From Selaginella tamariscina (lineage: Eukaryota > Streptophyta > Lycopodiopsida > Selaginellales > Selaginellaceae), in contig PUQB01000279.1 of NCBI GenBank assembly GCA_003024785.1, forward strand, positions 177,144 to 241,143: DNA of 64,000 nt, read 5' to 3'. The notes below the pieces were generated by a model that saw only the letters and a program-made list of their open reading frames with translations, was not told where the DNA came from and did not search any database. Both the position numbers and the translations under genes were made by a program. Of this stretch, positions 1-64,000 are shown piece by piece. Within the stretch, counting starts at the first letter, position 1; every line of letters starts with the position of its first letter.

Positions 1-544
1 CATGTTAAATCCCTGCATGATTTATATTTTTGGGTGTATGTGATACACCCACGCACACGCACGCGCTAATAATATAATGAAAGAATATTCGTTTAGGGCG
101 AATCTATATTTTATTCTTTTTAGGGTTTAAGTATATTCTCAAAGGAATATTCTATTAGGGTTAATATATATATTTAATTCCTTTAGGGTTTAGGTATATT
201 TTTAGGGTTTCAAGAGGCGGCGGCTGTGCACACAGGTGAGATCTGTGTGTGTGTGTGTGAATATGTATGTATGTATATATGTATAGGAGTGTGCGTATAA
301 TTTTATTTATTGATCTATCTCTCGCACACACACGCACACTCCTGTGTATATATATGTGTGTGTGGGTGTGTGTTTGTTTATCTGTATGATTTTATTTGTT
401 TCGCTCACACACGCATACACACGATATACATATACACATATATATATATACCTATATACATATATACATACATATATTATGTGTACCAGTATCTATAAAA
501 AAAATTTTATTGATCTATCTCTCCCACACACACGCACACTGCTT

Positions 545-583
<39 letters not shown>

Positions 584-1900
584 ATGCATATTAACAAATA
601 GTATACAACACTAGTTTATATATATGCTTATATATTCATATGGGTTATATATCTATATACACACATATATATGTGTGTGTGTTTATCTGTATAATTTTAT
701 TTATTTATTAGTTTTATCTCTCGCACACACACGCACACTCCTGTGTATATATGTGTGTGTGTGTGTTTGTTTATCTATATGATTTTATTTGTTTCGCTCA
801 CACACGCATACACACAATATACATATACACATATATATATACCTATATACATATATACATACATATATTATGTGTACCAGTATCTATATAATTTTTTTTA
901 TTGATCTATCTCTCCACACACACGCACACTGCTTTACATATATATATATATATATATATAATCAATGCATATTAACAAATAGTATACAACACTAGTTTAT
1001 ATATATGCATATATATTCACAGACTCTCTCTCTTTCTCTATGGGTTATATATCTATATACACACATATATATGTGTGTGTTTATCTGTATAATTTTATTT
1101 ATTTATTAGTTTTATTTTTCGCACACACACGCACACTCCTGTGTATATATATTGTGTGTGTGTGTTTGTTTATCTGTATGATTTTATTTGTTTCGCTCAC
1201 ACGCATACACACGATATACATATACACACATATATATACCTATGTACACACATATATTATGTGTACCAGTACTGTATAATTTTATTTATTTATCTATCTC
1301 TTGCACACACACGTACACTCCTATACATACATACATACATATATATATATATAACACACATATATATATGTGTGTGTTTTTATCTGTATAATTTTTTTAT
1401 TTATTAATTTTTCTCTCGCACACACGCTAAGCCCCTCGAGTGGCGGGATTAATCCCGTCGCTATAGGTTTATGGCCTCGACGGCGGGATTAATCCCGCCG
1501 CTATATGGTTGGGGCCATGGCGGCGGGATTAATCCCGCCGCCGAGGCCCTTCATGCAGGCTATGGGCGGCGGGATTAATCCCGCCGCTCTAGGACAAACT
1601 GAAGAGCGGCGGGATTAATCCCGCCGCCCATGGCCTGCGTGAGGGGCCTCGGCGGCGGGATTAATCCCGCCTCTCACCCATGCCCTGCACGAAATGTGGC
1701 AGGATTTATCTCGCCGGCAATGGCCTGTGTGAATGCCCTAATGGGCGGATTAATCCCGGCGGATTCCGCGCATGGCATTTACAGGGATGGGCGGCGGGAT
1801 TAATCCCGCGCTCGTGAGGCTAACCGAAGAGCCTGCATGAAAGATCCTGCACGGAAGGCTAACCGAAGAGCCTGCATGAAAGATCCTGCACGGAAGGCAC
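1..1900. repeat. Left terminal inverted repeat arm
   Basis: Order from the outside: a unique-looking AT-rich tip with TTTAGGG-like words (1-230), about 1.2 kb of alternating (TG/CA)n, (TA)n and TATG/CATA tracts in repeated sub-blocks, an array of the 18-bp palindrome (1440-1815), and two copies of a 35-bp unit around ctaaccgaagagcctgcatg (1820-1895). The same order in reverse complement forms the right arm. Short apparent reading frames here are microsatellite artefacts. Confidence 0.8.
1440..1815. repeat. Array of 18-bp palindromes, left arm
   Basis: About nine copies of GGCGGGATTAATCCCGCC or close variants occur near 1441, 1482, 1523, 1567, 1607, 1653, 1700, 1745 and 1792, spaced about 40-50 bp. 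The 18-mer is exactly self-complementary. Spacers are GC-rich and reuse words such as catgcaggc, ccctgc and gcctgtgtga. Confidence 0.9.
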
Positions 1901-4812
1901 TTAATCTGGAGGGAACTTTCTCAAATACTCCTTTATGGATTCGTTGGGGTACTCAGTTGAGACCCAATCTATCCACTTGTTCAGGTCCTCAACCATGGTC
2001 TTATCCTTTTCAACGGCAAACACACATGTATGCCGAAGGTAACACTCCTTCAAGACGGACCCCCTAGTGCAGTAGTCAAAAACCCACGCATCACTGTGAG
2101 GACCCCTGATCAAGTTGACGATGCTCCGTGCCGCTTGACTTGTAATGTTTGGATAACGTACATTGCCGAATACGTCACTCACCTATCGGTGTATCGGATG
2201 GAGGTTCAGGGCCGTTGGAGTGCAAACAGATGCCTGGCCAGTCATTTGGAAGCTTGAAATTGTTTGGCGCATTCCTAACAACCAAGTGAACAACGTATCA
2301 ATGCACTTGGGATTAGCATCGTTCATATAAAATCCTGTCCAACGATGTCTATTCTTCTTGGCGAAGGCGAAGGCAAAAGTATCGGTGACATGAGCAAGAA
2401 TCAAGAAATAAATACCTGAAAAAGTAGGTATCAGTGAAGAGCGCAAGCATGAATTCAATAATAAATACCTTCTATGTATATGCTTGCACGGCTAAGTTTC
2501 TCCACCAGATCCTCTAGTGCCCTATCTGTCGAAAGATTTTTTGACACCCGCCGATCCATCACGAACAATTGAAACGGTTTCCTACAAGCAGTGATGTTAC
2601 CCCATAAAGTCTCCGAATCTAACAACAAACATCTGTAGGGCTTGTCGTGATTCGTAGCATCCTCCTTTATAAGGTTCAATTCGGTTCTCCGCTGCTGAAG
2701 GACTGCCATAAGAGAAGGCGTCATCCCAATGTTCTCCTTTTTGGCGTTGGCGTGCAATAGATTCTTGCCTAGATCTTCCGATTGGTTCACCCATTCGACA
2801 AGCATATCATCGTTCGTCACATGCAAATATTTGCTGACCTCTTCATATGTTGAAGTCGAGGTCCAACCCAGTTTGTGGCAGTGTATTCCCAACCACTCCT
2901 TGAAATGCCTGACCGTCTTCAACTCCATTGCCTTGAGATGAAAAGGAGAGGTTGGGCTGCTGTTATTAATTTGTAGTTTGCCATCGATCACCAAATCAGC
3001 CAAGACTTCCATCTCCTCCATCGTTGTTCCATTTAAAGGCTTCAACCATGTGAGCTTGAAATCGTTGTCTACATCCTTTGTAGATTGAACAGACTTAGCC
3101 TTCGGCGTCTTACTGGGTTTCTTTGCAGACTTTTCTGAGGGCTCCCCTTCACTTGTCTGCTTCTTCTTCAGTGTTCCTTTTGAAAAGGATTCCATAATCC
3201 CCAACCATTTGGCAAAGATCCTATCTTCGGGGCAAGAAATCAACATCATCAGAAAGGATGTTTCCTTCCCGCCCACCTGGGCAAAATCAACTGCTGCAAT
3301 TTCTTCAACTCTCTGAGGAAAAAGACAGATTAATATACCGGCGAGATAAATCCCGCCCAACAATTTGCTTACCCGGTATTCCGCAGATTGTGTATTCCCT
3401 GCGTAGCTCTTTGTGGTCGCTGAAGAGATTCCCACACGGCTCGCGTGTGTTTAAACTTCTCCCATATTTTGCTGTTGTAGTGGTTGGTGTCGGCAGCGTC
3501 CCATTCCGCCGATAACTTATGGTACTGCTCGATTGTGAGATTCGGCTTAGCTAAAAACGCCGATCTTTTTGTCAGCTTCTCACGGGTATGCTCGGAAAGT
3601 TTTGTTGCCATCGTTCCTTTGTTGTGTTCATCGAGAAGTCGTTGGGCTGCCGTTATTGTGTGCTGGCCACTAATGATGTAGTACTTGATAGATTTTTATT
3701 CTCCGTCTGAATCTTCATGAGTTGTTCTGGTGTTGTGATCCAGACTTTGTCAGCGCCCTTCCTTCTTTCATAGTATGGACACAAAACAGCATTATGTGGA
3801 ACGGTATAAGAATTGTCGTCCTTCATCTTCTCCATGAGCTCAGCTACACGTTCCTGGTTGAGTGGCCTGTAATTGAAGTTTGGGTTGACGCTGCAATATT
3901 TAACCCTACAAGGATAAATCTTATCATCCAACATCATTTCCTTGTGACTTATTGCAGCATGAGATGCCACAGGTGCAGCTGACAAAACGATTGATGATTT
4001 TCTTTTGCGATCCGAATCAACATGTGTGATCCCCGACTGCAGCTGTTCTAGTGTTCTCGGCACACTCTTCCAGCTCCCGAAGCTTCCTAAGCAAATTGAA
4101 CGTGATCTGTAGAGAACCTGAGACCGAGCCACCCTCTCAATCTCCCTTATGATGTCGCTGTGTTCTTCTTCAATGTGAAGAGGGACGATTGCTCCACTTG
4201 CTGATTTTCTGTATTGTGAAGCAATATCTCCTGACAATACACCTACTCGATGAGTCTGAAGATCTTCGAAGTAGACATCCAGATGGATCCCCTCCATAGA
4301 TGGGCTTTCGTTGAGTTGAAGAAGAACTCCAAGGTCAACATCATTAGTGAACACGTGAACGTCATTATCCACAAGTCGACAAAACCACCCGAGATTAATG
4401 TTGTAACTGACGACCTCTGGATCCGAGAACGTGACATTGGATGGAACAAGGCATATCTGTCGAGCATCGTCCAATCTGGGTTCGCAGCCTGCTTTCGGGT
4501 GCTTGACTAGCGAATCTACTTTCCATTGTTTTGCTTGTCCATGAGATGTGACAGAGGTTAATTTGACAGCAACCATGGTTGCTCCAATGCGCTTCCCATT
4601 TATCTTAAAATATGGCCAAGTTGATTCCAGAATCCCCCTGCCCATCTCTTCTCCTGCTCTTGTCTTTAATGTCACCTCAATTCCACATCTGAATACAAAA
4701 ATGATTAGTTCAAGTATCCGAGTATAACAGATTTTATTTTAATTCTTACCCAGAATTTGACGACGACTCCATACTAATGACTCGATCTCCTTGTTTGATC
4801 AAATCGTCCTTC
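1901..4812 (-). CDS. ParB-like / DNA-methyltransferase-like protein of the palindromic element (interrupted)
   Basis: Main gene of the element, spliced, with small GT-AG introns at 4689-4749, 3313-3372 and 2416-2468. A splice acceptor near 4812 means a further 5' exon may exist; a candidate ATG lies at 4770-4772. The centre resembles a ParB/Srx-like N-terminal fold: NYRPLNQERVAELMEKM, then YYIISGQHTITAAQRL, the family's ISGQHR-type signature. The C-terminal third resembles a class-beta DNA methyltransferase in motif order: LFVMDRR where DPPY/W is expected, then a conserved helix (SQAARSIVNLIR), then VFDYCTRGSVLKE and CVFAVEKD, like DPFxGSGT plus the acidic SAM loop. The catalytic motif looks altered. 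Breaks seen: a one-base slip in an A run near 3690, a probable missing G near 3271, and an in-frame TAG at 2183-2185. Either a decaying copy or sequence errors. ParB-methyltransferase pairings are known in bacteria and phages; the role here is inference. Confidence 0.55.
3338..3358. promoter_or_regulatory. Variant palindrome inside an intron of the ParB-like gene
   Basis: A diverged copy of the array palindrome (ccggcgagataaatcccgcc) lies wholly inside the 60-bp intron 3313-3372, far from the terminal arrays. If the palindrome is a protein-binding site, this one could act in cis on the gene itself. That is inference; the match to the array consensus is visible. Confidence 0.5.
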
Positions 4813-5104
4813 TGCAAAATAATACACTATGAATACAAATTATATAAAAACGCACACACACTTGTATAAACCCGAATATACAAAAATACATATACACAGA
4901 GAGAAGTGACGTAATTAACTGTCCGAAGCTCACATTTGTGTAGTGCAAAAAAAGATAACATTTGTTTTAGAACCACCACAAATGTGAGCTCTGGACAGTT
5001 TTACATAGATTTAGCTTTTACTCGAAATATTATGATAAGATATAAAAAGTATAAATAAAATGAGATATGCAACTTATATATACTAATACATATATATTCA
5101 CATG
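4813..5104. other. AT-rich 5' flank of the ParB-like gene
   Basis: Intergenic stretch holding a short hairpin: gtccgaagctcacatttgtg at 4921-4940 and an imperfect reverse complement (cacaaatgtgagctctggac) at 4977-4996. No coding signal. Probably promoter or 5' leader of the minus-strand gene. Confidence 0.4.
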
Positions 5105-6030
5105 GAAGGTGCGGCGGGATTAATCTCGCCACCCCTTCAATGCCTCCTGAAAGAGTGGGCGGGATTAATCTCGCCACCTTTCTGGAGGCCTGAATGGGTG
5201 TGCGGATTAATCCCGCCACCTTTCGTTCTCAGAGAGAATTGGGCAGGATTTATTTCTCACACCCCTTCAGGGCTCCAGAAAGGCGGCGGGATTAATCCCG
5301 CCCACCATGTAGGGATGGTGAAATTAATCCCACCACCCTTCTCAGTTCCCTCCATTGGTATTTTGTAAACCTCTCCGTCTCAGACAGAGTTAGTCGGGAT
5401 TGATTCAACATACCAATGGAGGAAAAAAAGAAGGGTGGCGGGATTAATCCCGCCACCGGGCATAGAAGGTTCAGAGAAATTAATCCCGCCCCTCTCGTAA
5501 ATCATGTGCTCACACATATATATTGGCTGTGGCATTTTGAACAGGGATGGGTGGGGGCGGGATTAATCCGCCGCTTATATCCTGCGGAAGTGCCTGAGCG
5601 GCGGGATTAATCCCGCCGCCCTCCGCGAAGGGCATGAGCGTGGGGCGGGATTAATCCCGCCGTTCATGTCCTGCGTGAATTCCCTGGGCGGCGGGATTAA
5701 TCCCGCCGCCTTACGCGCAGGACATGTCATGCAGGCTCTTCGGTTAGCCTTCCGTGCAGGATCTTTCATGCAGGCTCTTCGGTTAGCCTCATGAGCGGTG
5801 GATTAATCCCGCCGCCCATCCCTGTAAATGCCCTGCGCGGAATCCGGCGGGATTAATCCCGCCATTAGGGCCTTCACACAGGCCATTGCCGACGAGATAA
5901 ATCCCGCCGCATTCCGCGCAGGGCATGGGTGGGCGGCGGGATTAATCCCGCCGCCGAGGCCATAAACCTATAGCGGCGGGATTAATCCCGCCGCGAGGCT
6001 CCTATAGCGGCGGGATTAATCCCGCCGCTC
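5105..6030. repeat. Array of 18-bp palindromes, right arm and subterminal region
   Basis: About nineteen palindrome units, perfect or degenerate, near 5112, 5158, 5203, 5247, 5284, 5315, 5394, 5437, 5480, 5555, 5599, 5644, 5691, 5796, 5846, 5889, 5934, 5973 and 6009. Units from about 5795 outward match the left-arm array in inverse order. Those from 5105 to about 5720 are extra and more diverged. Several units vary on both sides of the centre (for example ggtg...cacc in place of ggcg...cgcc), so the dyad is partly kept despite divergence. Confidence 0.9.
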
Positions 6031-6117
6031 GAGGGGCTTAGCGTGTGTGCGAGAGATAAAATTAATAAATAAAAAATTATACAGATAAAAACACACACAT
6101 ATATATATATATGTGTG

Positions 6118-6180
<63 letters not shown>

Positions 6181-6544
6181 GTATAGGAGTGTACGTGTGT
6201 GTGCAAGAGATAGATAAATAAATAAATTATACAGTATGGTACACATAATATATGTGTGTATATATGTATATAGGTATATATATGTGTGTATATGTATATC
6301 ATGTGTATGCGTGTGAGCGAAACAAATAAAATCATACAAATAAACAAACACACACACACACATATATACACAGGAGTGTGCGTGTGTGTGTGAAAGATAA
6401 AACTAATAAATAAATAAAATTATACAGATAAAACACACATATATATGTGTGTATATAGATATATAACCCATAGAGAAAGAGAGTCTGTGAATATATAAGC
6501 ATATATATAAACTAGTGTTGTATACTATTTGTTAATATGCATTG

Positions 6545-6586
<42 letters not shown>

Positions 6587-7150
6587 AGCAGTGTGCGTGT
6601 GTGTGGGAGAGATAGATCAATAAAAAAAAATTTATAGATACTGTACACATAATATATGTATGTATATATGTATATAGGTATATATATATGTGTGTATATG
6701 TATATTGTGTGTATGCGTGTGTGAGCGAAACAAATAAAATCATACAGATAAACAAACACACACCCACACACACATATATATACACAGGAGTGTGCGTGTG
6801 TGTGCGAGAGATAGATCAATAAATAAAATTATACGCACACTCCTATACATATATACATACATACATATACACACACAACACACACACACACATCTCACTG
6901 TGTGCACAGCCGCCGCCGATTTCACAGCCGCCGCCTCTTGAAACCCTAAGAATATACTAAACCCTAAAGAATTAAATATATATATTAACCCTAATAGAAT
7001 ATTCCTTCTGATAATATACTTAAACCCTAAAAAGAATAAAATATAGATTCGCCCTAAACGAATATTCTTTCATTATATTATTAGCACGTGCGTGTGCGTG
7101 GGTGTATCACATACACCCTAAAAATATAAATCATGCAGGGATTTAACATG
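5729..7150. repeat. Right terminal inverted repeat arm
   Basis: Reverse complement of the left arm: the 35-bp gcttcggttagcc units (5735-5790), palindromes, then long (TA)n and (CA)n tracts (6080-6890), then the AT-rich tip ending in gggatttaacatg. It is shorter than the left arm because some microsatellite sub-blocks are missing. Confidence 0.8.
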
Positions 7151-8230
7151 TGTGTGTCCATGAAGTGTTAAAGTTTCATGTGTATCAATACATACATACA
7201 CACATAGTTTTATACACATAGACATACATACATATTAGTACATAATATTAGAGAGACAGAGTACATATTATGGATCATATTGTATGTTTGAGAGAAGAGA
7301 GACAGTACATATTAACATGGATCATGCATGGTGTGTATGCATGAGAGAAGAGAGAGAGTGTTAAAGTATTAAATTCATACACATTGCATATATTAATACA
7401 CATATATACATACACACGTGTATACACACAGACATACATACATATTACATGGGTTTAGGGTTTAGGGTTTAGGGTTTAGGGTTTTGGATTTAGGATGGAT
7501 CATGCATGGTGTGTATGTATAGAGAAGAGAGAGTGTTGAAAAATTATTTTTGTACACATTGCATATATTAGTACACATATATACTTACACATATTATACA
7601 CAGATATACATACATAGTATATGAGAGAAGAGAGACAGTACATATTATGGATCATGCATGGTATGTATTATACACACAGACATACATACATATTAGTACA
7701 TAATATTAGAGAGACCGAGTACATATTATAGATCATGCATGGTGTGTATGTTTGAGAGAAGAGAGACAGTACATATTAACAGGATCATGCATGGTGTGTA
7801 TGTATGAGAGAAGAGAGAAAGTACACATATATACATACAGAGTACACATATATACATATACACGTGTATACACACAGACATACATACATATTACATGAGT
7901 AAATTCATTGTGTTACATATTAGGGTTTAGGATATGGTGTGAAGAGAGAGTGTTGAAAAATTATTTTTGTACACACATGTATACACAGGGTTTAGGGTTT
8001 GCTCCCAACAAGCTTAATATAAATATTACACATGTAAATTCAATGTGTTACATACACACAGATTGAGTACATATATCATACATGCGTTGAACATGATGTT
8101 TTCAATAAAGAAGCAACATATTTCTTCAGTTTGGTTTAGGGTTGTGCATGTGTGTGCATATGTGTTTTTGTAAGTTCTTGTAATGCGTGTGTAAATTTAT
8201 GATTGTGTTTATATATGTGTGCAAAACAAA
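7151..8230. repeat. Satellite-like tandem repeats with microsatellites
   Basis: Irregular units carrying gagagaagagagacagtaca, atcatgcatggtgtgtatg and cacagacatacatacatatt recur near 7253, 7290, 7330, 7500, 7620, 7700, 7750 and 7800. No coding signal. The segment abuts the right end of the palindromic element. Confidence 0.6.
7451..7484 (+). repeat. Interstitial telomere-like tract (TTTAGGG)n
   Basis: Four to five uninterrupted TTTAGGG heptamers, the plant telomere repeat, lie inside the satellite-like block. Scattered single copies occur nearby, for example at 7920 and 7988. Confidence 0.8.
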
Positions 8231-8231
8231 C

Positions 8232-9010
8232 ATCGAATAATTAAGAAAATAATATTAATAAACACACTATGAACATATTTTAAATTATACATAATAATAT
8301 ATGATTTTATCTAATATATAGCCATATATAGTTTTAATAATATATATTAATTTAATATTGATAAAAAGGTTTAACATTGAAATATTCTTGAAATAATAAG
8401 AAATTAATTGAGAAAATCCCATTAATATATACAAATGTAAATTAAGTACTCAAATAATTAACTAAATTAATTATCATAATCATGTTTAATATTGGAATAT
8501 TCTTGGAATAATAAGAAAATAATAAAGAATATCCCATTAATATAAAGAAGATTAATTACTCAAGTAATTAAGGAAATGATATTAATATACACACTATGAA
8601 CATATTTTAAATTATACATAATAATACATCATTTTATCTAATATATAGTCATATATAGTTTTAATAATATATATTAATTTAATATTGATAATAAGGTTTA
8701 ACACATGAATATTCTTGAAATAATAACAAATTAATTGAGAAAATCCCATTAATATATACAAATGTAGAATAATTACTGCAATAATTAAGAACAAGACTAA
8801 TTTAATTATGATAATCAGGTTTAATATTAGAATATTCTTCAAATATTAATAAAATATTAAAGAATATCCCATTGATACTAGGAAATGAAAACTAAATACT
8901 CGAGTAATTAAGAAAATAATAATAATAAACAGACTATGAATATATTTTAAATGATACATAATAATATATCAATTTATTTATTGTATAAGTATATATTTAT
9001 ATATATATAT
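8232..9010. repeat. AT-rich tandem repeat, about 330-bp unit, about 2.3 copies
   Basis: A unit beginning taattaagaaaataatatta and containing cacactatgaacatatttta starts near 8237, 8566 and 8903. The first two copies align through the atcccattaatata segment about 180 bp in. Very AT-rich and noncoding. Confidence 0.65.
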
Positions 9011-9585
9011 ATAATATAATATACTTGAATATAAGAATGTAGAATATAGTCTAAAATTTGTAATATTAAACAGCTTGAATCACTTGAATAACATTAAATG
9101 CAATTTTAAAATACTCATTGGAATGGAGTATATATGTCAGAGTGTCGGATATTTGTGTCAACTCATCTTAAATTTTATTTTCTGTTCTTTTTAAAAAATT
9201 TGAATTTCTGACATATGTATTGTCGTCTGACATGTAAATTTGAAAATGCATTTAATTTCCCACTCAAATTCAGATCTGGTTCTTTCTCCGGCAAGGGTTT
9301 CTTCATTTCTGTATTTTTCACTCTTTAGATCTTCTTTTTTCTTCATAGTGATCATCTCAGGAGCGAGATTAAATTGGGTGCTATTCTTTATAGGAAAGCA
9401 CGCGCCTTCAGTGCTGTTTACAAGTAAGTATTATAAACAAATTTAAAAATACTTATAAAGATTCACTCTCTTACATTCTCTCTTAAAATTATAATTTAGG
9501 GTTTAGGAATGCATTAGGATTATAATATATTCTGTTAGGATTTATCCCGTTTAAATATCCTTTTAACTTAATATTCTAGGTTAAC
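9011..9585. other. AT-rich spacer without a recognised gene
   Basis: A 68-codon open frame (9240-9446) has a hydrophobic start but no recognisable similarity. The TTAGGGTTTAGG words near 9500 resemble the tip of the palindromic element. No supported feature. Confidence 0.4.
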
Positions 9586-10014
9586 CGGGCGGCGGATTAA
9601 TCCGGCCATTTCTTTTTCGCTCTTCGAAGAGGTGGCGGGATTAATCCCGCCACCATCTCTCGGGCAATGCTTCTCCGCCACTGAAAAAGAGTGGCGGGAT
9701 TAATCCCGCCGATAACCTTCTCAACTGATGAAGAGTTACCAGAATTTATTAGAAAGAGTTGTCGGCGGGATTAATCCCGCCAACCATTTTAGGAGGCAGG
9801 GAAGGGGTGGCGGGATTAATCTCGCCACCACTTCCCTGTTTTAAAGATTTGGGAACAGGATTTATCCCGAGATCTCTTTGAAATCATAGTTTTGGAGAGA
9901 GTTATGTGCGGGTTTAATCCCGCCACCCATTCCCCATCGTAAGAATTGTGGGCGGGATTAATCCGCCGACTCTCCCGAAGGGGTTGAGTCGGCGGCGGGA
10001 TTAATCCCGCCCAT
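9586..10014. repeat. Second palindrome array, left side of the DUF7869 element
   Basis: About nine copies of the GGCGGGATTAATCCCGCC family near 9588, 9632, 9692, 9764, 9808, 9856, 9906, 9950 and 9991, with the same 45-55 bp rhythm as in the first element but different spacers. It lies 150 bp upstream of the DUF7869-type gene and so probably marks that element's subterminal region. Confidence 0.85.
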
Positions 10015-10167
10015 CAGTTGTATTAATCAAACATGAGATATTATCTCTAAACATAATTATGTATTATTGCATATGCATATTATTAAGTAACCGTAATTCA
10101 GATTTCTTAGAAATATTGCATAAACAGATATCATAAATAATACAATTATTTACGTGCAGGACAATAT

Positions 10168-12757
10168 GTTTAATACTGGAGATAAAGTATGTCTTCTTCG
10201 GAACAACGAGATAGTTGGCACTGGAACTGTGGAAGTTCGAGATAATATGCATCATGTCACAATATTGCCCAAGGATCTTGTGTGTACGTATGGGTGAACA
10301 CCATTTACAAGCATGTTGAGGTTCTGGGAATGGAATTTGAGGAGGGTTCTCCTGTATTGTGGAATTTGGATGAAGTCAAGGCTGACACAGAATATGCAGA
10401 GTCACAAACAAATAGTAGCACGAGTTTACCAGATGATGGCTTGCCTGCTGTGATGGATGAGGTGATTCTCTTTCTTCGTGAGATTGAAGTCGGAAGAGGC
10501 ATCATCACAGCTATAAATCCAATTGGAAGCAGTGTCAGAAGAGAAACTAGGGTCCACTTCGTGGGTGTAGTTGTGACAGAGGTTTCACCTAATGGCACAT
10601 TGTATCTGGATCCCTCGTGAGGTGGCGAACATCTGAATTAAGACGGCAAGATGGTTCAACATATTCTGGGTTGGATTTCAATAATAACAACCGGAAGAAC
10701 AACTCATATTTGAAGAGGTTCCTTGCATTGGTCCTATTGTAAGAAAAAGGCGATTCATGGGTTGTAGATCTTCCCCTGCAAGTTTCAGCAAGAGGGTAAA
10801 GATGGATCCTACATCTTCCGAAAGTGTTACGAGCATTTCCACAATTGACTGTTGCAAGAAGAAGTGTTGTCAGATGGCAGACCGGAATGAAATTACCCAA
10901 TGTAGACATGTCTTTTCGTATGCTCACCCAAAAGCAAAGGCATGAGTTTGTATATGCTGCACTAACTGGGTGTATTGATGGAATGGCCTCAGACACAGGT
11001 TATCTAAACATATTCTTTTTTTATAGTTTACAATACAGGAAATTTACACTGAAGACATATGATACATAGAAGTTCAAATTAATTCATTTATTATTAACTT
11101 TTTGCACAATTGTACTTCCATATCAGAGTACATCCATGGTATTTAATAAGGTGGCCATCTGCTTCAAAGCTTGATATAGTATATACGGGATCCTAAAGAC
11201 CACGTTCTACCGTCGGAGGGATGAGTGGCTAGATGGAGCGCGAACCTCAGTTCATGGGAACACTCGCTTGGTCAAAACCCGCTCTCACATCATGGCAGCC
11301 ATAGAGATACTCAAGGCTTTTGTGGAAGCAAATGCAGACAGGATGCCTCACAAATGCCGACCACAAATGCAGGGGTCAGGGAAAATCTCAAGGTTTTGCC
11401 TTCAATCTACACTCAATTGAAGCTGTGTGAACATGTGAACAAGTGCCTCAGTTTGATGGGGCTCCAAGCAATCTGCACTGGTACCTTCAACAACATATGG
11501 AATACTCATTTTAAGGATGTGGAAATTGCAAAACACTCTAGCTTTTCCAAGTGTGACACTTGTACATCATTGAAGGCTGCAGAGGCTTGTGCAAAAAACC
11601 TTTGGTGGAGATCACTGTCATTCAAAAGAAGATGGAGGCCCACATGATTGCACAACAAACTTGCCGGTCTCATACTATGCACACCGCATGCTTTCTGTGT
11701 CACGCCCATCAGAGTACCTGTGCTTGATCCATGAAAGATGGATCATTCAAAACCAGCATTCCAAAGCTCTTTGCAACACCAAAGTGCCTTGGAAATGTCA
11801 TGAAACTTCCGATTTCATTGACAGGTGTGCTAACACATGGACACGGTTGTGAGTCATATGGACACTTTTCACTTCCACATTGGTCTAGCGACTCCAATTT
11901 CACTATTGGGTCGTTAGCCATGTGTTCAGAAACCTTGAAGCCCACTCAAGACAAGTCCTATCAGTGATCTCAAAGTAAAGAAACAACACCTTCAACCTTT
12001 ACATAATGCTCTCATGAACACGTCTGCACTTGAGACTACTTGGGAATATGAGAGGCATTGTCAACAGCCTGCACAGAAACAGATGGCCCTGTTGAGAGTT
12101 CTGGTTCAGTGGAGGGATCTAGCTCAAATAGTGTACATGTGTCCTCAACATCAAATAAGCTTCCTCATCATTTGCTTTTACAGATGGATAATTGTGCAGG
12201 CGAGAACAAAAATAGGTAAATCATTTTACTTAAGGGTTTCTCAAGCTCATACTTACTTTTATTTTCTAGATATGTGCTAGCATACTTGTCAATGCTTGTT
12301 GCCAAAGGTGTGTTTGAAACAATCACGCTCAGTTTCTTATGGTTGGTCACACTCATGAAGATATTGATGCGTTCTTCAGCAAGGTTTCCAACTCTACAAA
12401 AAGGACAAGTGCACTTACTTTACCGCATATGATGAATCTTTTTGAAAATTGCATCTCCAAAAAAAGTTGTGCTTTGCTTGTGACTGAGGTGCCAGACTTC
12501 AAAAAATTTTCTCAAGGAGTATATAAAAGAAGGGAGTGATTCTTTAGTTGGTCACTTTGTGCCGCTACAATTCTTTTTCTCCATACGAGATGGTATACCT
12601 ATTATGCAGTACAAGTTACGGCCATCAGAGCAGGAATGGTTACCGAAAGAGGGCTTAATGCTCTTCAAAAGTGGAGAGGATGGAAAGCCACTCCCAGAAG
12701 GACAACCAGACCCTATTCCATTGAGTGCCCAGCTCAAGGAATAAGAGGTTATTATTG
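10168..12757 (+). pseudogene. DUF7869-type transposase-like protein, truncated
   Basis: Spliced plus-strand gene. Recognisable pieces in order: an N-terminal segment with GDKVCLLRNNEIVGTGTV (10168 on); an acidic segment (10320-10618); a Cys cluster CCKKKCC and a conserved block RMLTQKQRHEFVYAALTG (10850-10975); LPSIYTQLKLCEHVNKCLSL and HSSFSKCDTCTSLK (11398-11570); a core with QMDNCAGENKN, a short intron (about 12213-12269), then RYVLAYLSMLV and the hallmark VGHTHEDIDAFFSK (12340-12380); and a C-terminal piece (12559-12744). The DNC...ENKN plus GHTHEDID pair is typical of DUF7869 proteins, which accompany mobile elements and probably have an RNase H-like fold. Several stops and frame changes suggest decay. 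Similarity to the inverted copy at 22740-23480 ends near 12757, where retroelement DNA begins. Confidence 0.65.
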
Positions 12758-15700
12758 ATGACTGTGCATGTTCCTGTATTAGTGTTGAAGACTCCTCCTC
12801 GACAGGATTCACCTCATGTCAGTTCCTTAGCACATCCGTAGGCTTTCTCCACTCCTATAAGTTTAGGATTCCTATACAGGGTTCTTCCAATCTTGTATCA
12901 ATGTCGAAGGTTCCTCCTCAATAAGATCCACCTCCTGTTGGTTCGTCAACACACTCACCTGTGCATCCACAGACTTCTGTACAGGATTCTTCCAATCCTG
13001 TACACTTCTCAACATCCACACATGTTTCTCCCAATCCTACCTCTTTTTATTACTCTTCTTTTGTTCCACCCCCAAGATCCTTCCTCTTTTTTAATCACAG
13101 CTCCTTCCTTCTCTCCTGAGTTCTTACCACTATCATGCATGAACTTGCCACTGATTCTGCTCCTTTTCATCTTTTTGCCTTCTAAGTAACTCCTACGTCC
13201 TCTTCTACCTTTCTTGTACCTAACTCCCCTGTTTTTCAATCTCCTTCTCCTGTTCCTTCTTTTTCTCCTCCTTCTTCCCTACCATCCAAATATCACTCCT
13301 TTCAGAACGTTTTTGACAAGCACAAGGCTGCAGTTCTTCCTGTTCATAGGTCGTACGACTGTCCTATTGATCTTGTGGAAGGAAAGACTCCACCGTTCGG
13401 ACTGATTTATGCACTGTCACCTACAGAATTGGAGGTTCTTCGTCAGTACATTGAGGAAAACTTAGCATTCGGCTTCATTTGTCACTCAAAGTTCCCTGAA
13501 TGAGCACCTATCTTCTTTGTCAAAAAGAAAGATGGAGTTTACGTTTGGTTGTGGACTACAGAGGTTTGAATCAAGTCACCATTTGGAACTAGTACCCGTT
13601 GCCATTGATCCCAAAACTTCTCGATCGGTTGCGAGGAGTAAAGGTGTTCATAAAGATTGACTTACGAGGGGCTTACAATCTTATACGGATTCGTCCAGGC
13701 GATGAGTGGAAGACTACCTTTCATACAAGGTCCATATGGACACTTCGAGTACACGGTGATGACTTTCAGACTTACCAATGCCCCAACCGTGTTCCAAACA
13801 TGGTGAACGACATCTTTCGTGACTTCTTGGACTAATTTGTGGTAATCTACCTCGATGACATTTTGATTTTCTCCAAGGACCAGGCAGCTCATGACAAGCA
13901 TGTACAACTAGTCCTACAGACGCTGCGAGCATGGCCTGTATGCAAAGTTGGAGAAGTGTTTCTTTGACTGGGATATTGTGGAGTTCTTGGGCTACATCGT
14001 CTCTCTCCTGCTGGCGTTTCCATGGACATGCACAAGGTGAAGACTATCGCAAAGTGGGAGAGGCCCAAGTCTGTACGAGACGTACAATGTTTCCTTGACT
14101 TTGCAAACTTCTACAAGCGTTTCATACAGGGTAGATGCCTCGAATTTTGTAGTAGGATCTATTCTATCATAAGTTGGAGAAGACAAGTTGCTTCATCATG
14201 TAGCTTTTCACTCTCGTAAGTTCCTTTTGGCGGAGATCAATTACGAGATTTATGACAAGGAACTCAAGGCCATTGTGGATTCGTTCGAGGAGTGGCGGCA
14301 TTTCCTGGAAGGTGCTGCGCATCCTGTACAAGTTTTACAAATCACAAGAACCTGGAGTATTTTCAAACGGCTCGAGTTCTCAGTTGGCGACAGGCTAGGT
14401 GAGCGGAGTTCCTATCATGTTTTGATTTCGTCATCATCTACATGCCTGGTTTTCGAAATGGCAAGGCGGATGCATTGTCTAGGTGCTCTTACCTTGCACT
14501 GACCCTGGGTGATCCTGCATATGACTGTCAAAAGTAAGTGTTGTTGGGTCCTGATTGACTTTGGCTTGCAACACTACAAGTTCATCAGGCTTCAGTAGAT
14601 TCCACACTCCTACAGGACATCCATTTGCAGTTGGCTACAGATGACTTGGTAAGGAATGTGTTTTCACATATTAGTCCTAACATCACAAGTTTCTCTTCCT
14701 TCAGTTCCCGTTAAAACTACAAGTTGTTTGCCATACAGGACGGACTCCTGTACCGAGAATGTCTCCTGTACGTTCATGTTGGTATTTGCAGTGTGGTACA
14801 GGATTGTCATGATACCCGGCTACAGGACATTTTGGTGTGGCCAAGACAATTGAGTTGGTGACTCGCAACTATTGGTGGCTTGGGTGCGAAGTTTTGTGGA
14901 CAAGTTTGTACAGAGTTGTGACACCTACAATAGGTCGAAGATGTCTCATCACGCGCCCTCTGATCTTCTTATCCTCTTTCTATTCCTTCTGCTCCTTGGA
15001 GATCCTTTTTATGAATTTCCTCACAGATCTTCCTCCTTCTCGTGGATTTGATGTAGTTCTTGTGGTGGTTGACCGTTTCACCAAACAGGCTCATTTTCTA
15101 CCATGTCACAAGACTGCTATAGGCCAGACAACCGTTGAGTTGGTGATCCGCAAAGTATTCCAACACCATGGTCTTCCTGAGAGCATTGTTTCTGATCGAG
15201 GCCCATAATTCATGTCCAAGTTTTGACGAGAACTTCTTTAGAGTCTACAGAAAGCAGACCTTTCTTTAGGATACCATCCACAAATTGATGGGCAGTCAGG
15301 CACGATTCAGACCTTGGAGCAATATCTTTGCTGCTTCATCAGTTACCAACAGGACAACTGGTTGGACCTTCTTCTAATGGCAGAGTTTGCCTAATCTGTT
15401 CATGCATCTACAAGCTAGACACCTTTCTTTACTCTTACATGCTACCATCCACGTTTTGACTTTGTCCTCCTGCTTCTCTTTTTCCGCTCCTACAGTACAG
15501 GATCGTCTCCAGAATTTTCATCAGGTATAGAGAATCTTCGGGTTCATCTTCAATAGGCACAAGAACGGTACAAGTGTCATGCTGATGCTCATCGTCAACC
15601 GGCACCTGCATACAAGATTGGTGATCTCGTGTGGCTTCTTCGTCGACATATTCGCACCAATAGGCCTTCTTTAAGTTGAATTTTCAACAATTGGGCCCTT

Positions 15701-16570
15701 ACAGGATTGCAGCTAAGGTCAATCCTGTAGCTTTCCGACTCGAGTTACCATCTACGGTGAAACTTCATCCTGTGTTTCACACTCTTCGTTGGAGCCGTAT
15801 CATCTTTCTTTTTTTCCTGGTCGTGCTTCTTCTCCTCCCCCTCCCGTGGTCATTGACGGTGAACCTGAGTACAAAGTTGTAGCCATCCTTGATTCTTGTC
15901 TTCATCGCCGCCAACTTCAATACTTGATGGATTGGAAAGGTTATTTGCCTACCGATCGCACTTGGGAACTTGCATCCAACTTACTCCATGCTTCTTTTAG
16001 AGTTGTTGCTTTTCATCGGCGTTATCCTGCTAAACCAGGTCCCAAGACTCATGGAACTCGTCCTTAGGAAAGAGGTGCTGTCACAACCCGATACAGGATG
16101 CATGATACAGAATACGGGTTACAAGATATTCCTATAGGATATACCTACAGGATATGCCTATAAGATATACCTATAGAATATGCCTATAAGATATTCATAC
16201 AGGATATACCTATAGGATATGCTTATAGGATATACTACAGGATATGCCTAGAGAATAAGGGTCACTATTTTTAGCTCATGACCAGATTAGACTCATGACC
16301 AAATTAGTTTGAAGTTGTGAGTATAAAAGCTCCGACTTAATTATTGTTATACAATTAGTTATTATCAACACCAGTCTTTCTACGATCAATCTTGTTTTGT
16401 CTTGTTTTTATCTTGTCTTGCTCCTTACTTCCTGTTCTTGTCTTGTTCTTGGTTCCTCGTTCCTGTCTTGTTCCTGTCCTGCTCCTTGTCTTACTTCTGA
16501 GTCAAGCTTCTTTGTTCTCGGAATCCTGCTCACTTCCTTGTTTCTAGATCGTAGCTTGACAGTTACTACA
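12758..16570 (+). mobile_element. Decayed Ty3/gypsy chromovirus fragment
   Basis: Degenerate pol order, broken by many stops and shifts: reverse transcriptase (VFDKHKAAVLPVHRSYDCPI near 13310; a YLDDILIF-type block near 13850; GYIV near 13990), RNase H (near 14240, [14 protein letters not shown]), integrase (near 15040, GFDVVLVVVDRFTKQAHF), and a C-terminal chromodomain (near 15930, YLMDWKGYLPTDRTWE). The chromodomain places it among chromoviruses. Gag, protease and a 5' LTR were not recognised. A likely 3' LTR starts at TGTCACAACC (about 16079) and ends near 16570. Non-functional. Confidence 0.8.
16079..16570 (+). repeat. Putative 3' LTR with internal minisatellite
   Basis: Begins TGTCACAACCCG just after the chromodomain frame ends and finishes near gacagttactaca (TG...CA ends). 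Between 16120 and 16250 it holds about eight tandem variants of a 16-18 bp unit like aggatatgcctataagatat. A TATAAA-like word (tataaaag) at 16322 may be the LTR promoter. No 5' partner was found, so the limits are provisional. Confidence 0.45.
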
Positions 16571-16589
16571 TACCAATGGAGGGGACTGA

Positions 16590-16735
16590 GAAGGGTGGTG
16601 AGATTAATTTCACCATCCCTTCCATGATGGACGAGATTAATTCCGCCACCCTTCTGGATCACCTAAAGGATATGCCAAATAATCCTACCTAGTTTTCTCT
16701 GAGACCGAGAAGGGTGGTGGGATTAATCCCACACA
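16590..16735. repeat. Diverged palindrome copies, right border
   Basis: Three diverged units occur near 16595 (ggtgagattaatttcacc), 16628 (gacgagattaattccgcc) and 16712 (ggtgggattaatcccaca). The first keeps near-dyad symmetry with changes on both sides of the TTAATT/ATTAAT core. Confidence 0.7.
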
Positions 16736-16749
16736 CCCATTCAGGGGCT

Positions 16750-19700
16750 CCAGAACGGTGCGCTTCACAAAAGGGCCTGCTATTTAGCCTAGATTGTTTA
16801 CACAACCCAAGGATTAACACCCCTAGCCAAGTGTGCTAGCAAGCACACCTAGTTATGAGGCTTAACCTTCCTTGATCACATGCACACATTTACTGCCAAA
16901 ATCTCCAAACCCTTAGCATTGAACATGATATGACCCAAGAGGTCATATCCTAAGTGTCTGCCAAATTGTCCACCTTGTGTCACTTCTAGAACTCACCCTT
17001 GGAACCCCTCTTTATAAACCCTTAAGAACCTGCCCTTAAAATCCATCCAATGCAAATCATGGCTCTTAGGATAGACATGACCGTCATTTGCACTCAATTG
17101 TCCATCCCTTATTCAACCATGAGTGTGGGATTTGCAAACAAATTCTTTTTACTAGATTCTTTGTTTGGTAGAAGGACTTGCAAATATGTACTTGACAATA
17201 CACTCCATGAGTGTGAATGGTATTATGAAGGAAATGAGTTAACTAACCCACTAAATGCGGCATATAGATCCCAACAATGTGGATTCACCAACACTAAGGG
17301 AGGCTTACCCTTATGGGTATGATACACCCCCACAACTTAAAAGTTGGGGTGACACAAAAAGTGTGTCTTAAAGACAAAAGTTAGGTTTATGCTAGCAAGG
17401 AACTAGAGATTCTTAGTCCTTTACATGCTTCATCCTCACATATATTCTACTTAATATGTGTGATAACCCCTGCCCCCTCGTTTTCATGTTATGTAAGTGG
17501 CTAGCACCATAATGAATTAGGGCTTAGTGAGTTTAACCTGCCCCTAACCTACCCCAGGGTTAGTACCCTAGAAAAGTAAGTTTACCTTCATTTAAAGTTT
17601 CTTGATGTATCTAATGATAATCAACGAATTACCCTAAGTGGGGTAATTTTTCATTTTTCATTTTTCTATATTTGGATAGATAATGATAAATGGGTTTATC
17701 ACTAAAGTAAACATGTTTAATGAATGTTATTCAAGATGTATGTAAGAGCAATAGTGATGGTGATAGTCAAAATACTATAATAATGAGTATGTTAAGTAGT
17801 TTGCTCAATGTCATTATTTGATGTTCTTAATATGGTTTGTAATAATAACATTAGGTACAAGTAGCATTAAGTTAACTAATTTTCTAAGTTTAAGTTCTTT
17901 GAATTGAATTAGTACAATGTGAAACCTTAGTTATGAGCATACATTAGGTGTCCAACACTAACTGACTTAATTATGCTATGCATAGTTTAATCAGATGAGC
18001 AGTTACATTTTTGATTTATTAAGTATAACTTTTTTTGTCCAATAATTCATTTACATGCTTAAGAGGTCTTGTCGGAGTACATGTTTTGCTAGAGGTTAAG
18101 ATTTTTGTGTCTTTGTTCAACTATGAGCGTGGGATCTTGGCAAAACTGGTATCTTTACCATGTTCTTAGGGTTCACAAAGAAGGGTTTTAGGGTTGGCAT
18201 TTACAAGCCACATTCATGGCACCAAGTGTAACTCTTTGAGTTTGAGAAGCTATGCTGAGGTTAATCATGTGTTAGTTGAGTTATACTCTCGAATGTCGGC
18301 AATTCCTTAAGGGGTAAGTCATAATAGTTAGCTTTATCAAAGGGTATGTGTAAGACATGTCTTTTAAGTGGGGTCAGGTTGTTTAGGTCTCATGGGCAGA
18401 ATCCTAAAGTTTATTTTGAAGGTTTTTATAAGGGTCTGAAGGTAGTCACTCTAGAGGACTTAGGGTAGAATTATAAGTCTCATTCATGTTCTATTGGGCA
18501 TCTAAGCTAGACTCTTAAGGGCATTTAAAAGAATTAGTGGTTGCTTATATAAGGTGATGATGCTAGATGGCCACTTGGCAATCACATATTGTCACATGGT
18601 GGCCCTTTCGATGAAAACTTTAACAACATTGTGGTAAGACTATTAGCGGGAACTAGTGTGGATCATATAAGAGAAACTCAGGTACTAAGATTAGTTGTTT
18701 TGATGTTTATCCTTCTTACATAATTGTGTCAAGATAAGGAGCATGAAATTCCAATTCTTGTTAGTTAACATTCTCATTTTTAAAATTTTAACTTTATCAC
18801 CCTCTTTATCTATCATGAGTGTAATGTGATTACCACCTGATCATGTCATTTGTACTATGTGTTTATGGACACCAATTCACAAAATTAAACATAACCATAT
18901 TTAAGACAACTAAGTTTATCTTACCTTTCGACCCCCAACCTAGAAAAGAATTGCCCTAGCTATATCATTAGTATTTTAGAAACTTTTACTAAAATTTATC
19001 TTTGTTACATTTTAATTTAATCAACAAGTTAAACTAATTGATATAAAGTTGTATGTGGCTCTCGTATTAATCAATATTTTTACTCAATCCCCTTGTATTT
19101 TTTATGTTAGACATAGTAAATGATCATGTTTTGAATAATAAATAAGGCAAGTTGTGTTTAACATAGCTCAATTTGTTGCAATAATGTCGGACACACCCTA
19201 GGCCCAATTTGATTGCATTGAAATATTGTGGCCCTATTGGACCTCCACCTGATACCTAATGTGGAGTGAGCTTTACAATCATACTCTTAGCATGTTGAGG
19301 TGTTTATGAACGTGATGATTTTGAGAGCCAAAGGGGATTGGGAGTGGATTCAAAAACTTTAAACTCCCTATAAAGGGATTATAACCCAGACTGGTGGTAA
19401 TTGATTGAGCCATTTGCTAAATCTCTCTCCACACGGATGCTTGTAGATGAACTCGTGCCCTTGGCATCTACTCTTCCCCTTTATCATACATCTCTTAAAG
19501 AGATATACCATAAACAATTTTCTGAACTGCTTCTTGACACTCTTGGTATTTTCTAGAGTTGTATTGCAAAAGCTTCTTTGAAACTTATAGTTTAAGTTCA
19601 TCATAAAGTAACTCTAAGCATCATCGTCCCTCATATTCAGAATCATCTAATATATATTTTGAAACCATAAACATAATTTATTAGGTCCTTGATTCCTTGC

Positions 19701-22700
19701 TTACATTTTAAGAATCAACTTGCAAATGTAGTGCAAGATTTTATGCATAACTCCAATTGTTTTGATGTCTTTATTCACCTTTAACAATTCATTAAGTTTT
19801 AGTTTCTCCCTTGAGAAATTGTTTAGCTAGCACATGCAATTTCTAAATTTTAATTAATGTGGCATCAAAATAGCTTTCAACGTCATATAACAAATTGTTT
19901 ATAATTTTATAATTCTTCAAACCCTTGAAATTTGAAATTTTGAGTGACTTAAACTTATTAAGATCATCAACATCTCTTTTGATAAAGATTTTAATTCAAA
20001 AGAACCTAACTCGAAATCATGCCTTGCCTTTTTTTTTTTTTTTTTTTGTGGTAAATCTGATGTCTTTTTAAGAGTATTAAAAGCTTTCATCATGTCAAGG
20101 CACCCCTTCTAGTGCATCATTCTCTTTATTTTGGGCTTCTAAGAAAACCCTCTTTCCCTCCATGTTTACTCGTTTTTGCTTGCTCATTGTTTTGAACTCA
20201 AATCTCACCACTTGGAGAATATGCATGGAAGATTCATAGTACAAGGTAAGAACACCTTGTAGGTTGAACGTCCAAATGCATTAGCTGAAGCAATAAGAGC
20301 CATGTTTGGACATACCTAATGTCTTATATTCCCCAAACAAGTGCTAGCATTCACATGACCAAACTCTGCATAGATACAAACTTATTATCCAAAAGTAATA
20401 GAGTGTTCTAAAAGTTTAAACTAGCTAAAACAATTTTAACTTACTAAAGTCCTTAAAATACTCTAAACTTTATAATTGATACCAAATGTTAGAATTTTTA
20501 TTTGTTGTTACATGTGCCACTCACCATATGCCAATCATGGAATCCTTCATGGTGAACCCTCATGTGAAGAACCCGTCTACCTAAAGCTAACATTCACACT
20601 TTACCATAAACACATAATGCTCACCTTGTGATTCATGATGCATGTTCTACTTAACCATGAGTGTCATTCTTAACTTGAAGTAATGATAGGCCCAGAACAA
20701 GGCCTCAATCAATGAATTTGTAGAATGGGTATTTAAACAAGACTTCCCAAGTTATCAAATGAAAAGAGATGTGTGACTCCTTGGATGCAATATACCTAGG
20801 CACAACAATGTAAATTTACTAACAATAAGGGTAGGTAAACCCTTAAGGTGTGGCATTCATGCACATGTAGAAAGGTTGGGTAGTACAAAAAGCGTGTATA
20901 GGACTCCCTTAAATCTTTTGTATGCTCGCCCACACATACTATACTTAATATTCATGATGGAGCTCCCTCTCTTGTTTGAATAGGTGGGTTAGCCCTAAGT
21001 GAAAAAGTAAAGATATAGTAAAAACTATGGCAAATGCACTTGTAAAAGATTAGGGTTTTGAGGGTGAACTTGGGTGCAAGACTCTAAAATGATATTGATA
21101 CATTAAGTACAATTTAGAAACGCATGCATCAATCCCACCAAAATGAACACACATAATAAGTGGAAAAATATTTTATTTCAAGACCTCCATCATGTCAATA
21201 AGATAGGTAAAATAAAAAAGATATAATCAATGTGAGGTTGCCATGTTAGACTAAGAATAATGTAAGGTCATCTCCTTTGCAAAGTATGCTAGTGTGCATG
21301 GTGATCAAAGCATTATACTCATGCTAAGGCTTAGTCAAGTCTTGAGATGCATAGATTAGCCTTAATGCACGATGTTCATGGATGGCATTACCTTGTGGGA
21401 TTGTTACTTTATTTGAGAAATTGTCACATAATTGGGCAATTTGCTAAAATGGATGGTTACTCTTACATGAGATATTGTCACACAAGTGAACATTTCTGTG
21501 ATGAAGAGTTTTTTTCCCTCAAGATGCTATTATACAATTAAGCATCTCCTTAAATGGATTTGAATTTGATTACTCTTATTTAAGAAATTGTCATGTTAGT
21601 GACCATCTCTAACATGAGATGATCTATTACTTTTGTCTAAATAACATCATGTGAGTGGGCATCTCCTTAGATAGAGTTCAAATAGATAGTTACCCTTATT
21701 TAAAATGTTGCCAAAGTAAGTGATTTTCTCCTTAAACGGTCTTAGATCTCCAATACATGGTGTATTATTTTTAATATAGTTAAATGCAAATTGTAATTAA
21801 AATAGGCATGGATATAATTCCATTTCATAATAATTAGCAATTTTAGCTATTTAATTAGTATTTTCTAGTATTAAAGGAATATTCTTTAGAATATATGCTT
21901 AAAAACAAAATATTCTTTAGAATATTTTATTTTTGTAATCAACCCTTTAATAAATTATAACATTCATTGAACAAAAATTAATAACATTATAAAAGTAGAA
22001 GGTATTAAATTATATAATATATTTATTTAAGATTGTATGGGCCTAATATAAAACTTAAGGAAGAGCATAAGAGGTACATTATATAAATATTGATGTTGTT
22101 AATAAAATATTAATATTTAAATATAACTTATTAATTATAAATTTTGTACTAGTAATAATATATATATATATATATATATAATATACAAAATCCAATAATA
22201 ATATAGTCAATCTTCCATAATTTTTATAAATTTATATAGTTAAGTAAACAATTTGGTACTATTATTAAAGAGTTTATTATAATTATGAATATTAAATATA
22301 CAATATTTTATAATTTTGTAATTGCTTTAAACTTCAGAAAACATACATTCTCTAGTTTTGTTAATCGTGTATCAATGCTTCTTAACATCCACCCATATCG
22401 AATGGATTTAACATTTATAAAACATGCTGGGTCTTTTTGATTGGGAAACCATGTTTTCTCTAGGCATCCATTATATCTTTCGTTCTCCTTCTCATGTCGT
22501 CTTTTTTGTGGTTTAAACCATACTATTTTTTGTAATTACTTCAGGTGTGTCGATAATTTGACTCATCCAAATAGGCTATTATATGACACATCTGGAGTAA
22601 TGAGAACCATCATTATTTTTTTGAAGATCCTTGCAGTAATCAAAGTATGCTTTAGGTTTTTGGTTCCTTTGTCCAACAAAGTGTGTGGATGATGTCATTT

Positions 22701-22740
22701 CATCTCCTCTTGCCACTTTGTTTTAGGCCAAAAAAGGTGT
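16750..22740. other. AT-rich relic repeat DNA without recognised genes
   Basis: Open frames are few and short; those at 17050-17322, 19368-19604 and 21347-21541 show no recognisable similarity. The block contains diverged copies of segments also present elsewhere (see repeat entries), a 23-T run near 20031-20047 and a (TA)n tract near 22157. It reads as old, degraded transposon or intergenic DNA. Confidence 0.5.
18060..18640 (+). repeat. Diverged repeat copy related to 24716-25860
   Basis: Shared words in the same order: ggtcttgtcggagtacatgt / ggtcttgtcggaatacacgt, gagcgtgggatctt / gggcgtgggatctt, gggttggcatttacaagcca / gagttggcatttaggagcca, and the distal tggccctttcgatgaaaact / ttggcccttcgggttaaaac. 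Separation is about 6.7-7.2 kb. The pair could be diverged LTRs of one ancient element or dispersed copies of one family. Confidence 0.55.
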
Positions 22741-23480
22741 TCCAATTCTATACTTGTGACATTAGGCCCTTTTAACTCTCAACAACAGTCTCCCAATAGT
22801 CATCACATGCTTATGTAGTTTTGAGTAACTAGTTGCCTTATCAGAATTCTTTGGCATTGATTTTTGAACCCATGCCACATATTTTTTGATGCCATCAATA
22901 ATAACCTCTTGTTCCTTGAGCTGGGCACTCAATGGATAGGGTCTGGTTGTTCTTTTGAGGAAATGGCTTTCCATCCTCTCACTTTGAAGAGCATTAAGCC
23001 CTCTTTCAGTAACCACTCCTATTCTGATGGCCGTAACTTGTATTGCATAATAGGTATACCATCTCGTATGGAGAAAAAGAATTGTAGCAGCCCCTCTTTT
23101 ATATACTCCTTGAGAAATTTTTTAAAGTCTCACAAGCAAAGCACAACTTTTTTGAAGATGCAATTTTCAAAAAGATTCATCATATGCAATAAGGTAAGTG
23201 CACTTGTCCTTTTATAGAGTTGGAGACCTTGCTGAAGAACGCATCAATATCTTCATGAGTGTGACTAACCATAAGGAAACTGAGTGTGATTGTCTCAAAC
23301 ACACCTTTGGCAACAAGCATTGACAAGTATGCTAGCACATATCTAGAAAATAAAAGTAAGTATGAGCTTGAGAAACCTTAAGTAAATGATTTATTTATTT
23401 TTATTCTCACCTGCACAATTATTCATCTGTAAAAGCAAATGACAAAGAAGCTTATTTGATGTTGTGCTTGATCAAACACC
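22740..23480 (-). pseudogene. Inverted second fragment of the DUF7869-type gene
   Basis: On the minus strand this fragment reproduces the 3' part of the gene at 12170-12757, including its small intron, so it is a DNA-level copy. It covers the GHTHEDID region (RC near 23250) through the C-terminal piece. It continues past the point where the first copy is cut (EVIIDGIKKYVAWVQKSM near 22860-22910), which shows what that copy lost. Nucleotide identity looks roughly 90% or more by eye, with small indels and frame breaks. No palindrome array is visible beside it. Confidence 0.7.
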
Positions 23481-24715
23481 TTCGCATTTCTTTGATTTTC
23501 CAATGGTCCCATATCTCCACATGTTACGATATTATAGCTTTACATTTCTGCATCCCTCAGTGTTTTCTCATTACCCCTTTTCATAAGGGTCTGCTACTAT
23601 ATATAGCTACGCCAGACTAGGTATGAGACTTTTATCGGAATCAAACTCTTTTCCGATGCTAGAGTACTTCTTTCAAAACCCTATTCTTTGTAGACATGTC
23701 AATTTGGCCAGAGACAATCACAAAGGCGCATGGCTGTACACATGTATACAACAAGGGTTGTCAATAGTTTAATATAAAGGAATAAAGCAAGTCTTTATTT
23801 TTATTAACCAAGGGGCTAGCAACAACACTAACTAAAGGCCTCCAATATAAATTCTAGTTAAGTAAAGAAATTAACCAGTGTTGTGTGCGTTGGGTGACAA
23901 ACTTTGTAGACGTGCAAAAGGTCTCCAAGTGACTTCATGTCGCAGGTGGTGCCTTTGGTAGCTAGGTTTACGACTCAATGAACGACGGTTCTGAAGTACT
24001 TAGCTTTGCGTAATGCAAGGGGGGTAATGAAATTATGTAACTTTTAGCTAACTCCACATAGAGTGATATGTTAGTTTTGGTTAGTTTTCTCTAACATTAT
24101 ATAGTTTTGGAGTTGGACGTCAATGAGGACGTTGACATTTTCAAAGGCAGGGAGTGTGTCATAGTTTTAATATGACTCCCCTTTTATTTTGGACATTGAC
24201 TGTTGTTACTTATTGTACTATGTTGATAAGCCCTAGGTGTAGAAGAAACAGGCCTGTTTAGTGCACTTGGATATTTAGTGATGGTTGGCCGGGTGTCATT
24301 AGGTATTTGCAAGAAACTCTGGGCGAAGTTAGCACTTCCATTTAAAAAACTCTTACCTTGGTTTTTCGTGTCCCGGTTGGGTTAATGGCTAGTTCTTGTG
24401 AGTTCAGCATGTCGGATATGTTTAGAAATACCCCTAGGTTTGACAGGTTAGGGTTAGGGGTTGATGGATAACTCACCAAGTATATTCCTTTTAGGAATGA
24501 GATTTCGTGCCAGCCCACTTAATCACATAAATAAGGTAGTATATAGGAGTGAGGGTTCCTGGATTCATGACTGAGCTTGTTACTCTTCTCCCAATGCAAG
24601 CTCTAGCTTGTGTTGTCAAGGCACAACCCTCTGTTGTGCCGCCCTAACTTTCAGATAACAAAGGTACGTCCCACCTTCAGGGTAGCTCACCCTTAACGTT
24701 GGCTAATCCATGCCT

Positions 24716-25860
24716 GGAAGGTCTTGTCGGAATACACGTTCCAAGAGGTATAGGTTGAGGCTTGTCTCCAGCCTCCTCCTCCACGTCAAACTAGGTGTAG
24801 CACTCATGGCCAAGCAAGGCACATTTATGTCCTTGTCCAATCGTGGGCGTGGGATCTTGTTTGACGGGTTCACATTACCCAGTTCCTGAGGGTTCACTAA
24901 GGGTTCTAGAGTTGGCATTTAGGAGCCACATTTGTGGCACTTGGTGCAACTCTAGAATTTAAGGGCTATGGCATGATAGCCCACATTGGGGAAGGTAGTG
25001 AAGATGTGACACTTAGCTAAACATCATACGATACAATGCCCAAGGCACATCCTTTGGGGTTATGTCATGGTCTTGTCGCCAAGGGGTTGGATACTCTAAC
25101 AAACAGGCATGCTTGTGCTTGCGCTAGGGTGCTAAGCCTTGGGCATTTGCTCAAGGGAGGTTATGTCCCGTAACTAGGTGTGCTTAGGCACACTTGGTTA
25201 GGGGAGTGTTCTCCTTGGAATCCAGGGGTTGAACAACCTAAACTTGTTAGCAGGAGTCTTTTCATGAAGCACTCGCAAGGTCATGTACTTAGAGTTATTC
25301 AAACCTAGCCTTAGGGAGTTTTCTTAACAAAACACTCGTGTTTGCCTACGGCGCACACTTATGTCCTTACTAAGTATTAGCCCTAGGTCTAGGGTATGAC
25401 TTGGCCACTCAAACCCTTAGGTTTAGGGTACCCTTTGTCGCCCTAAAGGGGTTATATTTCCGAATGAGGGTGATTTCTCAAAGGGTAAGTGACGATGCCT
25501 TGGCTCTGTCACGGAGGTATGTGTGAGACACATCTCCTTTGTGGGGTTAGGACATGAGCATGTCTAGGTCTACTAGGACAGGATCCTAAAGTCTACTCGG
25601 GTTATCCTCTAGGGTTTAGGGGATGGTCATTTAAGACAGGATCCTAAAGTCTACTCGAGTTATCCTCTAGGGTTTAGGGGATGGTCATTTAAGGGACTTA
25701 GGGTAGGACTCTAAGTCTTCTGCCCTAATTGGGCTTTGAGTCAGATTCTTAGGGTTATTTTGGAAGACTTAGCGTTGTTCACACATAGTTATGATGCTGA
25801 ATAGTCATTTGACAGCCATGTGTTGCTACATGTTGGCCCTTCGGGTTAAAACTCTGACAT
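24716..25860 (+). repeat. Second, longer copy of the 18060 repeat family
   Basis: Shares ordered words with 18060-18640 and is longer because of inserted blocks, including the 58-bp tandem duplication at 25578-25693. Noncoding. Confidence 0.55.
25578..25693. repeat. Tandem duplication, 58-bp unit, two copies
   Basis: The unit beginning acaggatcctaaagtctact occupies 25578-25635 and 25636-25693. The copies differ at one position (cgggtt versus cgagtt), so the duplication is recent relative to the surrounding diverged repeat. Confidence 0.9.
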
Positions 25861-26487
25861 AATGTGTGTTTATGCATGTATACAATATTAATTAATATAA
25901 TATATTAACGAATATAATATATATATAAAACATCTAAATAAATAGATAGTGACACACTTTGAAATGTAATCGATGAAATATAAATATAAAAGGCTCTTCC
26001 ACTCGTAATAAACTTATATTAAACCTCTATTGTGTATATTAGCTCCTAAATTATTAATGCTTCTTCATTATTAAAATACAGTGCTCTAACAGAAAGGCAA
26101 TTACAAATTACTATATAAGAAAATAAATTAAATTGAAACAATCACTTATGATCTATCCAAATGAAGGAAAAAAGATAATTGAACTTTAAGAAGTTTGATT
26201 TCAAAGAAAAACCATAACCATTGATTTACCATAATCACATCATTAGCAAAACATACATTACGAAAGTGTTATATTTCTTATTTTATTCTAAATAAATTTA
26301 TAACTCAGAAAATTAAGTTTACAATTCTCAACTTTATAATATATTAATTCTCATACATGTCGGCCCCATTGCACAACCCTAAACTTACTGGTCGCCTTGA
26401 TCTGCCGTTAAACAGTCGACGCGGAATAATTTAACAACGCGGTAGCGCCATTTTCGCCTTTTTATCCCTTGCCCTGTAGTTGGTGCG

Positions 26488-26691
26488 ATGATAAGGGTGA
26501 ATCCGCAGCGGCGGCGGCGCCATCGTGATCTGTATGAAGTCGAGAGGCTAACGGCGATCATCATGAATTCTAAAATCTTCTGTGACTTTGGATCTCATCG
26601 GTGCCAATCACACCGCTGCTCGTTTCTGCTCTCGCTAGCTCTGTCTCCTTTGAAACGATTGCCGCAAGATGGGAGCCGACACAGGAAGTAG
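26488..26691 (+). CDS. Overlapping uORF, possible conserved-peptide uORF
   Basis: A 67-codon frame opens at an upstream ATG (26488-26490) and ends 22 bases inside the methyltransferase-like coding region, in a different frame. Its middle (RHRDLYEVERL, MNSKIFCDFGSHRCQSHRC) looks more protein-like than a random leader. Arabidopsis relatives of the downstream gene are, to my recollection, annotated with conserved peptide uORFs (CPuORF46/47). If homologous, the frame would dampen translation of the main ORF. The function and the homology are inference. Confidence 0.4.
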   Translation: MIRVNPQRRRRHRDLYEVERLTAIIMNSKIFCDFGSHRCQSHRCSFLLSLALSPLKRLPQDGSRHRK

Positions 26692-28157
26692 GCGAGCACG
26701 ACGGAAACAAACGATTCTGGTTGGATCCCTCCTGTTTGTGCTGGCTCTCACGGCTGTGCCTTCTATCTTCTTCTACTACGATCAGAAGCCAGCAGCAGCA
26801 GCAGAAGCAGGGGACGGTTGGTTACCCCCTCCCGTGCCGCATTTGGCTACAGGTGCACTTCTTAGGACGCGGCGCCAATTCAGCTCTTACCAAGAGTACC
26901 TGAAGTTGCAACTGAAGAAGACGACCAACGCGAGGCTGAGAAAGTTGTGGACAAGCAGGGACTGGAGGCGTAAAGTGGACGTGTTTGCGGCAGTGTTTGT
27001 GCGGCTGATGCGTGACGAGGGGCTTCTATGGCCCGGGGCCAAGGCCATGTGCATCGGAGCTCGCGTCGGGCAGGAGGTTCTGGCTCTCAAGGAGAATGGT
27101 GTGGAGGACGCGGTGGGCATAGATCTGGTGCCTGCTCCGCCCCTAGTGACCAAGGGCGACATTCACAGGCACCCCTTCTCCAATGACACGTTTGATTTCG
27201 AGTTCTCCAATGTCTTCGACCACGCCCTCTTCCCTTCTCTCTTTGTGTCGGAGATTGAGAGGACGCTCAAGCCCGGTGGGGTCGCAGTCCTCCATCTCAC
27301 CCTCAACCGCCCTGGCGACTCCTACTCGGCCAACGACCTGCTCAGCCTGGACCCGCTGGTGCAGCTATTTGAGAGATCGGAGGTGGTGGACGTGAGGCAG
27401 GTGGATGTATTCGGGCTGGACACGGAACTGGTGATGCGTAAGAGGCAGCAGCAGCCCAAATGTACGCCTAAGTGGGAGCAGCATACCATCCGTCTGGCAG
27501 AAACGTTGATTGTCCAGGAGCCCAGCAAGCCTTGGATAACGCTCAAGCAGAATGTGAAGAGGATCAAATACTTGCCCACGCTGGTGGACATCGGCAATCG
27601 AAGCCGCTACGTCTACGTGGACGTGGGCGCCCGTACATACGTGTCCAGCATCGGGAGCTGGTTCAACAAGGTGTACCCGAAGCAAGGTCACAACTTCACC
27701 ATCTTCGCCATCGAGGGGACAAGGCTTTCCATGCGGGCTACGCCAAGCGCAAGGACGTCACTCTGCTGCCTTACGCTGCTTGGAGCAAGAACGAGAGTTT
27801 GCTGTTTGGTACCCACGGTGATGCAATGGGCCGCATTCTTGAGCAAACTGTGAGGAAGAACTCGGTGGAGGTGGTGCAGGGATTCGACTTTGCTTGGTGG
27901 CTTACACAGACTGTGCGATCAAGTGACTACGTGGTGATGAAAATGGACGTCGAAGGCACGGAATTTGATCTACTGCCCAGGCTCATGGAAACAGGTGGAT
28001 CTGCCTTATAGATGAACTGTTCCTCGAGTGCCATTACAACCGCTGGCAAAAGTGCTGTCCGCAAAGGACCAGCAAGTACAATCGGACTTATATGCAGTGC
28101 CTGGCCCTATTCCAGGCTCTCAGGAGCCGCGGCGTCCTAGTTCACCAGTGGTGGTGA
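26669..28157 (+). CDS. Membrane-anchored SAM-methyltransferase-like protein (DUF7870-type, two apparent frameshifts)
   Basis: Single-exon gene encoding an unassigned plant SAM-dependent methyltransferase-like family, related as far as I recall to Arabidopsis At3g53400/At5g03190. A basic N-terminus is followed by one membrane anchor (about residues 16-36), suggesting a type II Golgi or endomembrane protein. A class-I Rossmann module follows (MCIGARVGQEVLALKENG, GIDLVP, FDFEFSNVFDHALFP, LKPGGVAVLHLTL), then a FkbM-like C-terminal half (YVYVDVGARTYVSSIGSWF, MKMDVEGTEFDLLPRLMETG, ECHYNRWQKCCP, stop after LVHQWW). The frame breaks twice: near 27716-27720, where one more G in the run restores the reading, and near 27992-27997, again about one base short. 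The rest is well kept, so either sequence error or a very recent pseudogene. Start chosen at ATG 26669 for its membrane anchor. Confidence 0.75.
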
Positions 28158-28517
28158 CCCGTTCTTTTTTGTTTCAAAGCAAATAAGATCCATTTAAGCG
28201 TGCCTGATTCTAAGGCGTAACTCTTGCGTCAAGCAGCTTCGTGGGACACCATCCATTGTTCACCTACGGTTGAACTTGTTCATGTCCTCTGCTAGCAGTA
28301 AAGCCCTTCTGGTTGAGCTGGAGACTTCCAATGCTTCTTTACCTCGCATCGTAGATTCTCTTCCCAAAACTCATCTTCGGCTTCATCCAAATCCCAGAAC
28401 TCATCTTTTAAGACCGCTTTTTTCCCACCGCGATTAATCCTTTGTACAAAACGCTTGTTTTTACAATTCAAAGAAAAATATTACACGATGGAATTCTTTT
28501 CTAAAGCTACATGTGGG
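28158..28517. other. Convergent intergenic region
   Basis: About 360 bp between the stop of the methyltransferase-like gene and the stop of the minus-strand palmitoyltransferase. It probably contains both 3' UTRs. No coding signal. Confidence 0.5.
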
Positions 28518-29842
28518 TTAGCAGCACCATGTGCGACCCGTTTTGTGGGCGTCCCTTCCCTCCGCCACCGGAACATCATATGCACGATATCCTGTGTCAC
28601 AACAAAACTCGTAGGCATTTGAGCACGCTCCTCTACTGAATGGGTGTAACTCTGGAGGAAGGTCCCTGCATTGCAGCAGGTTAGTGCCAAGCACAATTGT
28701 ATGTATAAGCAAAATACCGAAGGTAGGAGATGCGCTTGCGTCGGGTCTTCTCATATGTGGTTTGATTTGTGATTATCAGATAGCTACCAAGCCAAGTTAG
28801 GGTGAAGAAAGGTTTCTATGCCTCCTTTTGGCTTACCTGTGGAATATGAGCAGTGTCGCAAGGAAAAGTGAGCAACAAATGAGCCCCACAAAAACAACCA
28901 GCAGAAACACATTCTGCAACCTGCAGAAACAATACGTTTAATCAGGAATATTCAGCCGCAGCGATAATTTCAAGTTGATACCAGATTTTGCCATGGCGTT
29001 TAGAGTGGAACGCTTCAAAGTAGATTGCTGTTGTCCATATGCACAAAGTGTTTCCAAGGAAACGTACCACCTGCTCTCAAGCCCCTCATTAACAAGAAAT
29101 GAGGCACACAGTGCATACGTACCAGAATCTGCGGTGATTGCGTTGACCAATACATGTGCCTAACCAGACACAAATGGTGATCGAACCTTAGTACACACTT
29201 GTCACAGTCATGGCAATGCTTTGTCCTCAGTGGCTACAACGTTCAACAACGAGGTTATAAGACAAAGGAGCTCAAGCATTAACTGGTTCAGTACCTGGAA
29301 AGCATTGCAGAAAGTGCAGCGCGAGCTGTTTGGGAAAAACACTAGAGTTAACCTCACCAAGAGGAAAGAAAGAACACACATACCATGCAATAGAAGGCGC
29401 CACAGCCTTGATTGCTGCTTCAAAATCTGAATCTCCTTCCAGATCAGCCACATACCTAAACAACAGCCCAATGAGTTGAAAAAAATACATTCATTCCAAA
29501 AGCATGTATACTTTACCCAGGCGATGACCCAGCAGTCCAATAATACTGGACTATAGTGATGAAGAGCAAGAACAAATAAAGTAGACCATACCTGCATTGC
29601 ATATGTGAGAAGAGAAAAAAAAATCATTAAATTCTGCAACTTACCAAGTGTAGCTTGCAATCTCCTGCTGAAGTCCCTTATCCAAAAATATTAACAGGGC
29701 AACAGATAGCGCGTGCACAAGAAACCAACAAAGTTTGGGGCCATATCCTGGATTGAATCCATCTAACGAATTCGGGGGAATGAGTGACAAGATCTATGAA
29801 AATTCCAGCTTACTGACCTTGATTACAATTTGAAAAGCGCAT
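28518..29842 (-). CDS. DHHC palmitoyltransferase, PAT10-like (apparent frameshifts)
   Basis: Protein S-acyltransferase that would palmitoylate membrane-associated proteins; the closest plant relative I recognise is the tonoplast/Golgi enzyme PAT10. Start ATG 29842, exon 2 29762-29645, then several short exons. Order: two membrane segments (WFLVHALSVALLIFL and YGLLYLFLLFITIVQYYW), the GSSPGY motif, a Cys-rich domain (SRCTFCNAFQ, PLRTKHCHDCDKC, FDHH then CVWLGTCIGQRNH), further membrane segments, NQTTYE, and the C-terminal HPFSRG...EFCC. The catalytic FDHHC reading needs removal of one T at 29172-29174 (plus-strand AAA), and the following exon needs one extra base near 29047. With those the family pattern is complete. 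Start codons of this gene and the glutaredoxin-like gene are 110 bp apart and divergent. Confidence 0.8.
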
Positions 29843-29952
29843 GCCTGCGACCTACACACGCTATGCTCGACCTTTTCTCATAAGGATGGAAACCCTAAGA
29901 AGTGGCATAATTATAGTTTACTAGCCAAAAGTCAGTTAGGGAATATAGGAAA

Positions 29953-30547
29953 ATGAGGCCTGTGCTTGTGCTGGTGTTGATGGCAGCAGCAGTGGTTGTG
30001 AGAGAGAGAGTGAGAGCTGAAGTAGAGGGGCCACTTACAGAAGAAGAGAAGGCTGACCCGGAGTTGAACCAGGCGCTGGACACGTTCATGGATATGGTTT
30101 CACGCTATAGGGTAGTGATTGCCGGCAAGAAGAATTGCCAGTAAGCAAGAAAGTAATATGAGAAGAAGGATTAGCTCACCAATATCTGTATGAAAACAGG
30201 ATGACAGACCGAGTCAAGGCTGCATTTGCTGACCTTAATGAGCAACCCCACGTACTGGACCTTGATACCATGCAACAAGGTATACAATCTCCCAACCGCC
30301 TTCTCTAACCCACTTACGCTAAACAAGCAGACGAGGGATGGCTCATAAGAAGCGCTCTCAGGCGTTGGCTTGGTTACTGGATCACTCCTCAGATCTTTGT
30401 TCATGGAATGCACTACGGAGGAGCAGAACGTAAGTCACTTAACGGCTGCTTATTGGAATTCTCATTCTTCTTGTTGCAGTGTTGCTAGACAACCACAAGA
30501 CAGGCCTTCTCGGCCAACATCTCAAGGAAACAAAGTCTGAGCTCTAG
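29953..30547 (+). CDS. Secreted/ER glutaredoxin-like protein with atypical active site
   Basis: Four exons with introns at about 30139-30201, 30281-30329 and 30430-30479. The product is about 155 residues. It begins with a signal peptide (MRPVLVLVLMAAAVVV), so entry to the secretory pathway is predicted. After an acidic linker it follows the glutaredoxin fold: VVIAGKKNC, then RVKAAFADLN, VLDLD, LRRWLGYWITPQIFVHG (including the cis-Pro-type TP), HYGG, LLDNHKTGLLGQHL. The usual CPYC/CGFS active site reads NCQM, so only the first Cys remains, as in monothiol or non-redox members. Intron 1 falls exactly at that motif. Likely roles, by inference, are secretory-pathway thiol handling or a lectin-like glutathione-binding use. 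Confidence 0.75.
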
Positions 30548-30748
30548 TTACAGACATTAATGTTTTATGTACAATCTTTCTTTCAAATTACAACGCTAGC
30601 ACCCTTCAAAAGAATCACAATATACAACAAATTGCTGCACGCAAGTTATGATGGGCAATACCGTTTTTTCTTTTTTCTGTTTGCTTACCTGAAAAGAATC
30701 CAAAAAAGCTTTGAGTGTGTGTATATGGGATATGTATGAAACAGTCGA

Positions 30749-33700
30749 TCATTCTGCTTGAGGCTGCAGAAAATGGAATGCGGGGCCCTCCTTTAACTGC
30801 GGCGGCACGTCTATGTCGTTCAAATCCATCTCCAACATCGACTTTGATATGTCGTCAACAGAAAACGGAATGCTGCGACAAGCACGATTGATTTTTTATC
30901 TGGTGACGGTCACTTTGCTTACCTTGAGTCGTCGTCCAGTAAGAAAGAGTTGCTCACGGGATTGTTTGAATCCTCGGTCATCAGAACTCTCATGTTTGTA
31001 ATTACCTGCACAAGCAAAATGCTCAGATGCAGCTTTCACTCAGTAATGATGTTTACCTCTGGTGATACGCTGTGAGTACCATATTTGTCATCCCAGTACA
31101 TGGTGCTGATACGATATAGTTGCTGTATGCTTAGTACCTGTAAATTGCGATCCATATGAACTAAGACAGAAGTAGAGAAGAAGAAGAAAAGTAGCAAGGT
31201 CAACTAACCGGGCAAAGATCGTGGGTGATCTCGTCCAACGACTTCTTAGGCTTCTGATGAATGACCTATAACCAAGCGAACAAACGTGAGCAGAGCTTCC
31301 TGGTTTGAAAGCTCCGCTTACCAGGAATCCAACGGCCTGCCGGATATGCTTCAATTCATCCCAAGCAGCACCAGCGTACTGTTAGGAAAGGACAGACAGA
31401 TGAAAACAGTTAGTTCGGAATCACCATATAAAAATCTACTACTGACCTCTTCGGTAGCTTCGTAAACCCAATGCTCCAACTCTGCCAAACCAGCTTTCAC
31501 ATACTCCCCGTTGGAAAAGGAGCAGCACTCTCGCCTCAAAAGCAAACTGAAGGTGAAAACCTTAGTTCAACAACAGCACGTGTCACTTGTTCGAAAACCC
31601 ACCTATTGAATAGTTGAACGTTTATGAACGAGAATATTTGCGTGAACAGCTTGCGGATAAGAAATGCTGGCACCTGTATGTCGTAAACTATAATAAGAAG
31701 GATGCACAAGTGAAAGAGATATCTCTTACGTGATTTGCCCGCAGCGTATTGAGAATATTAGTGAGGCTTTTTATTATGCCATGCCAGTGGCTGCCTAGCA
31801 TCTGCTGTATGTTTGGTGATCTCCCAGCTCTGCCCAGAGTAGCTCGGGCGGTTCTCGGAGCCGGTTGAGCTTTCAGCAAAGATGTTATTTCCTTCTTCAG
31901 ATTGTCTCGCAATATACCATATATCTTCTCAACATAAGCGGTCAGCTGCTGCTTGAACAGCAATGCTGGATACTTTGCCTCCACTTGCCTTGAAGCATCC
32001 AACCCTCCAATTCCTCCATTCCCGACAAACGCTCCCGGTGACGACTTTATGAACCCCTGAAAATGGGCACAACGTCGAAAACTGATTCTTTGAAGCAATA
32101 TGTGTGTGCGTGCATGCGTGCGTGTGGCACCTGAGTCATGCGTCCAAATAACGTCACTGATGAGGAGCGCCTTCGTTGAGGACCAGGACCACTAGCCTTG
32201 AGCGTCCGTTGCAGCAGGAATAACAGAGTAGACGTGTTTGATAGCCAGTAAGCTAAAATATCGCTGTTCTCTTGACTCTACAGTAAGGAACACGAAAGCA
32301 GATTGGTTAAGTGGAGGATTTAACACTTACCTCAATAGCATTCCCAACTGTCTGAATGATTCGGTCAAAAATATTCGTTCTCTCGGCTTCAAACGACCGC
32401 CAGTGTAGCAAGCATTTGTAAATGATTATAGCTGCAACAGGCCTATTTTGACTGAAACCAACATCTTTCATCACGCACTGTAACAGCATATCCTGAGTTT
32501 CCTGAGAATGTCAACCAGTTAGTCGACCAGATAAATGGCGTCAACGCTACGGGAAGCTAAACCTGCTGCCGGTCTATCAACTGTTTCTGACGCTTTTGCT
32601 CCGTTTCCGTATGTTCCTTTTCGGTTTGAATTGGCATGAGAGTATCCTGTGAACATAAAAGCTTAGATAACAGACTTTACAGAAACATGAAATGGCTACC
32701 GGTGTCGTTTTGTTGTCACCATTCGGAAAGTGTCCATTCTCCGGAGTCCTCTGTACATAAAATAGCAGGATCATGAGTAAGACAGCACACCTTGCCTATG
32801 CTGGATCTATACATGCAATGTGCCTCGCACTTGCACACACAGAGCGTCTAGGAGATATATATGCACATGAACCTGGAAGACTGGCGTCTTAAATCGATTG
32901 CTAAGGGTCTTTGTCGGGGTCATAACCAGTGCTTGTTGCCTCAGCACTTGATTTTCAGTTTCCAGATTAGACAGCTTCTCTTCCGATCTGAAAGTAATAG
33001 TTAGCGACGGACCAAGGTATCACGAGGGAGTCTGTAAGTCACCTTTGCAGCAGCTCCTGTAGTTGTTCAGCCTTAGACATGGCATCAGAGAGCTTGTGCA
33101 TGTTTTCCTCTGCATCCTTGTTACTCAGAGACAAGCTCTTCTCTAACTCAGCAGTGCGTTTCTCAAGTGACTCCACCAACACCTACATGGGACGGCGTTA
33201 AGCATGGCAAATACACATTACAGATATGGCGACTTACCTGTAATCTAGCATTTTCATCGGCCACTTTAACCTCGTTGACTTCTACTACCATTGACTGCCG
33301 TGCAGCATTGACCGCTTCCCCTAGAGCTTTCCTGTTTTCCATCCTCTCTTTTGCCAGCGAATCATTCAGCACTTCAACTTGACTCTCCATGCTTTGCAAA
33401 GCTGCTTGCAGTTTGGTGATTTCTTGGTTCTTGGCTTCTTCCATATCGACCTGGCGTACACAATAGTACTTAAACTAGCTACATTACGCAGCAGAGACTT
33501 TACCCGCAGACGCTTCTCAAGTTGTAATCGCCAAGTGAGCTCCTCACAACGCTTCTCCAGCTTCGTTTTAGCCTCTTGGAGAGCACCTGTTTCTTTGGCA
33601 GCCTGCAAACAGCCTCGTCTAAGTTGACAAGCATTGCTTAAGTTTGCTAAAGAGGTTACCATCTTAAGTTTCTTAAGCTCCTTCCGGGAAATTCGTCCAC

Positions 33701-36700
33701 GCCAAGCACATTGCGTGGTAACTGCTGCCTTTCTGAGATTCTTGTAGTAACACCTGGCAACGAAACCGCGCCATTGAGCCTGCAGGAAACAAGCAATCAC
33801 TTGCAAACCCGACAGCAGAAATAAGCTCTACCTGTAAAGCGATTGCAGCTTTCGTTTGCCTTCTCAACCTATACTCTTTGCGTGCAAACATACCACGCAC
33901 TCCAGCTTGGAGAACAACAGCAGCTTTGCGAGTTTCCTTAAACACTTTCTGGTGACGCCACCTCCGCACATATTTCTGTATGCATATGGCTGCGGCTTGT
34001 CTTCGCATGGTTTCATACAGCTTGCGTGCACATCTTCCTGCGAAGTGCCGCAGCCATTGAACCGTTAGGAGAGGAAAAACAACTAGTTTAACAGACCTCT
34101 CCAGTAAGCTTGCGTAGTGACAACAGCTTTCCGAATGGCCAAGAAATCCTTCCTAGCCAGGAAAGTCCGCACTTGACGCTGTATTAATTTAGCTGCGTTG
34201 CCTAGCAATTCGGACCTGCGGTTATCCAATTCTGCCATCTGGCCAGCTCGAAGGAACACCTTCGTCTTCCCAATCTGTAAGGAAGAGTCATCCTAACGGG
34301 GGAGGGAGAGGAGGCATATCAAGAGAAAGTAAAGAAAGAAAAAGACGACTAAAAAAGATCCGCCAACCTGATAGTTACTCATATCCAGCTTCTGAAGTAA
34401 CTTCTCCGTCGCAGCTCTTTCATCATACCTGAGACTAATGATGAGATTCAAGTCCAGAACGGAGGATAGAAGCGTACCCTCCATCCAGAAATTCAGATGC
34501 AAGTAGACCGAAACGATCTAGGAACTCGTCAAAAGAGCGCCGAGTTGGGTATCCACTGCAGCTTATTCTCACCGCTTCAAGAACACCCTACACGCACAAC
34601 ACGGTTCCCATTTATCAAAAACAACTGAAAGATATGTCATTACATACTCCACACCGAAGCTGCTGCAACACGTTCACATTCTCGAAATGCCCAGGCTTGT
34701 TGTGGATATTCGGTTTGACACAGCGAATATAATGTGGCTGTGTAGAGTTAAGGGTATCCATCAAGAATCCTAGTTGTTGCTATAACCAGAAGAACAAGTC
34801 AAGAGATCCAACTCTCGCAAGTATAAAGAGACTAACCTTGAAGCTCGTACCTATGGAAGAAAATTTGTACGATGACTTCATGAAATCGTCCGAGGACAGT
34901 GGGAAAAGGCCGGCCACAAAAGGACACTTAGAGGAGCCCAATAGGGCTTGATGCTCAGCCACAACATAGTCCTTGTTCTTATCAAGGAAAAAATCCGTCT
35001 GGTAAATAACCTGCCCATGCAAAACTGATTTGCATCTTGTCAGAAAGAGCAATATATTGTACCTCTCCTGCATAATGAACAACCGTGAAGTCATTTTGAG
35101 ATCGCTTTGGCTTGCTAAACCTCTTATGAGCTTTGAAAGTCTGGAATAACTTTGTTGCAAACGTCTCATGCGTTGATTTTGGGAACATGCTGCAAAAAGT
35201 CACAAACTTTAGATCCAACGAGATGGTTGGAACAAGTAAGGTCGGTCTTACCAGGCTTCATCCAAGAGGGCAATAATTCCCAGCGGTTTCTGAAAGGCCG
35301 TATAGAATGAGAATCGTTCATCGAATAGGATGACTGCTTACCTTTTCAATGAGGTCCAGAACGTCCTGATTGTCGACAAACTCTATGTAGCTCCAGTTGA
35401 TAGCTTCCTTAGTATACTCCTCCTGCTCCATCTTAAATACGTGCTGTAATGAAAGTAAATATCAGAACACATTCAGTCCACAACCAAGATTACGTTCACC
35501 TGATTAAAATGCTGTTGCAGTTTTTCATTAGCAAGATTGATACAGAACTGTTCAAAGCTGGTGATATGACGGAAACCATTATGTTATGGAGAAGAGGTTC
35601 TACTTGGACATACCTGTTGGTTTTGAAACTCTCAAATCCATATATGTCAAGAACTCCGATCAGGGTTTCAGACTTGGGATCCTGACCGATTGACTTATTT
35701 ATCTTGTCCACAAGCCTGTAGACATGACAGAGTCCGGTTAGTGGCCATTGCAATGATTCATTCATAAATATAAATACCAATCAAACAGCCGTGAGTATAT
35801 CGTCTTGGCTAGCGTGTCACGGTTGATTGTAGCTGCCGTCGGATCCAAGGATTTGGTTATAGTCTCATCACGCGTCACTATAACACGAGTACATAGTGAT
35901 TCGCCAAGACCTCTGAGATCGCACCTAGCATGCACGGTGATTCAGCAAATGGAGGTAACTAGCAACAAAAAGGTGATGCATACTTGAGGAGCTCGGCAGC
36001 AGCTTCAAGGTGGAACTTTGACTTGTCATCCTTAAGCTTTGAAGAATCAGATTCTTTCCCAGGAACAAAATCAACATTGCCAAGATGCAAGATGGCTGCT
36101 ACCACCCGAAAGATTGCCTCCTATCATACAACAAACAGTAAAACAAATAATGGTCACATCCAGGAAAATACCTGCTCAGCCGGGCTAATCCCAACAACGT
36201 CCATAGCCCTTCTCGTTTTGGCATATTCTTTGCTATTGTTGACAGCATTGAGCTCGTAGCAATTACTTTGGTTCAAATAGTGGAAGCTCTTTGGATCCCC
36301 AAGTTTATATCTCTCTACGTCCTGCATAGAAGTCAGAAAAACATTAGCGGCCAAAACAAGCGTATCCTACACATGCACACCTCAGGTGATGCACAGAGTT
36401 GGTAAAAGCAATGGTAGTTCCTTTCGGGATCCGAAACCTGGACAACTCGAGATCTTTCCAGCAAGTATGTTCTAACAGCTGCTCCAGATATCCTTCCACT
36501 ACGATCAAATTGAATCTCCACAAACTTTCCAAATCGGCTGGACGGATTGTAAGGTCACGCTCATTTAAGAAAAAGGCACTGTAAAGTGCTTACCTCGAGT
36601 TGTCATTCCTCACAGTCTTGGCATTTCCAAAAGCTTCCAAGAGTGGATTTGACTGGCAACAGGAAGTTCATCAACAATCTATTATCAAGTTTTCCAGGAT

Positions 36701-37502
36701 TTGGAATTACCTCTAAAACTTGCTGTTCCACCGTTCTTCCATCAGTCGCAGCACGGCCACCCATATAAGCAAGGTACTGCATGATTAGCTTGGTGGTTTC
36801 GGTTTTCCCAGCACCGCTCTCCCCGCTAACAAGGATGGACTGGCTTTTCCTCTCATCAAGCATTGCTCTGTAAAGAATCAGTTATAGTAGTGCCATTAAG
36901 AAGAAAGAATGAACAAAGAGATGCACCTAAAAGCCGAATCAGCCACCGCAAACACATGAGGACTGAGTTCCCCTAGAGCGGCTCCCTTGTATTGCTCCAT
37001 CATATGCACATCGTACAGATGGTTAAGCTTGGCAAAAGGATTGACAGCAATCAGAATGTTGCCGGTGTACGTCTGCAGGTAGTGGGTTACATGGATAGTG
37101 CAAATGCAGCGCAAGCTTACGTAGATTTCATTGAGCTCGTATCTACTGGAGAGATTGTACAAGACTCCAGGCTCGTGTAAATAAGCAAGTTTTGTCATAT
37201 CGTCGACACCTCCGGGTTGAGCATCTGTGTCCTTAGGATGTACACGAGAGATGTCCGCTGTGACCTGCAGAGTTTGTAAGAAATCTTAAAGTTGTCCGCG
37301 TCAGCAAATGAAAACGTACTGTTTTGCCTAACTTGTTCCGGGCAGTAACAGTGTTGCCAGATATCTGTACAACCTGAGCATCTACCCAGGCAAGCTGAGG
37401 ATCCTCCACCCATACCTGGGAACCAACGGTGATGTTGGCGGCAGCCTGCACGGGTCACACATGATAATCGATCGCATTGGATCCAGATGGGGAACTTACC
37501 AT
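30749..37502 (-). CDS. Myosin class XI heavy chain
   Basis: Actin-based motor of land plants that drives organelle movement and tip growth. Many short exons. The start ATG (37502-37500) is alone in exon 1 and the next exon opens [20 protein letters not shown], the N-terminal SH3-like domain. The motor follows: P-loop [20 protein letters not shown] near 36800, switch I NNSSRFGKF-type reading at about 36530-36600, [20 protein letters not shown], and [10 protein letters not shown] near 35650. Then come six IQ motifs (33700-34250, e.g. [12 protein letters not shown]), coiled coil (33000-33500) and a C-terminal dilute/globular domain (30800-32500) ending in [17 protein letters not shown]-type sequence; stop at 30749-30751. 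Length and layout match class XI, not the shorter class VIII. I saw no frame break, though every junction was not checked. Divergent from the NhaD gene with about 306 bp between starts. Confidence 0.93.
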
Positions 37503-37808
37503 AGCAAGCAAAGATTCAAAGCGCGCTAAGAGATCGGGGAAGCGCACATTCCCTGGTGATCATTCAGCTTGCCTTGGCAGCCGATCGCCAAATTGGGCCT
37601 CAGATCTGTACGCCGCCCCGGAGAGCTAGGGCTCCCACGCGCAATCACACAAATTTACTATTACTCCAACTGTGGAACACCTTTTTGTAGAAACGAAAAC
37701 GAGGGCTTCAAAATTCAAAAGAGAAAAGAGGTTTTGTTTTGTACACTTGATTGTCCGGCCGAAGTGATATTTTACTGCGGTATAGGTAGGATAAAATAGA
37801 AACAACTA
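37503..37808. promoter_or_regulatory. Bidirectional promoter region, myosin XI / NhaD antiporter
   Basis: Only 306 bp separate the two divergent start codons, so 5' UTRs and both core promoters must lie here or overlap. No clear TATA box was identified. Inferred from geometry alone. Confidence 0.5.
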
Positions 37809-39964
37809 ATGGGCAGTCTTCTCTTGGATTTAGCTCATCGTCATTTGCCGCATCTTCTTTGCAACAAAGGTATGGGCATGGATTCAGAAACTTGGGAACC
37901 AGCGTTTGTTTGCGCTCACGAATTGGGCTCCCCAGTAGAAAGAGAGGTTTGCTGCTTACCAAGGCAGCACCCACTGACACAGACGAAGATGGCTACCAGG
38001 TAACAAGTGACAGCATCTTTTCTATTGTGAAAAGTGGCTTCCAGGAAGAAGAATTGCAGTCACCGGCCCAGGGGACTTGCGACCCCCTTTGCTCTGTTGA
38101 CGAAATGAGCTCAATGGAGTACGAGGCCAACTATAAACCCAAGACAGATATAGTCAAGGCATTTGCCATTGCTGCTGCTCTTCTTGCTGGGACTGCGGCA
38201 GTGAATCACTCATGGGTTGCAGAGAATCAGGTGTGAACTTTTGCTTTTCTCATTTTGCTGTTCCCACCCATTTTGCACTTTGCAGAATTTGGCACTGGTC
38301 ATCGTGTTCGTAGCAGGCTACGCAGGAATCATCTTTGAGGAGTCCCTCGCATTTAATAAGAGTGGAGTTGGCCTGCTAATGGCCGTTACCTTGTGGGTAA
38401 TCCGTAGTCTTGGGGTAAGTGGAATTTTGGTTTCATTGTTTTGTTTGTCTTACGTGAGTACAGGCAGAATCTCCCCAAGTAGCCGTGGAAGAGCTGTCAA
38501 AATCGTCCGAGGAAGTTAGCGAGCTGGTATTCTTCCTTCTGGGTGCTATGACAATTGTAGAACTTGTAGACGCTCATCAAGGCTTTAAAATTGTCACAGA
38601 CTCCATCAGCACTCGAAATCCCCGTATTCTTTTCTGGGTGGTAAGCATTCAAGTTTGCTCTCCTCCGCTCTAGATATGCCTTTACCCACTATCAGATAGG
38701 CACCATTACTTTCTTCTTGAGTTCGATTCTGGACAATCTAACTTCAACGATCGTCATGGTGTCTCTCTTGCGGAAGCTTGTGCCTGATCTCGAGCAAAGA
38801 AAGTAAGCATCTGCGATTTCTTTAATCGCCATTCCTGAGTCTGTTCTGTGCTAATTCAGATTGCTGGGCGCAGTAGTTGTCATTGCTGCCAATGCGGGTG
38901 GTGCTTGGACTCCTATCGGTGATGTGACAACTACCATGCTTTGGATACATGGCCAGATTTCTACCGTGAAGACAATGCAGGTACGAGTTCAACTTAGAAA
39001 CTTAATCGAACTGCTCTGAGAAACTTGCAAACCGACCAACCAGGGCCCTCTTCATTCCATCAGCAGTATCTCTGCTTGTTCCCTTGGCAATTATGTCATG
39101 GACTAGGTGGGATGTCTGTCGGTCAGTGTGAGACGGAAAGATATTAAAGTTAACTTGTGCATGCAGCGAAGAGTTTCGCAAGGACGATCCTCAACAGCCG
39201 GTTATGTCGTCTGAGCAAATGGCTCCTCGGGGTAAACTCGTACTGGCCGTTGGGATAGGGGCTCTTCTCTTTGTGCCCATCTTTAAAGCACTCACCGGGC
39301 TACCGCCATATATAGGCATGCTCTTCGGGTTGGGGGTTCTTTGGATTCTGACGGACGCCATACATTACGGTGATGAGAGTCGGCAGAGGCTCAAAGTACC
39401 ACAGGCCCTGTCCAGAATCGACACTCAAGGAGTCTTATTTTTCTTGGGAATTCTTCTATCAGTTGGAAGGTATGTTATTGCTGGTGCAACTCGATCCTGA
39501 CGTCTTCACGACTTGCAGCTTGCAGTCTGCCGGTGTACTTGATAAGCTGGCTACTTACCTCAACTCCCATATACCGGGAGTGGTATTAATTGCAACTGCA
39601 ATTGGATTGGCTTCTGCAGTGATTGACAACGTACCGTTGGTGGCAGCCACCATGGGGATGTACAACTTGTCCACATTTCCAACCGACTCGGAGCTGTGGC
39701 AGCTCATTGCCTTCTGTGCTGGGACGGGCGGTTCTCTTCTTATCATTGGCTCCGCAGCTGGAGTTGCTTTCATGGGTATGGAAAAGGCGGATTTTCTCTG
39801 GTATTTGAAAAAGGTGCGTCGTTCTTCAAGTTACGAACTACCGCCTTATCTATGTGGCCTTTTTCCAGGTCAGTGGATACGCCTTGGCTGGTTTTGCTGC
39901 TGGCATTCTTGCCTACTTGGCCGTAAATCACAATGGGCAGCCTCTGATGGTCGGATACAATTAA
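37809..39964 (+). CDS. NHD1: NhaD-type Na+/H+ antiporter, plastid-targeted
   Basis: Sodium/proton antiporter of the NhaD (ion transporter superfamily) type; the Arabidopsis counterpart NHD1 exports Na+ across the chloroplast envelope. Several exons with introns of about 50-60 bp. A Ser-rich transit-peptide-like leader (SSSSFAASSLQQRYGHGFRN) precedes many membrane helices. Recognisable blocks: AGYAGIIFEESLAFNKSGVG, FFLLGAMTIVELVDAHQGF, SSILDNLTSTIVMVSLLRKL, ANAGGAWTPIGDVTTTMLWI, GLASAVIDNVPLVAATMGMY and GTGGSLLIIGSAAGVAFMGM, which include the DNxxS and NAGGxxTPxGD ion-site motifs. Stop at 39962-39964. The ATG at 37809 enters the wrong frame; one extra G in the GGG at 37811-37813 would join it directly to the transit peptide, so a one-base loss is likely. 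Confidence 0.88.
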
Positions 39965-40042
39965 AGTACTCATTCACGGGATCTCTCTCTCTCTCTCTCA
40001 CACACACAAGGTAAATAAACTAGCTATCTATTATATCACTGT
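39965..40042. repeat. (CT)n/(CA)n microsatellite in convergent spacer
   Basis: A run of CT dinucleotides followed by CA (39982-40009) lies in the 78-bp gap between the convergent stops of the NhaD and NSRP1-like genes. Confidence 0.7.
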
Positions 40043-41067
40043 CTACATGGCTACTGCTTGTTTTTTGCGAGCCAGATAACGCTCTCTTGCCGCTTCTTCT
40101 CTCTGTTTTCGAGCCTGCTCAGGGTCTTTTTTCTGTTGATCCACCTGCTGTTGTGGTACAGACTTGGGTTGCGGAATAGCTCTTTTGCTTTCTTCATTCG
40201 GGAGCTCTTGAGACGACTTGGGAGTGGTAGAATCACTAGGCATGTCCTCTGCTGGGACTCCAGTAGTCACAACTCCCTTTTGGGGCAGTTCAGCAACCTG
40301 GAACTCATCATTCGGACGGGATGATGGCGACTTCTTTGGCGCTGAAGCTTCGCCGCCGCCAAAGTCTTCATTCCTTGTCAATAGATTTCTATAGAAGTCG
40401 CTAAGATCCGGCCGCTTGGTAACCTGCAATGAGAAATATTTAAAAACCGACAAAAATCGCTGGACGAGCATACCTCTTCCTTTGCCTCCTCCATCGCTCG
40501 AAGCCGTTCCTCTTCAGCCCACTGCTGTCGCTCCGCAAGCTTTTTCTTGTATGCAGAAGTCACGTATTTCTCTTTGTCGCTATACAAATGATCCTCTTTA
40601 GCTCGCTCCCTAGCTAGCTGTCTCTCATAAACAATCTCCTGCTCCTGCTTCCGAATTTTGGTTTTCTCAATTAATTTATGGATGTACTTGGCCTGAAAAT
40701 GGAAAGAACAAAGATTACTCTCTCTCTCTAAGTGTAACGTACTGTACCTCCCGTCTGACTGCTGGGGCAGGACGAGATTGATTCGACTTTATCTCATCAT
40801 AAACGCCATCATAATCAAAAACATTGGGATCCTGCTCCAAAGCGCGCTTGTGCTGTTGCTCGGCCTGCCACATAGAAGATGAATATAAGAAGAGGGCATA
40901 GAGGAGTTGGGCTTTACCTCACGAAGGCTTCTTTGGTTCGCAGCCTGACGAGCAAGGTCGCGATCGACACTATCCTCATCATCATCATTGTTGTTGAAAA
41001 CCGCAGGCACCGACTTGGATATCGCTGTCGCCTTGCCTGGACGTAGCTGAAGACCATATATGCTCAT
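40043..41067 (-). CDS. NSRP1/CCDC55-like nuclear speckle splicing regulator
   Basis: Homologue of nuclear speckle splicing regulatory protein 1, a nuclear protein acting in alternative splicing. Exons join to about 285 residues. The start MSIYGLQLRPG is characteristic of the family, followed by an acidic stretch (NNNDDDEDS), ALEQDPNVFDYDGVYDEI, and a long charged helix KYIHKLIEKTKIRKQEQEIV...DKEKYVTSAYKKKLAERQQW, all family hallmarks. The C-terminal third is low-complexity (Pro, Ser, Gln) and ends in a basic helix AARERYLARKKQ that may act in nuclear localisation. Introns are about 50-60 bp. The start codon is 62 bp from the stop of the next gene on the same strand. No frame break seen. Confidence 0.88.
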
Positions 41068-41129
41068 TTCTTAACCCTAACCCTAGCCCTAGAGCTAATC
41101 CCCTTTGTAGCTCTTAAAGAATTTTATTG

Positions 41130-42574
41130 TTAAAGCTTCTTCTTGGTTTCCTTGGACAGAGTTGTGGAAACAACAGCTCCACTTGTATCGTAAGTCCTGA
41201 CGAGCCTGCGCCTTTGGTTGGGCGAATCGATCCACCCGAACTCAAGGAAGAAGGAGCGGCTACCTCTCACACAATTTGCCACACTGACGGGGGACGTGAT
41301 GGACATGCCTCCTGGCAGCAGAGTAGTCTGTAAACCATCCGTGAACCTCACCAAACTGCCTGACACTGTACCTTTCGCAATCAGATTGGTCTTTGAGTTG
41401 CTGTTGATCATCTGTCGTTGTGATTGTTAGTAATGTAAATTGAATTCCCTTCCATTACCTGCACAATCTCGCCATTGTCTTTCCTTTCCACGCTCACAAG
41501 CAACTCTTCTTCAGCAATTGTAGACCCGTACATCCCTGTCCTCCGAGTTACAGCTCGCCCAGCCCATACGCCCAGCATAGAGTCGATTCCGCGCAACTCA
41601 TCCTACGACCAACAAATGAGACTCCGCAATGCACAACTTTGGTGCAAACCTTAAGGACTGATTCCGCAGCCAGCCCTTCCTTCCGTTCAAAAAATACACC
41701 GATGGTGTCCAAAAGTCCTTGAGGACTCAAAATATGGAAGGCCCGAACTCGGCTGTTTCCACTCTGTGAAACATGCAGCTCTCGCTTACGAGAGATGGTC
41801 TCCTACAAGGAAGCTTGATTTCTCTGAAAAAAAAGAAATGCATGTTTCGTACACTTGCTTGAGCTAAACGACTTACGGGAAGTATTCCTGTTCTTCATCG
41901 TCATCTTCACCCATAAGACCTGTTCTTAGCACCACATCAATCACCTTGGCAGTGAGATGCGACAAGCAATATGCTTTGTCTTCGGTAAAATAGCCAACCT
42001 GACAGTGAACGAACAGCTGTTGAAGGATTCGAAGATTCAATAACATTCTACCTTGTGCCGCTGGTTGATAGTCACTGAATCCACATCTGCTATATTAAAT
42101 TCAATCCACTGCGGCTCACCAGTGTCTCCAGAGACAGACGTAGACGATTGAGCCTGCTGAACATATAGGCTGAACACAGAACACGGTACATTATGTACTT
42201 TTTATGCCAGTGGGCCGAAAGAGCTTACGTCTGATACAGAGCAAGGTGCTCGCCCTTGCCATACACATTTGCATTGAGCCTGACGGGGACACACGCTAAA
42301 GCTTTGCCGAGACAATCGTATTGCTACTATCAACAAGCTTAGTTCCAAGTAAACATTCGTCATATAGAGTATGTACCGTAAATGTGCCGCTCCAGGACCC
42401 GCGATTGAGTTCCACGTACCTCTCAAACGCTTTGTTCTCGTCGTCTTCCTCTTCTTCCTGCTCGCTCTTGCCCAAATTGCCATTGCTCATGGACAAGATT
42501 GGCTTCTTTTTGCAGAGCCCTTGGTGGGTCACAAATTTAGGAAGCAACGATAGATGGAATGAGGCTGCCGCCAT
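41130..42574 (-). CDS. Chloroplast DUF3598-like (lipocalin-fold) protein
   Basis: Protein of unknown function. The N-terminus (MAAASFHLSLLPKFVTHQGL) looks like a plastid transit peptide. It is followed by an acidic segment and a conserved start of the mature domain (NRGSWSGTFTQYDCLGKAL), then WIEFNIADVDSVTINQRHKV, LSPQGLLDTIGVFFERKEG, and a C-terminal block GMSITSPVSVANCVRGSRSF and FFLEFGWIDS. This layout resembles the cyanobacterial/plant DUF3598 family, predicted to have a lipocalin-like barrel; I recall the family but cannot verify it here. Exons are separated by about 50-bp introns. Its start lies only about 40 bp from the stop of the CASTOR-like gene upstream, an unusually tight same-strand spacing. 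Confidence 0.6.
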
Positions 42575-42614
42575 ATCACCAAACTACACGTGTAAATAAT
42601 GTTGTGTATAACAT

Positions 42615-45600
42615 TCAAAGCCTAGACAGATCTACTCTGGGAAGAACAATCACTTCATCGCCTGCCACCCAAGTTAGCTTGTCCGACTTGTTTGGAGGAT
42701 TGAGCACCCATTTGTTACCGTTGGCTGCACACTTATGAGCAACAACGAGCTCGCCTCGCTGTAATGCGCGTGCTTGTAGGTCCCAAAAGCTCAGCTTCTC
42801 TTCGTCCTCCTGGAGAAAACTTGTAATCTGCTGAAGGACCATTGCATTCTCTGAATCACCAACGACTTTGTCCAGCACAGATCCTACATCCGCATCCTCG
42901 GCTAGGTTAGCAAGAACCATTGCTTGGAGGTAATCAGGATCCACCGTATCATCCAGCCAGGCTCCATGAACTTGTTGCAGTGCACTGTCTTCTAGAGTTG
43001 GCAGTTCTGCTACTATAGTAGAGTTCTTTCGACCTCTTTCAATCTGATCACAATGTCATGTTTAAATGGAAACAAAAGAAAAGAAGCAAACCTGTATGCG
43101 ACGGATGAACATGGCAGTTATAGCAGAGTTGTTTACATAGAGTCCCTCGTCACTCTTGGTCTCGTCCATCAGAACTATCACTTTGTCGTACGTTTCCATG
43201 GGCAGGTCTTTGAGAACCTTGAGTGAAAGCGGATTACCATACTCTGCACACACAGCGTTGAAAGAGTGTGTGGACGGAAAGCAAAAACTTACTGTGTAAA
43301 ATGGCGGAATGCTCCAGAGTCAAATCGGGCTCAAGCTCCTCTGCACGCACCTCCGGTGACACCATTGAGAGCAGTGTAACTTCACTTCCTGTACAAAGCG
43401 CGTACACGGGGACATGCTCCCAAACAACCAACCGACCAAGAAAGATTACCTGTTGACACGGAGGAATCAATCAAATGCAGCACATCTGCCAAGTCGTTTC
43501 GCCACCCAACAATCAGTATTTTAAGGCTTGGCTTCTTGTGCGTGCTCTGGAAGATCAGAGTAGGTAAGTTGGATGGAACGTTGACCGTGCCTGGTTTGTA
43601 GCTATCTTCACTCTCCGATATTACAAGCAGTCTGTCACCTTCCTTCACATATAACACTTCTCACTTACAATCCAAAACTATTTAAAGCATTTCAAACCTC
43701 AATTATTGTTCCCGGAGGAGGATTCACAAGTGTGCAGCTCTGTCCGGACGGTAGACACTTTCTTAAGCCACAGGGGATCGCATCCTCGAAACTGAAAACA
43801 ACTTCTGAGAATTTTCTGCCAACCAGCTCGGGCCTGAAAGATCATCGATCTCAGGATGGGTTTGAAGACCTGAAGCAAACTTACCAATATCTAAGACGAA
43901 ATTCACAACCTTCAAACTGTAAAAGTTCTTTTAGGACTGCCACAATCCCGGGTTCTAGGGCTCGTTTCACCATTATACGTAGCGCCATGTCCCCTGTGGC
44001 AACAGGTACCATTTTCCTTCTCCTGTGACCTGAACACTTTCAGCAGAGAGGCACCCGAACACTTTCAGCAGAGAGGCACCCAGCTATTTACCTCATCAAG
44101 TCACTGCTCGCTTTTGCTGTTTCCAGCAGCTTTGTGTGTCCATAAGGTAAAAGCGTCCCGATTGTGCCACTCAATTCGGTTACGTGATCAAGCTCGGCCA
44201 GTTCTGCGATGATGTCAGCACATATCTCTGTGAGTTCGCAAGTAGAATGCACGTTTGGAAGACCTGTAAGAGAAACGAAGTTGCAAACTTAGGACTCTTT
44301 TGCCCACTTACAATGGCATCAGCCTCCAGGGGAGTTGATGTAGGCAGCAACACCACAATTGTCCTTGCCAATGAAGCAGAGCACAGTTTCAAGTCGTCCA
44401 GTGATGCAGCAGACCCCCTCCTGGTAACCACCTGAACTTCTTACATGGACTAAGTGTAACACAGACAATGTATCAGTCACCTTTGTTCCAAATCGGTCGG
44501 GAAGGGGAAGGTTCTGCTTCAAGTCACTATCCATTTCCTCCTTGGGAACATTTCCCAAGATGACAATGCTTCTCTTGGTTCCACGCGTCTTGTTTGCTAT
44601 GGCAAGCTCCTTGACTAGCGGTATCGTTTTCTTTGTCCACCCTACAGAGAGAGTCAAGGTATGAAAGAAGTGACAGGCGAGGCATTCACCTATGATGAGC
44701 GTGTGATTCTCTTCTAGGACCCTACTTTCTCCTTTGCTCAATTGGTCGACTTTACTGCTCACACCATCCGTCATCAGACCAACTAACAAGGCAAAGAAGA
44801 ACATCCCTCCTACAGTGATAGGAACTGCTACAAGTCTCTTTCGGAAAGTATCCTGTACAGTAAGTGCTCAATTGTTACAAGTTACAACTTTCCGACCAGT
44901 CAATAACTAGCCTCGTTCGCATGAGCCCCAGAATCTGCGATGAATGTCCAAGCCGTCCAGAACGACTCCGGTAAGCCTTTCACTCTCTTCGAGTTGGCAA
45001 ACTGGAAGTAGGAAAACCCTGCAACGTAAAACGTGGCTCACACCTTACGACGTCTCAAATAGAGAGCAGACGTACCACCCAGCGCAGTCATCAGCGCACA
45101 GATCGCCACTAGAATGATAGCCTGACAGGGACAAGGTCTTAAACTGATAATTCAGTTACAGAGAGAAGCTGACCTTGCCAGCCGGTCTAGTGGCAAAGAA
45201 ATAGTCAAGCGCGTACATTGCTTTGTCTTTCAAGGTGGCAACCTCAGTTTGGGTTTGCAAAGGTGCAATTGTGATAACGATCTGTTCTGCAAAAAAGTCA
45301 GGCCCGTTGACAGTTCTGAGACTCATTACCTCTGCGGTGGCTGCATATGCGACTTGTGCCTTCATCCGACGAGGGAAGGCAAGAGCAAAACCCAGCGATA
45401 TACATGCCAATAGCTTGACAAACTGCTGGCATGTCCTCTGTGTCCAAGAGGAGTCATGCCGTGCTGGGAATTGGACGAATTATCTCACCTTTAATGGTTG
45501 GTTGCCAAATGAGACGTTGCCCTGGCAGTTTGCCCTCATCCTCGAACCAGCCAAGGAGATGCGTTGTAATCTGAGAATGCAAGCACGGGATTGACTCCAT
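42615..45600 (-). CDS. CASTOR/POLLUX(DMI1)-type cation channel
   Basis: Member of the nuclear-envelope cation-channel family (CASTOR, POLLUX/DMI1) that supports nuclear calcium oscillations in symbiosis; in non-symbiotic plants its role is less clear. Start ATG 45600 (MESIPCLHSQITTHLLGWF) follows from the first exon joining to RTCQQFVKLLACISL. The pore exon reads SFWTAWTFIADSGAHANE: the filter core ADSG-x-HA matches CASTOR/DMI1, with Ala where legume proteins have Asn. A further membrane helix (FFALLVGLMTDGVSSK) and the RCK-like part follow: HTLIIGWTKKTIPLVKEL, IVILGNVPKEEMDSDL, GTKVVTRRGSAASLDDLKL, then a second regulatory domain (ILIVGWRNDLADVLHLID, YDKVIVLMDETKSDEGL) to the stop. At least ten exons with 45-70 bp introns. 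Localisation is inferred from homology only. Confidence 0.85.
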
Positions 45601-45792
45601 GGCCTCGCGTTGCAAGGCGAGGAGAGCACAGAACAGAGGCGCGACATATGTATATATATGTACGTACGCCCTAGTTACTGAATCAGCAGTATTCACATAC
45701 CAATTTAAATTACGACAAAATAAGTACATACCGCATGTATGCTTGGGCAGAAAAGTCACGAAAACTGCCCCTGTACACACAATAGAGTAGGC

Positions 45793-45979
45793 TAGACTAG
45801 TAGAAGAAAAAGAGTAAGCAATGGCACAAGAGGAGTCACCATGGAGCAGAACTGACGATGCCAATCATGAACTTGCAGCCCCCCTTAGACTAGTAGAAGA
45901 AAAAGAGTAAGCAATGGCACAAGAGGAGTCACCAATGGAGCAGAACTGACGATGCCAATCATGAACTTGCAGCCCCCCT
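45793..45979. repeat. Tandem duplication (93/94 bp) at the 3' end of the glucanase gene
   Basis: The segment beginning tagactagtagaagaaaaag at 45793 is repeated from 45886. The second copy has one extra A (caccaatgg versus caccatgg). The upstream copy (plus-strand right) encodes the C-terminal GPI-type tail of the glucanase; the other lies just after its stop codon, in the presumed 3' UTR. Confidence 0.9.
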
Positions 45980-47477
45980 GCGACGGATCATCAGTGGTCA
46001 CCTTGCCCAGACCGTCAAAGTTGCAGCTATTCCCCTCCTGCTCGCTGTCCTGGTAGTAACTGTTGAAAGCGTAGGACGCATTGCCATCGCTGCTGATGCC
46101 GTTGCAGGAACCCCCATACATGAGAGCAGTGCAGTCGGCGTGTTCGCATGCATAGGCCACGTTGGCCGCTAGCTTGGATTTATCGGCATTCGGATCTAGG
46201 ACGCACCACTTTTGCGGCAGGTATGTCACACCCTGTGCATTCACGAGGGTCCCCCCGGTGCCATGGAGATCGAGCTGGTACTTGGCCCGCCCGTCAAAGG
46301 TGTACATCCCCCAGTGACGCTCGAAATTCCCTGGTGCAATGCTCTTAGCGTCCTCGTCGGTGAGGGAGAACAAGTAGACTTCGAGAGGCTGGTTAGGAAG
46401 CAACGGAGTACCTTTGTTGATGTGACTCACCAAGCCTCTGTAGAATCTCTGAGCGTTGGCGATGTTTGCGTTGATGTCACCGTCGGTTGGCCAGCCAACT
46501 TCGCCCACCAGGATATTCATGTTGCCGAAACCGTTCTTCCTCAATGCATTCACCAGCAAGTCATAATTCGCATCGAACACGTTCGTGTAGACTAAGGCTC
46601 CGTCTTTAGTTGGCGGAGCGGTCCCATCGAAGAAAGCAAACTCCTTGGGAAAATTGGCGTTCTGTTGAAGGCTGAGGAACGGATAGAGGTTGATGGTGAA
46701 GGGGCACTGATTCTGTGCCAGAAATGACACAAGTTGCTCATCACATCCTGTATCTCGGGTCGAAACACTCCTGCCGACGGCATGTTTGTACCCCCGTCGC
46801 TAAGCACGTCCGCGTTGAGTGGTACAGTGACTTTGACTTGATCCGCCACCTTGTGCCGGACGAGAGCCTGTTGGATGTTGGTGGCTGCCGGTAAAGTGAC
46901 GTTCTGGAAGGTGCCGTTGTACGACCTCAAGAAAGGCTCGTTTCCTACAGCCACGTATCTACAGGCAATCCACAAATTAAATAGGAGTTCTTAAACAAAG
47001 TGTATATTTTCTGCTACTGACACACACGTATGCATATGAACAATTGCGTTAATTGACTACGTGGGGAGACGATGATGAACTGTTGGGTTGGTTGAACAGA
47101 AACATCTTACGTAAGACGCGAGGCACTTACCTGATTTTGACGCCCCCATCGAACATGAAGCGAGTGACATTTCGCTTGACCCATTTCTCAGCTGCAGAGG
47201 CACTGGATGCCATGGTTTGCAGCATATCATTAGGGATGGCTACCATGACCTCGATATCTGTACCAGCAAATGCCCTCACCTGATTGAAATCCGCATCGAA
47301 AAGCTTCGCCTTGGTTATACTGTTGGACTTGAGCAGGTTTGCAATCACCTTGGCGGGCAGGAGATGCGAGGCCATAGTGCCGTAGTTGACCCCAATCCCC
47401 GCCTGGCATTGCGGCAACAGAACCGCCATCGCCAGCAATCCGAAGAAGATGAGAACCATATTCCATGCGCGCTTCAT
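45885..47477 (-). CDS. GH17 beta-1,3-glucanase with CBM43 (X8) domain and GPI-type tail
   Basis: Glucan endo-1,3-beta-glucosidase expected at the outer plasma membrane or plasmodesmata, where it trims callose. A signal peptide (MKRAWNMVLIFFGLLAMAVL) precedes the mature start AGIGVNYGTMASHL. The GH17 barrel shows YVAVGNEPFL (acid/base Glu) and NILVGEVGWPTDGD (nucleophile Glu), then SLTDEDAKS and FERHWGMYTFDG. The X8/CBM43 domain runs from WCVLDPNADKSKLAANVAYA to a Cys-rich end (GSCNG, NSCNFDGLG, GGCKF). A hydrophobic C-terminus after APLVTPLVP fits GPI attachment. There is one intron between about 47134 and 46960. The frame breaks near 46741 (SNL/VSFLAQNQCPF); one more G restores it. A longer in-frame start exists at 47552 but would bury the signal peptide. 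Confidence 0.88.
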
Positions 47478-47737
47478 ACAAGGATGCCTGCCTGCCCGCC
47501 TGCCAAAAACAAGGAAGGCAACCGACAAGATCGGGCTCCCTACCTGCCCCACTAGGGCGAAACTTTGTTCAAGGTTTTGAAAACCATTGAACGGTAAGAT
47601 GAGCTGTCGCAGGTCCGCCGAAAATGCGGGGCCACGTCACTGCGGTGATGTGTCGGAAAAACGTCCAAAACGACGTAATACCGCCACCTGGACGACTGGG
47701 TGCGCTGGCGGTTGTTGAGTGAAAGTTCGTGAAACAA

Positions 47738-48544
47738 ATGAGCTATGGCGGAGGAGGGCGGTATTCTAGGGCATCTGAATCAGTGTTGGTGAAGCAATTG
47801 GCCTCAATCCACGCGGATGGTGACCACCTTTCACGTCGGCTCCACGACCTGCGATCTGCGGCTTCTGCTGCTAGTGCAACCGTGACAGCTTCTGCAGCTC
47901 TCTGCGGTGCACGTCCAAGCCCAAGTCGGTCCTGCGACGAGAACAACAACAGGGGTGGCGACAACATCAGCTGCACCAGCTCCTCGGTGCTGAGATCCTC
48001 CAAGCGGCATCATCGAGATTCTCTGCAAGAGGACGTTGTCAGACTCTGCAGCCTTACCAAGCTGCTCGCCGAAGAGAACGCACGCCTGCATTCCTTGAAC
48101 TCTAGCCTCGAGGCGGAGATTAGGGTGGCAATCCAGCAAGTGGAGAGGCTGCAACAGGAGAATGCTCTGCTGAGGGCAGATGGCCAGTCAAAAGGTGTTC
48201 AGTGGATGGGCTCTTCTGTGGTGCCGGGGATGTTACACATAGAAAAGCAGGTGGATTTACTTCACGGGGAGAGGCGTGAATTTGTGGAGTTAGAGCTCCA
48301 GAGGCTTGCAACGGACTTCGTACAGAGAGTGATCAAAATGGAAGATGAGGTTTTGCAAAACAGAACAAGAGAGGTTAAACAAGAAATCCAGCCACAAGAT
48401 GAAGAAGAAGAGCAGCAACAATTCCGATGCAGTGACGTGCTGAACTACGCTCTTCCTGCAGCAGCATTTTCTGGTGCACTGGCTGCCATAGTTGTCAGCA
48501 TTAGAGTTTCGGCAACATCCGCATCGAACCGGCAAATTCCGTAG
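47738..48544 (+). CDS. Tail-anchored coiled-coil protein, function unknown
   Basis: Intronless frame of 268 codons from ATG 47738. Residues about 1-110 are Ala/Ser/Arg-rich. A coiled coil follows (about 110-150: RLCSLTKLLAEENARLHSLN through VERLQQENALLRAD) and a second helical stretch (about 175-225, RREFVELELQRLATDF). An acidic Gln/Glu segment precedes one hydrophobic segment near the C-terminus (YALPAAAFSGALAAIVVSIR), leaving a short basic tail: a tail-anchor layout. I recognise no named family. Its start is about 260 bp from the glucanase start on the opposite strand. It ends 90 bp from the convergent MSH2 stop. Confidence 0.65.
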   Translation: MSYGGGGRYSRASESVLVKQLASIHADGDHLSRRLHDLRSAASAASATVTASAALCGARPSPSRSCDENNNRGGDNISCTSSSVLRSSKRHHRDSLQEDVVRLCSLTKLLAEENARLHSLNSSLEAEIRVAIQQVERLQQENALLRADGQSKGVQWMGSSVVPGMLHIEKQVDLLHGERREFVELELQRLATDFVQRVIKMEDEVLQNRTREVKQEIQPQDEEEEQQQFRCSDVLNYALPAAAFSGALAAIVVSIRVSATSASNRQIP

Positions 48545-48633
48545 AGATATCTCGTTGTCTCGTGCTTTCTTTCTATGTCAGATGAGATCATGTTCATGTT
48601 TATACACTAAATTACGCTGTGGAATTACGAAGA

Positions 48634-51600
48634 TCACAGAAAAGCAGCTTTCAGCTTGGACACGTGGCCCAGAGCTTGCTCCTCGCTCATCTGATCCAGT
48701 GGCAAAGCAGCAAATTCGTTGAGAAATTGCCAGCCTCTCTCCTCTTCACTACTTCTCTTTCGTTTGCCTCCCACACCCTCCTCCGTTGAGAAATCTTCAA
48801 GCTCAGCAGCCTTCTGTTTTGCTAGAGCAACCACGCATTCCGGAAAGCGGGCAAACTCGGCCACATGTATCCCAAAGCTTTGGTCGCACGGCCCTTCCTC
48901 CACCTGGCAAAAAGCAAAATCAGCTTGATGTGCATACGTGTGTTGTTAGCTACCTTATACAGCATGGTGAGCTTGCGCGAGTGCGGATCAATCTGCGCGC
49001 TGACATGGAAGTTGGCAATGCCAACCGATGGGCCTTGATGAGCAATTGTGGTGAGCTCGTGAAAGTGAGTCGCAAATAGAGTCGGTGCCCTTGTTACCTC
49101 TACTATGTGCTCACATATTGCCCAAGCCAGACCTGCATGAAACGGAAACGTTAACATTGACACACTCAGTATCCACAAATCATTCGTACCGAATCCGTCG
49201 TAAGTCGAGGTCCCCCGTCCAAGTTCATCAATTATTATAAGCGATGTGTCTCTCGCTGTTTTCAGTATTGCCGCTGTTTCCAGCATCTCTGCCATGAACG
49301 TCGACACGCCGCGCAGCTGTTAAGGGGAAAGGACAGAGCTCAGCACCCAACCGATAATTCAAGGAGAATACCACTAATCACCTGGCAATCTCCTGCACCA
49401 ACCCGAGCAAAAATGCAGCTTCGTATGCTTATCTCGGCGTGATCGCAGGGTACAAAACAGCCGACTTGAGCCATCAACACATTCACGCCAACCTGCTTCA
49501 TACAGTCGTCAAGTAGAGATTGAGGCACTAGCACAGCACGTACCTGCCGTATGAAAGTTGATTTCCCTCCCATGTTTGGTCCAGTGATAATCTGAAACCA
49601 ACTCTTACCCCGCAGCTGGAAATGGTGGATCAAAATGAGTATGAGAAAAAAACCGTCTGCAGGAAATCTTACCAGCCGGCAATCGTTGGGAATGAAGTTT
49701 ACATCGTCCTGTGCCTCAACGCAGGGATGCCTACTTCCTTCCAAGATGATATGACCCTCGTCCTGTCAAAGACGGATCAGCAACAAGTATTCATGTCGTG
49801 TCTTCATACCTGGCGAGTAATGATTGGCCTCACGTAAGGTAAAGGGCTACTGACAGTTAAATCAGCGAAGCTGGAAAGCACATCCAGTTCCGAGAGGAGG
49901 TTGGCAGCACCGTTAAAGACCTGCAAGGTCCACGTTAGCTAGGCTGGTCATAAAGCTTAACAATCTGAGACCTCAACAAAACTTTGCGCCACGTCGGCCA
50001 CCCTCTTCACAAGGTCTTTCTGCATACTAGTATATTCTTCGGTCAAGTTTCCGTATCTTTCACTGAGCTTCCGGAGCTTGGAGTTGGTGAACTTGATTCC
50101 GTCTTTCCGAGTTTCCAACGTGATATACTGCACTGTAAGCTTCTTGCGAACCTTTGGTTCTTCCTTCTTCGTGATCCTGAAGACATGTCCCCACTGAGAG
50201 GTCTTATCCAGCTTGAGCGACTTATCAGCTGGAAGATCCAAGTCGTTGGCAGCTTGCTGGTGAACCTGACGGATTTCTTCCTCCACAGCTTCACGGTCGG
50301 CTTTAATAGTCTGCAGGCTGCTATCATATGACGCTGAGACAATGTATTCACCGTTCTTTATCTGCTCTAGGTCGATAGCATTCTCTATGAGTGAGTCATA
50401 TTTCCCAAGGTGGTCGGCGCTGCTCCACACTCTCAACGGGGTTCCATATCTTTCGTCTAGAGCAGATGCAAATTCACCTTCGTACCGCTCGAGCGCTGCT
50501 TTGATGACAGATAGCCGAACACTTACCTGCACAGAAAGCAGATACTCAAAGTGTCAAGCAACCGAACAGGTGGAAGTCCCAACCTGAAAAAGCTTCACCA
50601 AATCTTGCAAGGTTGCCTTTGACCTCTCTATCTTCCGAGTCAAACGCTCAATGTCAGGCACCCGTTTTAAGCAATGCCTCACTTCCTCCCTTAACTCCGC
50701 ATTCTCCACGAACATCTGAACCACGTCGTGTCTTTGTTTAATCTCGTCGATGTTAAGCAGCGGCTGCTTCAACCACCTGTTCAGCAGCCTCTTCCCCATT
50801 CCGGCCGTGCAAGTCCGGTTCATAAGCCCGAAGAGGCTGAAGTTCTTGTTGGCGTCGCTCTTTGACTCGAGGACATTGAGAGCACGCAAGGCAGCTGCGT
50901 CTAGCCGCATATACCTGTCAAGGCTGTATTGCTGCAGATTGTACTTGCCATGATTGCTGTCATCCCCGAAGATATCGGTATAGGCCAGCAACGCAGAAAC
51001 TGCAGCCGAAGCAACCTCGTGCTTGGCAACGAGTTCCCGGAGTTCCTCAACAGATGCACTCTTCACTAACCTGCTCAGGTCCTGCTCCACGTCTCTTAAC
51101 TTGAACTCCATCTTTTTCTTCTCGGTCACCAGCACATTGCACTTCTTCATTACGTCTCGAAGCCTCCGACCCTCTATGGACTTCCCCGTCTCAATTGGAA
51201 GAACGCATTCACGGCAGCCAAGAGCTAACACAGCTGACTCCAAATTCGTGTATTGGTCATCGTCCAGGAACTCTAGAACCCCCAAAGTTCTCCTAGTCAT
51301 GTCGGTGAAAGCTATGCCAACGAGCTGCTCTTGGTCCCGCGTGACTGTTAAAACCGATATTACCACTGGTGTGTCGTGCATCTCATTACTCGAGAACAGA
51401 ATATCTTCGAAGCTTTGTATCTTTCCAGGTGTTGCGGATTTCACCAGCTTCCAGTAGGAGCCGCTTCCTTCGTACAACTCGACAGTGTGCTCGGTCTTCT
51501 CCAGGAGCAAGTCCCGCGTGATAGCTTCGAACATGCTCTTGCTGATGCTTACGCTGGACAGACCTTCGGAACCAGATCCTAATTGTCGCAGGGCACTCGT

Positions 51601-51939
51601 GGTTTTATATAAACCCTCGCAATGAGAGTCGCATTGTCCCATGAGCGGTGTAATAGTCCTGCAACCAAGAGCATGAAAGGAACGCAGCAGACAGCGATAA
51701 ATTGATCTTACCCGACGATCGAAGAAGCGAACAGAATGGTCCTGTCATGGGTCTCGTCAAACTCATAAAGAAAAGAAGAAGAATGTACAAACCTCTGGTA
51801 GCTTCCGGAAGAACTTGATGAAACCCTGCGCTTGTTTGGCATCTGTGAATGGAGGAAAGTAGATTAACAGCCAAATCACACGTAAGGCCAACGCACCTAG
51901 CTTGAGCTCGGGAAGCTTGGGCTCCGCCAGGTCCTCCAT
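48634..51939 (-). CDS. MSH2: DNA mismatch repair protein MSH2
   Basis: MutS homologue that pairs with MSH3, MSH6 or MSH7 to detect mismatches in the nucleus. The start ATG at 51937-51939 gives [14 protein letters not shown], followed by small exons [20 protein letters not shown] and DYYTAHG (mismatch-binding domain). A long exon (50554-51640) covers connector and lever domains, including [20 protein letters not shown] and [20 protein letters not shown]. The ATPase has Walker [17 protein letters not shown] near 49570 and Walker B/signature [16 protein letters not shown] near 49210, then [10 protein letters not shown]. It ends [12 protein letters not shown]. Length and order match plant MSH2. 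Near 51604-51640 the reading between TAHG and [11 protein letters not shown] changes frame twice; removing one TA from TATATA at 51604-51611 and a one-base change near 51636 would repair it. Confidence 0.92.
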
Positions 51940-52378
51940 ACCCTCCGCTTCCTGACCTAGGTATTAGGGTTCTGCTCCCAATTAGGGTTCTGCTCCCATT
52001 TCAAAATCCGTGGGTGATCTGAAATCTACAAAGACTCTTCAGTCGTTTCGGACGAAGATCAAGACATGAACACGCGCCCATTCGCCTTCAGTTGTCAGGT
52101 AAGCACCTCTGTGAGAAAACAAGCTGCCCGAGCCGTAGTGCTGCGGGCGATGAGAACCTTGTGAAAAACAAGCAGCGTCAGTCATTCACGCCGTATCAGA
52201 CACTTATAAGATTCCCTTCCTTGGCCATCAGTTCTCTGGTCAGAGTTCCTCGCTTTTGGAAGGGCCTGTCTCGCGTACAATATAAAATATTAACCATTAC
52301 ACGTTATACATGTTGTACTGTAAAATAACTAATGTATATAAGTGTAAAATAACTAATGTATATATGGTAAAGTTATTA
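51940..52378. other. MSH2 upstream region
   Basis: Contains two overlapping copies of attagggttctgctccca (51964-52000), likely MSH2 5' UTR or promoter, then sequence without a recognised feature up to the retroelement. Confidence 0.4.
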
Positions 52379-52585
52379 TGTAATGTTCTATGGTATATGC
52401 AATACATATGCCACATAGATTCTGCCATATAGGTGCCATGTGGCACTAGGATTTACTTAATATTAGGCACACTAATTTGGGTGCTAGCCAGGATTCATAT
52501 GGCACCAGGTGTGCTAACCTTGGCATATACATTGCCTTGTATAAGTCAGACCTAATCGAATCTTATTTAATATTCACATCTTTCT
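52379..52585 (+). repeat. 5' LTR (approximate limits)
   Basis: Shares cacatagattctgccat, aggatttactta, aggcacactaatttgggtgc and tgtataagtca with 56756-57055 in the same order. It lacks the internal duplications of the 3' copy. The primer-binding site is not clear. Confidence 0.6.
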
Positions 52586-55500
52586 AATTGGTGGAGATGT
52601 TGGGCAATTTTTTTAAGATTTAGCTTTTTGTGTTTTTCTTTGTCTTCCTCTCTCATTATTATTGTTTGCCATGGCAAACAAAGAAAGGTGATAAAGGTGA
52701 TTGCAATTGTTTAATGTGAACATGGCGAATCAAATTACTCTCCTGTAGAAAATTCACTAAAGTATGCAATAGAGTGTTAATTCACACCTTTTGGTTTTGA
52801 ATCCACATGTTTGTCCAGAGTTCTTCAAGAAGAAAGTTGAAGTGGATGTGTACCATTGGTGGGAACACTTTCAGGGAATTGTTAATTATCATAAATGGTT
52901 TGAATTTTAGTGGTTGCGAGAGTTCCCAATGTGTCTATAAGGACTTGCTTTGCAATGATATAATGATGTCCTTGTTCTTGACCAACAAGATTGAAACATT
53001 TATCCCAGTGATTTAAACAAGCTTTTGGTAAGCCCAAGGATTCCGTTGTAGCTTTTTGTGAGTTTCATGACTTGAAACAGGTGTTAAGAGAGACCGTTCA
53101 ACGATTTAAGATTAAGTTCTGGAACTTGGTTAATTGTGCAGATTCGAGTATAACAGAACGTGTATGGTTGAGCTTGTTGTGGCCGGTTCTTCGCCCTAAT
53201 TTGGCTGGTTTGGTGGAGGGATTTGGTCCCTCAACTATGGAGGAGGCCTTAAGGATTGCTCAACGATTCAAGAACTTGTTGGGAGCATCACAACATATGT
53301 ATCATGTATTAACACCTTCTTCAACATCGATCCTATCTTGATGGAAGTGGGTGCTATCTAGATGGAGAACAAGTCCTTAGGGTTGAGGCCAATTTGCTGG
53401 TCATGTGGTTATGGTCGTGGGTGGAACATTTAGTGTGGAACATTCAGTGCTACAAGTGCCGAGGTTGGGGACATGTTACAAGGGCATGTGCAAATCGACA
53501 TCAAGTAGCCACTATTGAGACTGCGGAAGATGCTTCCTCACAAGGAGTAGTGCATGGGGTGTTAGAGGACTCATGCATTAGGTACATTGCATCACTTTTG
53601 AAGAATTTGACTCCTACGCATAGTCAACACTTCTTTGAGGCACCTTTATTCTTTTATGCTTATGTGGGCATAGGGGTCCCGATTGAGTTGCCGAACACCA
53701 AGAGTTTTATGTTTCTGTTCTTAGGTGTGGTGAAAGGAACTCCTATTTCGGTCTTGGTGGATTTTGGATATGGTATATCTTTCATTAATCGATCAGTAGT
53801 TAACTCTACACTTGCACACAGTACCTACCGAGCAGACTTTGAAGGTAGTAATTACTAATAAGAAGTTCTTTGCTCGATCACATCAAATTACACATGTGTC
53901 TATAGTGTTAAAAGGATATTATCATATACTTTGTTGCGGGTGATGTCGAGCCAAGTCCATGACATCATCTTAGGTGTTAATTGGCTTCATGTAGTCAAGG
54001 CGAGATGTGATTTTGAAACATGCACGCTCTTTATCCCAGGATGCTCTCCATTACGGGCTACATGACATGCACCACATGGCATGGCGGCAACGTTGAAGGG
54101 TGTTGTGATGCCTAAGAAGAGCCTTCTCTAGAGCAACGAGCCAAGGACATCAAGGAGTAATTGGCGAGGTATTTGAAGCTATTCAAACTCATTGTAGGAG
54201 CTGTGAATCCCATGTTGGCTATTCGGCATTACATCCCAACTGCTACAACTTGCCCGATTAGGGTGGGGCACATGTGATGTTCTCCGAAGGAGACCTAGTT
54301 GCAAAGCCAAATGGGACTACATATTTCACTATCGACTTCCAGCCATTAAATGATGTTTCTATTTCAAATTCGTATCCACTACCAAAGGTGAATGATCTAG
54401 CCGATGCGTTGGAAAACAATCAGTACTTCACTATCCTCTTTCAGCTACTGGCAGATCCTTCTGGCTCTTGAAGTTGTAGCAAAGACAACATTTGAACACC
54501 ATTAACTTGTACAAATTTATTGTTATGCCATTTGGATTGATTGGGGCCCCAACAACCTTCCAGCGGATGATGGACGAACTATTGGAGGGTTTGGAAGAAT
54601 TTGCACATGCGTATATTGATGACCTTCTGATTCACTTTGTTACGTGAGAGGAGCACCTTCAGCAGTTAGAATAGATCTTGTAGTGATTAGTGCAATACAG
54701 GATGAAGTTAAAAGAGAAGAAGTGCAAGTTCAAATGTACCTCCCTAAAGTACTTAGGGATTCATCATCACGGTGGAGGGTGTGAAGGCGGATCCCGAGAA
54801 GACCCTGGCTATACAAGAATTTCCTACTCTTGAGTCAATGGTTGAGTTGCAACGTTTTTTGGGGAAGGCAACATACCTGGCGGGTTTATTTGCGATTCTC
54901 AGATCTAATAGCCCCATTGCGAGGATTGTTAAAATAAGGAGCTCGGTTCCTATGGTCCAAGAAGTGTCAAAAGGCGTTCAAGGACGCTAAGGCACTGTTG
55001 GGGTCTCCACCTTTGTTGCGATATTTGGACTTCAACAAATCCTTTATTCTTCGGACTGATTTTTCAAATGTGGGGTTGGGAGCAAATCTGCTGCATGAGA
55101 CTTTCAATGGATAACGATACCCAATCGCTTATGCAAGCCAAAGCCTTAGTAATGTAAAGAAAAACTATTTCACCACAAATAAGGAATGCTTGATAGTCAT
55201 ATAGGCCTTTTAGAAATTCCATATATATTTACATGGCTCCAATACGTTGTTGAAAATTGATTATGCTGTAGTCAATTGAATCATGAAGAGGAATAATGTG
55301 ATGGGAGACTTGCATGTTAGGCTTTGATTCTGCAAGGGTATTAATTTTGAGTTGTTGATCGGCCAGGATCTAGCATGGCAAATGTGAACGCATTATCTCG
55401 AGCTCTTGTGGCAGTGGTGGCACATGTGGCATTGTTGTAGGACGCCCTCCTCGATCGCGCCCTTTCTAAGCAGGAAGACATCGTAGAGGCCCAAAAGGTG

Positions 55501-56755
55501 GAGCCATGAATCAAGAGGTTGCGTGAAGTCTTGAGTGGTGATGTACCATGCGAGAATCTTAACTTTCATACATACGCATGGTCATTTAAATTAATGGATG
55601 ACATGCTTGTGTTTGCTGAAGACGATTCCAAGTGTCGTGTGGTGGCACCACCAGTTTACATTAATTCCTAGTTATAGTTCTTTCATGACAACTCGATGTC
55701 CAGACACATAGGATTTCAATGATGCCTTGAAAGGATTCGGTAGCACTTGTATTGGCCTCGATTGCAGTAAGACTTGCATGAGTACATTCATATGTGTTTG
55801 GAGTATCAACGACATAACGTGTCCACACTTCCTCTTCCTGCAACTTTGGAGCCAATTCGAGTTTCTCGCCCCTTTGAGTTGGTAGCTTATTACATCATGG
55901 GGCTGTTTTATGTGTCGCAATTTCGTAATTGATACATCATCGTGTGCTCTAATTACTTAACTCGATGGGTATAAGTGTGTGCTTTGTTGAACGTTACATA
56001 AACTTCTATCATCAAGTTCTTGCTAGCTCAAGTGGTGCTGAGGCATAGTTACCCCAAACGAATTTTAACAAATCAAGGATCGAGTCCGACAGTAGAAGCA
56101 ATAGCTTTGTTGATGCAACGGTTGCAAATTCGATAACTTTTGCCTCAATTTATCATCCTGAAACTGGTGGTTTGGTGGAATGGTTAAACAGAACTTTCAA
56201 AGCCATGCTCACCAAGTACATAAGCCATGACCATACGAATTGGAATATGTGGCTTCCATATCTTTAGTTCGCTTATTTCAACCCCTCACAAGTCAACAGG
56301 GATTTCCCAATTTAAAGCTTTGTATGGTTGTGAACCCGTGTTGGCATCACTCCTCAAGAGGCACAGTATATGGATGGGCGTATGTGGTTAGAGCATTTGA
56401 CTCAAGTCCTTCCTCTGTTGTATCTTAAGGTGGAAACATTTAGCCCAGGTGCAAAAGTATCAGTGTCTCACTTATAATCAACAACATTAAACACCACCTC
56501 AATATCAAGTGGGAGATTTGGTTCTCGTTAAGTTTTCGAGGCTAGGGGATCAAACACACATAGCAGGGCATGGGTTGGACCATGGAGTGTTAAAGAACAA
56601 TTGAGGACGTAAATATATCGCTTGAAGCGTTGTGATGGCGTTTGGGAATCATAACATGTTGCACATGTGTGTTGGCTATTATTGTTCCACTAGTGGACAC
56701 TCATCCAGGGAGGAGAACAACCTTGATAGGCAGACATTAAGTTTTAAGAAGGGGA

Positions 56756-57055
56756 TGATGCAAGGTTCCATGATATATATGTCACATAGATTCTGCCATG
56801 TAGGCACCATGTGGCATTAGGATTTACTTAGCGCCATGTGGCTCTAGGATTTGCTTAGCACCAGGCACACTAATTTGGGCACCAACTAATTTAGGCACCA
56901 AGATTTACTTGACACTAGGCACACTAATTTGGGCGCCAACTAATCTAAGCACCAAGATTTACTTGGCACCAGGTGCACTAATCCTAGCATGGGCAGTTAG
57001 TATGAATGCTTTGTATAAGTCATACTCAAATTATATTTGGTATTTACATCTCTCT
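56756..57055 (+). repeat. 3' LTR with internal duplications (approximate limits)
   Basis: Starts TGATGCAAGG after the polypurine stretch. It is about 90 bp longer than the 5' LTR because a unit of roughly 58 bp (aggcacactaatttgggcrccaactaat... in part) is repeated near 56868, 56923 and, partly, 56975. Confidence 0.6.
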
Positions 57056-58903
57056 TATGTTTAAGACAATTTAAATATGGTAAAAGATATATTTTTCTTT
57101 TGTATATATAAATCTTGATTTGAATAAAAATTATTTCAAATTTATTGTTTTTTTATGTATTTATTGTATATTGTCTTAAGGTCCTTATATTGTTGGAGAT
57201 GTCGAGTAGTATGTCAAAAAAAAAACTATTAATTTAACATGATATAAGTATTATTAATTTCTGACTATTTTTATAGTATGTTATGTAATGAATTTTTATT
57301 ATCTTTATAATATGTTATATTGTTGTTTTTCGTTACTCTTGTGGTATATTATTGGTTTTTTTATCTTTGTGATATACCTTAATATTATATTATATTGTTT
57401 TCATGATTTGTACTAATATTGGTTGTTGGTTTTTGTCACTCTTGTAGTGTATGTGTTGTTGATTTTTGCTGCATTTGTAATATGTTGTGTTATTAATTTT
57501 GATTGTCCTTTAATATATTATTGTTAATTATTGTTACTTTTATAACATGTTATTATTGATTTATAATTTGTTTTTATTATATTGATTTCGAGTTACCTTT
57601 ATGGTATTTAATAAAAATGAAGAAAGAAAAAATTTCACATGAAAGATGATAAAGTACAAAGAATGATAAAGATTTCATTATCAAGCAATATGAATCTGTT
57701 TAAATAAAATTTATTGTAAAGAATAAAAGTTATAAATGCATATATTAAGCTTTTGTACGAGTCAATCGAGAATGAATGTTGTTTTATTGAGATCAAATGA
57801 GAAAATAGTGGATTTAAGATTTTAAAGTAATTTATATATATTATATGAAACTAACAAATTTTAAAGAGTTTTTATGTTATAAAGAAATATTATTTTTTTT
57901 CACAAAATACTTGAAGTATTAAAATCCATCCTTGACACCAAAAAATTTGTTTAAAAGGCCTAAAAATAATATTACCAAGTTTATAGTATTATGGTTTTAT
58001 GTTATGTAGTTGAAGATTTTTTATTTTTTCCTATACACGAAAGAGAGTAATGTAAGATAACTACATTAAATATATAGGTTACTTCAGTAAGTATAAATAT
58101 AATATAAATAAAGTATACAAAGGTTAACCGTATATATTTACACCTATATTTAGTTTAAAACAATTTAAATATGATAAGGAATATGCCTTTTTTTGTGTAT
58201 ATATATATATATGTTCACTTGGTTATCCCAAACTTATTGTCTTTATTATATGTTGTCCCGGTTACATTATTATATGCTTTAATTATGTTTATATATTATT
58301 TATATACATATTGAAAAGAAACGTTGTCTTGTTTAGTGACTAGACATGGTAATTAGAATGTTCTCTTTTTCTTTTTCTAGAATGTTGAAATATTTGATTG
58401 GAAGTTCACACTAAGCAATTTCATATTTTCATTATACGCATCTTGTGAGTGTCAACACCCTTGGATTCTTAGGATTGCATAATATCTTATTAAAAGTAAG
58501 AAATTAGATTTAATATGTAAGAATTTTACAGAGAAAATAAAATTAAAACATAAATATAAACAAATTTTTAATGTAGTATTCGGAAAAATGATGTTATGCC
58601 ATGCATGCAAATAATGTGTGTACGCATGCATGTGTATGTCAACATTTTTATTATCTTGTAATTATAGTTATTTACAAATAAATTAATAATACATTATCTT
58701 TTTATTTTAATATATATATATTTTTTATAATAATAATAAATTTCAAGCCAAATCAGTATCTTATATTGCCATGACCTCATTTGCTTCAAGCGAGTTGCCT
58801 TATATATATATATATATAGCCGGAAAAATAAGGGATAAGTATGCTATCTAGAGCCTTGTACCAACATTCTACTTGACAAGTCGTACGTTTACAAGATATA
58901 TAG
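57056..58903. other. AT-rich intergenic region
   Basis: Very AT-rich, with poly-T and (TA)n tracts (58198-58211, 58800-58818) and a series of imperfect repeats of tattgttgatttttgttac-like words (57250-57560). No gene recognised. The last 100 bp is probably the 3' UTR of the receptor kinase. Confidence 0.5.
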
Positions 58904-60806
58904 TCATCTTGGGGTAAGCTCAGCATCACGAGAACGAGAATTACTGGAACCAATGCTGTTGTAGGAGGCAATTGTGCTGGGATTATAGCTGTCACTCAGA
59001 ACAACCTCACCCTCTTTCATCCAGTGATGGTCCGTTTCTGCAAGCCCAGCCGATCCTCGCACTCTCAGCAACTCCTCCAGCACCTGCTTCATTGTTGGCC
59101 TGTCCTCCCTGTAGAACTGAAGGCATGCAACTGCAATGTTTGCTACGCTCTTGATGCTCCGAATGAGTTCCACGTCCCCATGAACTTCCAGCCTGGGATC
59201 CATGACCTCCTCGAGCATCCCTTTCTGTATCAGAGGCACCGAGTATGCACTGAGATTAACATCCCGTGAAGACCTTGAGAAATCCACCGGCTTCCGACCT
59301 GTTACCATCTCCAGAAGAACCACTCCAAAGCTGTATACGTCGCTCTTGTCGGTAAGTTGGTACGTCTGGTAATACTCTGGATCAACATAACCTGGGGTCC
59401 CTTGCACCATGGTAGACACGTGAGTCACATCCATAGGAACGAGCCGAGAAAGCCCGAAATCTGCAACTTTGGCTGTGAAGTTGTTTTCCAAGAGGATGTT
59501 GGCAGACTTGACGTCCCTGTGGTAGATTGGCGGAATAGCAGCCGAGTGCAGATACGCTAGAGCTTCGGCAGTCTCTATGGCGATTCTCAACCTGTTACTC
59601 CAGCTCAGAACCTCTGCTTTCTTGTGAAGGTGCTCAAACAGATTTCCATTTGGAACATATTCGTACACGAGTATGGGAATGTCCGTATTAATAGCACACC
59701 CATAAGTCTGACAAGGTTGCGATGGTTCACCTGTGAGAGAACTGCAACTTCGTTGTAGAAATGCTTAGAACTTTGCTTGCTGGTGTGATTTGCTCTCTTG
59801 ATCGCCAGCACCGAGCCATCATCGAAAACTCCTCTGTACACTGTTCCAAAGCCACCGGTTCCAATCTTCTGCTCCTTGGCAAAACCGTTTGTAGCCTTGT
59901 CAATCTCACCCAACGTGAAAAGCTTGGCAGGATCTCCACGGCGTGAAGAAAGTATCTCACGCAAGCTTTCCACCTGCTGCTGCGGTCATCCATTTAAATA
60001 TTGGGCTCGGCTCGTCTTCTCTGCCATTCTTCTTCCACTTCCAATATATAGACAGACTAACCCAAACACCAGCACGATGACTATCACTGCTATAGCCAGC
60101 GACCCTACATGGCCCAGTGATATATATGTAAGTCAAGATGTACACGTAAACACACAGGCAAGTGGCTTACCTGATAGCAGAATTGGCTTTCTGGTAGTCT
60201 GGCTTGTTTCTGCAAACATAGTGTTATTACCACAGATTCGGGTCGTGTTATACGAGCTACAAATGCAAATGAAGCCTTTGCTGCTGCCTTCAGTAGTGTT
60301 GTAACCACACTGCCCTTTGCTCTCCTTACAACCAGTGCAATTACTGGCTACACTGTTCCACACCAGACGAAACTCGTTAAGCTCGACAGTTGTATTGGAC
60401 AATCTGCTTGTGAGATTGTACAAGGTACATCCTCTTGGACACTCCCTTGCTGCTGTTGGACGCAGCAATTGTCGTAACCCACCACACACACAACCTGCTC
60501 ATTGCCAGTTGTACGCCTGCAGATCTGTAAGCCCGAGGAAATATTTTGTAGCGGACAAGTCGAAGCTCCTGAGGCTGAGAGAGAAATGCCATTATTGTCA
60601 ATGCTCTGGACAATAGAGTCGCCCAGTCGCAGGCTAGTGTTGCCATTGCAAGTTAGCCGGTAGTTCGGACTGCCACATCCGTCCGAAATACCAAAGGGAT
60701 AGATTACAGGCACCTCACCGCATTTAGGCTCGCACGTCTGTTGAGCATAACACTGGAAACACACTAGCGATAACGTTACCAGGAAGAGCGCAACAAAATT
60801 ACTCAT
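58904..60806 (-). CDS. Wall-associated-kinase-like receptor kinase (apparent frameshifts)
   Basis: Plasma-membrane receptor kinase of the WAK-like group. A signal peptide from ATG 60806 (MSNFVALFLVTLSLVCFQCY) precedes a GUB_WAK pectin-binding-type domain (CGEVPVIYPFGISDGCG, YRLTCNG) and a Cys-rich region to CGYNTTEGSSKGFICIC. One membrane helix (LAIAVIVIVLVFGLVCLY) leads to a Ser/Thr kinase: GTGGFGTVYRGVF, AIKRA, YHRDVKSANILLENN (RD type), VADFGLSRL, GTPGYVDPEYY, DVYSFGVVLLEMVTGRKPV. Breaks: near 60444-60446 one G seems missing in a G run; at 60041-60050 an extra TA in TATATA interrupts the juxtamembrane reading (YWKWKKNGRED); near 59985 one further base is out of step before QQQVESLREIL. A further shift near 59690 (LMGV/CCIN) looks like an intron or indel. 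Kinase motifs are intact. Confidence 0.85.
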
Positions 60807-61224
60807 GCTGCTGCCAGTCACGTCTAGCGATTGTATCTGGCATATCTTGAAGCTGCAAAAAATGTGGAGAGTTTGGAGAAGAAACGCAACTGGTAAACCA
60901 CAACAAAATAAGGTAAAGAAAAGATAGAAGAGCTTGACCAGCGCCAGTCAAACGAGTCACAGGACTCGAAACTTCTTTGGAGTCACCGGTCCTCCAAGGC
61001 GGCGTGGGACCCCACAACGCGGAAAAAAATGAAGCCCGTGGCCCACACCATACGTACTCTTTGAACGAATCCTCCTCGCAATATGTAAAACCATATATAC
61101 TTAAAGGAAATGCAAATTCAGCTAATGTACATAACTAACGCAGCACTAGGCTCCTGCAACAAAGACACAATGAGATGAAGGTAGCTTCATAAACTAGAAT
61201 GCCAACCTCGTCAGCTTCAGTGGC
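60807..61224. other. Intergenic region, receptor-kinase promoter / HMGB 3' side
   Basis: About 420 bp between the kinase start and the HMGB stop, both genes on the minus strand. It should hold the kinase promoter and 5' UTR at its left and the HMGB 3' UTR at its right. No distinct motif identified. Confidence 0.4.
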
Positions 61225-62139
61225 CTATTCTCCGTCTTCGTTCTTGGCCTCTCCCTTTGAGTCGCCACCTTTGTATTTTTTCATTTGGGCTTCATATTCT
61301 GCCTTCAACTGAGCCGCTTTCTGGTTATAAGGAGCTTTATCCTGCACAGGATATCCATCTAGTTAGTCACGGGAATAACAAGAACTATCGTCTGAGAAAC
61401 CTCGTCAGACATCTCCTTCCATCGTTCGCCGCCAAGTTTTGTCATCTGTTAAGCACGTTAAAACACAGCAGAATGAGATTGCGAAAAGTCGCACATACCT
61501 CAGTAGGCTTAATAGACAGATTCTCCTCCTTGGCTTTCCTAAAGTCCTCCCTATTCCACAAGAGGATTTATTATTTCATATGCATTGCAGGTAAAAAACT
61601 TACATAAACAAAAGGAAAGACGTCAGAGGTCGCTTGGGCATTTTAGGATCCTTCTTCGCTTGGTTGGGCTTGGATGTTTTCTTGGACTTCTGCTCATCCG
61701 TACTAGACCGCTCCCGCTTCTTACCAAAACTGCACAACAGAAAGAAAGAAAGAAGACCATTAACTATCACATGCAGAGGAAGCACAGACTTGAAAGAATA
61801 CTAACTCCGTGCTCTTTTTCTTCGGTGGCTCTTCCGCTGGTTTCGGGCTTTGCAGCCGAGCTGTTAACATACATTTTTATAATGTAACGAGGAGGAAAGC
61901 CAAAATCTTGCCTTTGGTCTTCAAGTCGCTCCCGCAGTCGTGCATATCAGCAATCGCCACTGGAATGCCCTTGTTGCAAATGTCGCTGAACCAAACAGAG
62001 TGAAAACAAAGGGAAAGTGATACAAAGGGGCATACCAGCGAGTGAAGGCGCTACCATCTGCCGATCGTTTCAGACCTCCAGAGGCCTCCTCCACGTCGAC
62101 CCGCTTCCTTGCCTTGGGCGGATGGCCGCTGCTCGCCAT
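61225..62139 (-). CDS. HMG-box chromatin protein with N-terminal Cys/His motif
   Basis: Small plant HMGB-type DNA-bending protein. Six or so short exons. The N-terminal basic segment (MASSGHPPKARKRVDVEE) is followed by AFTRCDICNKGIPVAIADMH and DCGSDLKTK, a CxxC...HxxC motif seen in one subgroup of plant HMGB proteins (HMGB7-like as I recall). Then come a Lys/Ser-rich linker and one HMG box: DPKMPKRPLTSFLLFMEDFR, KAKEENLSIKPTEMTKLGGE, RWKEMSDEDKAPYNQKAAQL, KAEYEAQMKKYKG. The acidic tail is short (GDSKGEAKNEDGE). Start ATG 62139, stop 61225-61227. No frame break seen. Likely nuclear and chromatin-bound. Confidence 0.85.
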
Positions 62140-62640
62140 GGCCTAGGGCTCTTTCCCGCTGCGTACGAACGATTGAGCGGGAAAGTTTTCTTAGGGCTTA
62201 CGTGGAAAACGTGTTAACCCCTAGTCAAACAGTTTATGTCCAAGCAAACAGTCAAGATCAGCTAGTCCCGTGAGTGACAGAGAGACTCCGCAATAAGCCA
62301 CGTCATTATCAAAACTTACAATAGTCGGAAACATAGCAGCAAGGTATATCTGAGCCTCCTTGTGGGGGAAGTTAGGGTTGGTAGTTGACAAGCACAACTT
62401 ATTGCTCTCCTGTCATGTACCTGTGGCTCATTCATCTATCTTTGAGAAGCACGTTGCACACGATGGAGATGCAGGAGTGTCACAGCAAATATCTTGCACA
62501 GGTTGCTCCCGGCACAGGCACTGCAGTGTGTACAAACAAGTCCAGGTAACAAGAAAACAAAATCTTTTGTCCCTGCTAGTGAGACAGGATTATTGTGTTC
62601 CTCCTTACGGAGTGAGACATGATTATTGTATTCCTACTTA
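62140..62640. other. Spacer with a 32-bp tandem repeat
   Basis: Noncoding. Near 62577-62641 a unit like gtgagacaggattattgtgt ... cctccttacgga is present twice with a few differences. The left part is probably the HMGB promoter. Confidence 0.5.
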
Positions 62641-63490
62641 CGGCTTGGTTCAATAGCTTGGCAGCAGCAACGAAGTCTTCCGTCTTGCCTCCGGTGCAGG
62701 AACCGGTGTATACACGATCAATCTTCACGTCTTTGCACTCCGTAGCCAATGCAAACATAAACACTTGGCATGTAACAATGTCCAAAAAGTAGAAATTAAG
62801 CTTACCTTCGCCACTACTGGTTCTAATAAGAGAACGAAGCAAGAACATGAAGCACACCTGGATCGCTGTATACGGTTCATATTGCTTATCCATCTTTCAC
62901 AAAACCATCAGAGACGAAAACTCGTGAATGCTCTTGAGATTAGCTCAAGATAACTGGAAGTCACTTTATCCGCAGGTATGACCAGCCATGTTGCGAAGTG
63001 TCATTCTCTCAAGTCTCGAACTCACCTGTCATTTTTTCTACAGCTCTTCCAACGAACTCCATAGACTTGTAAGTCGCACCAGAAATAATCTGGATTAAAG
63101 AATGGAAAGTGCACGCGATCCATGCAGAAAACTCACATATCAAATACGGAGGCATTTCTCCATCCAGTACAAATTTCAGAGTCCCAGGCCCTATACTCAG
63201 GAAGACAAATGAAGACAAATGAAGAGAGAAAGGTTAAGTATGCATATCAATAATCTACTTACTAGTTGTTAGCGAAATCCCGCAAGATATAAACGTGCTC
63301 GTCCGCAGTAAAAATTGTAATGGTCCGGAATGATCATCTGAGGATTAACTGTGTGACAAGGAGAAGCACGAGTGTCCACATCAGACCTTGGTGTTATTCC
63401 CTCTAGGTCCCATCGAAACGTCTACTTTCCCCAGACATTCTCGACTGGAACTAATTTAAACTTCTCAGAAGATCGTGCTACGTGCTTCAC
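62641..63490 (-). pseudogene. 3-isopropylmalate dehydratase large subunit (LeuC) pseudogene
   Basis: Remnants of the leucine-biosynthesis aconitase-type enzyme in gene order: VKHVARSSEKFKLVPVENVW (about 63400-63490, diverged), IPDHY-like and FANN-like traces (63270-63340, out of frame), LKFVLDGEMPPYLI (about 63140-63190), GATYKSMEFVGRAVEKMTG (about 63020-63090) and ATECKDVKIDRVYTGSCTGG followed by KTEDFVAAAKLL (about 62650-62760). The last includes one Cys that binds the Fe-S cluster. Long internal stretches (the DSHTCTAGAFG region, later Cys ligands and the C-terminal third) are absent and frames are broken, so this is a degraded partial copy, not a working gene. Confidence 0.7.
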
Positions 63491-63937
63491 CTGGAAAGCT
63501 CATCAATGTAGAATTTAGAAAGATTTATCGGAATAACGAACGCACCGTGCCCGTATACACCGTTGTGTCTCTCGGAAATGGGGCGACAGCTGCTCCTTGA
63601 AAGCTTTGAACTCAATAACCCTAACTAAAACCTTTAACCATTTGCTATGTGCACATCGCCTTCCGCAAACTGGTCATGGGTCGTCGGTCTTCCCATGCAA
63701 ACCAGTATTTACACGTCTCTTCTTGCATGTTGCTCCTTTTAAAAGTCCACTGCGCGAAAATTGTTGAGCTGTGGATTGAAATGTCAACGGATTGCGAGGG
63801 CCTTTCTCAAATGCAGAAAAAAAAACTGCTGATAGGTAAAAACAACAAATAATTATATATTTCCAGCTTCAGTCCCTTGCAGGATTTTCTGTTGTACTGA
63901 TAGCATTTGCTTGGACCATGCTTTTCATTCTTCGGCG
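63491..63937. other. Intergenic region near the right edge
   Basis: Short open frames (e.g. 63649-63852) have no recognisable similarity. It probably holds the promoter of a gene starting at 63938. Confidence 0.35.
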
Positions 63938-64000
63938 ATGGAGGAATTCAAAGCGGTCTCGGTTCAGTTTCGGAAATTCAGCACGGAAGTACCTCTCTGG
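63938..64000 (+). CDS. Possible start of a gene cut by the window edge
   Basis: From ATG 63938 a frame reads MEEFKAVSVQFRKFSTEVPL and stays open to the last base. It sits after a leader-like stretch and has a balanced, charged composition typical of real N-termini. Only 21 codons are visible, so no family can be named. Confidence 0.3.
   Translation, partial: MEEFKAVSVQFRKFSTEVPLW

Follow-up and report, generated by a model that had tools for sequence, protein, structure and literature searches.

In En/Spm transposons, the transposase that cleaves the element ends is accompanied by a second protein, TNPA, which acts on repeated short motifs, and transposons of the Sola superfamily leave 4-bp target duplications. 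Bacterial ParB proteins are recognised by two hallmarks, a GERRxR box and an ENxQR box. In Arabidopsis, the VANC21 protein is described as removing silencing and as binding a short motif that is dense in noncoding regions of the transposon it belongs to (PMC5735166), and a Physcomitrella Sola1 is named in a table of a further report (PMC9033089).

The window analysed here is a 64,000-nucleotide stretch of the Selaginella tamariscina genome (GenBank assembly GCA_003024785.1, contig PUQB01000279.1, positions 177,144 to 241,143), and an earlier note had read its first 7,150 positions as an element in which a ParB-like protein is paired with arrays of parS-sized palindromes. We report that the palindromes and the gene belong to a large, high-copy class II cut-and-paste DNA transposon with terminal inverted repeats (TIRs), a unit of ∼14–15 kb and three genes (A, B and C), and that window 1–7150 arose by accident, where two incomplete copies of this larger transposon meet in inverted orientation.

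A full unit of 15.4 kb is found at C2:167021-182402, where one terminus is followed by gene B (minus strand), gene A (minus strand), an array of 26 palindromes, a centre of ∼3.9 kb, an array of 19 palindromes, gene C (plus strand) and the other terminus, the array counts being of sites with at most 3 mismatches. Distances of ∼3.8 and ∼5.2 kb separate the two arrays from the termini, and the arrays flank an AT-rich region between the divergent genes A and C. The terminal inverted repeats are ∼27 bp long (ATGCAAGTTGTAACTAAAATGGGCATG and ATGCAYGTTGTAACTAAAGTGGGCATG), with the two ends differing at 2 of the first 27 positions. When the flanking letters were left free, the two terminus patterns occurred at at least 1,478 and at least 1,490 places in the genome, and the flanks varied among the matches listed (approximately the first 100 for each terminus). 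From 41 of the 100 and 62 of the 100 matches listed for the two termini we drew 12 end pairs, of which seven carry a 4-bp target duplication, as against 5.5% of random pairings (7% for duplications of 4 bp or more); this duplication is absent from the other five. The span is 14.0–15.1 kb in 11 of the 12 pairs and 7.4 kb in one, while the C2 unit, which is outside this set, has a TTA/TTA duplication only. Pairing 100 listed termini of the gene C end with 90 of the ∼100 listed matches to a gene A motif gave 22 inward pairs within 20 kb, 21 of them in the expected orientation and 19 of those 9.1–11.4 kb apart, and four outward pairs.

The element borders that had been placed at positions 1 and 7150 did not hold up, as the inverted repeat runs on leftward into the flanking stretch L010 and element sequence runs on rightward. 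The arms do pair with each other (1–1898 with 7150–5708; 1328 matches, 42 mismatches and 601 gap columns), and the segment taken as the right arm, window 6043–7150, lies within the AT-rich centre. Mapping to the complete C2 copy showed that window 1897–12760 is one partial copy of the 15.4-kb unit (unit coordinates 1950–14239) and that window 1–1813 plus L010 is a second copy in inverted orientation; L010, which was fetched as the left flank and holds a palindrome array and gene C, matches unit coordinates 8230–15382, so that the inverted copy extends left through it to its terminal repeat. The palindromes had likewise been described as lying beside the inverted-repeat arms of the element, but the arrays are interior, between two divergent genes and far from the ends. 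The main copy breaks off at the gene A 3′ end, so that gene B is missing from the window. In four of four other copies compared from the window's gene A subfamily, the join at 1897 is absent and the sequence runs on normally past this point; the inverted structure therefore looks local, and the inverted join was rejected as a mobile unit. The features of the locus are collected in Table 1.

Table 1. Features of the transposon copies in the window (window coordinates unless another sequence is named).
Feature	Position	Strand	Basis
Partial second, inverted copy (centre and gene-A-side array)	1..1896	-	blastn to C2 unit 6405-8217, and array matches
Palindrome array, inverted copy	1442..1810		9 sites with at most 4 mismatches
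Join of the two inverted copies	1897		gene A homology to other copies ends here
Gene A, broken copy, 3′ end missing	1901..4772	-	ATG at about 4772; frames here and open frames in other copies
Lone palindrome in gene A intron	3340..3357		positionally matched site in every gene A copy covering the spot (5/5)
ParB-like region of gene A, NYRPLNQERVAEL ... YYIISGQHTITAAQRL	3582..3916	-	motif only, no ParB family match
Palindrome array, gene-A side	5113..6026		17 sites with at most 4 mismatches
AT-rich, microsatellite-rich centre between arrays	6040..9580		blastn to unit 7556-9698 and beyond
Palindrome array, gene-C side	9590..10011		8 sites with at most 4 mismatches; next to the DUF7869 gene
Gene C (DUF7869), decayed, interrupted after 12760	10166..12760	+	PF25273, E = 3.3e-35 for the joined piece
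Array-region fragment of the same transposon family, beyond a retrotransposon-like insertion	16563..16760		blastn to 5175-5368 and unit 5295-5489
Older gene C end, terminal repeat included	21784..23464	-	about 86% identity
Gene B	L024:1813-2757 = C2:167312-168256	-	PF03031

No palindromes occur near the older copy of the gene C end because the upstream part of that copy is absent. The element centre also holds a short interstitial tract of the plant telomere repeat TTTAGGG (window 7448–7482), and a decayed Ty3/gypsy-like retrotransposon, read by eye, occupies window 13300–16560 between gene C and the family fragment. Some elements abut other family members or stop within them, as nested or adjacent insertions (L010 at 3047, L016 at 3722 and L018 at ∼9590). 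The host genes of the window include one with a methyltransferase domain and DUF7870 (26654–27850), a wall-associated kinase, a GH17 plus X8 gene and MutS. The last three, with the TTTAGGG tract, point to a land plant, and the relatives of gene C would suggest a bryophyte.

The earlier count of about 28 copies of an 18-bp palindrome was borne out: window 1–7150 contains 27 sites within 4 mismatches of GGCGGGATTAATCCCGCC, 14 of which are perfect, compared to a mean of 0.02 perfect GC-rich 18-mer palindromes (maximum 1) in 50 first-order Markov copies of the same stretch. The spacing between sites has a median of 45 bp, and 67% of spacings fall at 42–46 bp (n = 299). The lone palindrome in the gene A intron recurs in the other copies at L011 1999, L012 7348, L017 1115 and C2 4975. 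Genome-wide, 46,888 sites with at most 1 mismatch were counted in 300.7 Mb and none with a reversed control pattern; a gene A 62-mer matched 1,343 places with at most 3 mismatches, which corresponds to ∼35 palindromes per gene A. A 55-mer from the window's gene C (156 matches) was rejected as a measure of copy number, since it carries a local indel. The palindrome had a single match in the viral contigs searched, which is about what we estimate for chance.

An association between palindromes and gene had also been proposed, and our check of co-occurrence agrees with it: 9/9 array loci (L011–L019) hold pieces of gene A or gene C, in a small sample that covers ∼100 listed palindrome sites, all on C1 and C2, with two of the loci overlapping. 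Four palindrome-free loci (L020–L023, 27.5 kb in total) contained neither gene. In L010, L013, L014, L016 and L018 arrays occur with gene C and with no gene A piece inside the fetched stretch.

Comparisons of palindromes with the spacers between them were made between and within the two subfamilies seen, using pairs of copies that are non-independent. Between subfamilies, palindromes diverge at 0.0516 versus 0.1165 for spacers on the gene C side (25 pairs, ratio 0.44) and at 0.0390 versus 0.0789 on the gene A side (9 pairs, ratio 0.49), and the contrast is significant in 5/5 representative pairs (p 0.0023 to 3.7e-7). Within subfamilies the corresponding values are 0.0345 versus 0.0319 (20 pairs, ratio 1.08) and 0.0286 versus 0.0286 (6 pairs, ratio 1.00). 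Sites were picked by consensus likeness in either copy, which introduces a bias to conserved ones, but the same rule shows no effect within subfamilies. Pooled pairs more than 90% identical gave 0.033 for palindromes versus 0.057 for spacers, and 0.040 versus 0.067; an initial comparison on a single multiple alignment was dropped in view of possible misalignment among the repeats. These divergence patterns indicate that the palindromes are functional sites, which appear to have been selected while the element was active and to have drifted after insertion. Variation is lowest at the palindrome centre and higher in the GGCGGG/CCCGCC arms. The central TTAAT is unchanged throughout the comparisons for the gene C side. 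For the gene A side, no variation was seen at A7, T8, A11 and T12, and the values for T9 and A10 are 0.018 and 0.049.

Gene A is itself under purifying selection as judged from substitution patterns, with a pN/pS of about 0.25 between subfamilies (pN ∼0.03, pS 0.11–0.14 and ratio 0.23–0.28 in full-length comparisons; 0.33–0.42 for the partially covered gene A of L015). Constraint is weaker at its C-terminus (0.38–0.46 between subfamilies), and within subfamilies the ratios are noisy, ranging from 0.27 to 0.82 on few changes with one pair undefined. For gene C, pN/pS is 0.05–0.19 in 6/7 comparisons and 0.43 in the remaining one; the one pair available for gene B gave 0.43.

The window copy of gene A has introns at ∼4749–4689, 3372–3313 and 2468–2416, with splice sites assigned by eye, and its frame is broken at ∼3700 and beyond. 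The ParB-type protein that the earlier note had proposed stands in part: the motif is present, split over two frames, but membership of the ParB family is unsupported by profiles. The ParB_N profile PF02195 had no match at E ≤ 10 in the whole genome, with a control that was positive in 11 of 14 genomes and over the cut-off in nine, and searches of gene A against Pfam, NCBIfam, PHROGs and PDB, with the intact region among the hmmscan queries, matched neither ParB nor a methyltransferase. By eye, gene A is without the GERRxR arginines and without ENxQR, the corresponding text being I[S/N]GQHTITAAQ. The Pfam search also recognised no helix-turn-helix (HTH) or other DNA-binding domain, which counts against gene A as a binder of the arrays. 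A tblastn search with the ParB-like region found no credible phage or plasmid match (one phage hit at E 9, plasmids none), and a single-sequence fold of 330 residues of gene A, lacking the second half of the ParB-like region, reached a pLDDT of 33.4, too low for the model to be of use. Weak matches to IL31 (E 0.15), PH_BUD3_C (0.092) and a PHROG of unknown function (0.039) were judged irrelevant, and two repetitive designed proteins in PDB spurious. Gene A is an orphan conserved gene with a ParB-like motif, and this motif is the sole argument for a putative bacterial-type ParB identity.

No relative of gene A was found up to E 10 among 5.8 billion proteins, a collection that includes bryophyte proteins. 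The query for this search was the window's broken reading, whose 361-residue N-terminal-side frame agrees with other copies; the C-terminus was poorly covered because the window's last exon is partly out of frame. In the C-terminus, a methyltransferase motif-I-like DYCSRGSVLKE can be picked out by eye, with no profile support. The catalytic motif of beta-class amino-methyltransferases is DPPY, and assignment of the gene A C-terminus to this class was rejected, as the candidate motif IV reads DSETLW and there was no Pfam match and no credible PDB match. A BLASTP match between the N-termini of genes A and C (E 0.024) was left unused. Among 113 gene A copies scored out of 6,153 first-look candidates, the best 29, the window's included, carry the window's 361-residue frame at 98% identity or more (for example C125:467425, C610:287755 and C26:36417), and most of the others have a longer frame, often of 478 residues; since the query stopped at the end of the window form, that form is favoured in the ranking. 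This distribution suggests that elements have still multiplied with a broken gene A.

Gene C is a probable DDE/D transposase, to which we attribute catalysis from its conserved residues: a composite query found 61 relatives, including proteins of Physcomitrium, Riccia and several invertebrates, and 26 aligned relatives share invariant Q, D-N, K-N and H residues that are compatible with a DDE/D core. Gene B, beside gene A, encodes an NIF/FCP1-like phosphatase (PF03031, E 1.5e-7) and was perhaps captured from a host gene. Its HAD motif I is DVNGV, with N in place of the second aspartate that FCP1-like proteins normally have.

The explanation we favour, with a probability of roughly 0.55, draws on the analogy with VANC on VANDAL elements and TNPA on En/Spm: a transposon whose promoters would be controlled through the palindrome arrays by a protein that the element encodes. 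The gene C transposase would move the element via its termini, and an element-encoded DNA-binding protein, most likely that of gene A, would occupy the dense arrays and keep or tune the promoters of genes A and C by anti-silencing or autoregulation; the gene B phosphatase may act on transcription. With their position immediately upstream of both divergent genes, the arrays are most simply seen as promoter-proximal control sites. Constraint acts on the sites as well as on gene A, and in the loci seen neither occurs outside this family, which favours a binder encoded by the element. Weighing against the explanation are the end pairs without a 4-bp duplication, the TTA/TTA of the C2 unit, the noisy pN/pS of gene A within subfamilies and the weaker constraint on its C-terminus. 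Gene A is the candidate array binder; most of the observations would also agree with gene C or a host factor in this role, and the odds of this explanation and its rivals overlap because more than one protein may bind the arrays.

It is possible, if unlikely, that the gene C transposase itself binds the palindromes as internal assembly or repression sites and that gene A has another role. Gene C adjoins an array, resembles a helix-turn-helix protein weakly (HTH_psq, E 0.084, short of the cut-off), and in some of the fetched loci is paired with arrays where no gene A piece is seen; however, the distance of the arrays from the termini would be unusual for end-binding by a transposase, and gene A is likewise close to an array. 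We give about the same small chance to a host transcription factor that binds the palindromes and drives the element genes. Each palindrome half, GGCGGGA, resembles the core of an E2F site, and the arrays are upstream of both genes A and C. Brassicaceae transposons are also reported to amplify E2F sites (PMC12595863). Yet variation that is lowest in the centre and higher in the GGCGGG/CCCGCC arms runs opposite to the expectation for an E2F site, clearly so on the gene C side and less so on the gene A side, and the fetched 18-mer loci always occur with this transposon family (9/9).

That the arrays are neutral tandem duplications, functionless and hitch-hiking, is very unlikely: sites and spacers were duplicated jointly, local tandem duplications are visible, and within subfamilies sites decay like spacers, but between subfamilies the sites diverge at no more than half the spacer rate, significantly so in all representative pairs. 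A ParB-parS-like system, in which the gene A product would load at the palindromes, spread or form clusters, and serve to partition, mark or condense the copies, is at least as improbable. The ParB-like motif, the clustering of palindromes near gene A, the central position of the arrays and the conservation of both gene and sites would suit it; the profile and tblastn searches, in which no ParB relationship emerged, and the failure to see a GERRxR or HTH speak against it, and an integrated, TIR-bounded element has no obvious need for partition. We are equally doubtful of a reading in which gene A combines a highly diverged ParB/Srx fold with a methyltransferase-like domain, and in which its product loads onto the arrays and either spreads or lays down a self-mark. 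If true, such a reading would mean that more than 1,000 copies of a eukaryotic transposon share a chromatin identity of their own, similar to ParB-parS.

One 18-bp palindrome occupies ∼47,000 sites in this plant genome of 300 Mb, where it seems to be under selection and is tied to one transposon that also carries an orphan conserved gene and a phosphatase. The system offers arrays, candidate binders and more than 1,000 natural copies for studying how a transposon controls its own expression or escapes silencing.

In the literature searched we found no mention of DUF7869, no DNA transposon combining an NLI interacting factor with a methyltransferase and, among the matches listed, no description of this transposon, none of which implies absence from print; judged by title, the papers found on ParB domains together with eukaryotic transposable elements concerned prokaryotic systems. 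Bacterial ParB-parS also combines clustered palindromes with a nearby gene bearing the ParB motif, but gene A differs in being without a profile match, GERRxR or a detected HTH and in sitting in an integrated eukaryotic transposon. Gene C belongs with the DUF7869 proteins of Physcomitrium, Riccia, cnidarians and molluscs, whereas the protein collection that yielded these had no relatives of gene A. With Sola, which is present in moss, the element shares TIRs and a 4-bp duplication. En/Spm has a similar two-protein logic, although the TNPA sites are subterminal where the arrays here are central, and termini and genes differ. The motif of VANC21 is given as YAGTATTAY, in one orientation (PMC5735166), as opposed to the 18-bp palindromes here, which counts against the VANC analogy. 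Nevertheless, VANDAL21 of Arabidopsis is, as described there, a DNA transposon with dense, family-specific arrays of a short motif in its noncoding parts, bound by a protein other than the transposase (PMC5735166), and it is in this layout of arrays that the Selaginella element resembles it.
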